From positions 1-64,000 of the forward strand of contig JALQPE010002294.1 of the NCBI GenBank assembly GCA_030407315.1: 64,000 bases of DNA, read 5' to 3'. Both the position numbers and the translations under genes were made by a program. Below the pieces are notes generated by a model, which was given only the letters and a program-made list of their open reading frames with translations, ran no database searches and was not told the DNA's origin. Origin of the DNA: Asparagopsis taxiformis (Eukaryota > Rhodophyta > Florideophyceae > Bonnemaisoniales > Bonnemaisoniaceae). Position 1 is the first letter of the stretch, and each line of letters starts with the position of its first letter. Shown one piece after another: positions 1 through 64,000 of this stretch.

Positions 1-595
1 AGAGCATGGTCGAGGAGATAGGGGTGTGTTGTTTTGCCCTTATTCTGAGGTAGTATGAGGACTGGTTATACGAAATCTGTACGGTAGAGCAGAAAAGTAG
101 GTATGGAATGGAGGTGTGCACCGTGGAAGGGGGATAGTATCTGAAAATGCGTGCTAGAGTGGTATTGGGGGTGTTTGAGGTACAGTACGGGGGGAGGTGA
201 GCACCAACAGGAAGGGGGGTGTGAGCGAGAGGATGAAAAAAATTAAAGACAAAATTGGAGTCGACCGACAAGGAAAAATAGAGTGGTCGCCGTGATGGAT
301 GCGGACATCCATGTCGAGCACGGCGGCCCAGAAATTTCTGGGGTCGAAATTTTTGAATTTCTGAACCGCGCCCGTCCTAGGTGGACATAGACATGGCGGA
401 AGTCCATCCCGAGGGGGACATCCGTAGTGGTACTAGAAACAATGAATGTCGCCCTAGTAATACTAGACGTACTAGCCGCATGGGTCCGGTTCTAGGCGGA
501 CATCCAAAAATACTAGAGAACATGGACGTCCGCCTAGTAATACTAGGTGTACTAGAGGTTGTGGACGTCCGCGTCCATTTCCGAGAACACAGACG
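1..595 (+). repeat. Left arm of a long inverted repeat (foldback-type)
   Basis: This arm pairs with 3072-3659 read on the other strand. Position 1 matches position 3659 and the match continues inward to the shared motif at about 581-595 / 3072-3086, with scattered mismatches and small indels. The arm contains several copies of the palindrome GGACGTCC and repeated CTAGTA-type words. It begins at the window edge, so the true outer end is unknown. The short reading frames inside are repeat-derived and not credible genes. Confidence 0.85.
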
Positions 596-2494
596 CAGTT
601 CAATTGTTATGTAGGCATCGTATTGCGGCTGTCCTCTCTAGATCCCTGTCTCCCTGGAAGGAAAACGACAACAAGTACTTGTTGACAGCTAGATCGTTGA
701 TGCTTGCACACTCATCATCCATGACTCATGCATTTCCAGTATAGCACGCACGTATCGGGCCGTACAACAGTTTCTAATGCTCTCTGTCAGTTCCGCAGAG
801 TACCAGAACGTAGGACGTGTTCGGCATATTTCCAGAATATTCCGCAAGTTTTGAAGCTGCACAAATCACATAGAAACCACAGCTGTATGTATCTTTTTGC
901 AATTTGAACTGCAACACATCTAGTATGTAGTTCTCGGTTCGCGGTAATCCAAGTCATGTCGGGGCACTTGTCTTCAAAAATCTCGCCACAATTTAAGTAG
1001 ATTCCTAGGACAGGAATATCGCAAGCTGTCCCCCCAGAAGATTCTTCCATTAGTTTCATTCTCGGGGTCTAATGTCCCAAACACAGCACCCCAGTGAGAC
1101 TTTCGATATTGACTGGGATGATGAATGAAGGAGGGACTTCTCTTCTACCAGACCTCCAAGATACTTCGTTTGATATTTTGTGGCCATTGCTTCATCTACA
1201 GCAGTTGAAGTTTCGAACCTTGCTGCGCCTGCATGAACCATTGCGCTGTGTTCCATCCAAATATGATGCAATTTTTTGGCATAGTAAGCTCGGAAAGTCC
1301 AGACAAAAGCAAGTGGTCTCTCGAGCATAGCACCGCGTTTTGGTGCTTAAACCATGGACTGGCATCGTGTATTCTCAAAAGATGATTCCAGTCCGATGAG
1401 GTGTACACGCAGTATGTTCTTCTCGCTTTCGCGGAGCCGAACGCAAATTCTGGCCAGTATGCTGAAAAATTCATCTATATCTGCATCGTATTTCGTCGTT
1501 AAGCAACCTGATTCACCATTACGTATAGTTTCTCAGTGAATGTTTCCAGATTTCCCATGGTACAGTGCTTCCAATGCTAAAACGACTTCATATGGCTTCA
1601 CAATACTGGGAAAACTGCGAAGGTTGTGTACAAATGAATGTGGCTCACAAATGATGCTTATTTCTGAGTGGAAAAAATGATGAACTGTTCATTCAAAATG
1701 TCAGTAGAAATGACGGAAAGTGAAGCGATGGTTGGTGGAATCGGAACACGTACGCGGTATGAGGGACAGTGAATCTGCAGAGCGGACTGTGTGAATGGAG
1801 CGATCGTAAACGTGCGAGATAGATAGCAGTGGTATCGTCGAAATGGTAGGTGGCAGTGGTGGAGAGACAGCCGGTGGTGTCTCAGGTTAATGATGACAGT
1901 GGTCTCGCGAGCTGTGGACCACCTGCGGGGGCGGTCCTAGTTTTGCGACGCCCGTGCTTGGTGATTTGGATTTGCCCCGCCCTTCAGATTTTGGCGGCGG
2001 TGAAAAAGAAATTTTAGTTTAGAACTTTTATATTTGAAAAAGGAAATTTGGTTGGAACATTCTTCCTGAAACTTTTGGAAAGTGAAAAAGGTGGTGAAAG
2101 CTACACGGTCACGCTTGCGCGATGGATTAGTCACACAAACTGGTCGGCGACCCGACCCCTCCCAGACGGGCTGAAATGAAGGCTACTGCGGCGGCTAAGG
2201 TAATTTTTCAGCTTTCCGATCACCAGTTATTCCTGGCCAACCACAGGCCAGGAAATAGTCCAATTCATCATACTTTTGAGGACGAGTTGATGTGATTGGT
2301 GCACACTGGGGCACCGAGAATGCCGGGCACATGTGTTGGACGAGTGATGCCATTTTGGTCCAATTCATCTCACGAGTGGGTCTGATTGGCTTAAATACTA
2401 CTACGTGTACTTGCTGTAGATTCAGTACACCCCCTTACAGTGGGGCAATACTAACTTGTAGATAATAGAGGTACCCAAAGGGTACCGTCCAGGC
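596..2494. other. Unidentified spacer inside the inverted repeat
   Basis: About 1.9 kb enclosed by the two arms. Three overlapping minus-strand frames of about 90 codons (787-1474) have ordinary amino-acid composition and could be a decayed gene, but I recognise no domain. A short hairpin around CCTGGCC...GGCCAGG lies near 2230-2255. Nothing else can be supported. Confidence 0.4.
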
Positions 2495-3070
2495 TGTTAG
2501 AAGGAATGATCTCCTCGTCTGTCGTGTTGTCAGTTGTAGTGTCTGTCAGTGTATTTGTCCGTGCGTACTGTTGTTATGAGTTAGCGTCCTGACACTGGTG
2601 AGCCGTCGTGGGCGACATGTGGTTGAGTTAGCGCCTGAACTCCACTGTCGCCCAGGGGCGGGGAGCGTTATTGTTGTGGCGTTGGTTAGGTCTTCCTATC
2701 TCATTTTAAATGATGCTCGTGGTGAGTAGTTGAAATGGTTGCTTGTAAGGGGTTTTGTGAAATGTCGGCCAGCATCTGCTCTGATGGGTAGGTATTGTGA
2801 GATTGATCCGGCCAGCTTGTACATTGTCCATAGGTGGTCGGTTGTCGGATGCAATGAACTTGCGGGTCGCTTCGCGGCGCATTGTTCTCGCGTGGCTAGG
2901 GGGATGTGAATCGATGTAGGTGGAGGATAAGCTTTGTCAGGATGTATGAGTTCCAGTTCTTGAGGAGATCCCCGAGCCAGTTTTTTTTGGCCCGTAAGGC
3001 TTTAAGTCGGCAATAGTTTCGGCTTCGCTGTACTCATTCGCTATAGATGAGACTATCGTTGTGAAGTCCA
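2495..3070 (-). mobile_element. Copia 3' end remnant (RNase H plus LTR)
   Basis: The LTR part (from TGTTAGAAGG at 2495 to CGTCCTGACA at 2594) nearly matches the LTR at 30449-30547. A second, degenerate LTR tip follows at about 2627-2644. Next is a polypurine tract on the minus strand (complement of CTGTCGCCCAGGGGCGGGG, from about 2644). The sequence beyond it corresponds to the end of a copia RNase H domain and parallels 53100-53400, but with frame breaks. It is cut off where the right inverted-repeat arm begins. Confidence 0.7.
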
Positions 3071-3071
3071 A

Positions 3072-3659
3072 CGTCTGTGTTCTCGGAAATGGACGCGGAC
3101 GTCCACAACCTCTAGTACACCTAGTATTACTAGGCGGACGTCCATGTCTCCAGTATTTTTGGATGTCCGCCTAGAACCGGACGTCCATGCGGTCTAGTAC
3201 GTCTAGTAACTAGGGCGACATTCATTGTTTCTAGTACCACGGATGTCCCCCTCGGGATGGACTTCCGCCATGTCTATGTCCACCTAGGACGGGCGCCGGT
3301 TCAGAAATTAAAAAATTTCGACCCCAGAAATTTCTGCCGCCGTGCTCGACATGGATGTCCGCATCCATCACGGCGACCACTCTATTTTTCCTTGTCGGTC
3401 GACTCCAATTTCGTCTTTAATTTTTTCATCCTCTCGCTCACACACCCCTTCCAGTTGGTGCTCACCTCCCCCGTACTGTACCTCAAACACCCCCAATACC
3501 ACTCTAGCACGCATTTTCAGCTACCTATCCCCGCTTCCACGGTGCACACCTCCATTCCATACCTACTTTTCTGCTCTACCGTACAGATTTCGTATAACCA
3601 GTCCTCATACTACCTCAGAATAGGGCAAAAAACACCCCCTATCTCCTCGACCATGCTCT
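3072..3659 (-). repeat. Right arm of the long inverted repeat
   Basis: Reverse complement of 1-595. The arm may continue beyond 3659, because its partner runs off the window at position 1. The inner tip (TGTGTTCTCGGAAATGGACG) also occurs, diverged, at 23751-23797, so this is a multi-copy family. Confidence 0.85.
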
Positions 3660-4680
3660 CCCCCATCACCTTTGAAACGTATTGTTCTTCAATACCCTCT
3701 CTCCTCTACCTTCAACCCCTCTCCTTCGCCCTCTCCACAAACTTCCCCTGCAGCTTACTCTTCCAAAACCTCTCACTCCCCATCCCGTACCCGACCTGCT
3801 CCACCCCTCCCTCCCTCAGCTGCTCCATGCCCCCACGCCATCCGCATCTTCGATACCGTATACACCACCACCACCGCCCACGCTCCCGCTCCCCCGCCGT
3901 CTCCCCAGAAAACCCCCCGCTCTGAAACACATATCAACCCCCCACTTCGCACCCTTCCTCCCACTCCCCTCCCTCCCCAAATACAATAACCCCCTTCTTC
4001 TCCATCACATCCCCACTCACCACAGCCAGAACAGACGCCACCCCCTCCCCCTCTTTCTCCTCACTTTCCTAAAAACCCCTCCTCTCGGGGCCTTCAACCG
4101 CACCCTCCTACGGTCCCACCTAAACACCTCCTCCGCCCTCACTACCCCAACACCCCGCAGCGTCTCCCCAATCCCCATAATATGCTTGTCGGCACTCCTC
4201 TCCGAATCACACTCCAATCTAAACCCGCACTCCGTACATTTCCACCTCCCCCTGTACCATCCCAAGATTCCATCCCCCACAGAACACATCCTCATACCAC
4301 AGAAGAATTTTCTTCCTCTCATACCTCATCCTTAAAACCTCCATCAGCTCCATGTAAATTTCGATGTAAATATTTTCTCCACTATGCAATCTCAAACATG
4401 TATGAGCCTATGCCTTTCCGCTTTGTCAACCCTGAATATTGTACTCATGTATTCATAAAATAGGGCCACCCACATCCCTATCCCGTTCTGCAAGCTTTAC
4501 AAACCACTAGACGCATACTCCACAACTATACAACAAACACTACTCGCTATTTCAGACGACGCGGTACACAAGTAGCGTAGTCTCAACCTTCCGTGACGCC
4601 TTCCCTGATGCGTACAAGTGCGAAACACGTCTAGACTACTACTACTACGATATAGTATATCAGAAGTGACTGCGGGAATT
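3660..4680. other. Pyrimidine-rich stretch without a recognisable gene
   Basis: The plus strand is strongly C/T-rich from about 3660 to 4330, which produces long proline/serine/leucine-rich frames in several registers at once. That pattern is typical of low-complexity DNA, not coding sequence. It may be the unpaired continuation of the inverted-repeat arm. From 4330 to 4680 I see nothing. Confidence 0.5.
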
Positions 4681-4684
4681 TTCG

Positions 4685-5215
4685 GCACAGGAGATGCTGG
4701 GCCACCAAATTGATTTTTCGGAAATTTTAGAATTTCTGGGCTGGCCAGCAGTGCAATCGAGCTGGACATCCACCGGACGTCCATTTCAGGTTGGTCGTGA
4801 GAGTGAGTGGGGCGGGACCATGATGGAAACAAGGACCAAGACCTGTCCCTGACGTGTTGAGCCTGAAATCGACCCATCGTTAGGCGCCATTTAGCCTTAC
4901 AGTTAGTGCTTACAGAAGCCAGTGACAACCCCACTCGGGGCGGCGGCCGGTTCCTGGGGCCGTTGTGGCCAAATTAGACACCCTGATTTGAATTAAAATT
5001 TGGGCTATTCTCAAAAACATGCACATGTGAACATGTTTTTGAGATGGGGGTGTGCCGTACGGCACAATCGACCGCCCAAATCGATGTTTTTCGCAATATT
5101 TTTGCTCCCCGAAATTGTAGAATTTCTGGGCTGGCCAGCAATGCATCTGAGCTGGACATCCACCGGACGTCCATTTCAGGTTGATCGTGTATCGTGCACG
5201 TCCACCCATTACCGG
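4685..5215 (+). repeat. Palindrome-bearing dispersed repeat, array 1
   Basis: About 1.3 units of a repeat also found at 9805-10860, 11965-12180 and (inverted) 15930-16135. Each full unit has a 12-bp stem hairpin (CTCAAAAACATG/CATGTTTTTGAG, here 5010-5043). The perfect 16-bp palindrome TGTGCCGTACGGCACA follows (5051-5066), then GGCTGGCCAGCA and CCACCGGACGTCCATTTCAGG. A spacer beginning GGGACCATGATG links adjacent units. Translated frames here are shared by all copies and are not genes. Confidence 0.85.
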
Positions 5216-5562
5216 AAGCAAGTAGGCGATGAAGCACGTACAAACCCAATTGTTCTGCTATTTCTAGCATAGACCATCGAGTCTAGAGATGTGAGTGAAT
5301 CGTCCTGGAAATCATGCTCCAACCCACGAGGGAATGGACAATCTAGTTTGAAAGCATGGAACAGAAGTACATTATAGTAGGTTCATAGATTGAAAGTGAT
5401 AAAGGAGATGATTATATTCTCGATAATTGTTTCCTAAAGTAGTTGTTGTTAAGCTATCTAGCCGTCGGAAAACTGTTCTTCCTCTTCGTCGTCACTATAA
5501 TAGTGAATAGATATCAGGTTCTCCCGGCAGAAGAGGCGTTATGGCAACCGTGGAGTGAAAGC
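5216..5562. other. 3' flank of the ParB-dioxygenase gene
   Basis: About 350 bp between the repeat array and the stop codon of the minus-strand gene. It presumably holds that gene's 3' untranslated region. I see no other feature. Confidence 0.4.
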
Positions 5563-8500
5563 TCAAGATGAATTCTTCACCCGGTGTGAGGGTTCTCTCT
5601 TGGGAGCTTCTGTCGTCTTCATCCGCATCATTCCGAGCTGCCCTGTCTTCGGCCTACGATCTTTCTTGACCGGGATGGGAACAACTGTCTTGTGGCGAAC
5701 ATTGACAGGTGCCGGTTGACTTTGCCTGGCAGACCGGCGCGGAGCATTGGCGATTACTTCTTCTTCGAATCCCAACCGCCTGATGAAACCAAACGAAACA
5801 TTGTCGGGAATCGGATACGACGCATTCCTGAAATACGTGTGATACCTCGTTGTCGTGTGTGACACAACTCTGTCGACATGCCCTGCCCCGGCATGTTGTA
5901 CATGGCCGTGACCGATGAAGACTGAACGTGGCGGAACGATTACCTTCTTCAGCTTCATCGTCTTGGCGTACATATCTAATTCCAGCGCTTTGGAAAAGAC
6001 GTACTTGTGGGACCCTGGACACACCCAGATAGGGAATGGGTCATCTCCGTTGGCAATAACAAAGTAACCCGGAAGTTGATCTTTGCGGTCGCGAGGAGGA
6101 ACAGGGAAATCATTGTGTGGGACCTGCCGAGGACACCCCTTTCCCGTTATCAAAAACCGTCCCCCAGATGCCGGCATGACAAGTTTTTCTCCCGGTAAAC
6201 CGCACTCCTCCAGCCCTATCAGCCGGACAAGGATTCCCAACCACACATCCAGCAGGGCTCGCCGCGTCACAAACTTGAACCGGTCGATATGCGTCTCATC
6301 GTTCTCGGCATAGTCAACCAGGCAGTGGCGCGTAGACGTGAAGCGAGCCCTCCCCTCATTCCGGTTCTTCTCATCTGTTTCATCGTCCCCCGTATTGACA
6401 ATGGGACTCCACAGCTGCCGGTTCCCAGGGTCCTTGTGCACCTCCTCCCCCTCCCATGTTCCCAAGAAGTACCGAAACAATTCCTGGTTAGGAATTTCTT
6501 CCATGAGACCCAAGTCAAATGGGAACTTGTCCGACGCATCGAGGTAGCTTACATCCGCGAAATTGTGCATCACCGTATACCCTCGCTCGTTGATTTCCGT
6601 TCGGCAATTGTGGAAGTACGCCATACCAGTGCCGGCCTCATACGAATCCTTCCAGCTTGTAGACATTCGCGCAACCTGGGCGAAGTCCAGCCTCGAGGGT
6701 AGAAACGTCGATGTAGGCTCACACATCGCCTTGGCAGCCATCTTCCACGCTGCGAAAAACATCGGATAGATGGTGTCGATCTCGAAAACAAGATGACGAG
6801 CCCGATGTTGTTCCGGAATATGCAGCCCCTCAAACACAGGGTCCATCGCCACTTGCTTCAAATACCTCACCTCTCTGCCCTCCTCATCGATTTCCACACT
6901 CTCCAATAACAACCTGAGCTCAATCGGGGGCAGACAGCCAACCCTCACCGATGCGATGACGTCCGCGGGACGCTGCGCCAGATGATGCCCTTCGGCTCGG
7001 TCTTTGACTTCGAAATCGTCAGGAAGAGATGGCATACGGTCGTCGAACAGGAGGTCGTGTTCAGAAGGAGAGTCACGAACGATGTAACCGTCTTCATCGA
7101 CTTCCACTCCTTCCGGAACAGTGAATGTAATTGTCACTTCGCGGACCCCCTTGCTTTCGACTTGGCCCTCGTCTGCACCCTGTTTTGTCTTCCTCGTCCG
7201 AAGCGGTATGGACAGATTCTTGGTTGGAGGGAGTCGCACCAGCACGTTGGTTATCTTGGGGGACAATCTCAACGGCAGAATCGGGGGAACGGGCGGAGTC
7301 TTCGTCAACCTCATCACCGGAAGCAGTGGCTTGTTGTTGATCGGTGGGTTTATCAACAACGGCCTGCTCTTCTTCCCGGCGGATTGTTGTACCACAACCG
7401 GCTCTTCTTCCTCGAGGCGTGTGCTCCCCGTCGAGCGAAGTCGCTGTGAACGGCGGCGGATGCCATGCGAAGCAGGCTCATGTTCGACATTCCGCTGCTT
7501 CTTGTGAGTGAGTCTCACATTGGCAGCAGAAGGGCGGCGTTTGCGTCGAGCCTTAGTCTTCTTCTTCAATGTCGGATTGAAAAACTCTTTCAAGTTCGTT
7601 TCCAAATCCTGTAAACGCGTGGTTCTCCGTCGCATTCGAACCTCACTGCTCCGGTCGTCCCCTCTATACATTGCAATGGCATTGGTGAGATGCCATTGCA
7701 ACTCCTTCGGCTGCTTAACCGACCCAATTGCCATCTCTGTGCTCAGAAATGACTTGCGCATAATACTCTTTGGGCGCCCAAACGCAGCGTACAGAGAATT
7801 TGCTATTGCAGTCACGCGACGGACGTATGTATAGAAGTCGTTCACGTCAAAGCGTCCATCCGGACGTCCACCATGAGCAGGGTTCAAGTACTCCGAAAGA
7901 CCACGCAAGACGAAGACAAAGTTTTCTTCCAGCAACTCGCGCACTATCTTGTGGTCCAGGTGCGTTATCCCAATCTCGTTGCGGCGCTCGGAATTGTTCA
8001 GCTCACGCAACACTTCGTCGAGAACAGGATGCTTCAGCGTTGCTATAGCCAAACGCGTCCACCGCCGGGCCGTGTTCGTTGAATTCATCATCCCCATGAA
8101 CTGCGCCTCGAACAATGTTCGGATGACATCAGACTCACGCAAGTCGCCAGCGTTTTCCACGTTATTTGCAACAGCAATCGTACGGATGAACTGCTGGATG
8201 GACGACAAGATTCGAACCAGGGAGCGCTCCGTCAGTTGCGTCCCAGTCGTATGGTTCGACTCTGCACTCTTGTGGATGATCTCATGAGGCTGAAGATCAC
8301 TGTCGTCCTTGCGGCGAAGGTAGTACACATCCAGAGGCTGAGTAACCCAGCGCAAGCGGTTTGCGTCCTGTGGCAGCTTGGTTCTGTGCATACGGGTGAG
8401 GCGCGTGAAGTCATCCGCAATGCTATGCATAGCATTGAGACGATGCAGTCCGTCGATCACGGTCACGTTCGCATTGGCATGGAATTTGCCATTCTGGAAC

Positions 8501-9072
8501 AGACGCGTGTCGGCGGGCAGATGCGTGTTCTGCGACCTCAGCACCGTCACAGTGATACGCGAAGAGCTCACATACCCCACAGCCAACATATTGTTGCGCA
8601 GGTCCTCCACGTGGTCTTCTTTCACATCCCGAAGGGTCACGGCCGGTTCCACTAGCTGCCTCACCAACACAGTCGCTCCTTCTCCGACGTAATCCGACGT
8701 CACAAACTTGGGCACCGTAATTTGCGTCCCCTGCTGCTCACGAATGCTTTCCGCCACCTCCGGTTCGTCGTCCACCTCGGTTACGTCCTGCGTAGTAGCT
8801 TCGGTGACGTTGGAGCGAGCAGGGTGCTTCGTGCCTCCACTGGAGGCTCTAGCAGAGCGAGCAGGGCTTGTGCCTCCACTGGAGGTCTGGCAGAGCGAGC
8901 AGGGCGCTTCGTGCCTCCCGAAACCGGGACGGAGCGTGCTGGATGCTTCGTACCCCCCGAACCAGTGATTTCGCCTGCGGACCGGTACTGGGCATCCGTC
9001 CCGAGCTGGCCTGGTTCGTCGCTGCGTTGAAGTTTGACGCTGCAGCAGGGGTACGAATGTCGCTAGGGCCAT
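5563..9072 (-). CDS. ParB-like domain protein with C-terminal Fe(II)/2-oxoglutarate dioxygenase
   Basis: A 1169-codon open frame. Residues about 125-225 match a ParB/Srx-like N domain: a stretch containing VKEDHVEDL, then the signature IDGLHRLNA at about 206-214. The middle (about 440-650) is basic and proline-rich, probably disordered and nuclear. The C-terminal third has a 2OG-Fe(II) dioxygenase pattern: HND at 986-988 (HxD), a distal His in GHGHVQHAG at about 1055-1060, and Arg in TTTRYH at 1076. Known relatives of this fold hydroxylate or demethylate nucleic acids, proteins or small molecules; the substrate here is unknown. ParB domains often accompany phage and plasmid DNA methyltransferases. 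With the divergent methyltransferase gene next door, I infer a DNA- or chromatin-demethylating role. The frame probably lacks its true N terminus, which lies in another register (8849-9460). The fold call is fairly safe; the eraser role is inference. Confidence 0.75.
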   Translation of the reverse strand: MALATFVPLLQRQTSTQRRTRPARDGCPVPVRRRNHWFGGYEASSTLRPGFGRHEAPCSLCQTSSGGTSPARSARASSGGTKHPARSNVTEATTQDVTEVDDEPEVAESIREQQGTQITVPKFVTSDYVGEGATVLVRQLVEPAVTLRDVKEDHVEDLRNNMLAVGYVSSSRITVTVLRSQNTHLPADTRLFQNGKFHANANVTVIDGLHRLNAMHSIADDFTRLTRMHRTKLPQDANRLRWVTQPLDVYYLRRKDDSDLQPHEIIHKSAESNHTTGTQLTERSLVRILSSIQQFIRTIAVANNVENAGDLRESDVIRTLFEAQFMGMMNSTNTARRWTRLAIATLKHPVLDEVLRELNNSERRNEIGITHLDHKIVRELLEENFVFVLRGLSEYLNPAHGGRPDGRFDVNDFYTYVRRVTAIANSLYAAFGRPKSIMRKSFLSTEMAIGSVKQPKELQWHLTNAIAMYRGDDRSSEVRMRRRTTRLQDLETNLKEFFNPTLKKKTKARRKRRPSAANVRLTHKKQRNVEHEPASHGIRRRSQRLRSTGSTRLEEEEPVVVQQSAGKKSRPLLINPPINNKPLLPVMRLTKTPPVPPILPLRLSPKITNVLVRLPPTKNLSIPLRTRKTKQGADEGQVESKGVREVTITFTVPEGVEVDEDGYIVRDSPSEHDLLFDDRMPSLPDDFEVKDRAEGHHLAQRPADVIASVRVGCLPPIELRLLLESVEIDEEGREVRYLKQVAMDPVFEGLHIPEQHRARHLVFEIDTIYPMFFAAWKMAAKAMCEPTSTFLPSRLDFAQVARMSTSWKDSYEAGTGMAYFHNCRTEINERGYTVMHNFADVSYLDASDKFPFDLGLMEEIPNQELFRYFLGTWEGEEVHKDPGNRQLWSPIVNTGDDETDEKNRNEGRARFTSTRHCLVDYAENDETHIDRFKFVTRRALLDVWLGILVRLIGLEECGLPGEKLVMPASGGRFLITGKGCPRQVPHNDFPVPPRDRKDQLPGYFVIANGDDPFPIWVCPGSHKYVFSKALELDMYAKTMKLKKVIVPPRSVFIGHGHVQHAGAGHVDRVVSHTTTRYHTYFRNASYPIPDNVSFGFIRRLGFEEEVIANAPRRSARQSQPAPVNVRHKTVVPIPVKKDRRPKTGQLGMMRMKTTEAPKREPSHRVKNSS
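8815..8990 (-). repeat. Coding minisatellite in the ParB-dioxygenase gene
   Basis: Three to four imperfect units of about 40-50 bp, each encoding a version of SGGTKHPARS when read in the appropriate frame. Small length differences between units move the motif from one frame to another. This explains why the N-terminal and main frames do not line up. Confidence 0.7.
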
Positions 9073-9460
9073 CCTCCGCAGCGGGGCGCATCATCCGAGT
9101 ATCCCAAGGGTAAAACGCCGCGGCGTATGCTCCACCCATCGTCTCCGGCGGTCCCTCGGCGCCATCAAACATGTACGGGAACGGGAGGTCCTTGAACTTG
9201 TCCTTAGTCGCAATGTTGCGCACGACGATATAGTCCGCCTCGTCGGTTTCCGGCAGCTTGTGGTTGTGCAGCGTGCGCGGAAGGCCAACATCGCCACCAG
9301 CAGTGCTCACCGAAGCCGTCCCAATATGCACAGCCGCACCGTCCACGTCCGCAAACAAATTGACATCGACGCCGCGCTTGAGTCCGCGCGACTCCGCTGA
9401 CGCGCTCACTTGATCGCCGCAAACCGTTGAAAACAAACTGCTGAAATGCGTATCCGCCAT
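8849..9460 (-). CDS. N-terminal part of the ParB-dioxygenase gene, in another frame
   Basis: An open frame that reads into the start of the 5563-9072 gene in a different register. I place the start at 9460 (MADTHF), where the context AACAACCATGG is a good eukaryotic initiation site. An upstream ATG at 9643 is possible but has a poorer context. The protein (about 200 residues to the overlap) has no domain I recognise. It overlaps the coding minisatellite at 8815-8990, where repeat units differ in length by one or two bases. A frame change inside that tract, from real indels, assembly error or a tiny intron, would join the two parts. Whether the living gene is intact cannot be decided here. Confidence 0.55.
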   Translation of the reverse strand: MADTHFSSLFSTVCGDQVSASAESRGLKRGVDVNLFADVDGAAVHIGTASVSTAGGDVGLPRTLHNHKLPETDEADYIVVRNIATKDKFKDLPFPYMFDGAEGPPETMGGAYAAAFYPWDTRMMRPAAEDGPSDIRTPAAASNFNAATNQASSGRMPSTGPQAKSLVRGVRSIQHAPSRFREARSALLALPDLQWRHKPCSLC

Positions 9461-9804
9461 GGTTGTTGAGTTGGAAAGGAAAAGAGATGGTTGACGTTGA
9501 CGTATTCGAGTGATGTGGATGGTAGGTTTCACGTTAAGTTGAAGAATGGTCGTGAACGCCAATCGCTGGAAATAATAACACAATACAACCGAAATTTTGT
9601 TAGGTACACACCTATCGTGACCGCTGGAATGCAAGACAGGCAATCGAGATGTGAGTGTCCGTTCGGAACGGGCCCGAGTCGGGCTCTCGAAACCTGACGA
9701 GGTGGCGTGAAGCAGGCAGTGTCCTTGATGTGTAATGTGTTAAAATTACAGCTGTCAAGCTAGGCGGCTTTTGGGGCGGGCTGCGAGCACCCCTTTATCC
9801 GGGG

Positions 9805-10860
9805 AACACCCTGATTTGAGTTAAAATTGGGCTATTCTCAAAAACATGCACATGTGAACATGTTTTTGAGATGGGGGTGTGCCGTACGGCACAATCGACC
9901 CGCCCAAATCGTTGATTTTTGCAAGATTTTTTGTGCCCGAAATTTTAGAATTTCTGGGCTGGCCAGCAGTGCATCGAGCTGGACATCCACCGGACGTCCA
10001 TTTCAGGTTGGTCGTGTGCTGCCTACATCCACGCATTGCAGCAACTAAGCAGGCGGGTTCACTACTAATATAAAGTGCACGGAATATGAGTAACGTGATG
10101 GGTGAGTAGTGTTTGTGTTGAGGGAGTAAGGCGGGACCATGATGAAACACGGAAGAAGATTTCTCCCTAGCATAACTTAGGCTTGAAGCCTGGAATCGAC
10201 CCATCTTTCGGCGCCATTTAGCTTCACAGTTAGTGCTTACAGAAGCAGTGATGACCCGCTCGGGGCGGCGGCCGGTTCCTGGGGCCGTTGTGGCCAAATT
10301 AGACACCCTGATTTGAATTAAAATTTGGGCTATTCTCAAAAACATGCACATGAACATGTTTTTGAGATGGGGGTGTGCCGTACGGCACAATCGACCCGCC
10401 CAAATCGTTGATTTTTTACAATTTTTTTGTGCCCGAAATTTTAGAATTTCTGGGCTGGCCAGCAGTGCAATCGAGCTGGACATCCACCGGACGTCCATTT
10501 CAGGTTGGTCGTGAGAGAGTGCGGGACCATGATGGAACAAGGACCAAGACCTGTCCCTGGTGTATTGAGCCTGAATTGACCCTTCGTCAGACGCCATTTA
10601 GCCTTACAGTTAGTGCTTACAGAAGCCAGTGACAACCCCACTCGGGGCGGCGGCCGGTGCCTGGGGCCGTTGTGGCCAAATTAGACACCCTGATTTGAAT
10701 TAAAATTTGGGCTATTCTCAAAAACATGCACATGTGAACATGTTTTTGAGATGGGGGTGTGCCGTACGGCACAATCGACCGCCTGAAATCAAGGTTTTTT
10801 ACAATATTTTGCTGCCCGAAATTCTACAATTTCTGGGCTGGCCAGTAATGCATTAGCTAT
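9805..10860 (+). repeat. Palindrome-bearing dispersed repeat, array 2
   Basis: Nearly three tandem units of the same family as 4685-5215. Hairpins lie at 9837-9870, 10335-10366 (2 bp shorter loop) and 10717-10750. The palindrome TGTGCCGTACGGCACA is at 9878-9893, 10374-10389 and 10758-10773. The tract lies between the 5' ends of the two divergent DNA-modification genes. Confidence 0.88.
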
Positions 10861-11344
10861 CTGCTCTAAACCGATTCTAACAAGCAGAAAGAATCCTCTC
10901 CTTCATGACGATGCTCTCGAATTGAGTGCAATGCAACGGACTCCCTCCAAGAGAACGACAAAGCATCGTCTTTTCCAAGGCATTTCCGTACGAAAAATAA
11001 TCGAAAAACATATTTGACTTTAACCTAACAGCTATCGCGAGCACCGTACTCAGCTATATTCCTCTGTAATTTCCTTCCTCCAACCAATCAATAGCCGCTT
11101 GGTCACAGGCTTAAAAGCCTTCCACTATCTGTCCTATCCATCGAAGACCCTCGGAGGGTTCGATCCAGGCCTTGATCACCCATGAGGGGTGTGCAACCCG
11201 AGAAATTGAAAATGGAACATATTGCGACAGGGACGAGAGATATCATTCAATGAAAGAGAAGTTCTCTTTCGTTTACTTTTTCTAACAAGATTCTAAACGT
11301 CTACAAACCCTATGTCGTCCGTCCGTTTTCATCCGGAGAGATGT
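10861..11344. other. Intergenic, no feature recognised
   Basis: Mixed-composition sequence between repeat families. A GGTTCGATCC box near 11157 resembles a tRNA B box, but no cloverleaf can be built around it. Nothing else is supported. Confidence 0.3.
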
Positions 11345-11700
11345 GGATGTGAGGTAAGACGCAGTGGTGATGTTGTGTTGATTCCCACAGACGGAGGTGG
11401 AGGAGGTGGCTACGGAGGAAGCCTGGAGAACTTCTCCGGTACTGACATCTCACATGTTGAACATGTGAGATGTCAGTACCCATGGATGAGAAGAAAAACA
11501 TGTTCAGGTCCGGTTCGGATATTGTTGCCATTAACGGAGGTGGAGGAGGCTATGGTGGAAGCCTGGAGAACATGTGAGATGTCAGTACCCATGGATCACA
11601 AGAAGAACATGTTGAGGTGCGGTTCGGATATTCTTCCATTAACGGAGGTGGAGGAGGCTATGGTGGAAGCCTGGAGAAGAATAGAATAGTCCTATACCCA
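11345..11700 (+). repeat. Tandem repeat of about 115 bp with a perfect hairpin
   Basis: Three imperfect units, each carrying GGAGGTGGAGGAGG, GGAAGCCTGGAGAA and CCCATGGAT. At 11439-11479 lies a perfect 19-bp inverted repeat (GTACTGACATCTCACATGT) with a 3-base loop. A second short palindrome, GGAGAACTTCTCC, is just before it. The 125-codon frame across the tract is a product of the repeat and not a convincing gene. Confidence 0.75.
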
Positions 11701-11964
11701 TGGATCACAAGAAGACGTTGTTGGGCTCCTTTTCGAAGCCCATTCGTCTCTTGAATAAATTTAGCACCCAAATCATATACGATTGCCGAGTTGACACCCC
11801 GTATGTCTCGTTGGTAGAAATAGCAGGGGTTCCACCACTCAGCTGGCGGGAAGTAGTTACTGATTATATGAGATATGGCTTAGCTCCCGCCAAAACCGAT
11901 AGCTCTGGGCTCAGGTTCTCCAAATGTGGTTATACGAATGTGTTCTGACAATGCTAGAAGACGA

Positions 11965-12180
11965 ATATCTGCATCCTGATTTGAATTAAAATTTGGGCTA
12001 TTCTCAAAAACATGCACATGTGAACATGTTTTTGAGATGGGGGTGTGCCGTACGGCACAATCGACCGCCGCCGAAATCGATGTTTTTTGCAATATTTTTT
12101 TCCCGAAATTGTAGAATTTCTGGTCTGGCCAGCAATGCATCTGAGCTGGACATCCCCATGTCCAGTGGCCGTCCGGATGT
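11965..12180 (+). repeat. Palindrome-bearing dispersed repeat, single copy upstream of the methyltransferase
   Basis: One unit: hairpin at 12003-12036, palindrome TGTGCCGTACGGCACA at 12044-12059, then the conserved GGCCAGCAATGCATCTGAGC segment. It lies about 330 bp upstream of the methyltransferase-SET start codon and has an inverted partner at 15930-16135 downstream of that gene. Confidence 0.85.
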
Positions 12181-12505
12181 CGCTCACCTGGTAAGCGTGA
12201 TGCACCTGTGACAACCTATGTGACTGCAGTCACAGCCGCCATGGCGGCCGTGCAGTACAACACTCAAAGACAGGGAATCACAATCTTTTTAAAATTTTTC
12301 TCTACCACGTATCCGTCACAACTTATTACCTACACCGGTTACGGGTTTCAAGACCTTTCCAGTGCTGTGTACCCGTATACTCTGTTCCGTTCGATATCAA
12401 CCAGTGTTCCTCACGAAAGAGTGCAAACGTCACGAGATACGTCGTCAAATTTGACTGTCTCGCCGAGCGGTCGCCATCCTGTACCGAATTTCCACTCATT
12501 CCATT

Positions 12506-15500
12506 ATGACGAATAAGCGCAGGCGCAACAGCAATCCGATCGTTGACGACGCAACCGTGCCAATTCTGCGCGAACCCGCTAGCCCTTGGGAGGATTCTAG
12601 TGACATGGGTACACGTCGAAACGTAGGTCGCGCCGCCCGCGAAACTACTCTCGCTGGCAAAGACTTCCTCCGCCTCTTGCTGGATTTATTCGCCCACTCA
12701 AGTTTCGCAGACTTGACGGACAAGCCGGGAGGTTTCACATACGCGGACCTTGGCGCTTGGGTTGCGCAGGGCACGGAAGAACAATTTCTGGCGCTGCAAG
12801 GTCGACTCAGCATGGCCTTCAGCGGTCGTTCGAAGAATGCTGGAGTCGAGGCGGATGTTGCCGAAATCGTCATGGCAGAGATGAACGTTGAGCGAGCCAA
12901 GCAGATTGTTCGTCTGGCATTACCCATTGCCGAGTTTTCAAGACAGGATGAGCGTATCGGGCAATGGGTTGAGCACTGCATCCTTTCTGGGATCGTGCCG
13001 CAGACCTTCCTTATTGGATGTAACATGCTTCCTTCGCCACTACAGGCGCCGCAGCGCGGGGAACCAAGCGCCTTCGTTCTTGCTCCACCGGAAACGTTCG
13101 AGGTATTGATGTATTTCCAAGCGTTGTCTATCATCCGAAATCACAACAAGAACCTGCCGCGTCGCCGAATAGGCGACGCGGCCGAAGAGGGGAACGAAGC
13201 CGCACGCGTCCCAGCCCATCGGAAAAGCACTAATCGAGCTTGTTACGTGGTTCAAGTTTTATACCATGCTTGGACCGATGTGGCCTTCGCCGCAAAGTTT
13301 TCCAGCTTCGAAGAGTTGATGGCGCCGTACATCATTTTCGACAGCAGTGAGCATTGGTTTGACGTGCTCGATGAAGGTCTATTCGCACCGATGGAGCAGA
13401 AGCTAGATCTCTACCACGACAAAGCTCCCCTATCTCATCCTGATGGATATGGTGGAAAAGTAGAGACAAGAACCAGTGCGCAGCACAGTGCATTTAGGGA
13501 CCTTGTGAGGAAGTTCTTCGACCGGTTGCAGTTTCTTATCGTCAACCCGGACCTGTACACCTGGCCGGAGTCCGACCGCTGGGGGGCGCTGGAAATATAC
13601 TTGTCAAGCGGAAATCCGGACAAGCTGCCAGCGTACTTTGACACCCTCGACGAAGACGTTATGGCTGTCCTCCGCCCGGCACCACAAGCCGCGGACGCAG
13701 AAAAGGTCCCCAAGCCGGTTGATGACACTCCCACTCGTCGCAACACAGGAGGGAGAGGTTTGGTTCCGTCGACAAGACACACAACCAGGCTTCAACTTGG
13801 ACCTGGGAGGACCAGTCTTACTGCCCAAGGGCCGTCTCCCCCGTCACCGTCACCCCATGCGACAGAAGAGCAGGAAAGTGAAGGGCAGGCTCTCGCAAAG
13901 GACTTTCTTTCGAAAATGAGTCAGTATTGCCGGGTGTACGACGTCCCTTTCGAAGATTTGGTCAGTGCCGACGAGAGCCGAGAACACGTGCCCATCACGG
14001 GCAACGTTCAGCTCATTCTGACTGATCCGCCCTACAATGTTCGTCGTAAGAGGAACGATTCCAACTCTTCGTACGACAGGCTAACTGCAGAAGATATGCA
14101 GGCTAGCATCGAAGTGTTTGACGAGCTGTTGCGCCCCGGTGGCCACGGCATCGTGTTCTGCTCCGTTTTGCAGTTCTACGAATGGTTCCATTACTTGGAA
14201 ACGTACAAAGGACCGCAGTCAGAAGGCCCAACCGATGCTGCTGCCAGTGATGACGGGTCGGATGAAGAAGAGGTTACGTCCATGAATTCGGACTCCGAAG
14301 CATCGCAGCACAGTGGCGAAGAAAGTGCGGATGAGGAGGAGGACGAGGACGAGGAGGAGGACGTCGTTCGGAATTCAGTTTTCTTCGTTGACGAGGTACC
14401 TCTGTTGTTTGTCCGACTACCTGGGCACCTCTATCAAATGCCGGGGCGGAAGAGGTACCAACGCATGAACATGGCAGAGGTCGCTATCCACTTCTGGAAG
14501 CGAGGTGTTCCGTTCAAGACTGGAAGCGAGATGGTGGCCTATAGGAACCACGGATACATGGACGGCACGTACCCGGCGTGGTGCAACGTCACCATCAATA
14601 TGCCCGCCATCGATTCGAATGAGATGGTGTGGCGAACAAGGAGCACAACCGGTGCTACGGTCAGAGTTCGTGCAGAGCAGAAGAGCGTCGCTCTCATGAT
14701 GGAGTTGATCAGCCAGCATTCACAGCCTGGTGATATTGTTGTCGATCCATTCTCTGGCACTTTCGCAACGGGAAAAGCAGCTATGAGCTTGCCTGAGCAC
14801 CGTGTTTTCGTCGGCAGTGACATGGACAAATTGTGTGTGGCACGATCGCTTCCAAAGCTGTGTGCAGTCATGTCACGTGTAATTCTTTCAAACAACACTG
14901 ACATGAGGGTCACGACAGAAGCGAAACAGAGTGCTGAGAAGTTCTTGGCGTCCCCCTCTGTCACGATGCGTACGCAGAGGGAACGCAGGATCATCGAACC
15001 CCCACCTGGCCTTCCCCTGTACCAGAGGTTCCCGAAATATATTCGGCAGTACCTCTGGCAGCTGTGCCCAGAGTCGATTGCGTCGCACGAGCACATGGAA
15101 AAACCGGTACATTATTGGCCACCTTCCCTGCGCCGCTGGTTGCAAACTGAAAACCCTCGCGTGATGCGGGCACACGATTGTGTTGCGAAAAAATTGAGCG
15201 TTCGACCATCGCTGATTAAGCATCCAAATGCAGGAAGAGGGCTCTTCGCTGAACAGACATTTAATGTTGGCGACGAAGTATGTGCATACTACGGAACTGT
15301 TGTGTACTCTGATATGAGCAAGGAGTCGATGAGGTTCGCGTACGGAGAGGGTCACATGGCGATAACGAAGGAAACATTCTTGATGTATGCCATCAAGCTG
15401 TATGCAACAGCGGAGGACGACGAAAACATCGAGCATCCAATTTGGATTGTTCCGGCTCCGTTCTGTTCGGCGCAGTTCATCAACGACCCGCGGTATTTGC

Positions 15501-15706
15501 GAGGTGAGGACACTCCGGCGGAAGACACCAGGCGGATGGCCAACGTCGAGTTTGTCGAGAACTACAGCAGCGGTTCGACGGGGAAGAAGCTCAAGGCGAA
15601 GGACCTAGAAAATCCGAAGATCATTGTAGTACGTGCAATCCGCGATATCCGTCCGGGGCAGGAGCTCTACGTTCATTATGGGACAGCGTTTAGAGCATGG
15701 AATTAG
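12506..15706 (+). CDS. DNA methyltransferase (beta class, N6-adenine type) fused to a SET domain
   Basis: A 1066-codon uninterrupted frame. Residues 1-450 are unrecognised. A methyltransferase of the bacterial N6/N4 type follows. Motif IV is DPPYNV at 507-512; motif I, VVDPFSGTFATGK, has its Asp at 747. Motif IV before motif I is the beta-class order; DPPY rather than SPPY favours N6-adenine over N4-cytosine. An acidic insert of runs of D/E sits at about 585-625. Residues about 905-1060 are a SET domain: GRGLFA at 910, FIND with Asn at 993 in place of the usual FINH, and a final GQELYVHYG. The product would methylate DNA and possibly a histone or other lysine. It is divergent from the ParB-dioxygenase gene. 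The methyltransferase half looks bacterial or phage in origin, suggesting transfer followed by fusion to a eukaryotic SET domain. Catalytic motifs of the first domain are intact; SET activity is less sure because of the FINH change. Confidence 0.85.
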   Translation: MTNKRRRNSNPIVDDATVPILREPASPWEDSSDMGTRRNVGRAARETTLAGKDFLRLLLDLFAHSSFADLTDKPGGFTYADLGAWVAQGTEEQFLALQGRLSMAFSGRSKNAGVEADVAEIVMAEMNVERAKQIVRLALPIAEFSRQDERIGQWVEHCILSGIVPQTFLIGCNMLPSPLQAPQRGEPSAFVLAPPETFEVLMYFQALSIIRNHNKNLPRRRIGDAAEEGNEAARVPAHRKSTNRACYVVQVLYHAWTDVAFAAKFSSFEELMAPYIIFDSSEHWFDVLDEGLFAPMEQKLDLYHDKAPLSHPDGYGGKVETRTSAQHSAFRDLVRKFFDRLQFLIVNPDLYTWPESDRWGALEIYLSSGNPDKLPAYFDTLDEDVMAVLRPAPQAADAEKVPKPVDDTPTRRNTGGRGLVPSTRHTTRLQLGPGRTSLTAQGPSPPSPSPHATEEQESEGQALAKDFLSKMSQYCRVYDVPFEDLVSADESREHVPITGNVQLILTDPPYNVRRKRNDSNSSYDRLTAEDMQASIEVFDELLRPGGHGIVFCSVLQFYEWFHYLETYKGPQSEGPTDAAASDDGSDEEEVTSMNSDSEASQHSGEESADEEEDEDEEEDVVRNSVFFVDEVPLLFVRLPGHLYQMPGRKRYQRMNMAEVAIHFWKRGVPFKTGSEMVAYRNHGYMDGTYPAWCNVTINMPAIDSNEMVWRTRSTTGATVRVRAEQKSVALMMELISQHSQPGDIVVDPFSGTFATGKAAMSLPEHRVFVGSDMDKLCVARSLPKLCAVMSRVILSNNTDMRVTTEAKQSAEKFLASPSVTMRTQRERRIIEPPPGLPLYQRFPKYIRQYLWQLCPESIASHEHMEKPVHYWPPSLRRWLQTENPRVMRAHDCVAKKLSVRPSLIKHPNAGRGLFAEQTFNVGDEVCAYYGTVVYSDMSKESMRFAYGEGHMAITKETFLMYAIKLYATAEDDENIEHPIWIVPAPFCSAQFINDPRYLRGEDTPAEDTRRMANVEFVENYSSGSTGKKLKAKDLENPKIIVVRAIRDIRPGQELYVHYGTAFRAWN

Positions 15707-15737
15707 GGTCACGAAAGATGTTTTCATTTCGACTACA

Positions 15738-15743
15738 AATAAA
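15738..15743 (+). terminator. Possible polyadenylation signal of the methyltransferase-SET gene
   Basis: AATAAA lies 32 bases after the stop codon. Position and sequence fit a eukaryotic poly(A) signal. The hexamer is common by chance. Confidence 0.4.
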
Positions 15744-15929
15744 GCTACGTTCCAGAGTTGAAGTATATCATATAATGCAGCATGTCCAGCCACCATTAGT
15801 CCAGGGTGAAACCTATTGAGCAGTACTCGCCTGTCAAAAACCAATCGTTCACACTCTAGGTGCACTTCGTCCGAGCAGTGAACCTGACTGCTTGGATGCT
15901 GTTATGCGTGCAGATGCAAAATACACGAC

Positions 15930-16135
15930 CAAGTTGAAATGGACGCCCGGTGGATGTCCAGCTCAGTTGCATTGCTGTCCAGCCCAGAAATTCTACAATT
16001 CAGGGCAGAAAAAAATATTGCAAAAAACATCGATTTCAGCGGGTCGATTGTGCCGTACGGCACACCCCCATCTCAAAAACATGTTCACATGTGCATGTTT
16101 TTGAGAATAGCCCAAATTTTAATTCAAATCAGGAC
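15930..16135 (-). repeat. Palindrome-bearing dispersed repeat, inverted copy
   Basis: Same family as 11965-12180 but on the opposite strand: palindrome at 16049-16064, hairpin at 16072-16105. With the copy at 11965-12180 it brackets the methyltransferase-SET gene in inverted orientation. Confidence 0.85.
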
Positions 16136-16362
16136 GTCTTCCGGACATAGGGGTGCTCGCGGCCTAGCTCGACAGCTGTAATTGTACCTCATTAAATACT
16201 GTTGATGACTGCCTACCGTATACAATCTGGGCTGTTGGCGTATTCTCCGGTACTTGACCTGAAACGTTCATCGCAGACCGTTGTGGTTACCGACACTATA
16301 CAGCAATCTTTTTTGTATCTCGTGCAACTCAATCGTTCCATCGCTTCCGGGAAGGCTTCATT

Positions 16363-17160
16363 ATGCCGCCGCGTATTGCGAAGAAAGCTCCAAAGCCTCC
16401 GGGCCTCCAGAAAACCCGGTCAGCAGCTGCTGTATCGAGTGCCCGACAATCCCGTGCGAAGAAGCGGTCTGGGCCTACCGGCAGCATTGAACCGCGGTCC
16501 GGTAGTCGCAAGACGGACCGGCGCAGAACTGGGGATCCGCAGCGAGAAAGTGAGGAAGGAGGAACGGCGCGGAGAGAGATGGGGCTTGACCGAGGCAAGC
16601 GTGCTCGCAGGGACAGTGAACATCATGATGATGACATGATAGTGGCTCAAAACATGTTGGAATTGCGGCAGAGTGCTATGGCAAAGGTAGTTCCTCCCGG
16701 GTTGGCAGATGCGGAGGTGCTGCAGACGGAGTCCCAGCCGGGGGTTCGCGAGACACTGGAGGCTGTGACCCCCACTGCGCCAACTATGCCGAGTACATCA
16801 GCCCCAGCAGGTAATGCAGTCAGGGACCCGAGGATAGCGGCAAGGGATGTTGTTTCTGAGCAACGTTCACAGGATGCCAACTATCATCGGCGGTCAGGTG
16901 GTACTGAGGGGAGAGAGCAGCCGGAGTGCGGGCCTCGTCACAACAGACTGTCATTGGTGCCAAATATGCGCGTAACGCCCCCGCGACGTCAGGCTATTGC
17001 CGATGGAGGACATCATAATCCCGATAGCGTGCGAGATGGGGGGACGGTGAGGGCAGAGAGGTTGCATCCGCCGGAATCCATCGATTTAATGGCGAGTCGC
17101 ATCAATGCGCAGAAGAAGAAGATCGCGGAGCTGGAAAAAAAGTGTTTAGCCAGGACATAG
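16363..17160 (+). CDS. Basic N-terminal part of a coiled-coil protein (frame 1)
   Basis: A 265-codon frame rich in Arg, Lys, Pro and Ser at the start (MPPRIAKKAPKPPGLQK), so probably a nuclear, DNA- or RNA-binding tail. It ends in a helix with heptad character (INAQKKKIAELEKKC) that continues in the next frame. The stop at 17158-17160 comes six codons after the run of seven A residues at 17135-17141. Read with 17142-18647, the coiled coil is continuous. I recognise no family. Its position next to, and convergent with, a transposase suggests an accessory gene of that transposon. Confidence 0.6.
   Translation: MPPRIAKKAPKPPGLQKTRSAAAVSSARQSRAKKRSGPTGSIEPRSGSRKTDRRRTGDPQRESEEGGTARREMGLDRGKRARRDSEHHDDDMIVAQNMLELRQSAMAKVVPPGLADAEVLQTESQPGVRETLEAVTPTAPTMPSTSAPAGNAVRDPRIAARDVVSEQRSQDANYHRRSGGTEGREQPECGPRHNRLSLVPNMRVTPPRRQAIADGGHHNPDSVRDGGTVRAERLHPPESIDLMASRINAQKKKIAELEKKCLART
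17136..17142 (+). promoter_or_regulatory. Candidate -1 ribosomal frameshift site A_AAA_AAG
   Basis: The heptamer lies in the correct phase (codons GAA AAA AAG). A -1 slip moves the ribosome exactly into the 17142-18647 frame. Without a slip, translation stops at 17158. A one-base loss in the A run would look the same, so this is either programmed frameshifting or a simple mutation. I did not find an obvious strong stem directly downstream. Confidence 0.4.
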
Positions 17161-18647
17161 CAAACAAGGCGCTCACCACGGAGATAGTTGCGTTGGAGGC
17201 TAAGGTGAAGACTCTGCAGGCGGAAAATGCCAGCCTTACTGCAATTGCGAGAACAGGTAGAATCAGTGATCACGGTGGCGGTAAGTCGAAAATACAGAAA
17301 GCCATTCCTGTGAAATACCTTGGAGTTCTTAGGGCGGTTGAGGAAAACCTGACAAAGTGGTGCAAGAACGAGACTATGGAGCTGGACCCTATAGCGGAAC
17401 AAACGCAGAGACGTTGGACTGGACGTACCATCGAGGTAGAGCCGGTAGAAGGGACACTTTGGAGCGAAAACGGTGTAGGATATATTGCTACCCCTCCGGG
17501 CTATATCATCAAGAATCTGCAGTGGTATACACCTTCGTACAGGGACGAGAGTGATCTGCTGAATGACTTGGTGCGACACGTACTGCGTCAAAGTCCGTGG
17601 TGTGATGTGTTTTCCGATGAGGAGCAGCGTGTGTGCTGTCAAGAGGCTGTGGCGGGGAGCAAGGAATTGAAAGTGAAGGTGACGCAGAAACTGTCCGACG
17701 TGATGAGTGCACGGAAGCGTAATGCGAGGGACAGATTGTTCGGTTCGCTGGGGTACACGAAATTAATGTCTAGATGCACGATGCTGACGACGCGAGCTGA
17801 GATGGACGAGCGAGAGGATCAAAAGCGCGAAGCGTCTGAGAAGCTTTTGAAACGGGAAAGCAACGGTGATTTGGATATGGGGAGGTGGCGAACGGCACCG
17901 TTCTCAGAGCTGCGATACAGCAAAGGCATGGTTCCTGACAGCTTCGAAATGGAAGTGAATGGTGATGCATGGTTTAACAACCGAGTAGCTGTGAATGTGC
18001 TGGACATCTTCAGGGGTTATTCGATACGACCAGAACAAGTAATGGACATAGAGACGAGCATACTAACGCTGGCGCGCCTGGATGCTTGGCTAGTGACTAC
18101 TGTGGAGTGTTTGGATGAACCGAAGGGGAAAGGAGGTGCACGGCAGAAGGAGTTTACAAGGCGGTACAGTCAATATGTGGGGGTAGCTTTTCAGCAATTA
18201 GTTGGTATGGTGGTGTACTGCATGTCTTGTCTCCAAGGCTCGCAAGCAAGGGAAGAAACGGACGTTGTCGAGAGCGAACAGCGGACTAGTGCACAGTCAC
18301 GGCATGTGTTTGCAAGCCGTACTGTGACGAGAGAGGCTGTTGAAGTGTGGCAAAGCGGAGAGGGGTCTGGAATTGTTCATGTCGTTGATGATGTAAACCG
18401 CTGCTCATCACTTGTTCTAGTGTCCGAGGATTGGATTCAATCGCATATTACGTCAAACCTCGGTGCTGTAATGGATTGTGTGATTGCGCAAGGACTAATT
18501 GGCGCAGAACTTTTCGTCGTTGACCCATATGCTGGACACCTGAGTGCAAACCTGAATGTCGAAATCAATGCCCCACAGTATGGGGGCATGGAGCGGCGCC
18601 ATGCAGCCACTGCTGATAACGGTTTTGGCGTAATGGAGGATGGTTGA
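17142..18647 (+). CDS. Coiled-coil accessory protein, main part (frame 2)
   Basis: An open frame of 501 codons continuing the coiled coil begun in 16363-17160 (IVALEAKVKTLQAENASL at about 16-33). The rest is a mixed alpha/beta sequence with no motif I can name. It probably has no start of its own: its first codon is GTG and the preceding in-frame helix belongs to the upstream frame. The stop at 18647 is 78 bp from the end of the opposing transposase gene at 18725, so the two are convergent. An accessory protein of a Plavaka/KDZ-like transposon is a guess from context only. Confidence 0.6.
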   Translation: MFSQDIANKALTTEIVALEAKVKTLQAENASLTAIARTGRISDHGGGKSKIQKAIPVKYLGVLRAVEENLTKWCKNETMELDPIAEQTQRRWTGRTIEVEPVEGTLWSENGVGYIATPPGYIIKNLQWYTPSYRDESDLLNDLVRHVLRQSPWCDVFSDEEQRVCCQEAVAGSKELKVKVTQKLSDVMSARKRNARDRLFGSLGYTKLMSRCTMLTTRAEMDEREDQKREASEKLLKRESNGDLDMGRWRTAPFSELRYSKGMVPDSFEMEVNGDAWFNNRVAVNVLDIFRGYSIRPEQVMDIETSILTLARLDAWLVTTVECLDEPKGKGGARQKEFTRRYSQYVGVAFQQLVGMVVYCMSCLQGSQAREETDVVESEQRTSAQSRHVFASRTVTREAVEVWQSGEGSGIVHVVDDVNRCSSLVLVSEDWIQSHITSNLGAVMDCVIAQGLIGAELFVVDPYAGHLSANLNVEINAPQYGGMERRHAATADNGFGVMEDG

Positions 18648-18724
18648 AATTAGTGCAGTAAATGTGACGTTGACTAGAAGGCTTATCATGTAGTACATTA
18701 TCAATAGAGTGCTGCGATTTAGAT

Positions 18725-20833
18725 TTATTCTTCTTCATTATCATCTGTGAACTGGTAATCAGTGTTGGTGTAGAAGCGGTTGAGATAGAAACGGTGGTCC
18801 GACCAGTGCATTTGTTTCGTAAATGGCTTGACTGGAAAGTTACTTCGTACGATGTGCACGGTGCCAGATATAGTAGATGCAGGAATGAGGTCAAACCAAG
18901 GACCACCTGCACTGTGGGATGCAGTGTCATTGCTGTCAACGGATCCGTTGTCCGGGTCCCATGTGGACCACTTTAAACAAATGCACCCAAGTGATTTTTC
19001 CACAGCGGTTTTTGGGGCAAAGCAGGTCATATACTGAACGAAAGCGAGTTCTACAGGTTGAAAGAGGTTTGGAGACTGCAGGCGTACCAGTGCCAGGACG
19101 CGCCCTACCCATATGGTTCTGTAGTCATCGGTAGTTCCGGAGATGACGACAAAGGAGTACTGCGATCTCTTTGCGGGGCCGAATGATGAAGTTGCAAAGA
19201 CGCGCTGCTGCTTGTGCCTCGACACGTTTGTGGGGCGAAGCATGCCACTGTGCGGGTCAAAGTCGTCGGCATCTGGGACGTACCCTCCCATGACGTAGGC
19301 GGACTTTACCGCGGTGACGGAAATGTCCATGTCATGTATTGGAGGGCCTTCTGCCGTGGCGCGCAGTCTAGCGAGGGTGAGGAACGCTTGTGCAGCTGTG
19401 TCACCGAGTTGCTGGAATAGCGTTATGGTGCCAGACGGGAACGAGGAGTTGTGCAGAGGCAAAAGAGTGGCAGGATCGGGCTGTCCGTCGATATCTGCAA
19501 CGAGGAGGGTTGCATCGGGCAGCAGGGAGGCAAAGTCGTGCAGTGCAACGGTGAATCCGTCGCGAACGAGTACTGCACCGTCTGTGGGCGATATCATGCG
19601 TGCGTTTCCCAATGTGTTCGATGGGGTGTGACCAGTTGGAGTGGCCAAGGAGAATTCCATGTGGCGAATAGTCTCTTCCATGGCTGTGGAGCGCCTTCGA
19701 GAGGTTTTCCTATAACTCTGTTTGAACAGAAGATGCGAGTGTTCGTAGGGGCCTGCATCGATGTGTTCCACGGTGCCATATCTCTGCAAGTCACCGGGAA
19801 GATGGTCAAGAAGATGGAACTTGAAAGTTTTGAGACCTGTGGTGTGGAATGGGCCGAGGGTGGAGAGCATTGATTGTTTGAAATAGGAAATGGAGTTCTG
19901 GAGGCTTTCTAGTTCGGCGGCAGTCCAGTGCTTGATGCGACCGCGTTTCATGACCCATGCGACGAGGTCAGAGTATTGCGTGCAGATGGAAGTGAGGGGG
20001 GCTGTCTCTACTTCGTCACAGCATGTGTCAATGAATGCTGCGATGAAAGGGAACACCATGTCGACATGGTGATAGTCTTTGGCTGCGAGCATGCCGCGTA
20101 TGCCGTCCTCCGTGAAGAGGCCGTTCAAATTGGTGCCCTTCTCACCCTTGGAGAAGTCGACATGAAGACCGGTGATGTAGTAGTCGCGTTCGATAGCGGA
20201 CAGAATGCTGTTTGAGCCGGCGAGGATGGATTTTTTCACCTTCTTGAAGGTGCGAGGTGTCCCGGAATGGGAGGCAGTGGTGGTGGTGAGGTCTGGGGAG
20301 CTGAGGCGGTGGACAATGCACTGTTTGATGAGCTTTGAGATGCCGAGGTGGAGATTGTGCAGAGGCTCGAAGGAGAAAATGTTGTAGGGGTCTAGGGGAC
20401 TGTTGGTGGGTAAAAGAGCGGTCGATTCGAGGACAGAGTGTTGTTCGAGGAGGGAGAGAGCTTCGAGCGGAGCAGTTGTATGCTCCTGAGCGCTCTCTTG
20501 GCGTGCAGAGCGTGTATCATCGAGGGAGCGGGGCTGGTGTGGCGCGGTGGATTCAAGTTGAGTGGCGGGGATGTAGCAGCGGTGGCAGGGATGTGTGGTG
20601 GTAGTGCTGTTGCGAGTGCGTGACAGCTCTTTGGCCTCTGGAAAGTCGCAGCAATAATTGGCTAGGATGGGAAAGCATTGGCGGGCAGTTGCAGTGGAGT
20701 CTGTGCAGGGGAACCCGGAAGAGAACGCGGTGGATAGGGACGAAAACACTTTTTCGAGTGCTTTATGAAGAATATCAATTTTGCGAGCGCGACTAGCAGA
20801 ACTAGAGGTTGTCGGCATTTCATCACCGAACAA
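18725..20833 (-). pseudogene. Plavaka/KDZ-like DNA transposase, C-terminal part
   Basis: A 702-codon frame with landmarks of the CACTA/Plavaka/KDZ group of fungal and protist transposases: a CHRC pair after a conserved Asp/Cys-rich stretch (HPCHRCYIP), then FEPLHNLHLGISKLIKQ. Next come FHLLDHLPGDLQRYGTVEH and PYEHSHLLFKQSYRKTSRR, the usual His/Arg/Tyr-Gly block ending in the Glu region. The frame is open upstream of the first Met; the protein really begins in the 20662-21765 frame. A single -1 shift is needed to join them. I therefore treat the copy as a recently broken transposase. It would cut and rejoin transposon ends in the nucleus. Confidence 0.65.
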
Positions 20834-21765
20834 GGCGTTGGACGAAGGGTTAACAATGTACGGAAGATGCCCGACGATGGTGAGGCCGGTACGGATGCAG
20901 TGGCGACGGAGGGGGCGGAGAAGTTGAGCAGTGTGACGTGTATGGGGTATGCGACGATTGCGGAGCTCTTGAGGCTTGTGCTGCTCTTGTCGGAGTACAC
21001 TTGGAGGAGGCCGGCAAAGGAGGAAGGTGTGGGATCAGTTTCCTCTGCCGATACGACCTGTGGATATTCCGAGAGCTGCACGCGCTGTCTAGTAACCTGG
21101 TGCAGCGTTTTCGCGAATTCTGTGTGTAGGGGATGAGAAAATATTGCGGTGCCGTCTGGGGCGGTCTGTGGGGAGGGGTGGAAGAGAGTATTTTGGTCGT
21201 TAGCCAGTGCTAACTGCCTGCGGAGCATGTCGACTGGGTCGCGGAGGTACAGCTGTGCCGAGTACTTACCAGTTTTGTCTGGAATGATGTGGCTCTTGTA
21301 ACCTTCGGTGCGGAAATGTGTTTCGACCATGGAAGCGGTAACGTGGCGACATTCCTCTACGGTGCGAACGGCGCTGTTGAACTTTTCTAGGGAGAATGCG
21401 GGGTCTTGTAGGATGGTGATGACTTCGCTCACGCGGCCAGCGCCGGCCTTGTACTCGAGGGTTGTGAGACTGGCGGCGAGGGATTGCACGAGGAGGTCTG
21501 CGCGGGAGGGGGTTGAGGTTGGTGGCAGTGGAGCGTCACAGGGTGAGTCGCTGGAGGAAGCACGACCAGATTCTGGGTCTGGGGAGCTGGGTTGCGGGGA
21601 ATCATGGTCGCCGTTTCGAGCAGGCTCATGGGTGACGGCAGGGACACGAGCGTTGTTGAAATGTTGGGGAGAGGGGTTGAAACGGTAGCGACACGTTCGC
21701 TCATGCAGCGCGAGCGCATAAGCATCTACGCAGTAGTAGAAGCACCCTTCATACTTGCATTCCAT
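20662..21765 (-). pseudogene. Plavaka/KDZ-like DNA transposase, N-terminal part
   Basis: Begins with a C2HC-type zinc finger (Cys 3 and Cys 8, then His and Cys in ALHERTC), followed by a Ser/Pro-rich linker and the conserved block ending VYSDKSSTSLKSS...AYPIHVTLLNF. That block is typical of Plavaka/KDZ proteins just before a segment like VGHLPY. The VGHLPYIVN segment is present in the other frame, so the break lies near 20905-20915, around a C-rich run. Sequence after that point in this frame (to 20662) is out of register. The finger probably binds the transposon ends. Confidence 0.65.
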
Positions 21766-22379
21766 GTCGAGTTTTGACGCAAAAGGGAGGATTGCGAGCT
21801 GAACAGGGGAGACTGTGCCGTCCAGATGCGACCAATTTTATTTTTGTGGTGCTTTCGAGACTTGGAATGTAACGTGTTCGTAGTTTTGTGGGTAGTAGTT
21901 TTGTGCTCACTCCAGCTGACATCCCAACGGTGGAATTTAACCGAGAGTTCAATCATTTCCAACTGTTACATCACATTGCGTGCTGGCAACGTGTGCATGG
22001 AAGGACGAACGACCGCCCTGGGAGATGAATTTTCAATTAATTCATTAGTAATAATAAACTTTTTTTATTTCCGAACTTCGTGGAATCTGAATGTGCTTTA
22101 CAGCGGATATGCCACGGATCATGTAAGGAAAGCAAATGGATTCTCATATATATGATTATATGTTTATATTCGTTGTTCTCGATCCGGATCTCATTGTTCG
22201 GGGAATCAGAGACCATGGCTTGGGCCATACTCAATCTCACTGCCGGCGATGATTTCGAGTATGCACAGCAAGACTTAAGCGGACGCTGAAAGCTGTCCGG
22301 TCGACGCCGCAGGCTCCACTCCGCCCTCATCACCGACTGAGATTCTTTGACCGCCTTTGCTTTGTTTAGTGTAGAGGAT
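21766..22379. other. Upstream flank of the transposase, no gene
   Basis: Would contain the transposase promoter and possibly one end of the element. I could not find a matching inverted end near 16.1-16.3 kb. No other feature is seen. Confidence 0.3.
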
Positions 22380-23070
22380 GGACGAAGGTACGTGCGCGAA
22401 TCTTGAGGGTATGCATTGAGGGAAGCGTGGGTTTTGAGTCTGACTATTTCCGTTGATGCGATATTTTTCATGGGAAGCCTGTTGACTGATGGTGTGTATT
22501 GAGCGGAGGATGGAAGAGAGGTACGTGAAGTTTTGAAAGTATGCTGCGAGGGAAGGTTGGTTTTGAGTCTGACTGTTGTGGTTGATTCCGATGTTGTGTA
22601 GGTGATGCAGGAATGTTGATGACGGAAGGTAAGTTTCATTGAGCGCCAGGATGTGTTTTGCGAAGATATGGACTGCTGACTATGATTATTATTCATTGCA
22701 AGGTTTTTGGATCATGGTTTGTATTGTGTGTAGGATGGATGAGAGGTACATTTGCGAGTTCTCAGGGTATGTAGCGAGGGAAACGTTGGTTTTCAATCTG
22801 ACTGTTGCGATTGATTCCGATGTTGCGTAAGTGATGGAGGAATAGTGATGACGGAAGGTAAGTTTCATTGAGCGCCAGGATGTGTTTTGCGAAGATATGG
22901 ACTGCTGACTATGATTATTATTCATTGCAAGGTTTTTGGATCATGGTTTGTATTGTGTGTAGGATGGATGAGAGGTAAGTAAGGGAGTTTCTAGGATATC
23001 TGTCGTGGTAAGCGTTGCTTTTGAATCTGACTGTTGGGGTTGATGTTTTGTATGTGATGCAGGAGTGGTG
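22380..23070 (+). repeat. Tandem repeat with 229-bp period
   Basis: A block of about 130 bp beginning GATGACGGAAGGTAAG at 22618 recurs almost unchanged at 22847. The parts between blocks, containing GATTCCGATGTTG, also repeat. Older, more diverged units precede them from about 22380. Minus-strand frames across this tract repeat in the same way and are not genes. Confidence 0.85.
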
Positions 23071-23429
23071 AAGCAGGAACGGCAGGACTGAAGGAGAGTG
23101 AAGAAGGGATTTAGGAAGATGGGGAATGAAGCTGTGAGGTGTTTCTGGTATGTGTATATTTTGGGGCATACGATAGAAGTGAGAGTGGGTTTCAAGTGGT
23201 GTAAGATTTTGCTGACCATGTTCGTGTTTGATGTCTTGATGATTTAATGGGCTGGGGTGGTGTCGAGGAAAGCGGGGATGGAATTGGGAAGGAGCGGATT
23301 TTTGTAATCTAGGTCGTGAGGGTTCTTGAAGTATGTGCGGATGGTGGTGCATGGCGTTCGGATGGTAGGGAGAACGCGATAGTGAGGGAGATGGGTGATC
23401 GACGATATGCTGACAGGTATTTTGTATTC

Positions 23430-23515
23430 TGGCTGGATACCTATTTCCTATTCTAACCGGGTATTTATTTCCTATTCTGACCAGATATGTATTCCCTATT
23501 CTAGAGAGACGTATT
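23430..23515 (+). repeat. Short tandem repeat, about 25-bp unit
   Basis: Three to four imperfect copies of a unit ending ATTTCCTATTCT / ATTCCCTATTCT. No function apparent. Confidence 0.7.
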
Positions 23516-23639
23516 GTATACGAGCAGTTTCGTAAATGAGAGAATAAAATACGGTCTGATATGGGCCCTGAATTTACCATCCGCTGTAATTTATTCCCTC
23601 CCGGTTTTCGCTGATATATTGTATACTGGATGTCGGGTC

Positions 23640-23797
23640 CTAGTATTCCGCCATATGTACTAGAAAAAGTGGACGTCCGCATCCAAAAAATTTTTTTTTT
23701 TGGACGCGGACGTTCATTTGTTCTAGTAAATCTCGGGGCCGACTAGGACCCGTACTAGAGAGACTGGACGTCTGCGTCCACTTCCGAAAACACAGAC
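23640..23797. repeat. Foldback sequence related to the 1-3659 inverted repeat
   Basis: Contains a near-perfect hairpin (GTGGACGTCCGCATCC ... GGACGCGGACGTTCA around a run of A then T, about 23674-23717) and the tip motif GGACGTCTGCGTCCACTTCC also found at the inner ends of the long inverted repeat. The copia RNase H reading frame is lost at its right edge, which suggests insertion into, or rearrangement of, that copia element. Confidence 0.65.
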
Positions 23798-24769
23798 GAA
23801 TGTATTGGGGCGTCGTGTAGTGTGTGGACTGAGCCAGAGATAGACTTTCTGGTAGATGTGTCGTTCGCGAAGTCAGAGTCGGAGTATGATGTTAGTTCTT
23901 CTTCCGTGTGCTTGGTCTGCATCTTTATTACAGTGTGTTTCGTGTGTTTCAGAAAGCGCACTAGCCTCTTGAGCAGTTTCCAGTGTCTGGCGGTGGGTTT
24001 GTGGTTCGCGCGTGCCAGGGAGTTTGTGAAGAAATGGATGTCGGGGCGTGTGGAGTCTGTCAAGTAGCGCAGTTCGCCTAGGGTTTCGCGGAATGTGGTT
24101 GCCGTTGTGAGGTCGATTTCGTCATCCGCTTTAGGCGGAGAAAGGTCAATGCCGTCGGAGTATAAACGGTCGATTGGTTTCGCGTCTTGCATGTTCGTTT
24201 TTGCGATGATTGATTCAATTACGTGTGGTTGGGATATGTGGATGCCTTCGGAGTGGTGGGTTATCTTCCAGTTGAGATATTTTGTGGTGGGGGGCGAGTC
24301 GTTTGACTTTATATTTGGCTTTCAATTGCTCGTGAAGTTCGGTGATGAGGTGTGGTTTGGTGGCGCATATTAGGAAGTCTTCAATTGTCGTGGCGACAAT
24401 GATCTGGTTGTCTGGTGTGGATTTGGTGAACAAACATGGGTCAGATTTGAGCTGCTTTTATCCTAAGTTTTGTAGGAATTGGCGTGTGCTGTCGGAGAAT
24501 ATTCGGCCTGCTTGGCGGTTTCCATAAAGGTTCCCGCAGATTTGGCCGACTTGTGAGTCGTGACGGAAGGTGCCATCAAATAAGGGGTGTTGCCGTACGA
24601 AGACCGGTTCGGTGTGGTCGAATTTTTCGTGAAGGAATGCGGAGGATATGTCTAGGTGTTCTGTGTGTAATTTGTGTGCGGCTGCGTGGGCCAGGAGGAG
24701 GCGTATCGTTGTTTTGTCTGCGGCGAATGTCGCAGTGCTGTCTGGGTCGTAATAGATGTGTGGTTTCAT
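23755..24769 (-). pseudogene. Copia-1 reverse transcriptase and RNase H fragments
   Basis: Three frames: 24458-24769 (start of RT: HLDISSAFLHEKFDHTEPV), 24215-24433 (palm motif reads TIEDFLI where YVDD is usual, then the KYKVKRL block) and 23755-24192 (LGELRYLTDSTRPDIHF, then the RNase H start SYSDSDFAND and KSISGSVHTLHDAPIH). Frameshifts separate them. The RNase H domain is truncated after PIH, where foldback DNA begins. Non-functional. Confidence 0.8.
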
Positions 24770-24790
24770 GCGGTCTCCGCGTACAGCGCA

Positions 24791-25923
24791 TCAAGCTTTA
24801 CGCTCTTCGATGTGGCCATCGGCGTCTCGTTTATATGTGTACGTCATGGTGAAGGGAATTGGGTGTATTTGGGGGGATTTATTGTGCCTGGGGATCCATT
24901 GGATGGCGTGTATTTCGTCAATCTTATTAAGTTCGTCGTTGTGGACGACGTCCCATAAGTGGTAGTCGGGGTATTTGCGGGCCGTACGGTGATTGGGCGT
25001 AGCGGGGGTGTGTGTGGTGATGAGCTGCGGTATTGAGGCGTGGGTAGGTGTGTGGGCGTTGGCCTGAAAAGCCATCATGGTTGTGGAAGTGGGGTCAGTT
25101 GTGGTGACGTATGGGTGGAAGTCGAGTGCCGGGATCTTAATGGCTTGTCGTGTGGTAGTGTTCTCGACCAGTATGTTATCTTGGTCGTACGCTGCAAGGT
25201 AGCGTACCAGGGCGCCACGATGGTCCAGTTTGTTTTTGGGTTGTTGTACTGATATGTGGCCAATCTGGCCAAATGCGAAAAGGCGTTGGATGTGCGGGGT
25301 CATTTTGTGCCACTCAGTGTAAGGTATTTTTTTCGTGGTTGTGTGTAAGGTCAGGTTTCGTTGAAGACTACGTCCATCATGGCGTATTGCCAGTTATAAT
25401 CAGCCGAATTGCTGTGGGTCAGAGTGGCGCGGACGGTGTCCACTAAAGTGTGTTTGATTCGTTCCGCTATACTATTCTGTTGCGGTGTGTAAGGGGCTGT
25501 AGTTATGTGAGTTATGCCGCGAAGGGAAAGTTGTTTTTGTAGAGTGGATGATGTATATTCGCGGGCATTATCCGAGCGAAAGAAGCGTGGGTATTTTCCG
25601 TGCATGGTGTGTATGTATTCCATGTGTTGCAAGGTTATGTTGGGGATGGAGGTGCGGTTTTGGATATAGTATACAGTAATGTATCGCGTTTTCGTATCGA
25701 TGAAGGTGACAAAATATCGATTGCCCTGCGTTGATGTGGTTGGTAGTGGCCCGCATACATCTGAGGAGATGTGTTCGCCGATTTGGTGATCTTGTGTGGT
25801 TAGTTTGTGTGGGGACGCTTTGATCTTGGCGATAGCGCAGGCGCTGCAAGTCATGTCGGGAATGACTAGGTTTTCGTATGGTGCGAGTGCTGGTATGGAT
25901 TTGTGCCGGCACATACGGCGCAT
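24791..25923 (-). pseudogene. Copia-1 integrase fragments
   Basis: The frame at 25351-25923 carries the catalytic core: HISSDVCGPLP (first Asp), FFRSDNAREYTS (second Asp) and TPQQNSIAERI (Glu). It also has the CSAC pair of the N-terminal zinc site. The frame at 24791-25303 covers the integrase C terminus and the linker to RT. A frameshift near 25310-25350 separates them. Confidence 0.8.
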
Positions 25924-26548
25924 TGTTTGTGGGTTAGGGTGACCTAGCCGGAGGTGTAGGTCGTGGGCGGGGTGTGGTTGGTCGTCTGGGTGAGGTGCGT
26001 AGAATGCGTTTCGATTCCTTTCTGCCGCTATCTGGGGCTGGGAGGTGTTTTTCGCCTGAGGAGAGTATGCAGGTGCGTTGAATCAGATTACCAGGGGTGG
26101 CTGGGGCTCTTGTGGTAATTTGTGAGGAATCTGCTTTGTTGGGGTAGTTTCGTCATGTTTGGCACTTGTGACAGAGGCATTTTTTGGGTTGTTGTCGTTC
26201 GAACGAACCGATCGGTTTGTGTTTTTGTGTGGCTGCTGGAGAGGGTGTTGTTGTGGGCGAGGTGGGGTGAGGGCCGCGGGTTTTTTGTTTGTTGGTGTCG
26301 TAGTGGTGTGTTCGGGTCTAAAGTCGTGGGATTTGGGGTTGGGAGGGCCGGTTTGGCGGTGTGGTGTCGTCGTTTTAGAGGTCCCAATCTCGAGGTTTTG
26401 ATTTGGATCTCGTATTTTGGGATGGGGTGTCCAGTAGTGGTGGGCAAGTGTAGTGAGAATTATTATTGGTGCGGGCCTGCTGTTTGGTTCGTGATCGAGT
26501 TGATATTGATGTCGTCGGTGTGGTTTTGGGGCGAGTGCGGGGTGCCTT

Positions 26549-27433
26549 TTATGATTCAGACGTAGTGTTGTTGCACACGTGATGGCGTGAGTGAGTATCC
26601 GGTGTTTTATTGTCGATGATGTATAGGCCATTAATGAATGATGCTATATTGCGTGAGTTGTGGCGATCATTGGTGCTGATATAGGCCGTAGATGGAGTGA
26701 ATGTGACTGGTCCATGGCTGCGGGCTATCGAGTGGACTGAGACCAGGTTATGTTGAAGGTCCGGCATGACGATGGCATCCTTAATATTCAGCTTCATCTC
26801 CGGTGTGTGGATCTGTATAGGCCCGGAGTGTGTAACCGGATGTCGTCGGTCGGCGGCAGTACGTGTGTAGCGAGTACTCGTTAGTGGTCTGGTGTGGGGG
26901 TGGGGGTGCGTGAGGTGGTTGGGGTGGGCCCCTGAATCCAGGATGAAGAACTTACGCTCTGATTCAATATCATCGACACCGCGGTTCGTTTGTTGTGTGG
27001 CGTCATTGGGTGCCGTAGGTTGGTGGAAAGTTGTGGTTATGTTGTCGGGTGGGGTGGATGCGGAGAGCATGTGAGCGTTGTAGGTGGGTTTGCGTTTGAA
27101 TCTTTGCGCACGATACTCGCTGTTGCTGTGCGATGCAGAGTTGTGGTAACTGCACCATGGGCGGGCTGACTCAGTTTTGGGTTTTTGGTTGTGGCGCCAG
27201 TGTGGTGCGGTTTGTTTGATGGGCGTTGCTACGGGGAAGCGGTGGTGGTGTATGATGTGGGCGTGTCGTGGGTGGTGAGGAGTGGGATTTGTGACGCGTT
27301 GTTTCCGGGCTTGGATGCTGTTTATCACTCTGTGTAGGCGAGTGGTGAATTCGGCGATGGTCGGAGGGGGGCTTCGAATCATCATGTCGTGGGCTGGAAA
27401 GAGCTCTTCGATGTCTTGGATTCCATGTATCAT
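26549..27433 (-). pseudogene. Copia-1 Gag C terminus and protease
   Basis: A 294-codon frame. FMIHGIQDIEEL lies at the Gag side, an altered zinc-knuckle region (CSYHNSASHSNSE) follows, then the aspartic protease active site FILDSGAHPNHL and LQHNLVSVHSIARSH, a typical copia protease-to-integrase segment. The upstream part of Gag is displaced to 28724-29227 by the solo LTR at 27453-28728. Confidence 0.8.
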
Positions 27434-27452
27434 GAAGTTGACGGTTGTCAGT

Positions 27453-28728
27453 TGTGGGACTCGTCCCGTATTGCGCTGCGAGCGGTCGCGGGAGGGACAA
27501 TTCCAGGCGTCTGGAATGGGCGCCAGGAAGGGTCGCTTAAGCGGTACGCTCGAGAGAGTGAGTGGGTGCTCGATAGGGAATCAGCCGCGAAGAGCCGCGT
27601 TGGGGATCACTAGCCGCGGTGACGTGGCAAGGCAATTGTCGCCCAAGGGCGAATGGGCGCGTGCCGCCTTGCATTGGCACCGGGCCACATTGCTTGCGCG
27701 GGACCCTTCGGCGAGCGTGCAACGTGTAGCGATATAGGCGCGATTAGTCACACACGTGTGCGAGCGGGAGGATTCTCCCGTTACAGTTGTGCACGTGTAC
27801 GTTACGGCTGGCCGTTTCTATTAGTTTACACGTAGCAACGTAGCAGCTTACTCTGTAAGGCCCCTGGGCCGCATAAAAACCCCCCACAAGGTCCATTGGA
27901 CGCCGGACCGGGACCATTGGTCCTGGTCCGGTCCCGGCAGTCTCGTTGACCATTTAAGGTCAACGGACTGACCACTAAGCTACAATAAAGGCAGATCGTC
28001 TCGGTTCCAAATCTTTCGACCGTGGTCGTTTAACTTACAACTAAACGGCGGCGGCAGTTCCCTTACCGGATACCCGCTGCTCCGTTTCGATCTCCAATTG
28101 GGGATCGCTCGCACATTTCCCCAATTGCCCGCCGCGAGCCTCCTCCGGCGGGGGTGCACGTGGATTGCCCTAGGGCATTTCGTCTCCACGGTAGTGGAGA
28201 ACCTTCCCGCTTCTTTTAACGCCGCTAGGCGACCGGGAGGGGCCGTCCGCCCACCGGGACAAGGCTGCCGACTGGGAGTGCTGTCGGTTGGCACCCCCAG
28301 CCGGTCAACCGAAGCCAACGCCCGCAGGCTTTTCAAACGGTCCCGACCGCTGCCGTCAGTGGTATCACAGTTGCGGAATACGTCGTGTGAAAACCACGCG
28401 TGGAGGCGACCACAATCCCCGCGGGGATCCATCGCGCTAAGTGCCTAGTTAACCCTTGAGTGGGTTGAGGACGGCCACGGCCGATAGATCCCTCCGGCAG
28501 GTTAGATCCAGCCGTCCCGGACCCCGCTCTACCACCCGCTACCGGGTTGGGAGACAGGTGTCCGGGCTCCGAGGGATCGATCCACCCGACACAGCCCTCG
28601 GGCTACTAGGATCGCACAAGGCACCAGCCTCGTGGAATCGGCGCTCTCACTCGTGAGTTCGAAGCCTTATCCCTATTCTCTAATCCTCCTCGGAGGTATA
28701 ATCTATCTACAAGGGCTAAGGTCCTACA
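27453..28728. mobile_element. Solo LTR inserted in copia-1 Gag
   Basis: 1276 bp starting TGTGGGAC and ending GTCCTACA, the TG...CA ends of an LTR. It is flanked by a perfect 5-bp direct repeat, TCAGT, at 27448-27452 and 28729-28733. Removing the insert and one repeat restores the Gag reading frame (NGEL then TTVNFMIHG). No gag or pol is inside, so it is a solo LTR or a small non-autonomous element. I could not match it to another LTR in the window. Confidence 0.85.
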
Positions 28729-29227
28729 TCAGTTCGCCATTGATGTTTGGATAATTCGCATTGCGCATTGACAGCCGGAGTTCCTTTTGTTTCAGTATGT
28801 ATTCTTCTGCGTTTTGTAGTGACGTTAGATGGATGTTACGCGCTTGTGCCTCCAGAAGGTTGTGATCCATGGCTGTGTGTTCGTTAACCGTGTTAAGTAC
28901 GTGTTGGGTAAGGAGGTAGGGGGAGAGTTTGAGTTGCTCGTCTGTGAGTGCAAATGTGATTTCGTCTGGTAGGCTGGCCAGGATGATCATTGTAAGTCGT
29001 TCTTGGTTGCGCTTGTATGTTGTGAACTGGTCTTGTTCTTGTGGTGCTGTGTGAGTTGCATCGGGAAACTGGTCGAGGTTAATATCGTGTGCGACGGCTT
29101 GGAGCATGCGATACCAGAATTTTGCGTTGTTAAATTTCAGCGGCGGGATTGTGGGAGTAGTTGTAGTGCAATGCCCGAGCTGTCGATTCGACTTAGGGTA
29201 GTGAGCCGATTCAGCTAAGCACCGCAA
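28724..29227 (-). pseudogene. Copia-1 Gag N-terminal part
   Basis: A copia-type Gag helix region: FNNAKFWYRMLQAVAHDI, then ERLTMIILASLPDEI and KQKELRLSMRNANYPNINGEL, parallel to Gag of the copia at 47.4-52.1 kb. It ends four bases into the solo LTR at 28728. The first residues (to about QLGHC) may be leader sequence read by chance. Confidence 0.7.
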
Positions 29228-30170
29228 GGTGTTCGAGCCCTCCTGTCTCGGTAGTCAGGCTCAGGGTAGAGGTGGTAGAGCTAAGGCGGATCGCCTGCTT
29301 GACTGTGGGTTGTAAGGCCACACAGACGGTACGTCGAGAATCTTGGTTCAAGTGATACTGCTTTGCAGGTGAGAGATTGGCTTGTCAGGCCAACCCTAAA
29401 GGGGTAGGAGGGATAGCGCAAACACTGGATCAGTGGTGCACTGAAGTGGTAGTGTGTGACGGTGATACACCGGGTGTCAACGGACACTTAGTGTGTGAGG
29501 GGAATGACCAACGGTCGAGAAGGAAATGAAGGGGAGCTGATACAGCGTGAATGGTGGTCCACCGAGCAGGCGAGAGTACCTGGTAGGGGGAAAAGGGTGA
29601 GTGGGCACGTGCACCACTGGTGGCACGTGTAGGGGAGAGACCCTGAAAGGGTAGAGGAGAAGCTGGTACAGCGAGACGGCGATGCCGGAGGCGCTGATAC
29701 AGCGGCAAGAGTAAGGCTTGACTTGTGCCACGCACTATAGCCACAGGCGGAGTAAGCAAGAAGTACTGCGATCCGCAGGATGGGAGCGAAGCAACACGAT
29801 CAGGTCTAGCGGTATACCAAGAGGCCGAAGACTCCTGATAGAGGGGCACGCGCGCCACAGGCTGCGCGTGGTAAGGGATAATGCTGATACAGCGGGTGGA
29901 GTGCCAAGGGCAAACGCTGGATCAGCGACGAACGGGTACCGGAAGGTGCCAAGTACTATAGCCAAGGGAGAAGCAGGCTGATTCAGACGGCGAAACGCAC
30001 CTTGGGAGCAAAATGACAACCGAACTTCCGGTAACTTTACAATCGAAGAACTGGGCGATCCGCCGTAAAATAAATACTATGTTACAGCACGGTGGCTAGC
30101 CCTAAGTGAACTTCTACGGTTGTCAGTGGATAGGCTAAATACTGGTACAGCAGGGCGGTCGGAAAACCCC
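29210..30170. repeat. Hairpin-rich array with recurrent CTGRTACAGCG
   Basis: The near-palindromic core CTGATACAGCG or CTGGTACAGCG, with variants, recurs at about 29425, 29538, 29663, 29694, 29884, 29917, 29978 and 30142. Between the cores are short inverted repeats, for example GGCACGTGCACCAC...GTGGCACGTG near 29604-29630. ACTATAGCCA also recurs. No protein-coding frame is convincing. It lies between the copia-1 primer site and Gag. Confidence 0.6.
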
Positions 30171-30448
30171 TAAATGAATGGCGTGGCAGGCGTGGTACAC
30201 GCAGAGTCAGTGTCTTGTGCAACAGGGTTAGTGTGTATCACAGTGTGCCACTGGTTCCACGTGTATCGAGTCCAGTGTGTCACTGTAATTAGCATAAATA
30301 TCAGAAAGGTTTGGAAAGTAAAAGTTTTCAGAAAAACCATTACACAGTTTAAAAGTGGTACATCATGCAAGGCGACCCGCCACTTGGCATTGCACCACAG
30401 TAGTCATGTTGTTGCGCGACGCAGTGGTAGCGGTGAGGGTCGATAACC

Positions 30449-30547
30449 TGTTAGAAGGATGATCTCCTCGTCTGTCGTGTTGTCAGTGTAGTGTCTGTCA
30501 GTGTATTTGTCCGTGCGTACTGTGGTTATTGAGTTCGCGTCCTGACA
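30449..30547 (-). repeat. Copia-1 5' LTR with adjacent primer site
   Basis: 99 bp from TGTTAGAAGG to CGTCCTGACA on the plus strand, nearly the same as 2495-2594. On the minus strand the LTR is followed at once by GGTTATCGACCC, resembling the complement of the initiator tRNA-Met anticodon arm (GGTTATGGGCCC) with one or two changes. Confidence 0.75.
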
Positions 30548-30850
30548 CAGGCTACGTGCCCGGAAAATCAAAATTTTCAATTTCGCGGAAAGAAATAAGT
30601 GGGAATGCTAGTAGAGGATTCGTTGTTGCATTATCTCCAACGGTATTGAACGACAAAACTTTCGTAGTTGATTTCCTATCGAATTGGGGATGGAATTATT
30701 GGGATATCCATACAAATAGCCCACATCCCAGCTCTAGTGTCTATCGGACAAGTGGCCCCATATGAGGCCACTTTTTACCACTGTAGTTTAAATTGAAAAA
30801 ATAAACGAATAGCTCCAATTTTACCACTAGAAGACTCGCCGGCGAGATTA

Positions 30851-32932
30851 ATGATATGGCAGGGCAGAGTGAATGCTGAAATTTTAATCCTTCCATCAGC
30901 AAACTACGTCAACTCAATCTCGATCCTGAAATCACAAAAAATGGTGAAACCAGTTGATTGTCGCCAAGTTGTCGGAAACAGGGTTCTCGCCCCTGCCAGA
31001 CAACTGACATCTATCTCCAAATGTCGCAGGATGTATGGCGCCGGATGGAAGACAAAGATGATATCCGGAACTGTCATTCGAGTCATTAAGGAGAGAGGCA
31101 ACAAGCGAATGATGACATCTATCGAGGCTGAGTGGGAGCTGGCTGATGGTAACAAGGTGACATCCCTGCGTCTCTGCAGTGTGAAGGCACCTGCAGGTGA
31201 TGAAGAAGACCGTGTGACCGAAGGAGGAGATCAAGCTCAAGACACCGGGAGTGACGGGAATGAGGCCGAAAAATCAGATGCAGTCACGCCGCAAGAGCGT
31301 GACTTGAGTACGAGTGTTAATACTCAGCCATGTGACACTGGGTCAACCGATGAGCCGGTTGTCATATGCAATGACGTGGAATGGATTGTATCTGATGTAT
31401 CTATGCAAATGAATGGTTGGCGCCCCAATCGGTCGTGGAGGGTGATTGGGCCATTGGATGAGATAATATCTGAGGGGCACGGCCCATCAGATATGACACC
31501 ATATGACTATTTCCAGTGGATGTTTCCGATGGGATTTTTAAGTACTATCGTGTCATACTCCAATTACGAGCTGGAAAAGCGGAATCTCAAATCCACCTCG
31601 CTGGGAGAGATTTTGAAGTATTTTGGAGTCATTGTACTCATGTCACGATTTGAGTTCAGTGGTAGGCGCTCTCTCTGGAGTAGTCAATCTGGGACTAAAT
31701 ACATCCCCACACCAATGCTCGGGCACATCATGTCACGCAAACGGTTTGAAGAGCTGAGGCAATACGTGACATACTCCAAGGTTCGTGACGAAACTGACCG
31801 GTGGGGTGTCATATCTGAGTTTATCACCGCCATCAATGACCACAGAAGCTCTCAGGTATTCCCTTCCGATTCGATATGTGTCGATGAGAGTATGTCAAGG
31901 TGGTACGGTCTGGGAGGTGACTGGATCGACATCGGACTCCCACATTACGTCGCGATGGACCGTAAGCCTGAGAATGGATGTGAGCTGAAAACTGCATCAT
32001 GTGGCAATAGTGGCATCATTCTCAGGATGGATGTTGTGATGTCAGCTGAGGAGACACGTGGAAAAGCATTCGAGTCCGAAACGACGCATGGTGCTGCCGT
32101 CACATTAAGGCTCGTCGAACCATGGTTTTATACTCATCGCCTCGTGTGTGCCGATTCATACTTTTCCTCTGTTGAAACGGCAGAAATACTCTTCAAGCAT
32201 GGGCTACGTTTCACTGGTGTCGTCAAGAATGCTACAAAGGGATACCCGCTCCAGCATTTGTCCCACTTGGAAGTCACTGGAAAGGGTGAACACGTGTCTA
32301 TGGTTGCTAAAGATAGAGATGGTCCGGATCTGATGGCAGTGATGTGGATCGACCGTGACAGAAGGTACTTTATTAGTACAGCCGGTACTACTCAGCCTGG
32401 GACGCCAATATTCCGAGAGCGTTATCGAAGCAAGAATAGCAGGACATGGAAGGAGGAAATTGAGATTCAGATCCCGCAAGTATGTGAAACATATTATGCG
32501 ACGTGTTCGCAGGTGGACCGTCACAACCGATGTCGCCAAGATGACCTTATGCTGGAGAAGAAATTTGAGGTCAAAGAATGGTCGGCACGTGTCAACACGT
32601 CACTTTTGGCCATATGCGTCGTGGATGCCTGGAAGCTGTACTGTGGAGCCATGCATAACAGGGGCAGGATGACACCTCATCAGTTCTATACCCAATTGGC
32701 TGAAGGACTGATTGAAAACTCCATGGATGCAATTGGATTACGTCAGCGACAATCAGATGCACCTGATGTGGAAGAGATGGAGAGCGGTAGTGGCATTGGA
32801 ACTCATTTGACGCCGACTACTCGCACTCGCAGGACTTCCAATGGTAGGGATAGCAATGCTATCTATCAAGGTCGTTGCGATATTTGCAAGGGAACGAAGA
32901 AGTCGAAGTTCGTATGCTCCACTTGCAAATGA
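30851..32932 (+). CDS. PiggyBac-like transposase
   Basis: A 693-codon intact frame of the DDE_Tnp_1_7 (piggyBac) family. Landmarks: SDMTPYDYFQWMFP and YFGVIVLMSRFE; catalytic Asp 345 in CVDESMSRWYG, Asp 435 in CADSYFSS and probably Asp 556 in VDRHNRC. A C-terminal cysteine-rich domain, CDICKGTKKSKFVCSTCK, fits the end-binding finger of piggyBac transposases. Translation could start at 30851, or better at 30941 (AAAAATGG, MVKPVDCRQ). The protein would bind the short inverted ends and move the element by cut and paste. The absence of any break suggests recent activity. The N-terminal 180 residues are acidic and poorly conserved, as in other piggyBac proteins. Confidence 0.92.
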   Translation: MIWQGRVNAEILILPSANYVNSISILKSQKMVKPVDCRQVVGNRVLAPARQLTSISKCRRMYGAGWKTKMISGTVIRVIKERGNKRMMTSIEAEWELADGNKVTSLRLCSVKAPAGDEEDRVTEGGDQAQDTGSDGNEAEKSDAVTPQERDLSTSVNTQPCDTGSTDEPVVICNDVEWIVSDVSMQMNGWRPNRSWRVIGPLDEIISEGHGPSDMTPYDYFQWMFPMGFLSTIVSYSNYELEKRNLKSTSLGEILKYFGVIVLMSRFEFSGRRSLWSSQSGTKYIPTPMLGHIMSRKRFEELRQYVTYSKVRDETDRWGVISEFITAINDHRSSQVFPSDSICVDESMSRWYGLGGDWIDIGLPHYVAMDRKPENGCELKTASCGNSGIILRMDVVMSAEETRGKAFESETTHGAAVTLRLVEPWFYTHRLVCADSYFSSVETAEILFKHGLRFTGVVKNATKGYPLQHLSHLEVTGKGEHVSMVAKDRDGPDLMAVMWIDRDRRYFISTAGTTQPGTPIFRERYRSKNSRTWKEEIEIQIPQVCETYYATCSQVDRHNRCRQDDLMLEKKFEVKEWSARVNTSLLAICVVDAWKLYCGAMHNRGRMTPHQFYTQLAEGLIENSMDAIGLRQRQSDAPDVEEMESGSGIGTHLTPTTRTRRTSNGRDSNAIYQGRCDICKGTKKSKFVCSTCK

Positions 32933-33299
32933 CTATACCGAAAGTATGTATTTATCTGTCACCATCAGACAGGTCGTGATTGCTTTAAAAAGCATGTCGA
33001 GATGTGTCACGATCTTTCCTACGAAGGTCCTTTTTACTAAGTATGCTCTCTCTATGGGTGCTTTAAACGCCCTTTAGTCACGCATTGATATCCAAAATAG
33101 AAAAATGAGATACTCCTTTAGCCCCCTCCGATTCTGACTGGCGTTCTCGACTTGCTCAGTAAACTTCTGCTTATGGCGGAATTCCCCTTTATGAAATGTC
33201 ACCTTATACTGTCTCATGTTCAAGTGGGCGCGTAAGCATCCTAAAGCAGAAGTTGCAACTAAGAATCGGCGAGTTCTCCGAAGAGAATTTTCGAGCTGC

Positions 33300-33382
33300 C
33301 CAAGCAACTCAGCGAGGAGTCGAACCTCCGCCCTCTAGCTTTCCCGAGAGGTGCCAACCACTCAGCCATGTGAGGACATGTG
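33300..33382 (-). tRNA. tRNA-Ser-like sequence, probably a pseudogene
   Basis: On the minus strand, TGGCTGAGTGGTTGGCACC matches a D arm / A box of class II (Ser/Leu) tRNAs, and GGAGGTTCGACTCC matches a T arm / B box. Between them a CCTCT/AGAGG stem could be the anticodon stem. The acceptor halves pair at only about four positions and the anticodon loop is the wrong size, so a working tRNA is unlikely. It lies in the 3' non-coding part of the piggyBac-type element. Confidence 0.35.
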
Positions 33383-33550
33383 TCCGAAAGGCAAGCAATG
33401 CTTTATACAATGCAATGCTTGCGTTAGAAGTTTTATAAAAGCGGTATAAAGAGGGAATGCTAAATTCTAATAATTTCTAGTAGATTTTTTTCTGCCTCAT
33501 ATGAGGCCAAGGTTGACCTCATATGAGGAAATTTTAATGTCCGATAGACA

Positions 33551-33977
33551 CTAGTACCTGTGCAGGTGTAACGTCCCCTGTAGTGCAACAGGAATAATGA
33601 AGTCAACCTTCTATGCGGGGGGCCGTAGGCTTTGGTCAGGGACCCGTAGTCTATCCTGAAATGTCCATTAGCATTCACTTTTCCCCATGGCGACCTATGC
33701 ACCAAGCAGATCAACTGGTTCTGAAGAAACAACACGTGGCGGGAAGCCGAGCGAAAATTGCACTACCCGTAGACAATATGGCCCAAAAAAGGGCCTCTGA
33801 GGCTGGTTCCTGCTGTCCATGTTTCGTGATCCGTCAACTATTGATCTACATCAGGTGAGACAGCTGTCGTTCATTTTGTGTTCAGGTCCTGACAGGTGTC
33901 TATCGGATGTAACCAAAATAATTTGCATTGCTCATGCATGAAAAAATGTTATAATGCCGCTGGGAACAATTACTACT
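33551..33977. other. Gap between transposon and Patched-like gene
   Basis: Holds the 3' flank of the Patched-like gene. A partial piggyBac-type end, TGTCTATCGGATGT, occurs at about 33897, so another fragment of that family may have been here. Confidence 0.4.
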
Positions 33978-36782
33978 CTAGCTAGAGCAGCATGACTCAC
34001 TGTCCAGCTCCATGCTGCCAAACTCCTCTTCCAAACGCAGCAGTTTCGCTTCTACTCGTCTTTCAAGCTCGCGCTCCCGTTCAGACCTATCCTTTTCGCT
34101 CGCGTAAATGCTCGAAGGGCCAATTAGAGACAAAACCACAGGGCACAGAACGAGACTGTGCAGGAAACCCAGGGCGATCAAGAACGTCAAGGCTCGGAAC
34201 ATGACCTGGAACACGTACGATTTAGCAAATGCGAGGATAGCGATCGCCAGAAACGTAGAAAATCCCGCATAGAACACTGGTGGGCCCATAGTAACAAGCG
34301 CCTTGATCGCGCGTTCTCGTCGGCTTCCCACTTGTTCTAGGAATGATCGAACAATGTGCACGACGAAATCAACTGCAAAACCGATTGATAGCACAAGTGT
34401 GAATACACTGACTGAATTCAAGTTGATACCAGATAGATTCATCAGTCCCAACATATCCACAACGATCATCCCGACTACCACCATGCACAGCCCCGCTACG
34501 AGAACATCACCAACCAGAACAAAGCACACGAGTGCTACAACTCCAATAGCAACGCTCAATGAGATGGCCATCTCTTTCGGAAGTACATTGTACTGCTCAG
34601 TGAAAGTATCCAGGAATACATATGGGAATGCTGCCGGGAATCCATCATCGTCGTTTCCAAACCCAACAGAATCAGCCGCTTCTCGCACACTTCGCAGTGC
34701 ATCGATTTCATCATTGTTTGTCGCTCTGTGAATGTACTGCGCTCCTATGCGACATCCAATAACATCGTTGCTGCTGCTGATGATGATGTCATTTCTGTAG
34801 CGAGCACCGGAGCCGGAGGATATGAATCTCTCGACCATTTCGGTGAAAACGCCTGAATCTATGAAACTGCCATCCTCAATGCTGTTCGCTTGTCGCATTT
34901 GTGTATACCAACAATCTATCGAACTGCTCTGAAGCCACTCGTTGTTGGCAAGTACTCCATTCGTATCGCACAACTCCAAAAGTCGTTTCTGATTATCAAC
35001 ATCCGACAGGTCTCTTTCTCGAATATAAATATCGGTGGGGGCGCCGAGCTCATAGTATTCATCAATGGCATCTTGGAATTCCCTGATAGCAGACCCATCC
35101 GGATAAAAGAAGGAAAATTGATAGTTGAGGTACAACCTCGAGGTTGCATAGCCACACACACCCAAGGCTGCCATGAACAAAATAAGGATAATGACTCGAA
35201 CAACTCGACCCGTAATGAACGGTCCAAACGTCTCGCCAAAAAATCTACTGAATCCACCTGGCCGCTTCTTGAACCAATTCAGCTCCTTGACCTCCTCTAC
35301 AGGCCGGAAACACGGACAGCAATCGCGACGCTTGCCATCAACCCGGCGCATATCAAGTGTCACAAATGCAGTATAGAACATCAGAGCAAACGCCCACGCG
35401 AAGAACACACCTATGGCAGCCCACAGTGTAAAATATCGCAGTGCTGGTAGCTTGGTAACGGAACTAACGAGAAACACAACAACATTCGTGAAACTTGTGA
35501 CCGTGATTGCGCTTCCCGACGAGCTGATCGCCAGCGCGACCTTGAGACGGGTTGGTTTGTCTGCATGATACTCCTTTCGGTTTATGTCGTCAGCTGCACG
35601 TGTAATATGGAAGCAATCATCGATGCCGATACCGATGACAACCAGCGGAAGAACCTGATGGACTGGGCCATAGAACATACCCAGCGCGGATGAGATACCA
35701 AAACAGGCAGCGAGTGCCAGACCAGGCGTGATAAGTGCCGCGATTGCCAGTAGCATATGTGAGCGGATTGTGTGAAAGTCACCGAGGAAGAGTACGACAT
35801 AGATTGTTAGGAGTGAAAATCCAATCGAGAGGAGAGGAAGGTCGTCTGAAAGCGATCTTGCTAATGCTTGCAGCTGAGTGAATTTGTTTTCGACAAACCA
35901 TTTGATCGATGTTGTCTGCAGAAGGGGTGTTGTTTCAAGAAGTGTTTCCACCCACTGTTCCTCAAGATCTTGGGCCTCCTTGTCTACAACAGATCCACCT
36001 TCCTGAATCCCGTTATTTTCTACAAGCTGAATATAGCGCATGGCCGATACAGAGAACGAATCACCAGAGCCGGAGACCCCTCCGAAAGTCTCCTCAGCAT
36101 TGAACGGTGACAAATCAAAAGTCCCATTCGGTTGATTCTCCAGGATGTTTCGCACAGTAGCATCATCCATGCTCTGCAAGCCAGCTCTAACAGTGGCAAA
36201 GAAATCCACAGACGTATCATCTGCGCGCACGACTAACCGATGATCGTAGAACAAATTGAAGGCTGAAATGGACCTACACAGCGAGTTTGCATCTCGATCA
36301 GCGGTACGAATGCACCGCTCTGGAAAGGTAATGACTGTACCATCAGCGCCGTTTTCATGGATGGGTGCGGCAGTGACGCGGAAACCCTCCTCGGCGACGT
36401 CCAGCATTTGCAGCATGGCTCGCTTGGTCGCGAGATTGGGGGTGTCGGTGGTGGCAACGAAGAGAATCGATGAGGCGAGGACTGTGCGGCCGTAATGGGC
36501 TTCGACATACTGGCTGTTGTGGACGGCGACGGTTGATTGGGGGATCCATAGCTGGGACGCGCGTGTTTCGGAGTGGAATCGGACGAGGCCTGAGAGGGTG
36601 GCGAGGGTGAATAATAGGGTGATTGGAATTAGTTTGAGGGGATGTGCAGCAACGAACCAGCCGAGCTGGAAGAAGATACGGCGCATGCGCGCGTCGATTC
36701 TGGAAGCGACATTGGATATTGGAGTGGGTGGTACGGGGTACGATGGCTTGTCCAGAATAGATTGTGGAATGTTCGTGGACAT
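33978..36782 (-). CDS. Patched-family membrane protein with sterol-sensing domain
   Basis: A 934-codon intron-free gene. The first transmembrane helix is at about 47-67 (LKLIPITLLFTLATLSGLV), followed by a large lumenal or extracellular loop to about 305. A sterol-sensing-type bundle of five helices follows at about 310-470, with the RND-family motif GIGIDDC (Asp pair at 388-389). After a Cys-rich cytosolic loop (RDCCPCF) come another helix, a second large loop, and a last bundle with GFAVD (Asp 805). The layout and length fit Patched/PTCHD-type proteins of the RND superfamily, which move sterols or other lipids by proton or sodium coupling. The tail is charged and ends in CCSS. It lies between transposons but shows no damage, so it is probably a host gene. 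Substrate unknown. Confidence 0.88.
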   Translation of the reverse strand: MSTNIPQSILDKPSYPVPPTPISNVASRIDARMRRIFFQLGWFVAAHPLKLIPITLLFTLATLSGLVRFHSETRASQLWIPQSTVAVHNSQYVEAHYGRTVLASSILFVATTDTPNLATKRAMLQMLDVAEEGFRVTAAPIHENGADGTVITFPERCIRTADRDANSLCRSISAFNLFYDHRLVVRADDTSVDFFATVRAGLQSMDDATVRNILENQPNGTFDLSPFNAEETFGGVSGSGDSFSVSAMRYIQLVENNGIQEGGSVVDKEAQDLEEQWVETLLETTPLLQTTSIKWFVENKFTQLQALARSLSDDLPLLSIGFSLLTIYVVLFLGDFHTIRSHMLLAIAALITPGLALAACFGISSALGMFYGPVHQVLPLVVIGIGIDDCFHITRAADDINRKEYHADKPTRLKVALAISSSGSAITVTSFTNVVVFLVSSVTKLPALRYFTLWAAIGVFFAWAFALMFYTAFVTLDMRRVDGKRRDCCPCFRPVEEVKELNWFKKRPGGFSRFFGETFGPFITGRVVRVIILILFMAALGVCGYATSRLYLNYQFSFFYPDGSAIREFQDAIDEYYELGAPTDIYIRERDLSDVDNQKRLLELCDTNGVLANNEWLQSSSIDCWYTQMRQANSIEDGSFIDSGVFTEMVERFISSGSGARYRNDIIISSSNDVIGCRIGAQYIHRATNNDEIDALRSVREAADSVGFGNDDDGFPAAFPYVFLDTFTEQYNVLPKEMAISLSVAIGVVALVCFVLVGDVLVAGLCMVVVGMIVVDMLGLMNLSGINLNSVSVFTLVLSIGFAVDFVVHIVRSFLEQVGSRRERAIKALVTMGPPVFYAGFSTFLAIAILAFAKSYVFQVMFRALTFLIALGFLHSLVLCPVVLSLIGPSSIYASEKDRSERERELERRVEAKLLRLEEEFGSMELDSESCCSS

Positions 36783-37078
36783 ACTGTGGGTTGGAGAAAG
36801 ATCAGAGGGTGTGGACGTGTGGGTTGTGGGTCATGTACAGGTTAAGTGTGCGCTAGAGATTGGACGTGCTAGGTCGGTGAAAGAGCTCTGTCGGAAGATA
36901 ACATTTTTTGTACCGTGTCCTGTAGTATCTCAGGGAGTTTTTGCAAAAAGATATACTACGGCAATGTCGCTCAGCTGACAGCTCCTCTGCCAGTGGCGAT
37001 GCCTTTTTTGGATCCGCCCTCCTTCCTCAGGCATATATCCTATTCTAAGCTAGATTATCCTAATCCTCTCTTGCTGCC

Positions 37079-38101
37079 TGTTAGAACAGATAAACCGTTA
37101 CCTTCTTTATTCTGGTGTGTCTATACGTTGCTTCTTAAATATCTCGCCGTGCGTCTGTTGCGCCGGCGGTTTGGACAGCGGTCCATTGTTGGTATCCTGA
37201 CATCGCCCGCTGGCTTTTGGCGACTGTTTGTCTTTGTTGGCATCCTGACACTCCCCTGTCGCCAAGGGGCAGTGGGTTTGTTGTCTGTGTTGTTGGGGGG
37301 GTCCGTTAGACGTAGGTTGGATGTTATTCTCGAGAATGGGCGATTGGTTAGTGGTTTGGTAAATATGTCGGCCAACATTTTGTCCGTTGGTGTATATATA
37401 AGTTTGATGTGGCCTTGGGCTATATTGTCTATAATGTGGTGGAACCTTATGTCGATAAACTTGCGGCGTTTTGTCGGGGCTGTTTGGGATGCCACTTGTA
37501 ATGCTGACTGTGAGTCTGTATACGTCGTGATGCTGTGGTTGTTGGGGATAATGTGGAGTTCTTGTAGAAGTCCTCGCAGCCAGTTGGTTTGGCGGATCGT
37601 GTCTGATAGGGATATGAACTCGGCGTCACATGTGCTTAGGGCTACCAGTGATTGGCGTTGTGATGACCAGTGCACTGGTGCCCCATGGAATGTGTGCACA
37701 GAGCCGGAGATGGATTTTCGCGTTTGTTTGGAATGCTGGAGAGTATGAGCAGGCACAGCTTTTCTTGGTCGTGTTTAAACTTTTGGAAGTCAGTCGGGTC
37801 AGCGGGAGCCGTGGTGCTGGGGTCGAGGTGCTGTGAGAGGTGTAGATCTGTTGCCAGTGCTTCTAGGGTGCGCTTCCAGAAGCGGTGGTTGTCGGCGGAG
37901 AGTTGGGGAAGTCGGGAGTGTTCAGCGGTCATGGTGGTTCGTTTCGTGGCGCGGTGGGTGGGTATTAGCCCATAACCTGTTAGAACAGATAAACCGTTAC
38001 CTTCTTTATTCTGGTGTGTCTATACGTTGCTTCTTAAATATCTCGCCGTGCGTCTGTTGCGCCGGCGGTTTGGACAGCTGTCCATTGTTGGCATCCTGAC
38101 A
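37079..38101 (-). mobile_element. Miniature copia (deletion derivative) nested in the gypsy LTR
   Basis: Two 124-bp LTRs (37079-37202 and 37978-38101; TGTTAGAACA...CCTGACA) flank about 775 bp. Target repeats are CTGCC (37074-37078) and TTGCC (38102-38106), one mismatch. On the minus strand the 5' LTR is followed by GGTTATGGGC, matching the initiator tRNA-Met anticodon arm. Next is a Gag start (PQLSADNHRFWKRTLEALA), then a jump straight into RNase H (KSISGSVHTFHGAPVHWSSQRQ ... MLADIFTKPLTNRPF). A large internal deletion removed the rest of gag, protease, integrase and RT. It depends on a relative to move. Confidence 0.88.
37121..37932 (-). pseudogene. Gag start and RNase H end of the miniature copia
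   Basis: 37642-37932 begins with a copia Gag N terminus (to about FKHDQEKLCLLILSS). 37121-37756 carries nearly all of a copia RNase H: STCDAEFISLSDTIRQTNWL, TDSQSALQVA, RRKFIDIRFHHIID and the terminal MLADIFTKPL. The deletion junction is near 37735-37760, and the two parts are in different frames. No functional protein expected. Confidence 0.8.
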
Positions 38102-38390
38102 TTGCCCGCGCGCACACGTACCTTGGGCGCTCCGTACCTTCAGCACGGTTGTACCTTCCGTACTGTCGATCTCTCCGATCGATAGCAGCAACTGTAATCT
38201 AGCATTGCTGTGCAATACCGTTGCACTAATGAATATCCCGTAATATTTCCAGGGAATGACCCCTTGGCTCTCCACGGCGCAGTAGCCACATTTTGCCTGT
38301 ACGAAGTGGTGTCCACGTGGCTATACCCCTTCCCGCCAATACGTCAGCAGCGCTACAGAGCCCCATGAAGGCGTGGTCACTATCTCGCCT

Positions 38391-38654
38391 TCAATTGTAT
38401 TGCAATGCGCTTTTGGCCTTCTCCTTCAGGCGACGCCGACCCGGACTATCCAGAAATTGCTGTAGCATGTCCAAGACGTCCTCGGCGATTTGGTGGAGCG
38501 GCTCCCAAGTGAGGTCAGGAACATCCGGGAGGCCATCCCATTCTACTTGAACCTCGAATCCTCTCGCGGTCTCTCGCAAGTCTCTCAAAACGGCAACGTC
38601 TTGATATGTAGTTTCAGAATGTTCAGCATACTTTAAAAGCTCATCATCTGGCAC
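38391..38654 (-). pseudogene. Gypsy-1 chromodomain at the end of Pol
   Basis: 87 codons containing VQVEWDGLPDVPDLTWEPLHQI, a chromodomain-like beta-strand and helix pattern. In chromoviruses this domain follows integrase and steers insertion to chosen chromatin. Here it is one frame out of register with the integrase frame (288 codons ending at 38633); a single shift near 38655 would fuse them. Confidence 0.75.
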
Positions 38655-39499
38655 CTTTCCATCAAGATCCGCCGATAGAGAAGCAAGCGACGCGCGTGTA
38701 CTGTCTCAGTCTCCTTTGTTATGATATTTTCCACCTCGTAAACAAGCGGAGACTTAGCACGAACGACTCTCCGCGGTCCTCGCCACCCGAACTGTAGCTT
38801 GTGACCCTTCTTCTGCGCCTGCCGCACCAGTACAAAACTTCCTTCGATAAAATTGATTGGCTTCACATTGCACTTGGTATTGTGTGCGATCATCTGCCTA
38901 GCACGTTCCTTAGTGATTGTCTCACTGACATCCTTGTGCATCTCTTCCAATACACTCTGCAGCCTATCTATGCATAATAACTGACGCAGTTCCAACTCCT
39001 CGACACTGTCAATATGTGGAAACGCAGAAACAGGCAACGCGCGCATCAGCGGTCTTGAGGGAATCATTCCAGTGAATACTTCTATTGGTGTGCGGTGCAC
39101 TCTGGGATCCTCCTTCCTTCTAGAACCCAGTCTTTTCAGAGGTGCATGGTTGATAATGCTCTGGATACAGTCCAGCACGGCCGGCCAGTCACGAGGTGCT
39201 AGTCTCCATTCGGACAGTAATGCCTTGCATGACCTTAAAACCTCTCTGCAAATGCGTTCCACAGACCCGTTCGCCCATGGAGAATATGCAGTCGTGTAGT
39301 GGTGTTTGAACTTGAATTCTTTTTGTAATGAGGCCAGTAGTTGATTTTTGAAATGTGATCCTTGATCACTGACACACCAATCCATAGTCCCGAAACACGC
39401 TACCCAGCGAGATATAGCTTGTGCAGCTGTATCACTCGTTGCTTTTTCAGATGGCCATAGCCATACGTAGGAAGACAAGTCATCGCGGAGGATGAGCAC
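38633..39499 (-). pseudogene. Gypsy-1 integrase core
   Basis: Continues the Pol frame after a single in-frame TAA at 39503-39505. Contains the second catalytic Asp in CVSDQGSHFKNQLL and Glu in SPWANGSVERICREV; the first Asp (VHMDYLYMG) is just upstream of the stop. The C-terminal module HKLQFGWRGPRRVVRAKSP follows. Only the stop and the later frameshift separate this from a whole Pol. Confidence 0.85.
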
Positions 39500-39502
39500 G
39501 TA

Positions 39503-41707
39503 TTAGTAGTTATCATTGCTAGATCCCATGTACAGATAGTCCATGTGTACCACCTCATTGGGTTTCGACCCATGCAACGCAGCTGCGAGGGGACGCGGGA
39601 TTGTGTTTCCGCTCCGAGTGACAATGCAATGAATGCAAGAGCGGACGAACAGAGACACGTCCTCACTCATTCCATCCCATGAGAAGGATTCACGCAGAAC
39701 ACTCTCGGTTGCATCACATCCTCGATGTCCCATAATACCAGCGTGTGATGACACGATAAGCTTAAGTATCAGCTCTTCAGAATCCTTTGGAATCCATATC
39801 TTAGACGCGATCCTATATAATCCGTCAGATCCTCTTATCAGGTTTTCATCCTTCTCCTTGCACTGCTCCTGTGCATCTTGGATGAGCTGTTTGTCTGTCC
39901 AGATGAAATCATCCTGAGCAGGAGACGGTACGACTTGGTTTTTGCTCATTGAGAGCTTACAGACTGTTTTTGATCCCTTCTGGTCCCTTCTGTGACCCTT
40001 GGTCCATCGTGTAAGTATATCTGCGAATATATTATCTTCTCCAGATATGTGATCAATCACATAATCGAATCTTGACAAAAACAGTGCCCATCGCTGAACT
40101 TTCGATACTACGTGTCGCCCTAGAGTAGGCTCCAGCGCCCGAGGCGCGAACACGAATAATAAATTCCGATGATCTGTAAACACGCGCACTGTCTGTCCGG
40201 TAAAGAACAAGTAGTCTAGTCTCTCGAAGACTTGAAATATTGCAAATGCTTCCTTCTCGAAAGTGCTCCAGCCGAGCTCAGATCCCTTAAATGCAGAACC
40301 CAGAAAAGCCATTGGGCTATGGACTTGCACTTCACGTGGCTTGCTGAGATCTGACTTGTCCACTTGTGTCACTACCCCAGCCCAAAACCTCTCTGATACA
40401 TCAGTAAATACACAGAGTACTTTATCTGGTGCGGGATATGATAACTGGACAGCATTGCGTAATGTTTCTTGTATCTCACGGAAGCTATTCTCGTGCTTAG
40501 CTCCCCAAGAAAGATATCGCAACTGCACGTTTCTGATGGATCGCTTAGTTCTTTTCCCTACCTTTCGATATGCCTGCTCCAGCAACTGGTTGAGTGGCTC
40601 CACTTTTTCGGCAAACAGTGGTATTGCGGTTGCCATCCAGCGACAGCAATGGACAAACTCACACAATTCTCCCGCTGTCAATGGTGCATTGATATCCTTG
40701 AGTGCTGTCAGCCGCGCAGGATCCATCCTGTATCCCTCCTTGGATATGATCCGTCCGCACCATCGGACTTGAGTAGCAAAGAACATGCACTTGCGTGCTG
40801 AGAGAAAGAGTCCGTTATCTGCACAGATCTCAAAGAATCTGGTGATTACTTTGAGAAGTTCGCTCTCACTGGCTGCATGGATGTTGTAATCATCCAGCCA
40901 AGCCTTCATATTACTTTCAGGCTCCCGAAACAACGGTGCCATAGAGCTCTGGAAGTGCACCGTAGCATTCGTTAGCCCAGGTAAAAGGCGTTTGGATGAA
41001 AAGGTTCCTTTTGGTGTAACAATTCCGCACATGTTCCATGACTCAGGATGCACTGGCACCTGCCAGTATCCTGACACGAAGTCCAGCACAGCAAAACATG
41101 AGCTTTGAGCGAAGTCATGTATCTCAGAATCCACATGAGGCATCGGCCATGCCTTTTTTATAGTAGCTGCATTGACTGGGCGGAGGTCAACGGCAACTCT
41201 GTATTTCGCTCTTGAGCCCTTCTTTGGCACGAGAAGCGGTGGTGCCTGCCAAGTGGCATCTGGGTTCGGTACAAGAAACCCCATTTCCACAAGCTTGTCG
41301 ACATAACTGCTCAGAAATTGTCTCTGATCAGCTGAATAGCGGCGGGCTTTAACTTTAACAGGGACGGCTCCCGGTCTGATGTCAATCCTCATGGGCGGTA
41401 GATTGGCTGGTGGGGACTTTCCGAGACGCACTCTCATGATATGTTTATACTTGTGTAATATTCCTTGCAATTGTTGCACTCCAGTGGGTGACATTCCGTT
41501 TGTGCGGGCTTCATCCAGGCGATGCGACAGCTCCTTATTCAGTTCCTCCTCTGGGTCGTCACCGAGATCAATATATACATCAGCGTCCTGTAGGCAGTCT
41601 TCCTCTGTACCTCCTTCGCAGTGGAATACGCCTTCATTACGAGTTGAACTGCACCTGGTTCCATTACTTGCGCGTCGGTAATCTTGTACTTCATGCAACT
41701 GGGACAT
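39503..41707 (-). CDS. Gypsy-1 Pol: reverse transcriptase, RNase H, integrase zinc finger
   Basis: 734 codons. RT: LLVPKKGSRAKYRVAVDLRPVN, CFAVLDFVSGYWQVPV and the catalytic box AWLDDYNIHA (LDD in place of YxDD). RNase H: VLCVFTDVSERFWAGV, STFEKEAFAIFQV and VFTDHRNLLFVF. The integrase HHCC finger is HAGIMGHRGC...CIHC. The frame overlaps the end of the Gag frame by 169 bp and lies -1 to it. No classic slippery heptamer is visible in the overlap, so the shift may be mutational. Ends at a TAA inside integrase. Confidence 0.88.
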   Translation of the reverse strand: MSQLHEVQDYRRASNGTRCSSTRNEGVFHCEGGTEEDCLQDADVYIDLGDDPEEELNKELSHRLDEARTNGMSPTGVQQLQGILHKYKHIMRVRLGKSPPANLPPMRIDIRPGAVPVKVKARRYSADQRQFLSSYVDKLVEMGFLVPNPDATWQAPPLLVPKKGSRAKYRVAVDLRPVNAATIKKAWPMPHVDSEIHDFAQSSCFAVLDFVSGYWQVPVHPESWNMCGIVTPKGTFSSKRLLPGLTNATVHFQSSMAPLFREPESNMKAWLDDYNIHAASESELLKVITRFFEICADNGLFLSARKCMFFATQVRWCGRIISKEGYRMDPARLTALKDINAPLTAGELCEFVHCCRWMATAIPLFAEKVEPLNQLLEQAYRKVGKRTKRSIRNVQLRYLSWGAKHENSFREIQETLRNAVQLSYPAPDKVLCVFTDVSERFWAGVVTQVDKSDLSKPREVQVHSPMAFLGSAFKGSELGWSTFEKEAFAIFQVFERLDYLFFTGQTVRVFTDHRNLLFVFAPRALEPTLGRHVVSKVQRWALFLSRFDYVIDHISGEDNIFADILTRWTKGHRRDQKGSKTVCKLSMSKNQVVPSPAQDDFIWTDKQLIQDAQEQCKEKDENLIRGSDGLYRIASKIWIPKDSEELILKLIVSSHAGIMGHRGCDATESVLRESFSWDGMSEDVSLFVRSCIHCIVTRSGNTIPRPLAAALHGSKPNEVVHMDYLYMGSSNDNY

Positions 41708-43146
41708 GTCGATGACACCATTGATCTATCACACGCAGCTTCCAGTAGTGTGCGATTGTTAATTCCGCACAATTCTAGTACCGGTCTCGAAATGAGCGCA
41801 TATGGTGCATTCTGCTCACACACTAGCCATACAATACCCCGTAGACATAGTACTGAGCCGTGCCTAACTCGTAGGTTCACATCCGCGGTTACCTTGGCGT
41901 AGCATTTAACTAGGCCTATATCCTCGACAGCTGGTTCAAGCATGACTGGCGGTTCTAGTGCTACTACTTGCAACTGCGGACACGCCTGCAGCATCGAATG
42001 AAGTAGTGTTTTGGAAATTATATTCTCATCAGAACCGCCATCCGTCATTACCATACATTCCACTGCTCCATGCAAGAAGGACGCACTGAATATAGTAGAG
42101 TGATTGTCGATCTCTTCGCAGTTGTTCTTACGAATTACCTTACGTACCGCTGCATTCTTGTTATTGTCTCTCTTCCTATTGAAGTATTCATCCAATAGTT
42201 TCTTCTTCTCTGCAGGTGGTGTAATTTCACAATCCTTGACACGATGCATCCCACCGCATTTCGGATTAAGGCACGAAACAGCTGTGCGTTTACCGTGCAC
42301 AACATTTTTCCCATTTCTGCCTACTTCTTCTCGAAGTTCTGTCGCACTCTCCCCGCGGCGCTTTCCACTTCTTCCACTATGTTTGCCATTGGTGCGAAAT
42401 TCGCGCGACTGTGAGCTGTATTCGCCCCTTTCCTTGGGCTTCCCACGGTTGTCGTCGACATCCGCCCGCTCCAACGTTTTCGCAAGCTTGACTAGCTCTT
42501 TCATGAACACGAAAAAGTCGTTCTCATGCAGCCCTTCGTTTTTCCGAAATCTCAGCATGTTTCTCATCTTCTGATGTAGCTGCAGAGGCTTGAGTCGTTC
42601 CATGATGTGCGAAATTGCGATGTGCAGCCGTGACTGTAGCATTCCTTGGTAACCTGCGTCCTCAAGTGCCTTGTCATACGATAATGCTAAAGACCACAAA
42701 CGGCTCTCGGCTTGCTTTATCGACATATCAATGCGAATGTGTCGAACAACTCTGTCAATCTCTTCCAAATCGATATCATCCTCATTCAGAGTAGACCTCG
42801 CCTGTATGCACTGTCGGATGTTCTCTTCTGTAATAGTCTCAAATGACTCTGCTTGGATCCATTCTGCATGATATAACATACGGAGCAGCGATTCGTCCAT
42901 GGAGTTGGCGTACGTTGTAACTGCAATGCAAACTCCAGCTTCCTTGTTCTTTTCTTCTACTTTGCTCTCATACTCCTTGCGTTTCTTGCGGAACAATACA
43001 AAGTCGGCAGTAGTCATGCCGTTCAGCCTTGGAGCTTCGAGCGTTTCTGCTATCGTCTGGCGCACTGTGCTTGCCGGCACTACATCACCCATCATGCTCC
43101 TTGTCTGCATTTCCTTTCCCGTCCGAGACACTGAGTGAACACACAA
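41539..43146 (-). CDS. Gypsy-1 Gag and protease
   Basis: 535 codons. Gag helices to about residue 215; a basic linker (about 225-285); a zinc-knuckle-like CLNPKCGGMHRVKDC; then a retropepsin-like domain with active site MVMTDGGSDENII (DGG in place of DTG/DSG). The first ATG (43146) lies close to the LTR; the Met at about 43110 (MQTRSMMGDV) is another candidate start. Its end overlaps Pol. Confidence 0.82.
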   Translation of the reverse strand: MCVHSVSRTGKEMQTRSMMGDVVPASTVRQTIAETLEAPRLNGMTTADFVLFRKKRKEYESKVEEKNKEAGVCIAVTTYANSMDESLLRMLYHAEWIQAESFETITEENIRQCIQARSTLNEDDIDLEEIDRVVRHIRIDMSIKQAESRLWSLALSYDKALEDAGYQGMLQSRLHIAISHIMERLKPLQLHQKMRNMLRFRKNEGLHENDFFVFMKELVKLAKTLERADVDDNRGKPKERGEYSSQSREFRTNGKHSGRSGKRRGESATELREEVGRNGKNVVHGKRTAVSCLNPKCGGMHRVKDCEITPPAEKKKLLDEYFNRKRDNNKNAAVRKVIRKNNCEEIDNHSTIFSASFLHGAVECMVMTDGGSDENIISKTLLHSMLQACPQLQVVALEPPVMLEPAVEDIGLVKCYAKVTADVNLRVRHGSVLCLRGIVWLVCEQNAPYALISRPVLELCGINNRTLLEAACDRSMVSSTCPSCMKYKITDAQVMEPGAVQLVMKAYSTAKEVQRKTAYRTLMYILISVTTQRRN

Positions 43147-43154
43147 GTAATTAC

Positions 43155-43563
43155 TGTAGTATCTCAGGGAGTTTTTGCAAAAAGATAGACGACGGCAATG
43201 TCGCTCAGCTGACAGCTCCTCTGCCAGTGGCGATGCCTTTTTTGGATCCGCCCTCCTTCCTCAGGCATATATCCTATTCTAAGCTAGATTATCCTAATCC
43301 TCTCTTGCTGCCCGCGCGCACACGTACCTTGGGCGCTCCGTACCTTCAGCACGGTTGTACCTTCCGTACTGTCGATCTCTCCGATCGATAGCAGCAACTG
43401 TAATCTAGCATTGCTGTGCAATACCGTTGCACTAATGAATATCCCGTAATATTTCCAGGGAATGACCCCTTGGCTCTCCACGGCGCAGTAGCCACATTTT
43501 GCCTGTACGAAGTGGTGTCCACGTGGCTATACCCCTTCCCGCCAATACGTCAGCAGCGCTACA
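43155..43563 (-). repeat. Gypsy-1 5' LTR, intact
   Basis: 409 bp, TGTAGTATCTCAGG to CAGCGCTACA. On the minus strand it precedes Gag, so it holds the promoter. The bases following it there (GTAATTACTTGTG) do not resemble a standard TGG-type primer site. Confidence 0.9.
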
Positions 43564-44450
43564 GTCCTTAAATTGCTTACCGATTTTGGATATGCAGATT
43601 CAAATTGGGTACTCAAAGCGTATCCGGAGGATTGCGCGGCAGCGCGGTCAGCTACGTATCGCAACGGCGTGGAGGGATGACGGTGTTTTGAATGCGTCAT
43701 GTTTCAACAAGATGTTCATGTGTCGAATTTCTGCAGATTTATGTCCATATGCCGTGATGGAATAGGGATAAGTATTTAAATATCCAGAAGACTGTTATTT
43801 TTACAATCCATGTGGACTGCCTCTTCACTGCGTGACGTGTAAAAAATTACGAGTCTCAAATATGTTAATCTGGTGCGGGCTTTTCTGGTTTCATAAAGTT
43901 TTCATTTCGCTCCATTCTGTTGGCTAAGCGTTCTTCATCATATTAGGCCACCCTAGGACTCCCAACTGATCCCCGAATGTGGCCCACTCTGCATGAAAAA
44001 ATTCCATTTTTCTCCGTGTCAGAATCACCAACCACTTCACTTGAGCATTGCGAGCATTGTTATTTGCTGTCCGGGCGTTAAACAAGACAGCCTGTCATGA
44101 TCATCGGCCGCGATCTCATGACATAACAAATACAAGTCGATATTTTGATTAAAGAACGGAGCCATGAGGGAGGAGGCAGATGCCTACACATTCTCACATC
44201 ACTATACACTGGCACCAAAAACATAATCCAAAACCGAGCAGCCATCGTGGCAGTGCTGCGATACACCATATTCGCTCCATCACTACTGTACCCCATTCTT
44301 TCACATCTAAATTGAGTCCAAACTTCAACGATTGGCGCAAACCAAACGAACAAGTTTATTTCAAGTATCTAACGGCGATACTGCTCGTACCACCACATCC
44401 CTCACAAGAAACAAATGAAACATGACTATCTGATGCTCTCCAGATATCTT
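43564..44450. other. Intergenic, no feature recognised
   Basis: AT-richer sequence between the gypsy element and the secreted-protein gene. The short frames show no conserved pattern. Confidence 0.4.
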
Positions 44451-44951
44451 CTAACCCTCATATTCAAACCTAACGACATGCGCCTCATAGGCCCGACGAC
44501 ATTCATAGATACTGCGATACCTATTAGAGCCCTCAAATCTCTCCACAACCACCTGTCCGTCTTCATCGCACAGATACAGTTCCTCGAAATAGTCCCTGAG
44601 CTCATCGAATTCATTCCTCTGATCGCGCCATAGCAGGGCATGATCAGTCACAGAGTCCCTGAAAGCCCTTCCCCTCACTCTCTCCCGTCTGCAGTCATGT
44701 GAAGCACTCACGCGTAGTGGCTCATCATCGGTGAAAAGCCTCGCTTCAACCCGATCCGTACGGTCCCCACTCTCGCATATGATGAACACACCGTAAGTTC
44801 GGCTGAAACTGCCAGTCGGAATGTCCTCCCCCTCGTCTGGACGCCGTCCACTGCTGGAGCTTGGCCGCTCACCGTCTTCCTGTGCGTGTACACCGGTGTA
44901 CAGCGCTGCCAGCACAAAGAGGGCGTAAAGAGTGTACAACATTTTGGTCAT
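44451..44951 (-). CDS. Small secreted protein, family unknown
   Basis: About 166 residues if started at the Met at 44951 (MTKMLYTLYALFVLAALYTG), which gives a clean signal peptide with likely cleavage after VHA. An upstream ATG at 44996 would put 15 polar residues before the signal and is less likely. The mature protein is acidic and has four cysteines (IICESG, DCRRER, LYLCDED, YECRRAY), which could form two disulfides, and a Ser/Pro-rich N-terminal linker. I recognise no domain. Absence of breaks and a good signal peptide argue for a real gene. Confidence 0.6.
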   Translation of the reverse strand: MTKMLYTLYALFVLAALYTGVHAQEDGERPSSSSGRRPDEGEDIPTGSFSRTYGVFIICESGDRTDRVEARLFTDDEPLRVSASHDCRRERVRGRAFRDSVTDHALLWRDQRNEFDELRDYFEELYLCDEDGQVVVERFEGSNRYRSIYECRRAYEAHVVRFEYEG

Positions 44952-44999
44952 GGTGTCTAGATAGATTGTTGATTTGTTCAAGTGGCGATGGGTCACGTA

Positions 45000-46590
45000 G
45001 TGGTTGTAGGAATGTAGGTGTGTGTGTATGTTTGTGTGCGTTGGTTGGGTTGTTGGGATGAGTTGAGGTGGTGGGTCATCTGTGCTTCCGAATCAAGCAG
45101 GGCTCTTTATATTTCGGATTGGATACAGAAATTAAGCAATGTTCAGCTTGGAACGAACGCGAATGCACACTTCATCGACGAAAAGCATCATTTCCCCACA
45201 TTCTCCGATTGATTCCGAACCTTACTAGATCGTGAGATCTATTGGCCATCTATGCTCTGAACCTGATTGCGGCACAAGTGATGTGATGGACTTTGTTCAT
45301 CAATCCATTGAATCATAGCGTTGCAGAGAACTTCTGAGAGCTGAATCAGAGGGGGAGGCTCGTGCTCCTCACTTCCATTCAGAAAACCTTTCCATAGGTA
45401 CAGTTGTTCGCGACGGAATATTCAGGTGTCAGGAAGAAAAATGCATGTAGTCAGAGAAAGCACCAGTAACAAATAATACTCCGTCCATAATGCGGAGCTG
45501 GAGGGGAGGTGTGTGGAAATGAAGATATGATGATGAAGTGATTAGTAGTCGAGTGCGTCCTACATCGAACTGGCTGACTAGGTATTGAAGCGCACTGAAT
45601 TGAACGGGTCATATTGAAGTAACCGTAAGGGTTCGAGAAATGTAAAGCAACTGTTCCGATGTACAACTGCAGTTGTACACAGCCATGAAAAAGTTTACAA
45701 TGCGCTCAAGCATGTGGCGAAGAATGTGTAATAGAACCTGGAAAATACTAATTCAGTCGTAGCAGGCAAGCTGCAATAGAAATAGAATAAAGAGATCCTA
45801 GCATCAATGTTCGAGGTATAGTTGCTATGGTACTGAAATAGAGTGTATCCAATGAGATCTTCGCTCATGGTATGAGGACACTGTTCTGTCTGCCATGGTG
45901 TATCCGTAAGGCGAAACTCACGACATGGAGACATACTCTCAACGTCGACATCCAATTTTATCTCGGATGTGTCTATTCAGGACAAAATCTATGTGATGAA
46001 TGGCCGTTGATTGAAAGTGGCGGCTCATTTGGTGAGCCGAGATCTCCTAGTTGAAAAGCGTCGAATCATTTCGCTGAAACACATTATGACTGTACATAAT
46101 TTCCTATTGATACACCAAGGCTGGCTCGGTAGTGATGGCAATTGATTCAGTTGCATGTATGAGATATGCATAAATGGGTGTCAGGTCTGTTTGGGGTTTG
46201 GATTTAGTGGAGGCTGGGCTGAGCATTGATCAAATTGCCATACTAGCCATTCGTTTTTCTTCAAATGAAAAAGATAATTCTAATGAAAATTGGTCAAGAA
46301 TGCAAGATAAGCTAGTGACAATGACTTCGAATAGAGTTTCCTTCATGGGGGGAAACATTTTTTTCACTCTAGGGTATGGTACACGAATTGGCCTTACAAC
46401 CTTAATGTTGTAAGACAAGGTTGGTCAGAACAGCACACAACGAAAATTTCTGCCGTTGCCAAGCAGGGCAGGATGAATCCACCCCCGAGATCTCATGCAC
46501 TTACAGATATACATATACTGGGATATGTTATGTCTGAGGAGTAATATATCCATCAACGGTAGGGCGATAGAATTTCGGCCTACCCACTAT
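45000..46590. other. Intergenic, no feature recognised
   Basis: AT-rich, with only short unconserved frames. Probably contains the promoter of the secreted-protein gene near 44960-45200. Confidence 0.4.
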
Positions 46591-46597
46591 CTAGAAT

Positions 46598-46880
46598 GTA
46601 AAACCAATGAACCACATGTCCGGTGTGACTTAGTGATTATACGAGGATAAAGGTATTTATCCAACACTCACGGTATTTAGACCTGCCTATTTTGGCCCGG
46701 ACAGGAGGGAAGTTGTGTGTAATCGTCGGGAGTTGAACCCGGGATGGTGTGAAGTGTGCCAGTGGAGTGCCTGGGCCCATAACCTGTAAAACCAATGAAC
46801 CACATGTCCGGTGTGACTTTATGGTTAACGAGGATAAAGGTATTTATCCAACATAGAACCTTGTAAGATATGTGTGTAAG
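46598..46880 (-). mobile_element. Copia LTR pair with primer site, internal region deleted
   Basis: Two similar LTR pieces (from TGTAAAACCAATGAACCACA at 46598 and at 46785) are separated by about 100 bp. On the minus strand the second piece ends in TTTTACA and is followed directly by GGTTATGGGCCCAGGCAC, a close complement of the initiator tRNA-Met anticodon arm. Everything from Gag to RNase H is gone. The far ends are not clear. Confidence 0.7.
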
Positions 46881-47599
46881 TTGCAACGTTCGCAGACTCA
46901 GAAACTAATGATCGTCACCTGGTCTCGTGACCACCAACCTATTTCCAACACCGGCGATGTCAGTTGATGAACAAAGGGTTTTTTCTACTATCTACGGCCG
47001 AGCACTATCTACCGGCAAGTGGGAGGCCAGTGACAATCTACCGCCGTTCGGGAGAGTACAGCAAGGAGGCCTGAGAGCGGCTCGTGCACCGTTCTGGAAC
47101 AATCAGATCAACTCGTCCTTCATTTCCTGCCAGCCATTCAGATCAACTTGTACCCCATGTTCTGAAGTCTGATTGGACATGGTCAATAAATCGTTAAAAA
47201 TACGCAAAAACCAAGGCCAGTTGAAAAAGCTGTTCGAGTGGATTCATATGAGAGAGCCAGTTGCTGGTGTCTATCGGACAAGCAAATTTCCTCATATGAG
47301 GTCACCCTTGGCCTCATATGAGGCCGAGAAAATTGGCCAAAAATTACGAAAAAAACAGCCTTTGTTCTGGCAGTTCAACTTAAATATTTTTGTAACTTTT
47401 CTGCGTTTAATGGTGTTCAGGAATGTGGGAAGAATATGTGTTCACGATTTTGAATGCTTGCTTTATTGTTGATCGTGACGACGGTGAGTTTGGTTAAATA
47501 GGATAATGTGCTGTAAATACTGTAATGTATGAGTTCGTTAAGTTGTTCGGGAAAGTGAAGCATGGTGCTGGACACGGGGCGGAAAGAGAAAGTTGTTCG

Positions 47600-48328
47600 T
47601 CAGTCGCCGCGGACCGTGGGCAGGGCCATGTTGAGCAGCGGGAGTTTGTCTGTAAACTGGGATGGCTTTAAGGCTTTGGTGAGGATATCCGCCGGGTTCT
47701 GAGTCGAAGGAATGTGAGTAGGTGAAATAAACTTCTGGCGTACTTGTTCTCGGAGCCAATGGTGTTTGACATCTATGTGTCTGGATTTGGGAGTTGGAAA
47801 TTTCGCAGTGGCGGTGCTGATGGCGGCTGCATTGTCGATGAAAAGGGGTATTGGTTTGGTCGAGGAGTGGCCGATTTCGGATAGGAAGTTCGCTACGGTA
47901 AGAAGCTGTTGACCTGTATGGAAGCCAGCGACATACTCAGCGTGGTGCGTAGACGAGACAACGTTCGGCTGTCGTTTGGATTGCCAGGATACTGGTGAGG
48001 AATTGTAGAATATGACGGTTCCAGTTGTTGAGCGTCTTGTGCTCGGACATGCGGCAAAGTCTGAATCAGAGAATGCTTCGAGGCCGGTGTTGTATGTGCG
48101 TGAGTATTTGAGGTCTAGGTGCTGGGTGCCCTTGAGGTAACACAGCGTGCGGATCGCAGATTTCCAGTGGAAGTTCTTCGGGGCATTGCTGTAGCGTCCA
48201 AGAAAGCCCACAATAAAGGATATATCGGGGCGAGTTGAATCGCACAGGTAGCGAAGACAGCCTATTAGGGCTTTGTAATCTTTTGTAGATACGTCCAGGT
48301 CGCCGCTTTGGTCTGCATCAGGGTTCAA
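47600..48328 (-). pseudogene. Copia-3 RNase H
   Basis: 242 codons with YLCDSTRPDISF (end of RT), FSDSDFAACPSTRRSTTG, HHAEYVAGFHTGQQL (Glu), LFIDNAAAISTA (Asp) and the end block PADILTKALKPSQF. Complete as a domain, but separated from RT by frame breaks. Confidence 0.85.
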
Positions 48329-48349
48329 ATGCTCAGAGGCAATGGGAGA

Positions 48350-49130
48350 TTTGACTGGCCGAGCGTCGGATTGTCCGAATCGTTCAAGAATAGTTTGAAT
48401 GTAACCGGGTTGTGTGATGAATATGCCATCGCCACGATGAGTGATCTTCCAGCCTGAAATGTTTTCAACTCTTCCGAGATCTTTGAGACTGTATTTCGTT
48501 TTGAGGTGGGTTTTTACTCTTTCGACGAGCTGCGAGTTGTTAGTGATGACGAGAAAGTCGTCAACTGTGACGACAGGAAGTACGAATTTCTGTGGCGCAG
48601 TTTTATCTCGGAATATGAAAGAACAGGTGTTTGATGACAGCCTCGTGATATTAGAAATTGTAAGAAAGTCCGATAAGCCTTCAGTAAAGATTTTGCAAGC
48701 CTGTCGACTGCCTTACATATTGCCAGTCAACTTGGATACATGTCCTGGATACTTGAGAGATCCGTTAAAGCGGCGCGGCTGTTGGAGGTATATTTCTCTG
48801 TCCTCAGTGAACGTTTCGTTAAGAAAGGCAGCTTCAAGATCCCAATGATAAGTTTGATAGTTGTGAGCAGCAGAAATTGCTAGTGCAGTGCGGATGGCAT
48901 CTCTGCTCGCGACCGGGCTGGATAGATCGTTTGGGTCGTAATGGATGCCATGCACTTGACGGTCGCCACGAATTGTGCACCGTACTTTGCGAAGCGTGGG
49001 AGTGCCGTTGCCGTCAGTTTTGACTTTGAGTACCGTGGTGAGTGGCAGTAACTTGGTGTTGTCTGGTATCGAAGTCTGAGGTACATAGGTGAGCACTCCG
49101 CGTGATTCGAGACTATCGAGCTCACTGTTC
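48350..49130 (-). pseudogene. Copia-3 reverse transcriptase, frameshifted
   Basis: 48713-49096 carries the RT start (KVRCTIRGDRQVHG, HWDLEAAFLNETF, IYLQQPRRFNGS). The palm region lies at about 48490-48600 in other frames; the catalytic box there reads VVTVDDFLVI (VDD). The junction near 48710-48720 has a stop. Several frame changes, so not functional as it stands. Confidence 0.75.
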
Positions 49131-49231
49131 CATGCTATTTACCATTCGAGGGAATCGGGAGCTTTGCGTGCTTGGACGACATTGGCTGGCTCGGTGAACT
49201 AGGGATTGGACGGGTTCGGAATGGCGGTGAG

Positions 49232-50941
49232 TTAGGCATGGTCGGACATAGTTGTGGTGCGGATGGGGTCGTTTGTTGCGTTGTAAACGGTAAAGTCAGT
49301 AATTCGGCATCTGATGATTTTGTTCGTGTCTATGTTATAAGTATAATAGTGGCTATAATCAGCTCGGCCTATGTAATGCAGAAGGCGTGCTCGGGGTTCG
49401 AGTTTGGTGTGTGGAGACGGGTCGTGGACATATCCAGGGGTGGCGAAAGGAAAGAGGGTGTGGACTTGTGGTGTGTAACCTGTCCATAGTTTGTGGGGAA
49501 GTTGGCCGTGGGCGCTATGCAGAATATGATTGATGGCATCAGCGGCAGCCATGACTGCATAGTCCCAGAGAGAAGCTGGAAGGTTAGAGGTGAGGATCGT
49601 TGATCGGGCCGCTTCCATAATGGTGCGGTTGACACGTTCCGCTAGGGAATTCTCTTGCGGGGTGTGTGGAACCGTGGGATGGGTGACAATATTGTTGTCA
49701 GCATAGAAGTTGCGGAGGTCATTTGAAAAATATTCCAGAGCATTGTCCGACGTTATGTGTTGTACACGATAGGGAGTATGGGCGTGGATGTTGGAGATGT
49801 GTTCTTTGATGAAGCTGGCCGCTGCTGATTTGGTTGGTGCGCACTTGATAACGAGAAAACGGCTGCCTTCATCAAGGAAGGTGGCAAAAAATCTGTTGCC
49901 GTGGAGGGAGTCGATTGGGAGCGGACCACAGATGTCTGTATGTATGTGGGTGCCAATTGATGCGGTGCGTTGGCGGCGACGAAATGGGGATGCAGACGAT
50001 TTCCCTTGCGCGCATCCTGAGCATGTGAACTCTTTTGGAGGAGTGCGTAAAAGGCTTTTGGGCATATTGGTAACCAATTCATTTTTAGCCATGTAGTGGA
50101 TTCCTGTCGGGTGAGTATGGAGCAGTTTCAAGTGCCATAAGTGGTAGTCTCGGATAGTAGAGGGGAGATCTATTTGGATACGAGGGTGTGGACGTGTCCT
50201 GATAGTATTTTTGAGTGCACGAGGTTTTCGATTTGCTGCGGATTTCAGCAAGACTGCTGTTTTGGACAGCCTGGTGTTTGTGGGCTTGCGCACATGGTGA
50301 GTTGGGATTGTGGGAGCAACTGAAGGTGGTTTCCTAGAGTTGGAGAGATTTTTAGGAGGTCGAGTGCGGTGGGAGGGCAAAGTTCGAGCGGTATTGGCGG
50401 TGATGTGTGGTGGGAGGGTTGTAGTGATGCGGTACATGTTGTCGCGGTGTTTAGGTGCAGTGGCGATTATTTTATCAGGATCTGGGGGTGGTGAAGGGGA
50501 GGTTATGTAAGCAAAGTCCTTCTGGAATAAGATGTCATGCGTTTTGCTTATCTGTGGGACTAATAGTAAGTTATGTTGCAGTTCTGGGGCAACAACGACA
50601 TCATGACATGGTAGGGTGGATTCTGAGGATATGGGTAAGGCAGCTTTCCCATGATGAGTGGTACTGGTGGGTCTTCCATCTGCACATTGTGTTGACGAGT
50701 GTGTTACTGGTAGGCCAGGAGGCGAGGTTGTTAGGTGAGTCGGGTTTGCGGCAGAGTCGAGAATGTATGTGTCAGGAAAGGTGGTACTTACGGGTTCGCT
50801 GTCTTTGTACGCATCGGGGTGAGAGGGGAGGTGGTGCTCCAATTCATGTGTGGGGGAGGCGTTGTCACAGTGATCTTCGTTGCTGTTCCAAAATTGATTG
50901 TTTGCCATCTTCGGAGATGACTGGGTATATTCTTGAAACAT
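49232..50941 (-). CDS. Copia-3 protease and integrase
   Basis: 569 codons. The zinc-knuckle end of Gag is barely recognisable. The protease active site is YILDSAANPTHLT (DSA in place of DSG). Then LQHNLLLVPQISKTH, the integrase finger (HLKLLHTHP...CSGCAQGK), and the catalytic core: HTDICGPLP, ITSDNALEYFS and TPQENSLAERV (D, D, E). The C-terminal GYTPQVHTLFPFATPGYV segment also appears in the fragment at 61937-62179. This is the best preserved copia integrase in the window. Confidence 0.85.
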   Translation of the reverse strand: MFQEYTQSSPKMANNQFWNSNEDHCDNASPTHELEHHLPSHPDAYKDSEPVSTTFPDTYILDSAANPTHLTTSPPGLPVTHSSTQCADGRPTSTTHHGKAALPISSESTLPCHDVVVAPELQHNLLLVPQISKTHDILFQKDFAYITSPSPPPDPDKIIATAPKHRDNMYRITTTLPPHITANTARTLPSHRTRPPKNLSNSRKPPSVAPTIPTHHVRKPTNTRLSKTAVLLKSAANRKPRALKNTIRTRPHPRIQIDLPSTIRDYHLWHLKLLHTHPTGIHYMAKNELVTNMPKSLLRTPPKEFTCSGCAQGKSSASPFRRRQRTASIGTHIHTDICGPLPIDSLHGNRFFATFLDEGSRFLVIKCAPTKSAAASFIKEHISNIHAHTPYRVQHITSDNALEYFSNDLRNFYADNNIVTHPTVPHTPQENSLAERVNRTIMEAARSTILTSNLPASLWDYAVMAAADAINHILHSAHGQLPHKLWTGYTPQVHTLFPFATPGYVHDPSPHTKLEPRARLLHYIGRADYSHYYTYNIDTNKIIRCRITDFTVYNATNDPIRTTTMSDHA

Positions 50942-51052
50942 TCGATGGAGGCGACAGTCAGCAGTGGAGTGTGAGCTAAGTCTATGGAACTTGCACCACG
51001 GACCATTGTGACCAAGGGGTTTAGGAGTGTCGTTTTTTGGGTGAAATAAATG

Positions 51053-52036
51053 TTAGCGCGTTGAGGTGGGTTTAGCTGGTCGATGTGGCATGATATTTCG
51101 ACGTCTGTGAGGATTTCCGTTTCTGGGAGGAAGGGGAAAGTTGGGAGTTGATGGGGAGCGATCTGCACGTTTGTGAAGGTAGTCATGTTTTATGAGCATA
51201 GAAATGACTTGGTCGAGGGAGAGTGGATGTTGGGGATTGATGTCGGCATGGGCAGATAGCGTCTGCAAGAGTACAGTCCAATATGCATGGTTCTCGATAC
51301 CTTCCAAGAGGAATTTAACAGTTTTTTGCTCATTTTGTATGTCCGGATAACGGGAACGGATCATTGTAGTGCGCAATTGTTGGTGGGCGTGAATATAATC
51401 TGTGATCGGTTGGTGAGGATTCCATGTTATCTCACGAGATCGGCGGCGCAGATGATCTGGGTGGTTCTCAGGTTGGACTTTTGTAAGCAATGCGCTTATT
51501 TTGGAATAGATATGCGATATGGATCCTTTCTGCTCGTCATGGGTGAAATTGAGTAAAATTTCTGGGGAGATGGACGAAAGAACCAGGAGTTGCGCATGTG
51601 TATGTTTGGTGCGATGTATGTCGGCTATGGTTGGATCCCATGAGGGTGGAGCAGGGTGGAGGAGGTAGTCATATACACCGTGCGCGCGGGCGAAATGTTC
51701 CACAGCAATGCTCCATGGAATGAAGTTATCTGCTGTCAGGAGAGTAATTTCCAGATTGTGCTGGATTGGTAGGGGTGCGGGAGGAGGCATAGTTGATGCA
51801 GGTTGATCACCAGACATGAGGGCAAAAGGAGATGTTAATGGATTTGTGTGCGGGAGGTGAGATGTGTCGCCGTACTTGTTGAGTAGGGTGGAGATGTGGG
51901 GAGGCGCATTTAGAGCGGGATGGAGATCAGTGCCGTGCTTTTCGAGCAGTGGGCAGGGTTGGGTGGGGAGATATGGAGTGGTGGAAGTGCGCAGTGGTAG
52001 ATCTGGGCCGATAACCAGTGGGAAGAATGTGTTCAC
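51053..52036 (-). CDS. Copia-3 Gag
   Basis: 327 codons. The real Gag probably starts at the Met in LMSGDQPAST, about 51,820; the residues before it read through the LTR and primer site. Copia Gag pattern: LLTADNFIPWSIAVEHFARAHG, VLSSISPEILLNF, ITDYIHAHQQLRTTMIRSRYPDI and FLLEGIENHAYW. It would form the particle shell. It is separated from protease-integrase by a frame break near 50950-51050. Confidence 0.8.
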   Translation of the reverse strand: MNTFFPLVIGPDLPLRTSTTPYLPTQPCPLLEKHGTDLHPALNAPPHISTLLNKYGDTSHLPHTNPLTSPFALMSGDQPASTMPPPAPLPIQHNLEITLLTADNFIPWSIAVEHFARAHGVYDYLLHPAPPSWDPTIADIHRTKHTHAQLLVLSSISPEILLNFTHDEQKGSISHIYSKISALLTKVQPENHPDHLRRRSREITWNPHQPITDYIHAHQQLRTTMIRSRYPDIQNEQKTVKFLLEGIENHAYWTVLLQTLSAHADINPQHPLSLDQVISMLIKHDYLHKRADRSPSTPNFPLPPRNGNPHRRRNIMPHRPAKPTSTR

Positions 52037-52324
52037 GATTTTGAATGCTTGCTTTATTGTTGATCGTGACGACGGTGAGTATGGTTAAATAGGATAATGT
52101 GCTGTAAATACTGTAATGTATGAGTTGTTCGTCAAGGAAGCCATAAGGATAGAAGAACTGATGATGTTATCTAGCGGCTGCAAAGTTTGACTTTCTCACA
52201 GTGTTCAGCCCTGCTAAACCATGAAACTCGCTGAGACGAGTTTTCCATCTCAGAAGAAATTTACATTACTATGAGGGTGGTAAAAAGTGGCCTTATATGA
52301 GGCCACTTGTCCGATAGACACTGG

Positions 52325-52740
52325 GGAGCACGAACAATCTACCTGCGGGATTGTCAGATGATCATACATACATTACACATACACAGTTACAGTACACGTA
52401 TAGATTAGTATTTAAGCTCGACGAAGACGCTATCACAAGAATAATAAAAAGCAGATGCACCGATCGATGAATACAGTCTTACCAACACATGACATTCTCA
52501 ACAGGGATAGAGGGGACGTCCTAGACCAACCAAAATGGTTTGCCATACTTTCCTGGTCTATAAGAAGCGTTCATCCTCTAGTCTATTTCAGTCAATCGGA
52601 AGCGTTAGTCATTGGACCTCGGCGCATAGTCGCCTTTTCATTGGCCAGAAAATCCATATCGTATAAAATCATCCTCCAGGGCATGCCTGCTAAACAACCC
52701 TTTTGAGAGAGGTGCCGGTGACGAATTAGTTATCATATCC
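52325..52740. other. Short gap, no gene recognised
   Basis: Holds an 83-codon frame (52455-52706) without known motifs. It may include the outer part of the copia-4 LTR. Confidence 0.3.
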
Positions 52741-52911
52741 TCAATATAACAGTAGAGACACATTACTTGACGGCGACCTTTATCGTTGTTGAGAGGATGA
52801 GCCACCAATATCTCTTTTGGTATCTGGTGTACGCTATTTATATTGTAGGAGAGTATTGGTTATTGTAAAATATTGTTTCGTGTCGTCTTTTGCCGACACT
52901 GTGGGTTGCAA

Positions 52912-54460
52912 TTATTTCGTGGCATGAGTTAGCATCCTGGCTCTTTGGCGAGCTGGCGCTTGACGAATGAGATGAGTTAGCATCCTAACAGCCCCCTTGT
53001 CGCCAAGGGTCAGGGCGTGCAATTCGTTGCGTTTGGGCGGGGCTGGCGTGATTCGTAGTTGAGCAGTTAGTTTGTTGAATGGTTGTTTTGTGAGAGGCTT
53101 TGTGAAGATGTCGGATAGCATATCTTCAGAGGGAAGATATTGGAGGTCGATTAGTTTTGTTTTGATGTTTTCTAAGACGTGATGGTGGCGAATGTCAATG
53201 AATTTGCGTCTTTTGGTCGGTCCAATGCTTGTTGCTATTTGGAGGGTTGCTTGAGAGTCAGTGTACGTTAAAATAGGTTTGTCGGGAGCTAGTAAACCAA
53301 GCTCTTTTAGAATGTCTCCTAACCAGTTTGTTTGCCGGGTTGCTTCGCTGGCTGCAATTGTTTCCCCTTCGCAAGTGCTTACTGCAACTAATGATTGTCG
53401 TTGGGATGTACAGTGAATTGGTGAACCGTGTAGGGTGTGAATAGACCCAGAAATTGATTTGCGGGTTACTTTTTCGTTCGCGAAATCAGCATCTGTTTAT
53501 GTTATTAGTTTTCTTTGTGTTGGTGGTTTGAATATGATATTCCATGAGTGGGTGTTGTTTTGAGGAATCGGACGAGCCCTTTGAGAAGCTTACAGTGACG
53601 TGTGGTTGCTTTGTGGTTGGCACGCGCGAGGGAATTGGTATAAAACTGAATGCCGGGGGCGTGTGGAATCTGTTAGGTATCGGAGCTCACCTAATACTGC
53701 ACGGTATGTGGGAGCAATGGTGTTTTCGCTCTTTTCCGAGTCTGACGGTGGTGGCAGGTCAATGCCATCATAGTGTAGGGTGGTGAGTGGTTTGGCGGAT
53801 TCCATATTTGTTTTGGTGATGATTGATTTGACGATGTGTGGTTGGGATAAGTGTGTACCGGATTCGTCATGAGAGATTTGGCAATTGAGGTATTTAGTAG
53901 GGTGGCCAAGTCGTTTGATTTTGTACTTGGATGTGAGCGTGTTGTAAAGTGAGGTAATGAGATGAGGATTAGAAGAGCACACGAAGAATTCATCTATAGT
54001 GATGGCTACCATAATTTTTTCATGTGGTGTCGATTTGTAGTATAGACAGGGTCTGATTTTGCCTGACTGAATCCATGAGATTCTAGAAAGTGGTGTGTTC
54101 CGTCGCAGAATATTTTTCCTGCTTGCTTTGTGCCATATATGTTACCTTGTAACCTTGTAATTGACCAAATGACTCAGGGTGGATGTATGAGCCGTCAAAG
54201 AATGGATGTTGTTTGATGTATACGGGTTGGGTATGGTCGAATTTTTCGTGTAAGAATTCAGACGATATATCGAGGTGCTCGGTAGCCAGTTTGTTGGCGG
54301 TTGCATGTTCTATGAGCATAAGTACTGTTGTTTTGTCAGCTGCAAAAGTTGCAGTTTCGGATGGGTTTTAATGGGTTATGGGGTGCATGCGGTCTCCGCG
54401 AACGGCACACCGTGCTTTGCGTTCTTCGATTGTACCGTCTGGGTTCAACCCAGCGCAAGT
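52912..54460 (-). pseudogene. Copia-4 reverse transcriptase and RNase H
   Basis: 54083-54319 (HLDISSEFLHEKFDHTQPV, start of RT), 53590-54012 (palm box reads TIDEFFV; KYKIKRLGHPTKYLNCQI), decayed RNase H at about 53150-53480, and its end MLSDIFTKPLTKQPF in 52912-53121. Many frameshifts and a stop after RPRHSV. Not functional. Confidence 0.75.
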
Positions 54461-54467
54461 TGCGCTT

Positions 54468-55549
54468 CTAGCGGTAAGTCATGGTTAGTGGGAGTGGTTT
54501 GGTGTTGTTGGGGATTTGGGTGGGAGTAAGCCAGATTATTGCTTTCATATGGTCGAGTTTGTGGAGTTCCGTATCGTGTGCCTTTGCCCATAAATCTGCG
54601 TCGGGGTATTTCTTAGCTTGTCGATGGTTTTTTGGTGCTGGTGTGGTTGCCGTTATAGTTTGGGGTGGTGGAGATGTGAAGCTTTGTTTGGCGCGGGCCT
54701 GGAATACTGTGTTTGTTGTCGCTGTAGGGTCGGAACAGGTAGTGTAAGGATGAAAGCCCATTGTCGGAATTTTTTTGTATTGGTAAGTAAGAGTGTTCTG
54801 GACCATGATGGTGTCATGGTCAATTCCGTGCAGGTAGCGGTACAATGCTCCGCGAGGTTCAATTTGGTTTTGGGCGCAAAGCGAGGTGCGTATCCAAGTT
54901 GTGCGAATGCGAATAGCTTTTTGACTTTTGCTGGTGAGTTATACCATTGGGTATGTGGAATGACGTTTTTGGAAGAGTGTAGTGTAATTTTCTTTTTGAA
55001 AACTGCGTCGAGGAGTGCGTCTTGCCAGTGGGAGGCGTCAAGTCCACTGTGATCGAGAGTGGCACGCACCATATCCTTGAGTGTTTGGTTAATACGTTCT
55101 GCAATACTGTTTTTCTGGGGATGATATGGGGCGGTGGTGATGTGCTGGATGCCACGGTTTTTGAGCTGTTCATTCACTGCTTGGGAGATGTATTCCTTGG
55201 CATTGTCTGTTCTAAGGAAACGCGGATATTGGCCGTGGGTTGTGTGGATGTATTCCATATGGTGGGCTATGATTTGCGGTATCGTGGTGCGGTCGGGTGT
55301 GCAGTACACTGTCAAATATCGTGCTTTAGAGTATATAAAGGTGGTGAAGTAGCGATTTACTTGTTTTGATGTGGGTGAGATTGGACCACATATATCGGAT
55401 GAGATATGGTGTCCAATGTGGTGGCTATGTGTTGTGGGTTTGTGTGTTGATGCTTTCAGTTTGCCCTTTGCACATGACCTACATGTTAGGTTGCTGTCCG
55501 GTAGTGTGTGATATGGTGCTAGGGCAGGTAATGACTTCATCTTGCACAT
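54468..55549 (-). pseudogene. Copia-4 integrase
   Basis: 54653-55549: CRSCAKGKLKAST (zinc site end), HISSDICGPISP, FLRTDNAKEYIS and HPQKNSIAERINQT. The D, D, E positions are kept (Glu in IAERI). 54468-54845 covers the integrase C terminus and linker in another frame. The N-terminal zinc-binding His pair is lost to the gypsy-2 insertion. Confidence 0.78.
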
Positions 55550-56298
55550 TGTAGTATACGTGGCCTATTCGAAATTGCAATTATTTGCGACTTTCCGCGG
55601 AATTCGAATTTCGGTGGACATGAGCGATAACAGCAATGTGCGAGCATTGCTGGCGCGTGCGCCCGCGCATCTGGCACACGTGTGCAGCGAACGAACTGGC
55701 ACGCGGCCAACGGACCACCAACGGGTCCACACGCGCGACCCACAAGGTCCTTTCCCATTCAGGGACGTTACGAACAGTGTTTACACTGTAATGCGATTCC
55801 ATCGTGGCTAAATAGGTATTGGCATCGTGCCGGGAGGGAAAGGGGACAAGCATCGAAAGAGCAACGGCTCTAGTCTACGACTGACTTCTACGTTTTACGT
55901 TTACGTTTACGCCTAGCGAAGCTTTGTCTCCGTCGAGCTGCGCACTCCCTACCCATCGCAACACGTGAGGCTGATCGCGTGTAGTGCCTACGGGCTCGTT
56001 TGAGAGCGCCTCCGGTGACGTGCCACCTCGTTCAGCGTGGATTGTTGCGTCGTGACGCTCGTGTCTACTCGCTAACCTACTCTACCTTTCTACCGTTCTA
56101 ACAATACAGTCAAACACCAGCGGGTGGCACTGTTCGTTTCGTTCGAAGGACAGTGTGTCCGTAGCTCGTACCATCTACTCTAGAACTATCCACTACACTG
56201 GTCTTCCGACCTAGAAGTTGCTACGAGCAAGACGAAAACCATCGAGGTTGAGTGTTCTTTACATTACAATTAGCTACGAGCTAAGAGATTAACAGCCT

Positions 56299-57621
56299 AT
56301 GAATTACGCTATGTCGAATTCAAGCACGTCACCCAGGCAACCGTTGCCAACGTCAGCGGACGCCGAAGCCGACGTGGCCTTGTCAGCAGAAGCGATCTTC
56401 GCGACCGATCGATCTATCCCGACGGATATCGAGGTGATCGGCCGACTACCATGCACGGTAACTCCGTTCGAGTCCTTGAGTATGGACCCCGCAACGCGCG
56501 GTCAGCTCAATGAAGGGAACGTGACTCCCACGGCACTGCGTGTAGTGTACGAAAACCTTCGAGGTCACATCGAAAGGGCGAGCGACGCGGCCGTCGACGA
56601 AGCCGTAAGGCAGAGACTCGGAGTCTCGGAGCGCGAGGCTTCTGTGTTACGTGAACGCTCGGCTACCCTCGAACGGGAAAACGAAGAGTTACGAAATCGC
56701 CTCTCCAACGTGGAGGGAAGACTCGACTCGTTTGTCGCAGTATACAACGATGTCCTCGCCGAACGTTCCGCTCCGCTTAGCGGAAGCGTTCCGAATTACG
56801 AAGAAGGCTCGCGCGCCTATAACTCGCAATCATCCCCGGCCGTTCCGGGAGGATAGCTTTCAACACCCGGACCGACAACCCCAACTACTGTAGGAAGGGG
56901 AACGACAGTGCAACGAGCCATCGCCAACCCCGACGAAACGCCACGAAGGCAACTACGTTTTCTCGATACGCCAGACCACGTGCGGTCGGCGAATGCAGAG
57001 CGAACTGCACAATTCGGTATGAGAGCTCCCAAGCCACGCGAGGCGTACATTCCGTGGCTGGGTGCGTTCGGTACAACGGACACGCGAGTCCACGAAAACG
57101 AACGTGCCGACGCGGTACGCTTACCAGGGATCGCCCTTGGTCCGGCTTGCCACGCGTTGGCAGAACAAACGACGATGCTCGATGCATTCGCGAACGTGTT
57201 GTCGTACTGCATGCACCGACTGAACGATGTACGCGAACATCTCTACGTTAACGAGAACCAAAGCGTGCACAAGCTCAAACGTGAGCTCGAGGGACTTTTC
57301 ACTACGTTGAAGCCGTTCTCCGGCCGGAATCCGATTACGTTACTCGGATTCCTCGCCCAAATACGTGATGGGTTCAGCACACTCGGTGTGTGCGAAGGAG
57401 TGGCAGTACGCGCACTGCACTTCTTTCTCGACGGAGACGCCCGACGGTTCTACGATTCCCAGTGTACGACTGGCGTGATCACGACTGATCCAACCAAGAG
57501 GTTCTCGTGGCCTCACGTAATCAACGTGTTGATTAAACGATATCTGCAAGACGACGTATTGCAGGAGGCCTACGAAAAGGTCACGATGATTACGCAGAGT
57601 CCGAACGAGTTTAGCAGGTAG
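56299..57621 (+). pseudogene. Gypsy-2 Gag, first part
   Basis: One frame broken by a single TAG at 56854-56856, after SSPAVPGG. Before it: an acidic N terminus and a strong coiled coil (VSEREASVLRERSATLERE, about 110-150). After it: a retroviral-type Gag core with LKPFSGRNPITLLGFLAQIRDGF, VRALHFFLDGDARRFYDS and NVLIKRYLQDDVLQEAYEKVT. The TAG could be a readthrough codon or a point mutation. The frame is cut at SPNEFSR by the insertion at 57621. Confidence 0.75.
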
Positions 57622-58286
57622 AAAATCCGCAGGAGCGCCAAACCACCTGACAGATGTCCCGAGCCTCGGTAGAGGAAGGTGGTAGAGCAGATGAATCTTA
57701 TAGTATACCCAGCGGGTAGTCTCGTATGAGAGAAGGTGTCGCTACCCGAAAGGGGTTAGGCGAATAGGGATGCTCACGCTAGGTGCGTATAGATGGAGCG
57801 AGTGACGTAATCCGTCGAGCTGTTAGCTAACCCTAAGGTTGTCCCTGAGAGGGTTAAACACTAGGTATGCAAACACTGTTCCAATGGGCCGTAATTCCAC
57901 TTGAGTTTACGTTACTCTAGAACCCGTGCCTACTGGCTATTCCAGTGGCGCATTTATACTAAGTCTACTGTAAGCTAGGGTTAGTGGTTAGGAATAAATA
58001 TCCAGTTATTGACCAACCAGAGCCCAGTTAACGGCACTCGCCTACCCGCGAGGTTATTGCCAGTTAGGCTTACATTGTAATGTACAGCTGATCAGTTTGA
58101 AGTTAAAAGTTGCCCCTTGTGGGGTCTTGGCCGGGGCCGATAGGCCCGAGTAGGGTATTTACAGCCTTGCGCTTGTCCCAATTACAGGAAACAGGCCCAG
58201 TTGGCTGGTGCCTTGTGATTGGCACATCCCTTAAGTGGGCACCCAATAGGGAAGCGACATGGCTCTGGTTGAGATGACTGCCAGGC
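57621..58286. mobile_element. 666-bp insertion in gypsy-2 Gag
   Basis: The Gag frame stops being coherent after NEFSR at 57616-57620 and resumes as YDNEDENQYANRLDT at 58288. GGTA is present at both junctions (57617-57620 and 58287-58290), consistent with a 4-bp target repeat. The insert has no long frame and many short inverted repeats; its ends (GAAAATCCGC, ACTGCCAGGC) match no class I can name. Confidence 0.65.
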
Positions 58287-59326
58287 GGTATGACAACGAG
58301 GATGAGAATCAGTACGCTAATAGACTGGACACCGCCACGCGGGCATGAAACTACGTGTTTACGGATCGACTCCTCGTTCACCACTACGTGCGTGGTTTAC
58401 TGCCCTCGACGCGGGCGGCGGTAATGGAACGACTCCGGACGCTCCGCGAACGAGAGAGGAACGACGTCACCGTTGTGAGGCGATTGGCAACGGCCGGAGG
58501 AACGACCTTCCGTGCACGTACGGCGGCTGTCGCGTCAGCTACGAAACCGAAAGTGTGGTTTCCGATAAAGCCTACGTTGGCTATTTCCGACCACGAGTCG
58601 AGGAAGTTCGCGGACTACGACGAGTCCGCGTACTTACGTAACGAACGGGCTAGCGAGCCCAATTACCACGATGGTAATTCGAACATCCCCGCGAGGGAGG
58701 ACGGCGACGTATCGCTCGCAGCGGTTCACGTTGCCGAGAATCTGGAAGCGATCCTCTTCACGAATGTACCGACGCCCAACGACACGAAAACGGTAAGCGA
58801 AAAGCCGGACGAGCTCGAAGCTCGATTGAACCGCCCATGCGAGGACGTGCCGAAGCTCACGAGCGAGCAGACGCAGTTGGCGCACTTAGTAATCCCGAAT
58901 GATTACTGGACCTTGTCGTGTTGGTCCTACCGCGAAGAAGGCCACTCGACGTTTACGTGTCCGCGTTTGACACCAGATAAACGGATATTTTTCGCGTACA
59001 AGTACTACCTCTTCCACGTGAAGAGCAACCCACAGCAGGCTGAGTACTTCCGCCAACGAATGGCTAGACGAAATCAGGAACGACCTGATGAACGAGGGAA
59101 CGTGAACCCACGGAGGTACGGCGCGCCGCCTACGATACTCCGAAACCCCAATCGTGACGGGGGAAGAACATTCGACAGACGCCGCGGCGACTTTCGTAAT
59201 GATCAATGTGATCCTCGTCCGTGGACGAATGAGCGAAATGGCCAGCGGAACGGCCGCAGCGGAGTCTACGTGACGACTTCCGCTGACGAAACACCACGCG
59301 AGGTGGGAACGAGTCACGATGACTAA
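58287..59326 (+). pseudogene. Gypsy-2 Gag, second part with zinc knuckle
   Basis: Resumes with YDNEDENQYANRLDTATRA, then one TGA at 58347-58349, then NYVFTDRLLVHHYVRGLLPSTRA, the usual end of a Gag capsid region. A knuckle follows as CWSYREEGHSTFTCP: Cys-x3-Tyr in place of the second Cys, with His and last Cys kept, so the knuckle is damaged. The C terminus is Arg/Asn-rich. Confidence 0.75.
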
Positions 59327-59423
59327 CGAGCTTCGTGGGCTCGCGACGACGACGAGTCGAACGGTTCCGCACCGGAAAATGGTCAGGCGATGTAGGCCAC
59401 GAGCCACTCATGGGTGATGTGCG

Positions 59424-60665
59424 ATGTGCACATCGCCTGAACCCTTTCGCAAAAGGGGGACGACCGACATTGACGATTGGTCCTGCGCAGGCTCGCCGAT
59501 AAAGAAGAGTTATGAGAAACTCACGGCCGCGAAGGCCAACTCGAGTCAAACGACACCCGACGGGGGAGATGACACGCAGTCCAACGGGACGAACGAACCT
59601 CACGCGAAGAGGAAATCTCGTGGAAGAGGGAGACGCGCTCCACAGAAACACGACGCTTCGGAACGCGTGAAAGCCAAGCACGCGGCTCATACGAAGCGTG
59701 CCGACGCAAAAGAAGCCATACGGGCTCATGCGGTGAGGCGACGAACTGCGAATGAAGACGGAGACCGCGCGCCGGTCAGGACCGAACCGTTGGTTCTCGA
59801 TGGGCATACGTGCCTTCTCGCATCGAAACATTATATCGTGTCCGGAACGATCTGACTAGACCTCAACGCGATGAGGGCGATTTCCATCGCGATGGATACG
59901 TGCAGCGGCTACAACTTGATACGAACAAGTTTGCTACCCTACGACTGGGTTGACCTCTGTCTACGTGACGAAGAGCTACCGAAGCTCGGAGACGCCAACG
60001 GGCGACGCTTGCCAATCGAAGGAGCCATCCTGCTTCGTGTCGGGCTCGGAAACTCGCTGTTCCGCGTCAAATTCTTCGTAGCCAAAACGCTGGCTGTCCC
60101 CGTTATAATGGGCACATCGTTCATGTCGAAGCATTTCGACGCTATACGCTGTCGAGCGCATACAATCGAACTCCATCGAGGAGACACGATACCCATTACT
60201 GCGGAGGGTGATTCGACGACTCCATACGAGGAGGGAGAAGAGACGAATCCAAACTTGGAACATCCGAAACGCCGCGTGCGTGACGCGGCCTCGAACCGGC
60301 CAAGTCGGACGTTCTCCGTTCGCCTAACGAAGTACACGCGTGTACCGGCGATGTCGCAACGGACCGTCAACGTGACGACGGACGCGACTGAGCTTGTCTT
60401 TCTCGAACCGAAGGCGTCGGTGAAATTCCGACATAGGCTTCGTATAGCCAACGGAGTGGTCGACGTGGGACCGGGAGAGACGTTCTCCATAATCGTATCG
60501 GACTTCACGAAGAAGGATCGAGAGTTGCCGAAGGGCGCGACGATTGCGTACGCGGTACGCTCCCCGTTGGGAATCGTCCCACTCAAGCGTGAGGGCGGCG
60601 AAGCCCGGGCTTGCAAAGGTGTTGAACCTACCGCTAGTCGACGCGACGACGCGGACGAACGCTAA
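59424..60665 (+). pseudogene. Gypsy-2 linker and aspartic protease
   Basis: One frame interrupted by a single TGA at 59853-59855. The first part is basic and low-complexity. The second has the retropepsin active site ISIAMDTCSGYNLI (DTC in place of DTG), LLRVGLGNSLFRVKFFV and VPVIMGTSFMSKHFDAI, a typical gypsy protease fold. RT follows in another frame from about 60640. Confidence 0.72.
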
Positions 60666-61185
60666 CGGGTTGGGCGAAGAAATGCCTAACCCGCTGGTCA
60701 ACGAAAAGGGGAACCACCACGCCACGGATTGGCCGTCGACAATCGATTTTTCGCACCTCGGCGACGAGGATTTACGAAAGCGCATCTACGAGATGCTCGA
60801 AACACATTCGTCAATGTGGACAAGTGGTCAACTCGGCGAAATCAACGCTATGGAGCATCGAATCGAACTCGAACCGGGCACGCGGCCCATACGCTCATTG
60901 CCCTATCGACAGGGACCAGCTCTACGTACGATAGCCGAGGAGCAAATTACCAAGATGTTCAACGAAGGGGTTATCGAACCCACGTCCACCGAATGGGCGT
61001 CACCAATCGTATTGGTGCCGAAGAAGGACGGATCCTTACGCTTCTGTGTCGATTACAGACGTTTGAATGCGAAAAAGATCGCTGATTCGTACCCGATTCC
61101 TCACATGGAAGACTGTCTCGATTCGTTGGGCGACGCAGCTATTTTCACGACACTTGATTGTAACGCAAAGCAAAGGGGGTTCTAG
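60544..61185 (+). pseudogene. Gypsy-2 reverse transcriptase, N-terminal fragment
   Basis: HRIELEPGTRPIRSLPYRQG, then EGVIEPTSTEWASPIVLVPKK, LRFCVDYRRLNAKKI and FTTLDCNAKQ: RT motifs up to the first catalytic Asp. The similarity stops there and the frame ends at 61185. Palm box, RNase H and integrase are missing. Confidence 0.85.
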
Positions 61186-61936
61186 AATCGCTTGCCGTGT
61201 CAAGGCGTGGTGAACCAGATCGCGCTGTTGAACTTGCGTTCGCACGTCCCTCGGTCGCGGTAGCGGCCGGTTGGTACAACGGCAGAACGCGCAGGGATCG
61301 ATCGCAACACGGGATTCGTGAGCCAGCGCAAGCCGTGATCTCAGGGTGAGGTCACCGAGTAAACCCGGGCACAACAAGATCTACGCAGGGGACGTAAATC
61401 CCTGGCCGAGTAGTATGCGACGCAACGCACGGTATCGCGGTGCGACGCAGTTCGACGGTCGGTACACGCGGCGCGCACACACGGCCGTCGGCGATCGTGA
61501 GCAATCCGCACGCAACGCCGTATTGCAATCGATCCTCGCGATGCGCTAAACGCTTTACTTGTAGCTGCGAAAGTGCTGACTGTTTATTGGTAAGGTGCAA
61601 AGCAGAACGACCATTAGTAGCTAACTACCTAGGACAGGTTGTCCTTGCGCGGCCGGCCGGCGGCCGCGCGCTCACACGCAAAAGGGAAATATTTGGGAAA
61701 AAGACTTTCGTCATAAAAACCCAAAAAGGGGAAATAACGGGAAATTCGATAAAGGGCTACACGTGGCGCCGGGCTCGGGGTTTCGAGGCAACGTTCGCGC
61801 GAACGCGGTCGCATCGACGCTCCGTGACACGTAATCAAGACGCCCCGCGTACGCTCGCCTACCAACTAACTCAAACGGATGCATGCGGACCTAAATCAAC
61901 GCGCGCGCTCGCATCGATTCCATCGACTAACTTAAA
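61186..61936. other. Sequence beyond the gypsy-2 break, unidentified
   Basis: CG-rich up to about 61560 and again at 61740-61900. TGGCGCCGGGCTCGGGG at about 61764 resembles a primer-binding site next to an LTR end, but no LTR pair is seen. No gene. Confidence 0.3.
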
Positions 61937-62179
61937 TTGCACCACACTATCGTCCAAATCCCGTACACACTATGGACTGGTATGAAACCTGAAATCCACA
62001 CTCTGCTTCCATTTGGAACCCCTGGCTATGTTCACTCCCGCAGCCCCATTGATAAGCTTCAGCCCGGTGCTAAACTTCTACATTACATTGGTAGACTGGA
62101 TTACCGTCACTACTACACGTATGACCCCATCTCTGAGGAAGTCTCTCGATCCCGCACGGCTGAACTCCGTGTCAACTGA
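61937..62179 (+). pseudogene. Copia integrase C-terminal fragment
   Basis: 80 codons reading IPYTLWTGMKPEIHTLLPFGTPGYV and KLLHYIGRLDYRHYYTYDP, clearly parallel to the end of copia-3 integrase but on the opposite strand. No flanking RT or LTR is recognisable. Confidence 0.8.
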
Positions 62180-63100
62180 CCCAATAAAGACCCTGTCCGT
62201 ACATCGTCACCATCTACAGTCGATCACACTGTCACATCATTCACTGAACCCAAAACATTAATTCTAGCTCACAATAGACCTCATATTGAAATACGGGCTA
62301 TTTCCTTAGAGATCGAGTCATTTCCTAACTGCTTCATTATTTCGTAGATTACAAACTAAAATAAAAAATGATATATTTTAATCAAAAGTCCACAAATTAG
62401 AAAAATACGAGAACGTTTCAAAACTACTCAGTAGAAAAATTATTCCGTTTTTTAAGAAAATACAGGATGTTTGCCAATACCCTCCCGCCCTTGGTCGAGG
62501 TTGCTGGCATACTCAACTACATATTACACTGTGAGTCCATCCTGAAACGAGATAGTGCAGTGACTGAGTTTCTCAGTTTGAATCCTGCCACGATGATTGC
62601 TTTTGGGTAATTGCTGTAATGAGGATTATTTTGTACTGGAAGGTGAAAAGTGTGCCCGGGACATAGTTCGCTCCAATACCACGCTGGAAGCTTGTCCAAT
62701 CAAACTACTCAGCACAATACTAGCCTTAGAACAGGATATAGAACGACTAAATGTCATTTCCTTAATGCAGCTTCCACTATGGATGTAATCGACGATAAAG
62801 TTTTTTCAAAGTGTGCCCCTACGTGAAAGGGTCTGAACCTCGAATTTTTACTGGAGAATAAAGGCTGGAGCATAGTTAACCCTACATAATATCATATCCA
62901 GGCTAGTCATCAAACTCCGTTTCCAGCCTCCTACTTACCCTGTCCCTATAGAGCTCTTGGGAGCGGGCCCTCTTACGAGAGATGTTGTCTCCAGAATTGA
63001 CAGGATAGTTCTGTAGCGACTTCTAGAAAGACTGGTCACTGTAACGAAGCGGATTGAACTTGACGTCGATGTTTGTCAGTGCCACACAAATACGGAAAAC
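62180..63100. other. AT-rich, no gene recognised
   Basis: Short frames only. May include the left end of the transposon that carries the 63107-63948 transposase; I found no inverted end. Confidence 0.35.
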
Positions 63101-63106
63101 CAGATC

Positions 63107-63948
63107 CTACGTGTCTTCGTTCCACGTGTACTTGTTATACATGACAGTCCATAAGCTTGACAGGCGACTAAAATAGTTCTCTACAATAATTCTGTCACTT
63201 GACACTTCCTCATTGAACACCTTCCCACCAGCAGTTAGAGTCCCATTAATTGGCTTCTTAACTGGATGAATCATCCTGATGTGTCGTGTTCCTCCCTGAT
63301 ATCCCGTGTCACCGAGTATGCCCCATTGATTAGTGTAGGTGTCATTCAATTCCCCATCATCATCATGTTCAGCCATGTCACTGCCTTTTGCCGCGGAACT
63401 TTCGTGAAACTCCAAGTTATCATAAAATATTTCAATATCCGAAATTGGTCCAGGGCGATGCTTGCTGCAGCCAATAGCTTATCCACGTGGAATGACAGAC
63501 AACTAGGTTATGTATCCGTATAGCTTGTGCTTACCGCTGAAATATAACTTGCCTCACGCATATTCCCAGATGGACGATTAGTCTGCTGAAATGTGACATC
63601 TGTGGCATATCGACAGAAATCGAACGTCGTGAAAACCTGGGCTTCCAAAATCTCCTTCTTCATAGTATACTTGGAGTTCATTCTTGTCACTCCGAATTTG
63701 TACAGCTCCGGCCCAATTATTTCCAGGTATCCCATGATCAGCTTCTGAAAGGTTGGCTCTTTCCTATCGAACATCAAACCAGACATCTGCCATTTTGAAG
63801 GATGCTTGAGCACTATGAGCATCATGAAAAGAACATCCTTCTGCTGATGCTTAGACTTACAACCTCTCCCGACGTTCCACATGGACTGAACATGGATGTT
63901 TATTCGTGTCCAAATATAGTCAAATTCAGACTCTGTGAAATTTTTCAT
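63107..63948 (-). pseudogene. Harbinger-like (DDE_Tnp_4) transposase, broken
   Basis: The first frame (63508-63948) has the N-terminal helices (GRGCKSKHQQKDVLFMMLIVLKH in part) and YATDVTFQQTNRPSGNM with the first catalytic Asp. The second frame (63107-63415) has GILGDTGYQGG and SSDRIIVENYFSRLSSLW with the last Asp and Glu. In between, the RPGPISDIEIFYDN segment lies in register with the second frame but not the first. At least one frameshift near 63450-63510 therefore breaks it. The family is widespread and is especially familiar to me from oomycetes. Confidence 0.78.
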
Positions 63949-64000
63949 TGTTTAGAGGGTATCGGTCCCTCCCTTTGACACGTAGCATTCCAAAACCGGA

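Follow-up and report, generated by a model that had tools for sequence, protein, structure and literature searches.

Transposons with epigenetic cargo are already known, and they include algal transposons that carry ParB and DNA-methyltransferase genes. In Ectocarpus, the 21.5-kb DNA transposon Sola1-1_Ec32 encodes a 1104-aa protein with a ParB-like domain and an N4C/N6A methyltransferase (PMC12477816). The element described below is similar in that a ParB-like domain (here by motif) and a DNA methyltransferase are the cargo of a similarly giant algal transposon, but Sola1-1_Ec32 has a Sola transposase and carries its ParB and methyltransferase in one chain; the main text of that paper contains "SET domain" and "dioxygenase" zero times. 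In the red alga Bostrychia moritziana, giant EnSpm elements contain multiple accessory genes (Petroll et al. 2025, doi 10.1016/j.cub.2025.04.044, as cited in PMC12477816). Accessory genes in a red-algal EnSpm element are also what we found here, and the study as cited may already cover part of the present finding.

Fungal transposons, including Plavaka, carry a TET/JBP Fe(II)/2-oxoglutarate (2OG) dioxygenase, likely as anti-silencing cargo (PMC12730594). A Plavaka-type transposon is common to both cases, and the dioxygenase cargo has a putative counterpart (by motif) in the present element; the fungal hosts, the TET/JBP enzymes and the termini, which are other than CGTCTGTG, set the fungal elements apart. 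The part of that paper drawn on here lists neither a DNA methyltransferase nor a SET fusion among the cargo of Plavaka and contains "ParB" zero times. SET histone methyltransferases are transposon cargo in the Phytophthora HarbingerS and MuDR families (cited in PMC12730594), where the cargo is alike but the transposases differ, and no DNA methyltransferase fusion is mentioned in that account. The giant Plavaka repeats of Amoebidium carry a different cargo from the present element, tyrosine recombinases with matches only in distant lineages, e.g., dinoflagellates or red algae (PMC11244446), and the main text of that paper contains "SET domain," "ParB," "dioxygenase" and "6mA" zero times. In bdelloid rotifers, an N4C methyltransferase provides a bacterial-type N4-methylcytosine mark in eukaryotic DNA (as described in PMC8885841). 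The present enzyme is likewise a predicted bacterial-type DNA methyltransferase in a eukaryote, but it is nearer to adenine methyltransferases by profile, SET-fused and transposon-borne. What is new here is a methyltransferase joined to SET, a ParB/oxygenase-like partner and a very successful element.

Extent, copies and class of the element

In the window, i.e., the whole 64,000-nucleotide stretch of DNA that was analyzed, the methyltransferase-SET and ParB/dioxygenase-like genes are the cargo of a 20,727-bp DNA transposon (Table 1). The terminal inverted repeats are about 34 bp long, with 2 mismatches between a typical left and a typical right end. At the left edge, the alignment stops at 3070-3072 in 6 of 10 other copies, those in which the left end was reached, and both termini were found with different flanks between copies. 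Coordinate arithmetic gave an element size of 20.0 to 21.8 kb in the seven copies that lie with both termini on a single contig. When the flanks of these seven were compared for a target-site duplication, which in Plavaka/EnSpm-related transposons would be 2-3 bp, 2 bp common to both sides were seen in two copies (AA in the window and AT in C2302), with chimeric assembly being possible.

When up to 2 mismatches were allowed, the first 39 bases of the left end were found at 1330 places in the genome, and their reversed control at 0. Motif counts of 967 for the methyltransferase and 994 for the transposase, both with reversed controls of 0, suggest about 970 to 1,000 closely similar copies, which would make up at most about 14% of the 141.5-Mb genome. 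The transposon context of both genes had been overlooked in the preliminary description, which spoke of a candidate island; a chromosomal island was ruled out, since the genes recur together with the whole repeated unit in roughly a thousand copies. A viral or phage element was also ruled out by searches for relatives of the cargo. Viral contigs contained no methyltransferase-SET or ParB-dioxygenase relative, with just three short methyltransferase-motif matches, and phages gave two weak partial matches to the methyltransferase part only and no full cargo relative. Prokaryote genomes gave five short motif matches.

Intact copies contain four intronless genes, which encode the ParB/dioxygenase-like protein (1318 aa), the methyltransferase-SET protein (1066 to 1067 aa), a coiled-coil protein (761 aa) and a transposase (1012 to 1013 aa). 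In the window copy, all but the methyltransferase-SET gene have frameshifts. Among 10 copies inspected, the transposase is a single open reading frame (ORF) in five (C1665, C1988, C2020, C411 and C1851), and it matched PF18759 with E 2.6e-13 in the window copy and E 1.6e-24 in the C1665 copy (87.2 bits; cut-off, 26.3). The 761-aa gene is one ORF in 1 of the 10 copies (C26). Its product gave only weak coiled-coil Pfam matches under the cut-off, and an assignment as Wtap was dropped, the match being a coiled coil below the cut-off.

Judged from the predicted EnSpm/CACTA-related transposase, the element is a giant cut-and-paste DNA transposon related to Plavaka/EnSpm. The termini are given as TGT..ACA for PlavakaA, CATCA..TGATG for PlavakaB and CA..TG for most of the wider clade (PMC12730594). 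The termini of the present element, CGTCTGTG..CACAGACG, match none of these, and it is therefore neither PlavakaA nor PlavakaB as defined in that part of the paper.

Table 1. Positions of the element and its parts in the window
Feature	Position	Strand	Remarks
Second element copy, left end, inverted, truncated by contig start	1-595	-	
Whole transposon	3072-23798	.	imperfect terminal inverted repeats, CGTCTGTG...CACAGACG
Left terminal inverted repeat	3072-3105	+	1330 genome-wide places
Spacer repeat 1	4960-5210	+	palindrome GTGCCGTACGGCAC at 5052
ParB/dioxygenase-like gene, frameshifted here	5458-9460	-	ends hand-mapped; 1318 aa in intact copies
Dioxygenase-like region	5749-6816	-	HxD...H...R motif; coordinates hand-mapped
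Dioxygenase-like residues	H 6115-6117, D 6109-6111, H 5893-5895, R 5845-5847	-	
ParB-like region	8224-8721	-	DGxHR motif only; coordinates hand-mapped
Spacer repeat 2	9790-10035	+	palindrome at 9879; ~330 bp before ParB/dioxygenase gene start
Spacer repeat 3	10290-10530	+	palindrome at 10375
Spacer repeat 4	10670-10870	+	palindrome at 10759
Spacer repeat 5	11955-12170	+	palindrome at 12045; ~340 bp before methyltransferase-SET start
Methyltransferase-SET gene	12506-15706	+	1066-aa ORF, intronless
Beta-class amino-methyltransferase domain (DPPY, motif I)	14006-14830	+	PF01555, E 3.1e-15
SET domain	15233-15682	+	PF00856, E 1e-6
Spacer repeat 6, inverted	15900-16150	-	palindrome at 16050; ~210 bp before 761-aa gene
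761-aa coiled-coil protein gene	16363-18647	+	split here at about 17.15 kb
Plavaka-type transposase gene	18725-21765	-	PF18759; split here at about 20.7-20.8 kb
Right subterminal unit	23627-23677	.	variable-length arrays, ~43-bp spacing, in other copies
Right terminal inverted repeat	23765-23798	-	terminus comparison across copies

The two cargo genes

The two large divergent genes of the preliminary description were both found as ORFs. For the plus-strand gene, that description had claimed a beta-class methyltransferase (Asp 507, Asp 747) with a C-terminal SET domain, and both parts held up. Pfam N6_N4_Mtase matched residues 501 to 775 over the cut-off, and Pfam SET matched residues 910 to 1059 (29.5 bits; cut-off, 22.4). 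Asp507 lies within DPPY (motif IV) and Asp747 within motif I (VVDPFSGT), so that motif IV is ahead of motif I, which is the order of beta-class methyltransferases. The predicted methyltransferase-SET fusion in one chain was confirmed by these matches. In the PDB, the best matches of the family profile included DpnA, RsrI, MboIIA and CcrM for the methyltransferase part, and the SET part matched KMT2C/2D, KMT5A and EZH2 chains. DpnA was matched with E 3e-16, and chains named DNA cytosine-N4 methyltransferase, which we take to be the bdelloid rotifer enzyme, with E 0.008. The enzyme would write an amino-methyl mark that is more likely N6-methyladenine than N4-methylcytosine.

The search for the methyltransferase-SET protein returned 54 homologues and one same-element match. 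In a 55-row alignment, with the window sequence included and P0001 left out, D507 was conserved in 53 rows, P508 and P509 in all 55, and D747 in 54, while the SET residues G930, N1013 and Y1058 were found in 51, 52 and 41 rows. SET motifs are degraded in several family members, and a precomputed SET Pfam label was present in only 23 of the 55 search matches. All 43 copies scored in the genome, the best of 4137 candidates, were full length without stops. Across 13 copies, which as the best protein matches are biased against replacement changes, there were 7 silent and 5 replacement variants (neutral ratio, 3.26; P = 0.01).

The partner gene had been described as a ParB-like domain joined to an HxD...H...R Fe(II)/2OG dioxygenase. 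Its motifs stood, but the ORF as given (5563-9072, minus strand, 1169 aa) is a frameshifted piece of the intact gene, which in window coordinates starts at about 9460 and stops at about 5458. Compared by eye with the 1318-aa ORF, it is out of frame in the N-terminal part, in a linker of about 63 residues and at the C terminus; the N-terminal frame is lost around a 39-bp tandem repeat at 8813-8918. A single 1318-aa ORF was found in 2 of 7 copies in which the whole gene was read (window included), and a genome-wide search that scored the best candidates only had the ORF open in 34 of 35. The DGxHR motif, at about 8440-8454, is invariant in 3 of 3 relatives, and the spacing from HxD to H (+74 to +78) and on to R (+16 or +17) is kept in all three. 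Neither ParB nor a 2OG dioxygenase was matched in Pfam, PHROG, NCBIfam or PDB sequences with the protein and its homologues. A TET/JBP identity was dropped, no Pfam match for the protein being found at E up to 10, and the structure model was unusable (mean pLDDT, 37). By its motifs, the protein looks like a ParB-like domain with an Fe(II)/2OG dioxygenase.

Two distant homologues of the dioxygenase protein were found, and both keep HxD...H...R and DGxHR; in the families of both cargo proteins, the catalytic motifs are conserved at about 30% identity. The test of co-occurrence proposed earlier gave a mixed answer. A homologue of the other gene on a matching contig was found for 1 of the 2 dioxygenase homologues and, in the methyltransferase-SET family, for 1 of the 54 members besides ours, and these counts are lower bounds, since the search reaches only relatives that share exact words. 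The linked case consists of P0009 and P0003, one distant homologue of each gene, both on 13,551-bp contigs of the same source. Because these contigs are equal in length and source and the P0009 methyltransferase is sister to that of the window in the tree (support, 99/87), the pairing is probably old and has persisted in one distant relative. The P0009 enzyme itself may be inactive, because it has EPPS where others have DPPY and has no SET label.

Spacer repeats and possible function of the cargo

The element contains six near-identical spacer repeats, and their palindrome GTGCCGTACGGCAC has six sites inside the element and none in the remaining window. From the position and palindromy of these repeats, our guess would be that the ParB-like domain binds them. 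The motif GGAYRTCC occurs 18 times in the 20.7 kb of the element versus 3 times in the next 40.2 kb. Shuffled sequence had a mean of 1.5 and at most 6, and several of the sites lack independence, being part of the spacer repeats.

The predicted domains suggest a transposon that acts on its own DNA and chromatin by modifying both. Our main reading, to which we give slightly less than an even chance, is a Plavaka/EnSpm-related giant transposon with its own self-marking, anti-silencing epigenetic module. The methyltransferase would write an amino-methyl mark on DNA, with N6-methyladenine favored, and the SET domain would methylate histone lysine in the chromatin of that DNA. The palindromic spacer repeats would be bound by the ParB-like protein, and the Fe(II)/2-oxoglutarate oxygenase domain brought there would oxidize a methyl or other group. 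Such a module would keep the promoters or ends of the element permissive and self-marked, and would aid its recent spread. For the writer-eraser pair of the preliminary description, the fusion and its divergent partner were borne out, and an eraser is suggested by motifs.

The ParB-dioxygenase might instead not erase the methyltransferase mark at all but hypermodify DNA, hydroxylate a protein or demethylate histones, the two genes being independent anti-silencing cargo. We regard this as rather improbable; that neither a TET/JBP profile nor that of any other 2OG family was matched argues for it, as does the finding, in a search giving lower bounds, of most methyltransferase-SET homologues without a linked dioxygenase, but the sister lineage has both genes on contigs of equal size and source. 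It is also unlikely, in our judgment, that the methyltransferase marks ends or spacers for the timing of transposition, so that the transposase cuts newly replicated, hemimethylated copies and the SET domain and oxygenase tune this timing instead of counteracting silencing by the host. Some transposons of bacteria are regulated in this way by Dam methylation. The GGAYRTCC enrichment, the variable number of subterminal repeats between copies and the conserved methyltransferase motifs agree with such timing; however, GGAYRTCC is not tied to the methyltransferase as a recognition site, its clustering in repeated spacers weakens the count, and the SET fusion points towards chromatin.

We think it very improbable that the cargo is a decoration or relic, i.e., captured genes without present function that are carried along by an efficient transposase. 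Cargo frameshifts in many copies, including that of the window, would fit a relic, as would the few open frames of the ParB-dioxygenase (2 of 7) and 761-aa (1 of 10) genes. On the other hand, both main cargo genes are nearly always open in the best-scored copies, their catalytic motifs are kept at low identity, silent variants are in excess, and the frameshifts may be uncorrected long-read errors, given the assembly method in PMC12115072, provided that the alga of that paper is the host. Open frames are fewer in copies that were not picked for the gene, and the self-marking module is therefore slightly less likely and the relic more so.

A bolder form of the self-marking module seems doubtful to us. 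It would be a two-layer, self-addressed system, in which one protein places both a methyl mark on adenine in DNA and a mark on histone lysine, a ParB-guided oxygenase at the element's own palindromes edits or removes the mark, and the unit, inherited across deep divergence, has let the element fill up to about a seventh of a host genome seemingly without cytosine-5 methyltransferase. If true, the element would offer a test in nature for the coupling of DNA adenine methylation with histone methylation by one eukaryotic enzyme, and would bear on how a giant transposon evades silencing and multiplies to about a thousand copies. For the probable host, raw PacBio data were reportedly submitted (PRJNA809757; PMC12115072), and 6mA on the element may be checkable without new bench work.

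The host is very probably a red alga, likely Asparagopsis taxiformis. A fungus, which had been considered first in view of Plavaka, was rejected on the 13 phycobilisome matches in the genome, of which 11 lie on a single contig. The host genome gave no match to a C5 cytosine methyltransferase profile, and the host appears to lack this enzyme.

A transposon with a Plavaka-type transposase carries both genes

The methyltransferase-SET and ParB-dioxygenase genes had been described preliminarily as a candidate island that would write and erase DNA and chromatin methylation. Both genes are present and divergent, but they repeat with a whole transposon unit, of which the pair is a part. When the window was compared with 10 other copies (20 stretches), the unit started at 3070-3072 in the 6 copies in which the left end was reached. 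Inverted repeats form the element termini: the left one reads CGTCTGTGTTcTCGGAAaTGGACGCGGACGTCCA, and the right one, read inward from 23798, departs from it in two places; the flanks vary between copies. The unit measures 20,727 bp in the window. Seven copies, the window's among them, have both ends on one contig and span 20.0-21.8 kb; in 2 of these 7 the two flanks have 2 bp in common, a possible target-site duplication.

Two further genes of the element encode a coiled-coil protein of 761 aa and a transposase of Plavaka type (1012 aa; E 1.6e-24 for the C1665 copy). In intact copies all four genes are single open frames without introns. Of 10 copies examined, 5 have an unbroken transposase gene and 1 an unbroken 761-aa gene; the ParB-dioxygenase gene is unbroken in 2 of 7 whole genes read. 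The Asparagopsis taxiformis L6 draft was built from PacBio reads with Canu and short-read polishing (PMC12115072), which suggests that some frameshifts, including those in the window, are unpolished read errors.

Features of the window and their positions
Feature	Position	Strand	Remark
Left end of a second copy	1-595		inverted, head to head with the element, 2.5 kb off
Transposon	3072-23798
ParB-dioxygenase gene	~5458-9460	-	frameshift-split
39-bp tandem repeat	8813-8918		within the ParB-dioxygenase gene; intact copies differ here
Methyltransferase-SET gene	12506-15706	+
761-aa coiled-coil gene	16363-18647	+
Transposase gene	18725-21765	-
Strong GC skew (up to 0.43)	17000-29000, 46000-56000		across 10-kb stretches
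piggyBac-type transposase and LTR retrotransposon pieces (reverse transcriptase, integrase)	30851-32932, 38633-41707, 49232-50941, 54653-55549		beside the element
Sterol-sensing/Patched-like membrane protein	33978-36782		934-aa single-frame ORF, perhaps a host gene

Motif counts allowing up to 2 mismatches gave 1330 left ends, 994 transposase motifs and 967 methyltransferase motifs in the assembly (141.5 Mb in 3156 contigs, the window being the opening 64 kb of a 174-kb contig), with 0 for each reversed control. The element would make up about 20 Mb, or 14%, of the assembly if every copy were full length, which is an upper figure because of truncated copies and contig ends. Judging from the ~95-99.6% identity of copies to the window over long aligned stretches, its spread looks recent. 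Left ends outnumber methyltransferase motifs, and the excess may reflect copies that are truncated or internally deleted, or solo ends. A right-end unit with a spacing of ~43 bp ranges between elements from a single copy, in the window, to at least 7 in tandem (right ends such as G000:C599 9583-9891 show it), and it resembles the subterminal repeats of EnSpm/CACTA elements.

A ~200-bp repeat recurs six times in the gene spacers, once in inverted and five times in forward orientation. The repeat core is near-invariant, with 13-bp arms TCTCAAAAACATG / CATGTTTTTGAGA and the palindrome GTGCCGTACGGCAC, which has 6 sites in the element and 0 in the rest of the window. No core match was found outside an element in the window and loci L009-L046; one flagged match, at L045:2816, is inside an element by position, the element end being at L045:819. 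Genome-wide, one 26-mer from the core was counted 4907 times (control 0); this amounts to about five for each methyltransferase motif and possibly includes solo copies. Repeats 2, 5 and 6 lie ~210-340 bp upstream of the starts of the ParB-dioxygenase, methyltransferase-SET and 761-aa genes, respectively. As a guess, the repeats are candidate binding sites of the ParB-like domain.

The methyltransferase-SET and ParB-dioxygenase proteins

Two domains were recognized in the 1066-aa product of the methyltransferase-SET gene, each above the curated cut-off: an amino-methyltransferase of the beta class (PF01555, E 3e-15) and SET (PF00856, E 1e-6). This bears out the proposed union of the two in one chain. 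Among the best 43 of 4137 candidates scored in the same genome, all 43 were full-length methyltransferase-SET and none had stops.

Searching with residues 490-1066 returned 55 homologues, of which 54 carried a precomputed PF01555 label and 23 a SET label. One, P0001, is 99% identical to the window protein and is likely the same element; the remaining 54 show 25-37% identity. In an alignment of these 54 with the window protein (55 rows), the methyltransferase residues D507 (53/55), P508 and P509 (55/55 each) and D747 (54/55) were kept, as were G930 (51/55), N1013 (52/55) and Y1058 (41/55) of SET. Most of the SET stretch is absent from the rows of P0051, P0055, P0057 and P0058, and SET motifs are degraded in several others, e.g., P0035, P0037, P0044 and P0047. 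Against the PDB, the SET part of the family profile matched KMT2C/2D, KMT5A and EZH2 chains. The profile comparison favors N6-adenine methylation as the probable methyltransferase product, because adenine methyltransferases (best, DpnA, E 3e-16) score far above DNA cytosine-N4 methyltransferase chains, which reach only E 0.008.

The ParB-dioxygenase gene is a single 1318-aa ORF in other copies. Of the 35 copies scored, the best of 4380 candidates, 34 have it open and one has a TGA. Its two homologues, P0003 and P0004, keep the motifs DGxHR and H-x-D followed by H after 74-78 residues and then by R after another 16-17. The suggested ParB and HxD...H...R dioxygenase domains are motif-level assignments, since the protein was unrecognized in every profile library searched and a structure model from three sequences was unusable.

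The search for the pair in other genomes had a mixed outcome. P0003 and the methyltransferase homologue P0009 are very probably on one contig, since they share the same source and a contig size of 13,551 bp, but the 8396-bp contig of P0004 has no equal among the longest contigs listed for the 55 methyltransferase homologues. In the methyltransferase-SET tree (54 rows, P0058 being dropped as below the length limit), P0009 is the sister of the window protein (support 99/87). It has EPPS instead of DPPY and lacks a precomputed SET label, which weighs against a simple pairing story.

Cargo function, precedents and host background

The cargo would most likely be a self-addressed anti-silencing or self-marking module. 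As a rival, methylation by the cargo methyltransferase may instead time transposition, or the oxygenase may act on a substrate other than the methyltransferase's mark. The cargo may also be functionless. Thirteen copies of the methyltransferase-SET gene carry 7 silent and 5 replacement variants, compared with a neutral expectation of 3.26 replacements per silent change; the deficit has P = 0.01, or 0.0009 after removal of three acidic-linker variants, in a test biased by the choice of best protein matches as the 13 copies.

A transposon with epigenetic cargo is of a known kind: in red algae, EnSpm elements of giant size bear accessory genes (PMC12477816, Ectocarpus paper), TET/JBP oxygenases are found on Plavaka elements of fungi (PMC12730594) and SET genes on transposons of oomycetes (cited in PMC12730594), and giant Plavaka repeats occur in Amoebidium (PMC11244446). 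Petroll et al. 2025 may describe close relatives. Titles and abstract openings yielded no literature on a methyltransferase-SET fusion; within the literature searched, the SET fusion, a separate ParB-oxygenase partner and the joint persistence of both were not found in print.

A search for C5 cytosine methyltransferase (PF00145), which was positive in 10 of 14 controls, all ten prokaryotes, gave 0 matches in the host genome, where it could overlook a gene that is highly divergent or split by introns. The L6 draft is reported as 142.5 Mb in 3308 contigs, of which 70.67% is repeats, with a plastid of 176,936 bp, and 389 genes with a microbial best match were discarded from the published gene set as contaminants (PMC12115072). 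Bacterial-type transposon genes, such as the element's methyltransferase, could be among them. Of 13 phycobilisome matches in the genome, which mark the host as a red alga, 11 were on contig C469, where the distance of 177,170 bp between two equal-scoring matches fits a circular plastid assembled with an overlap.
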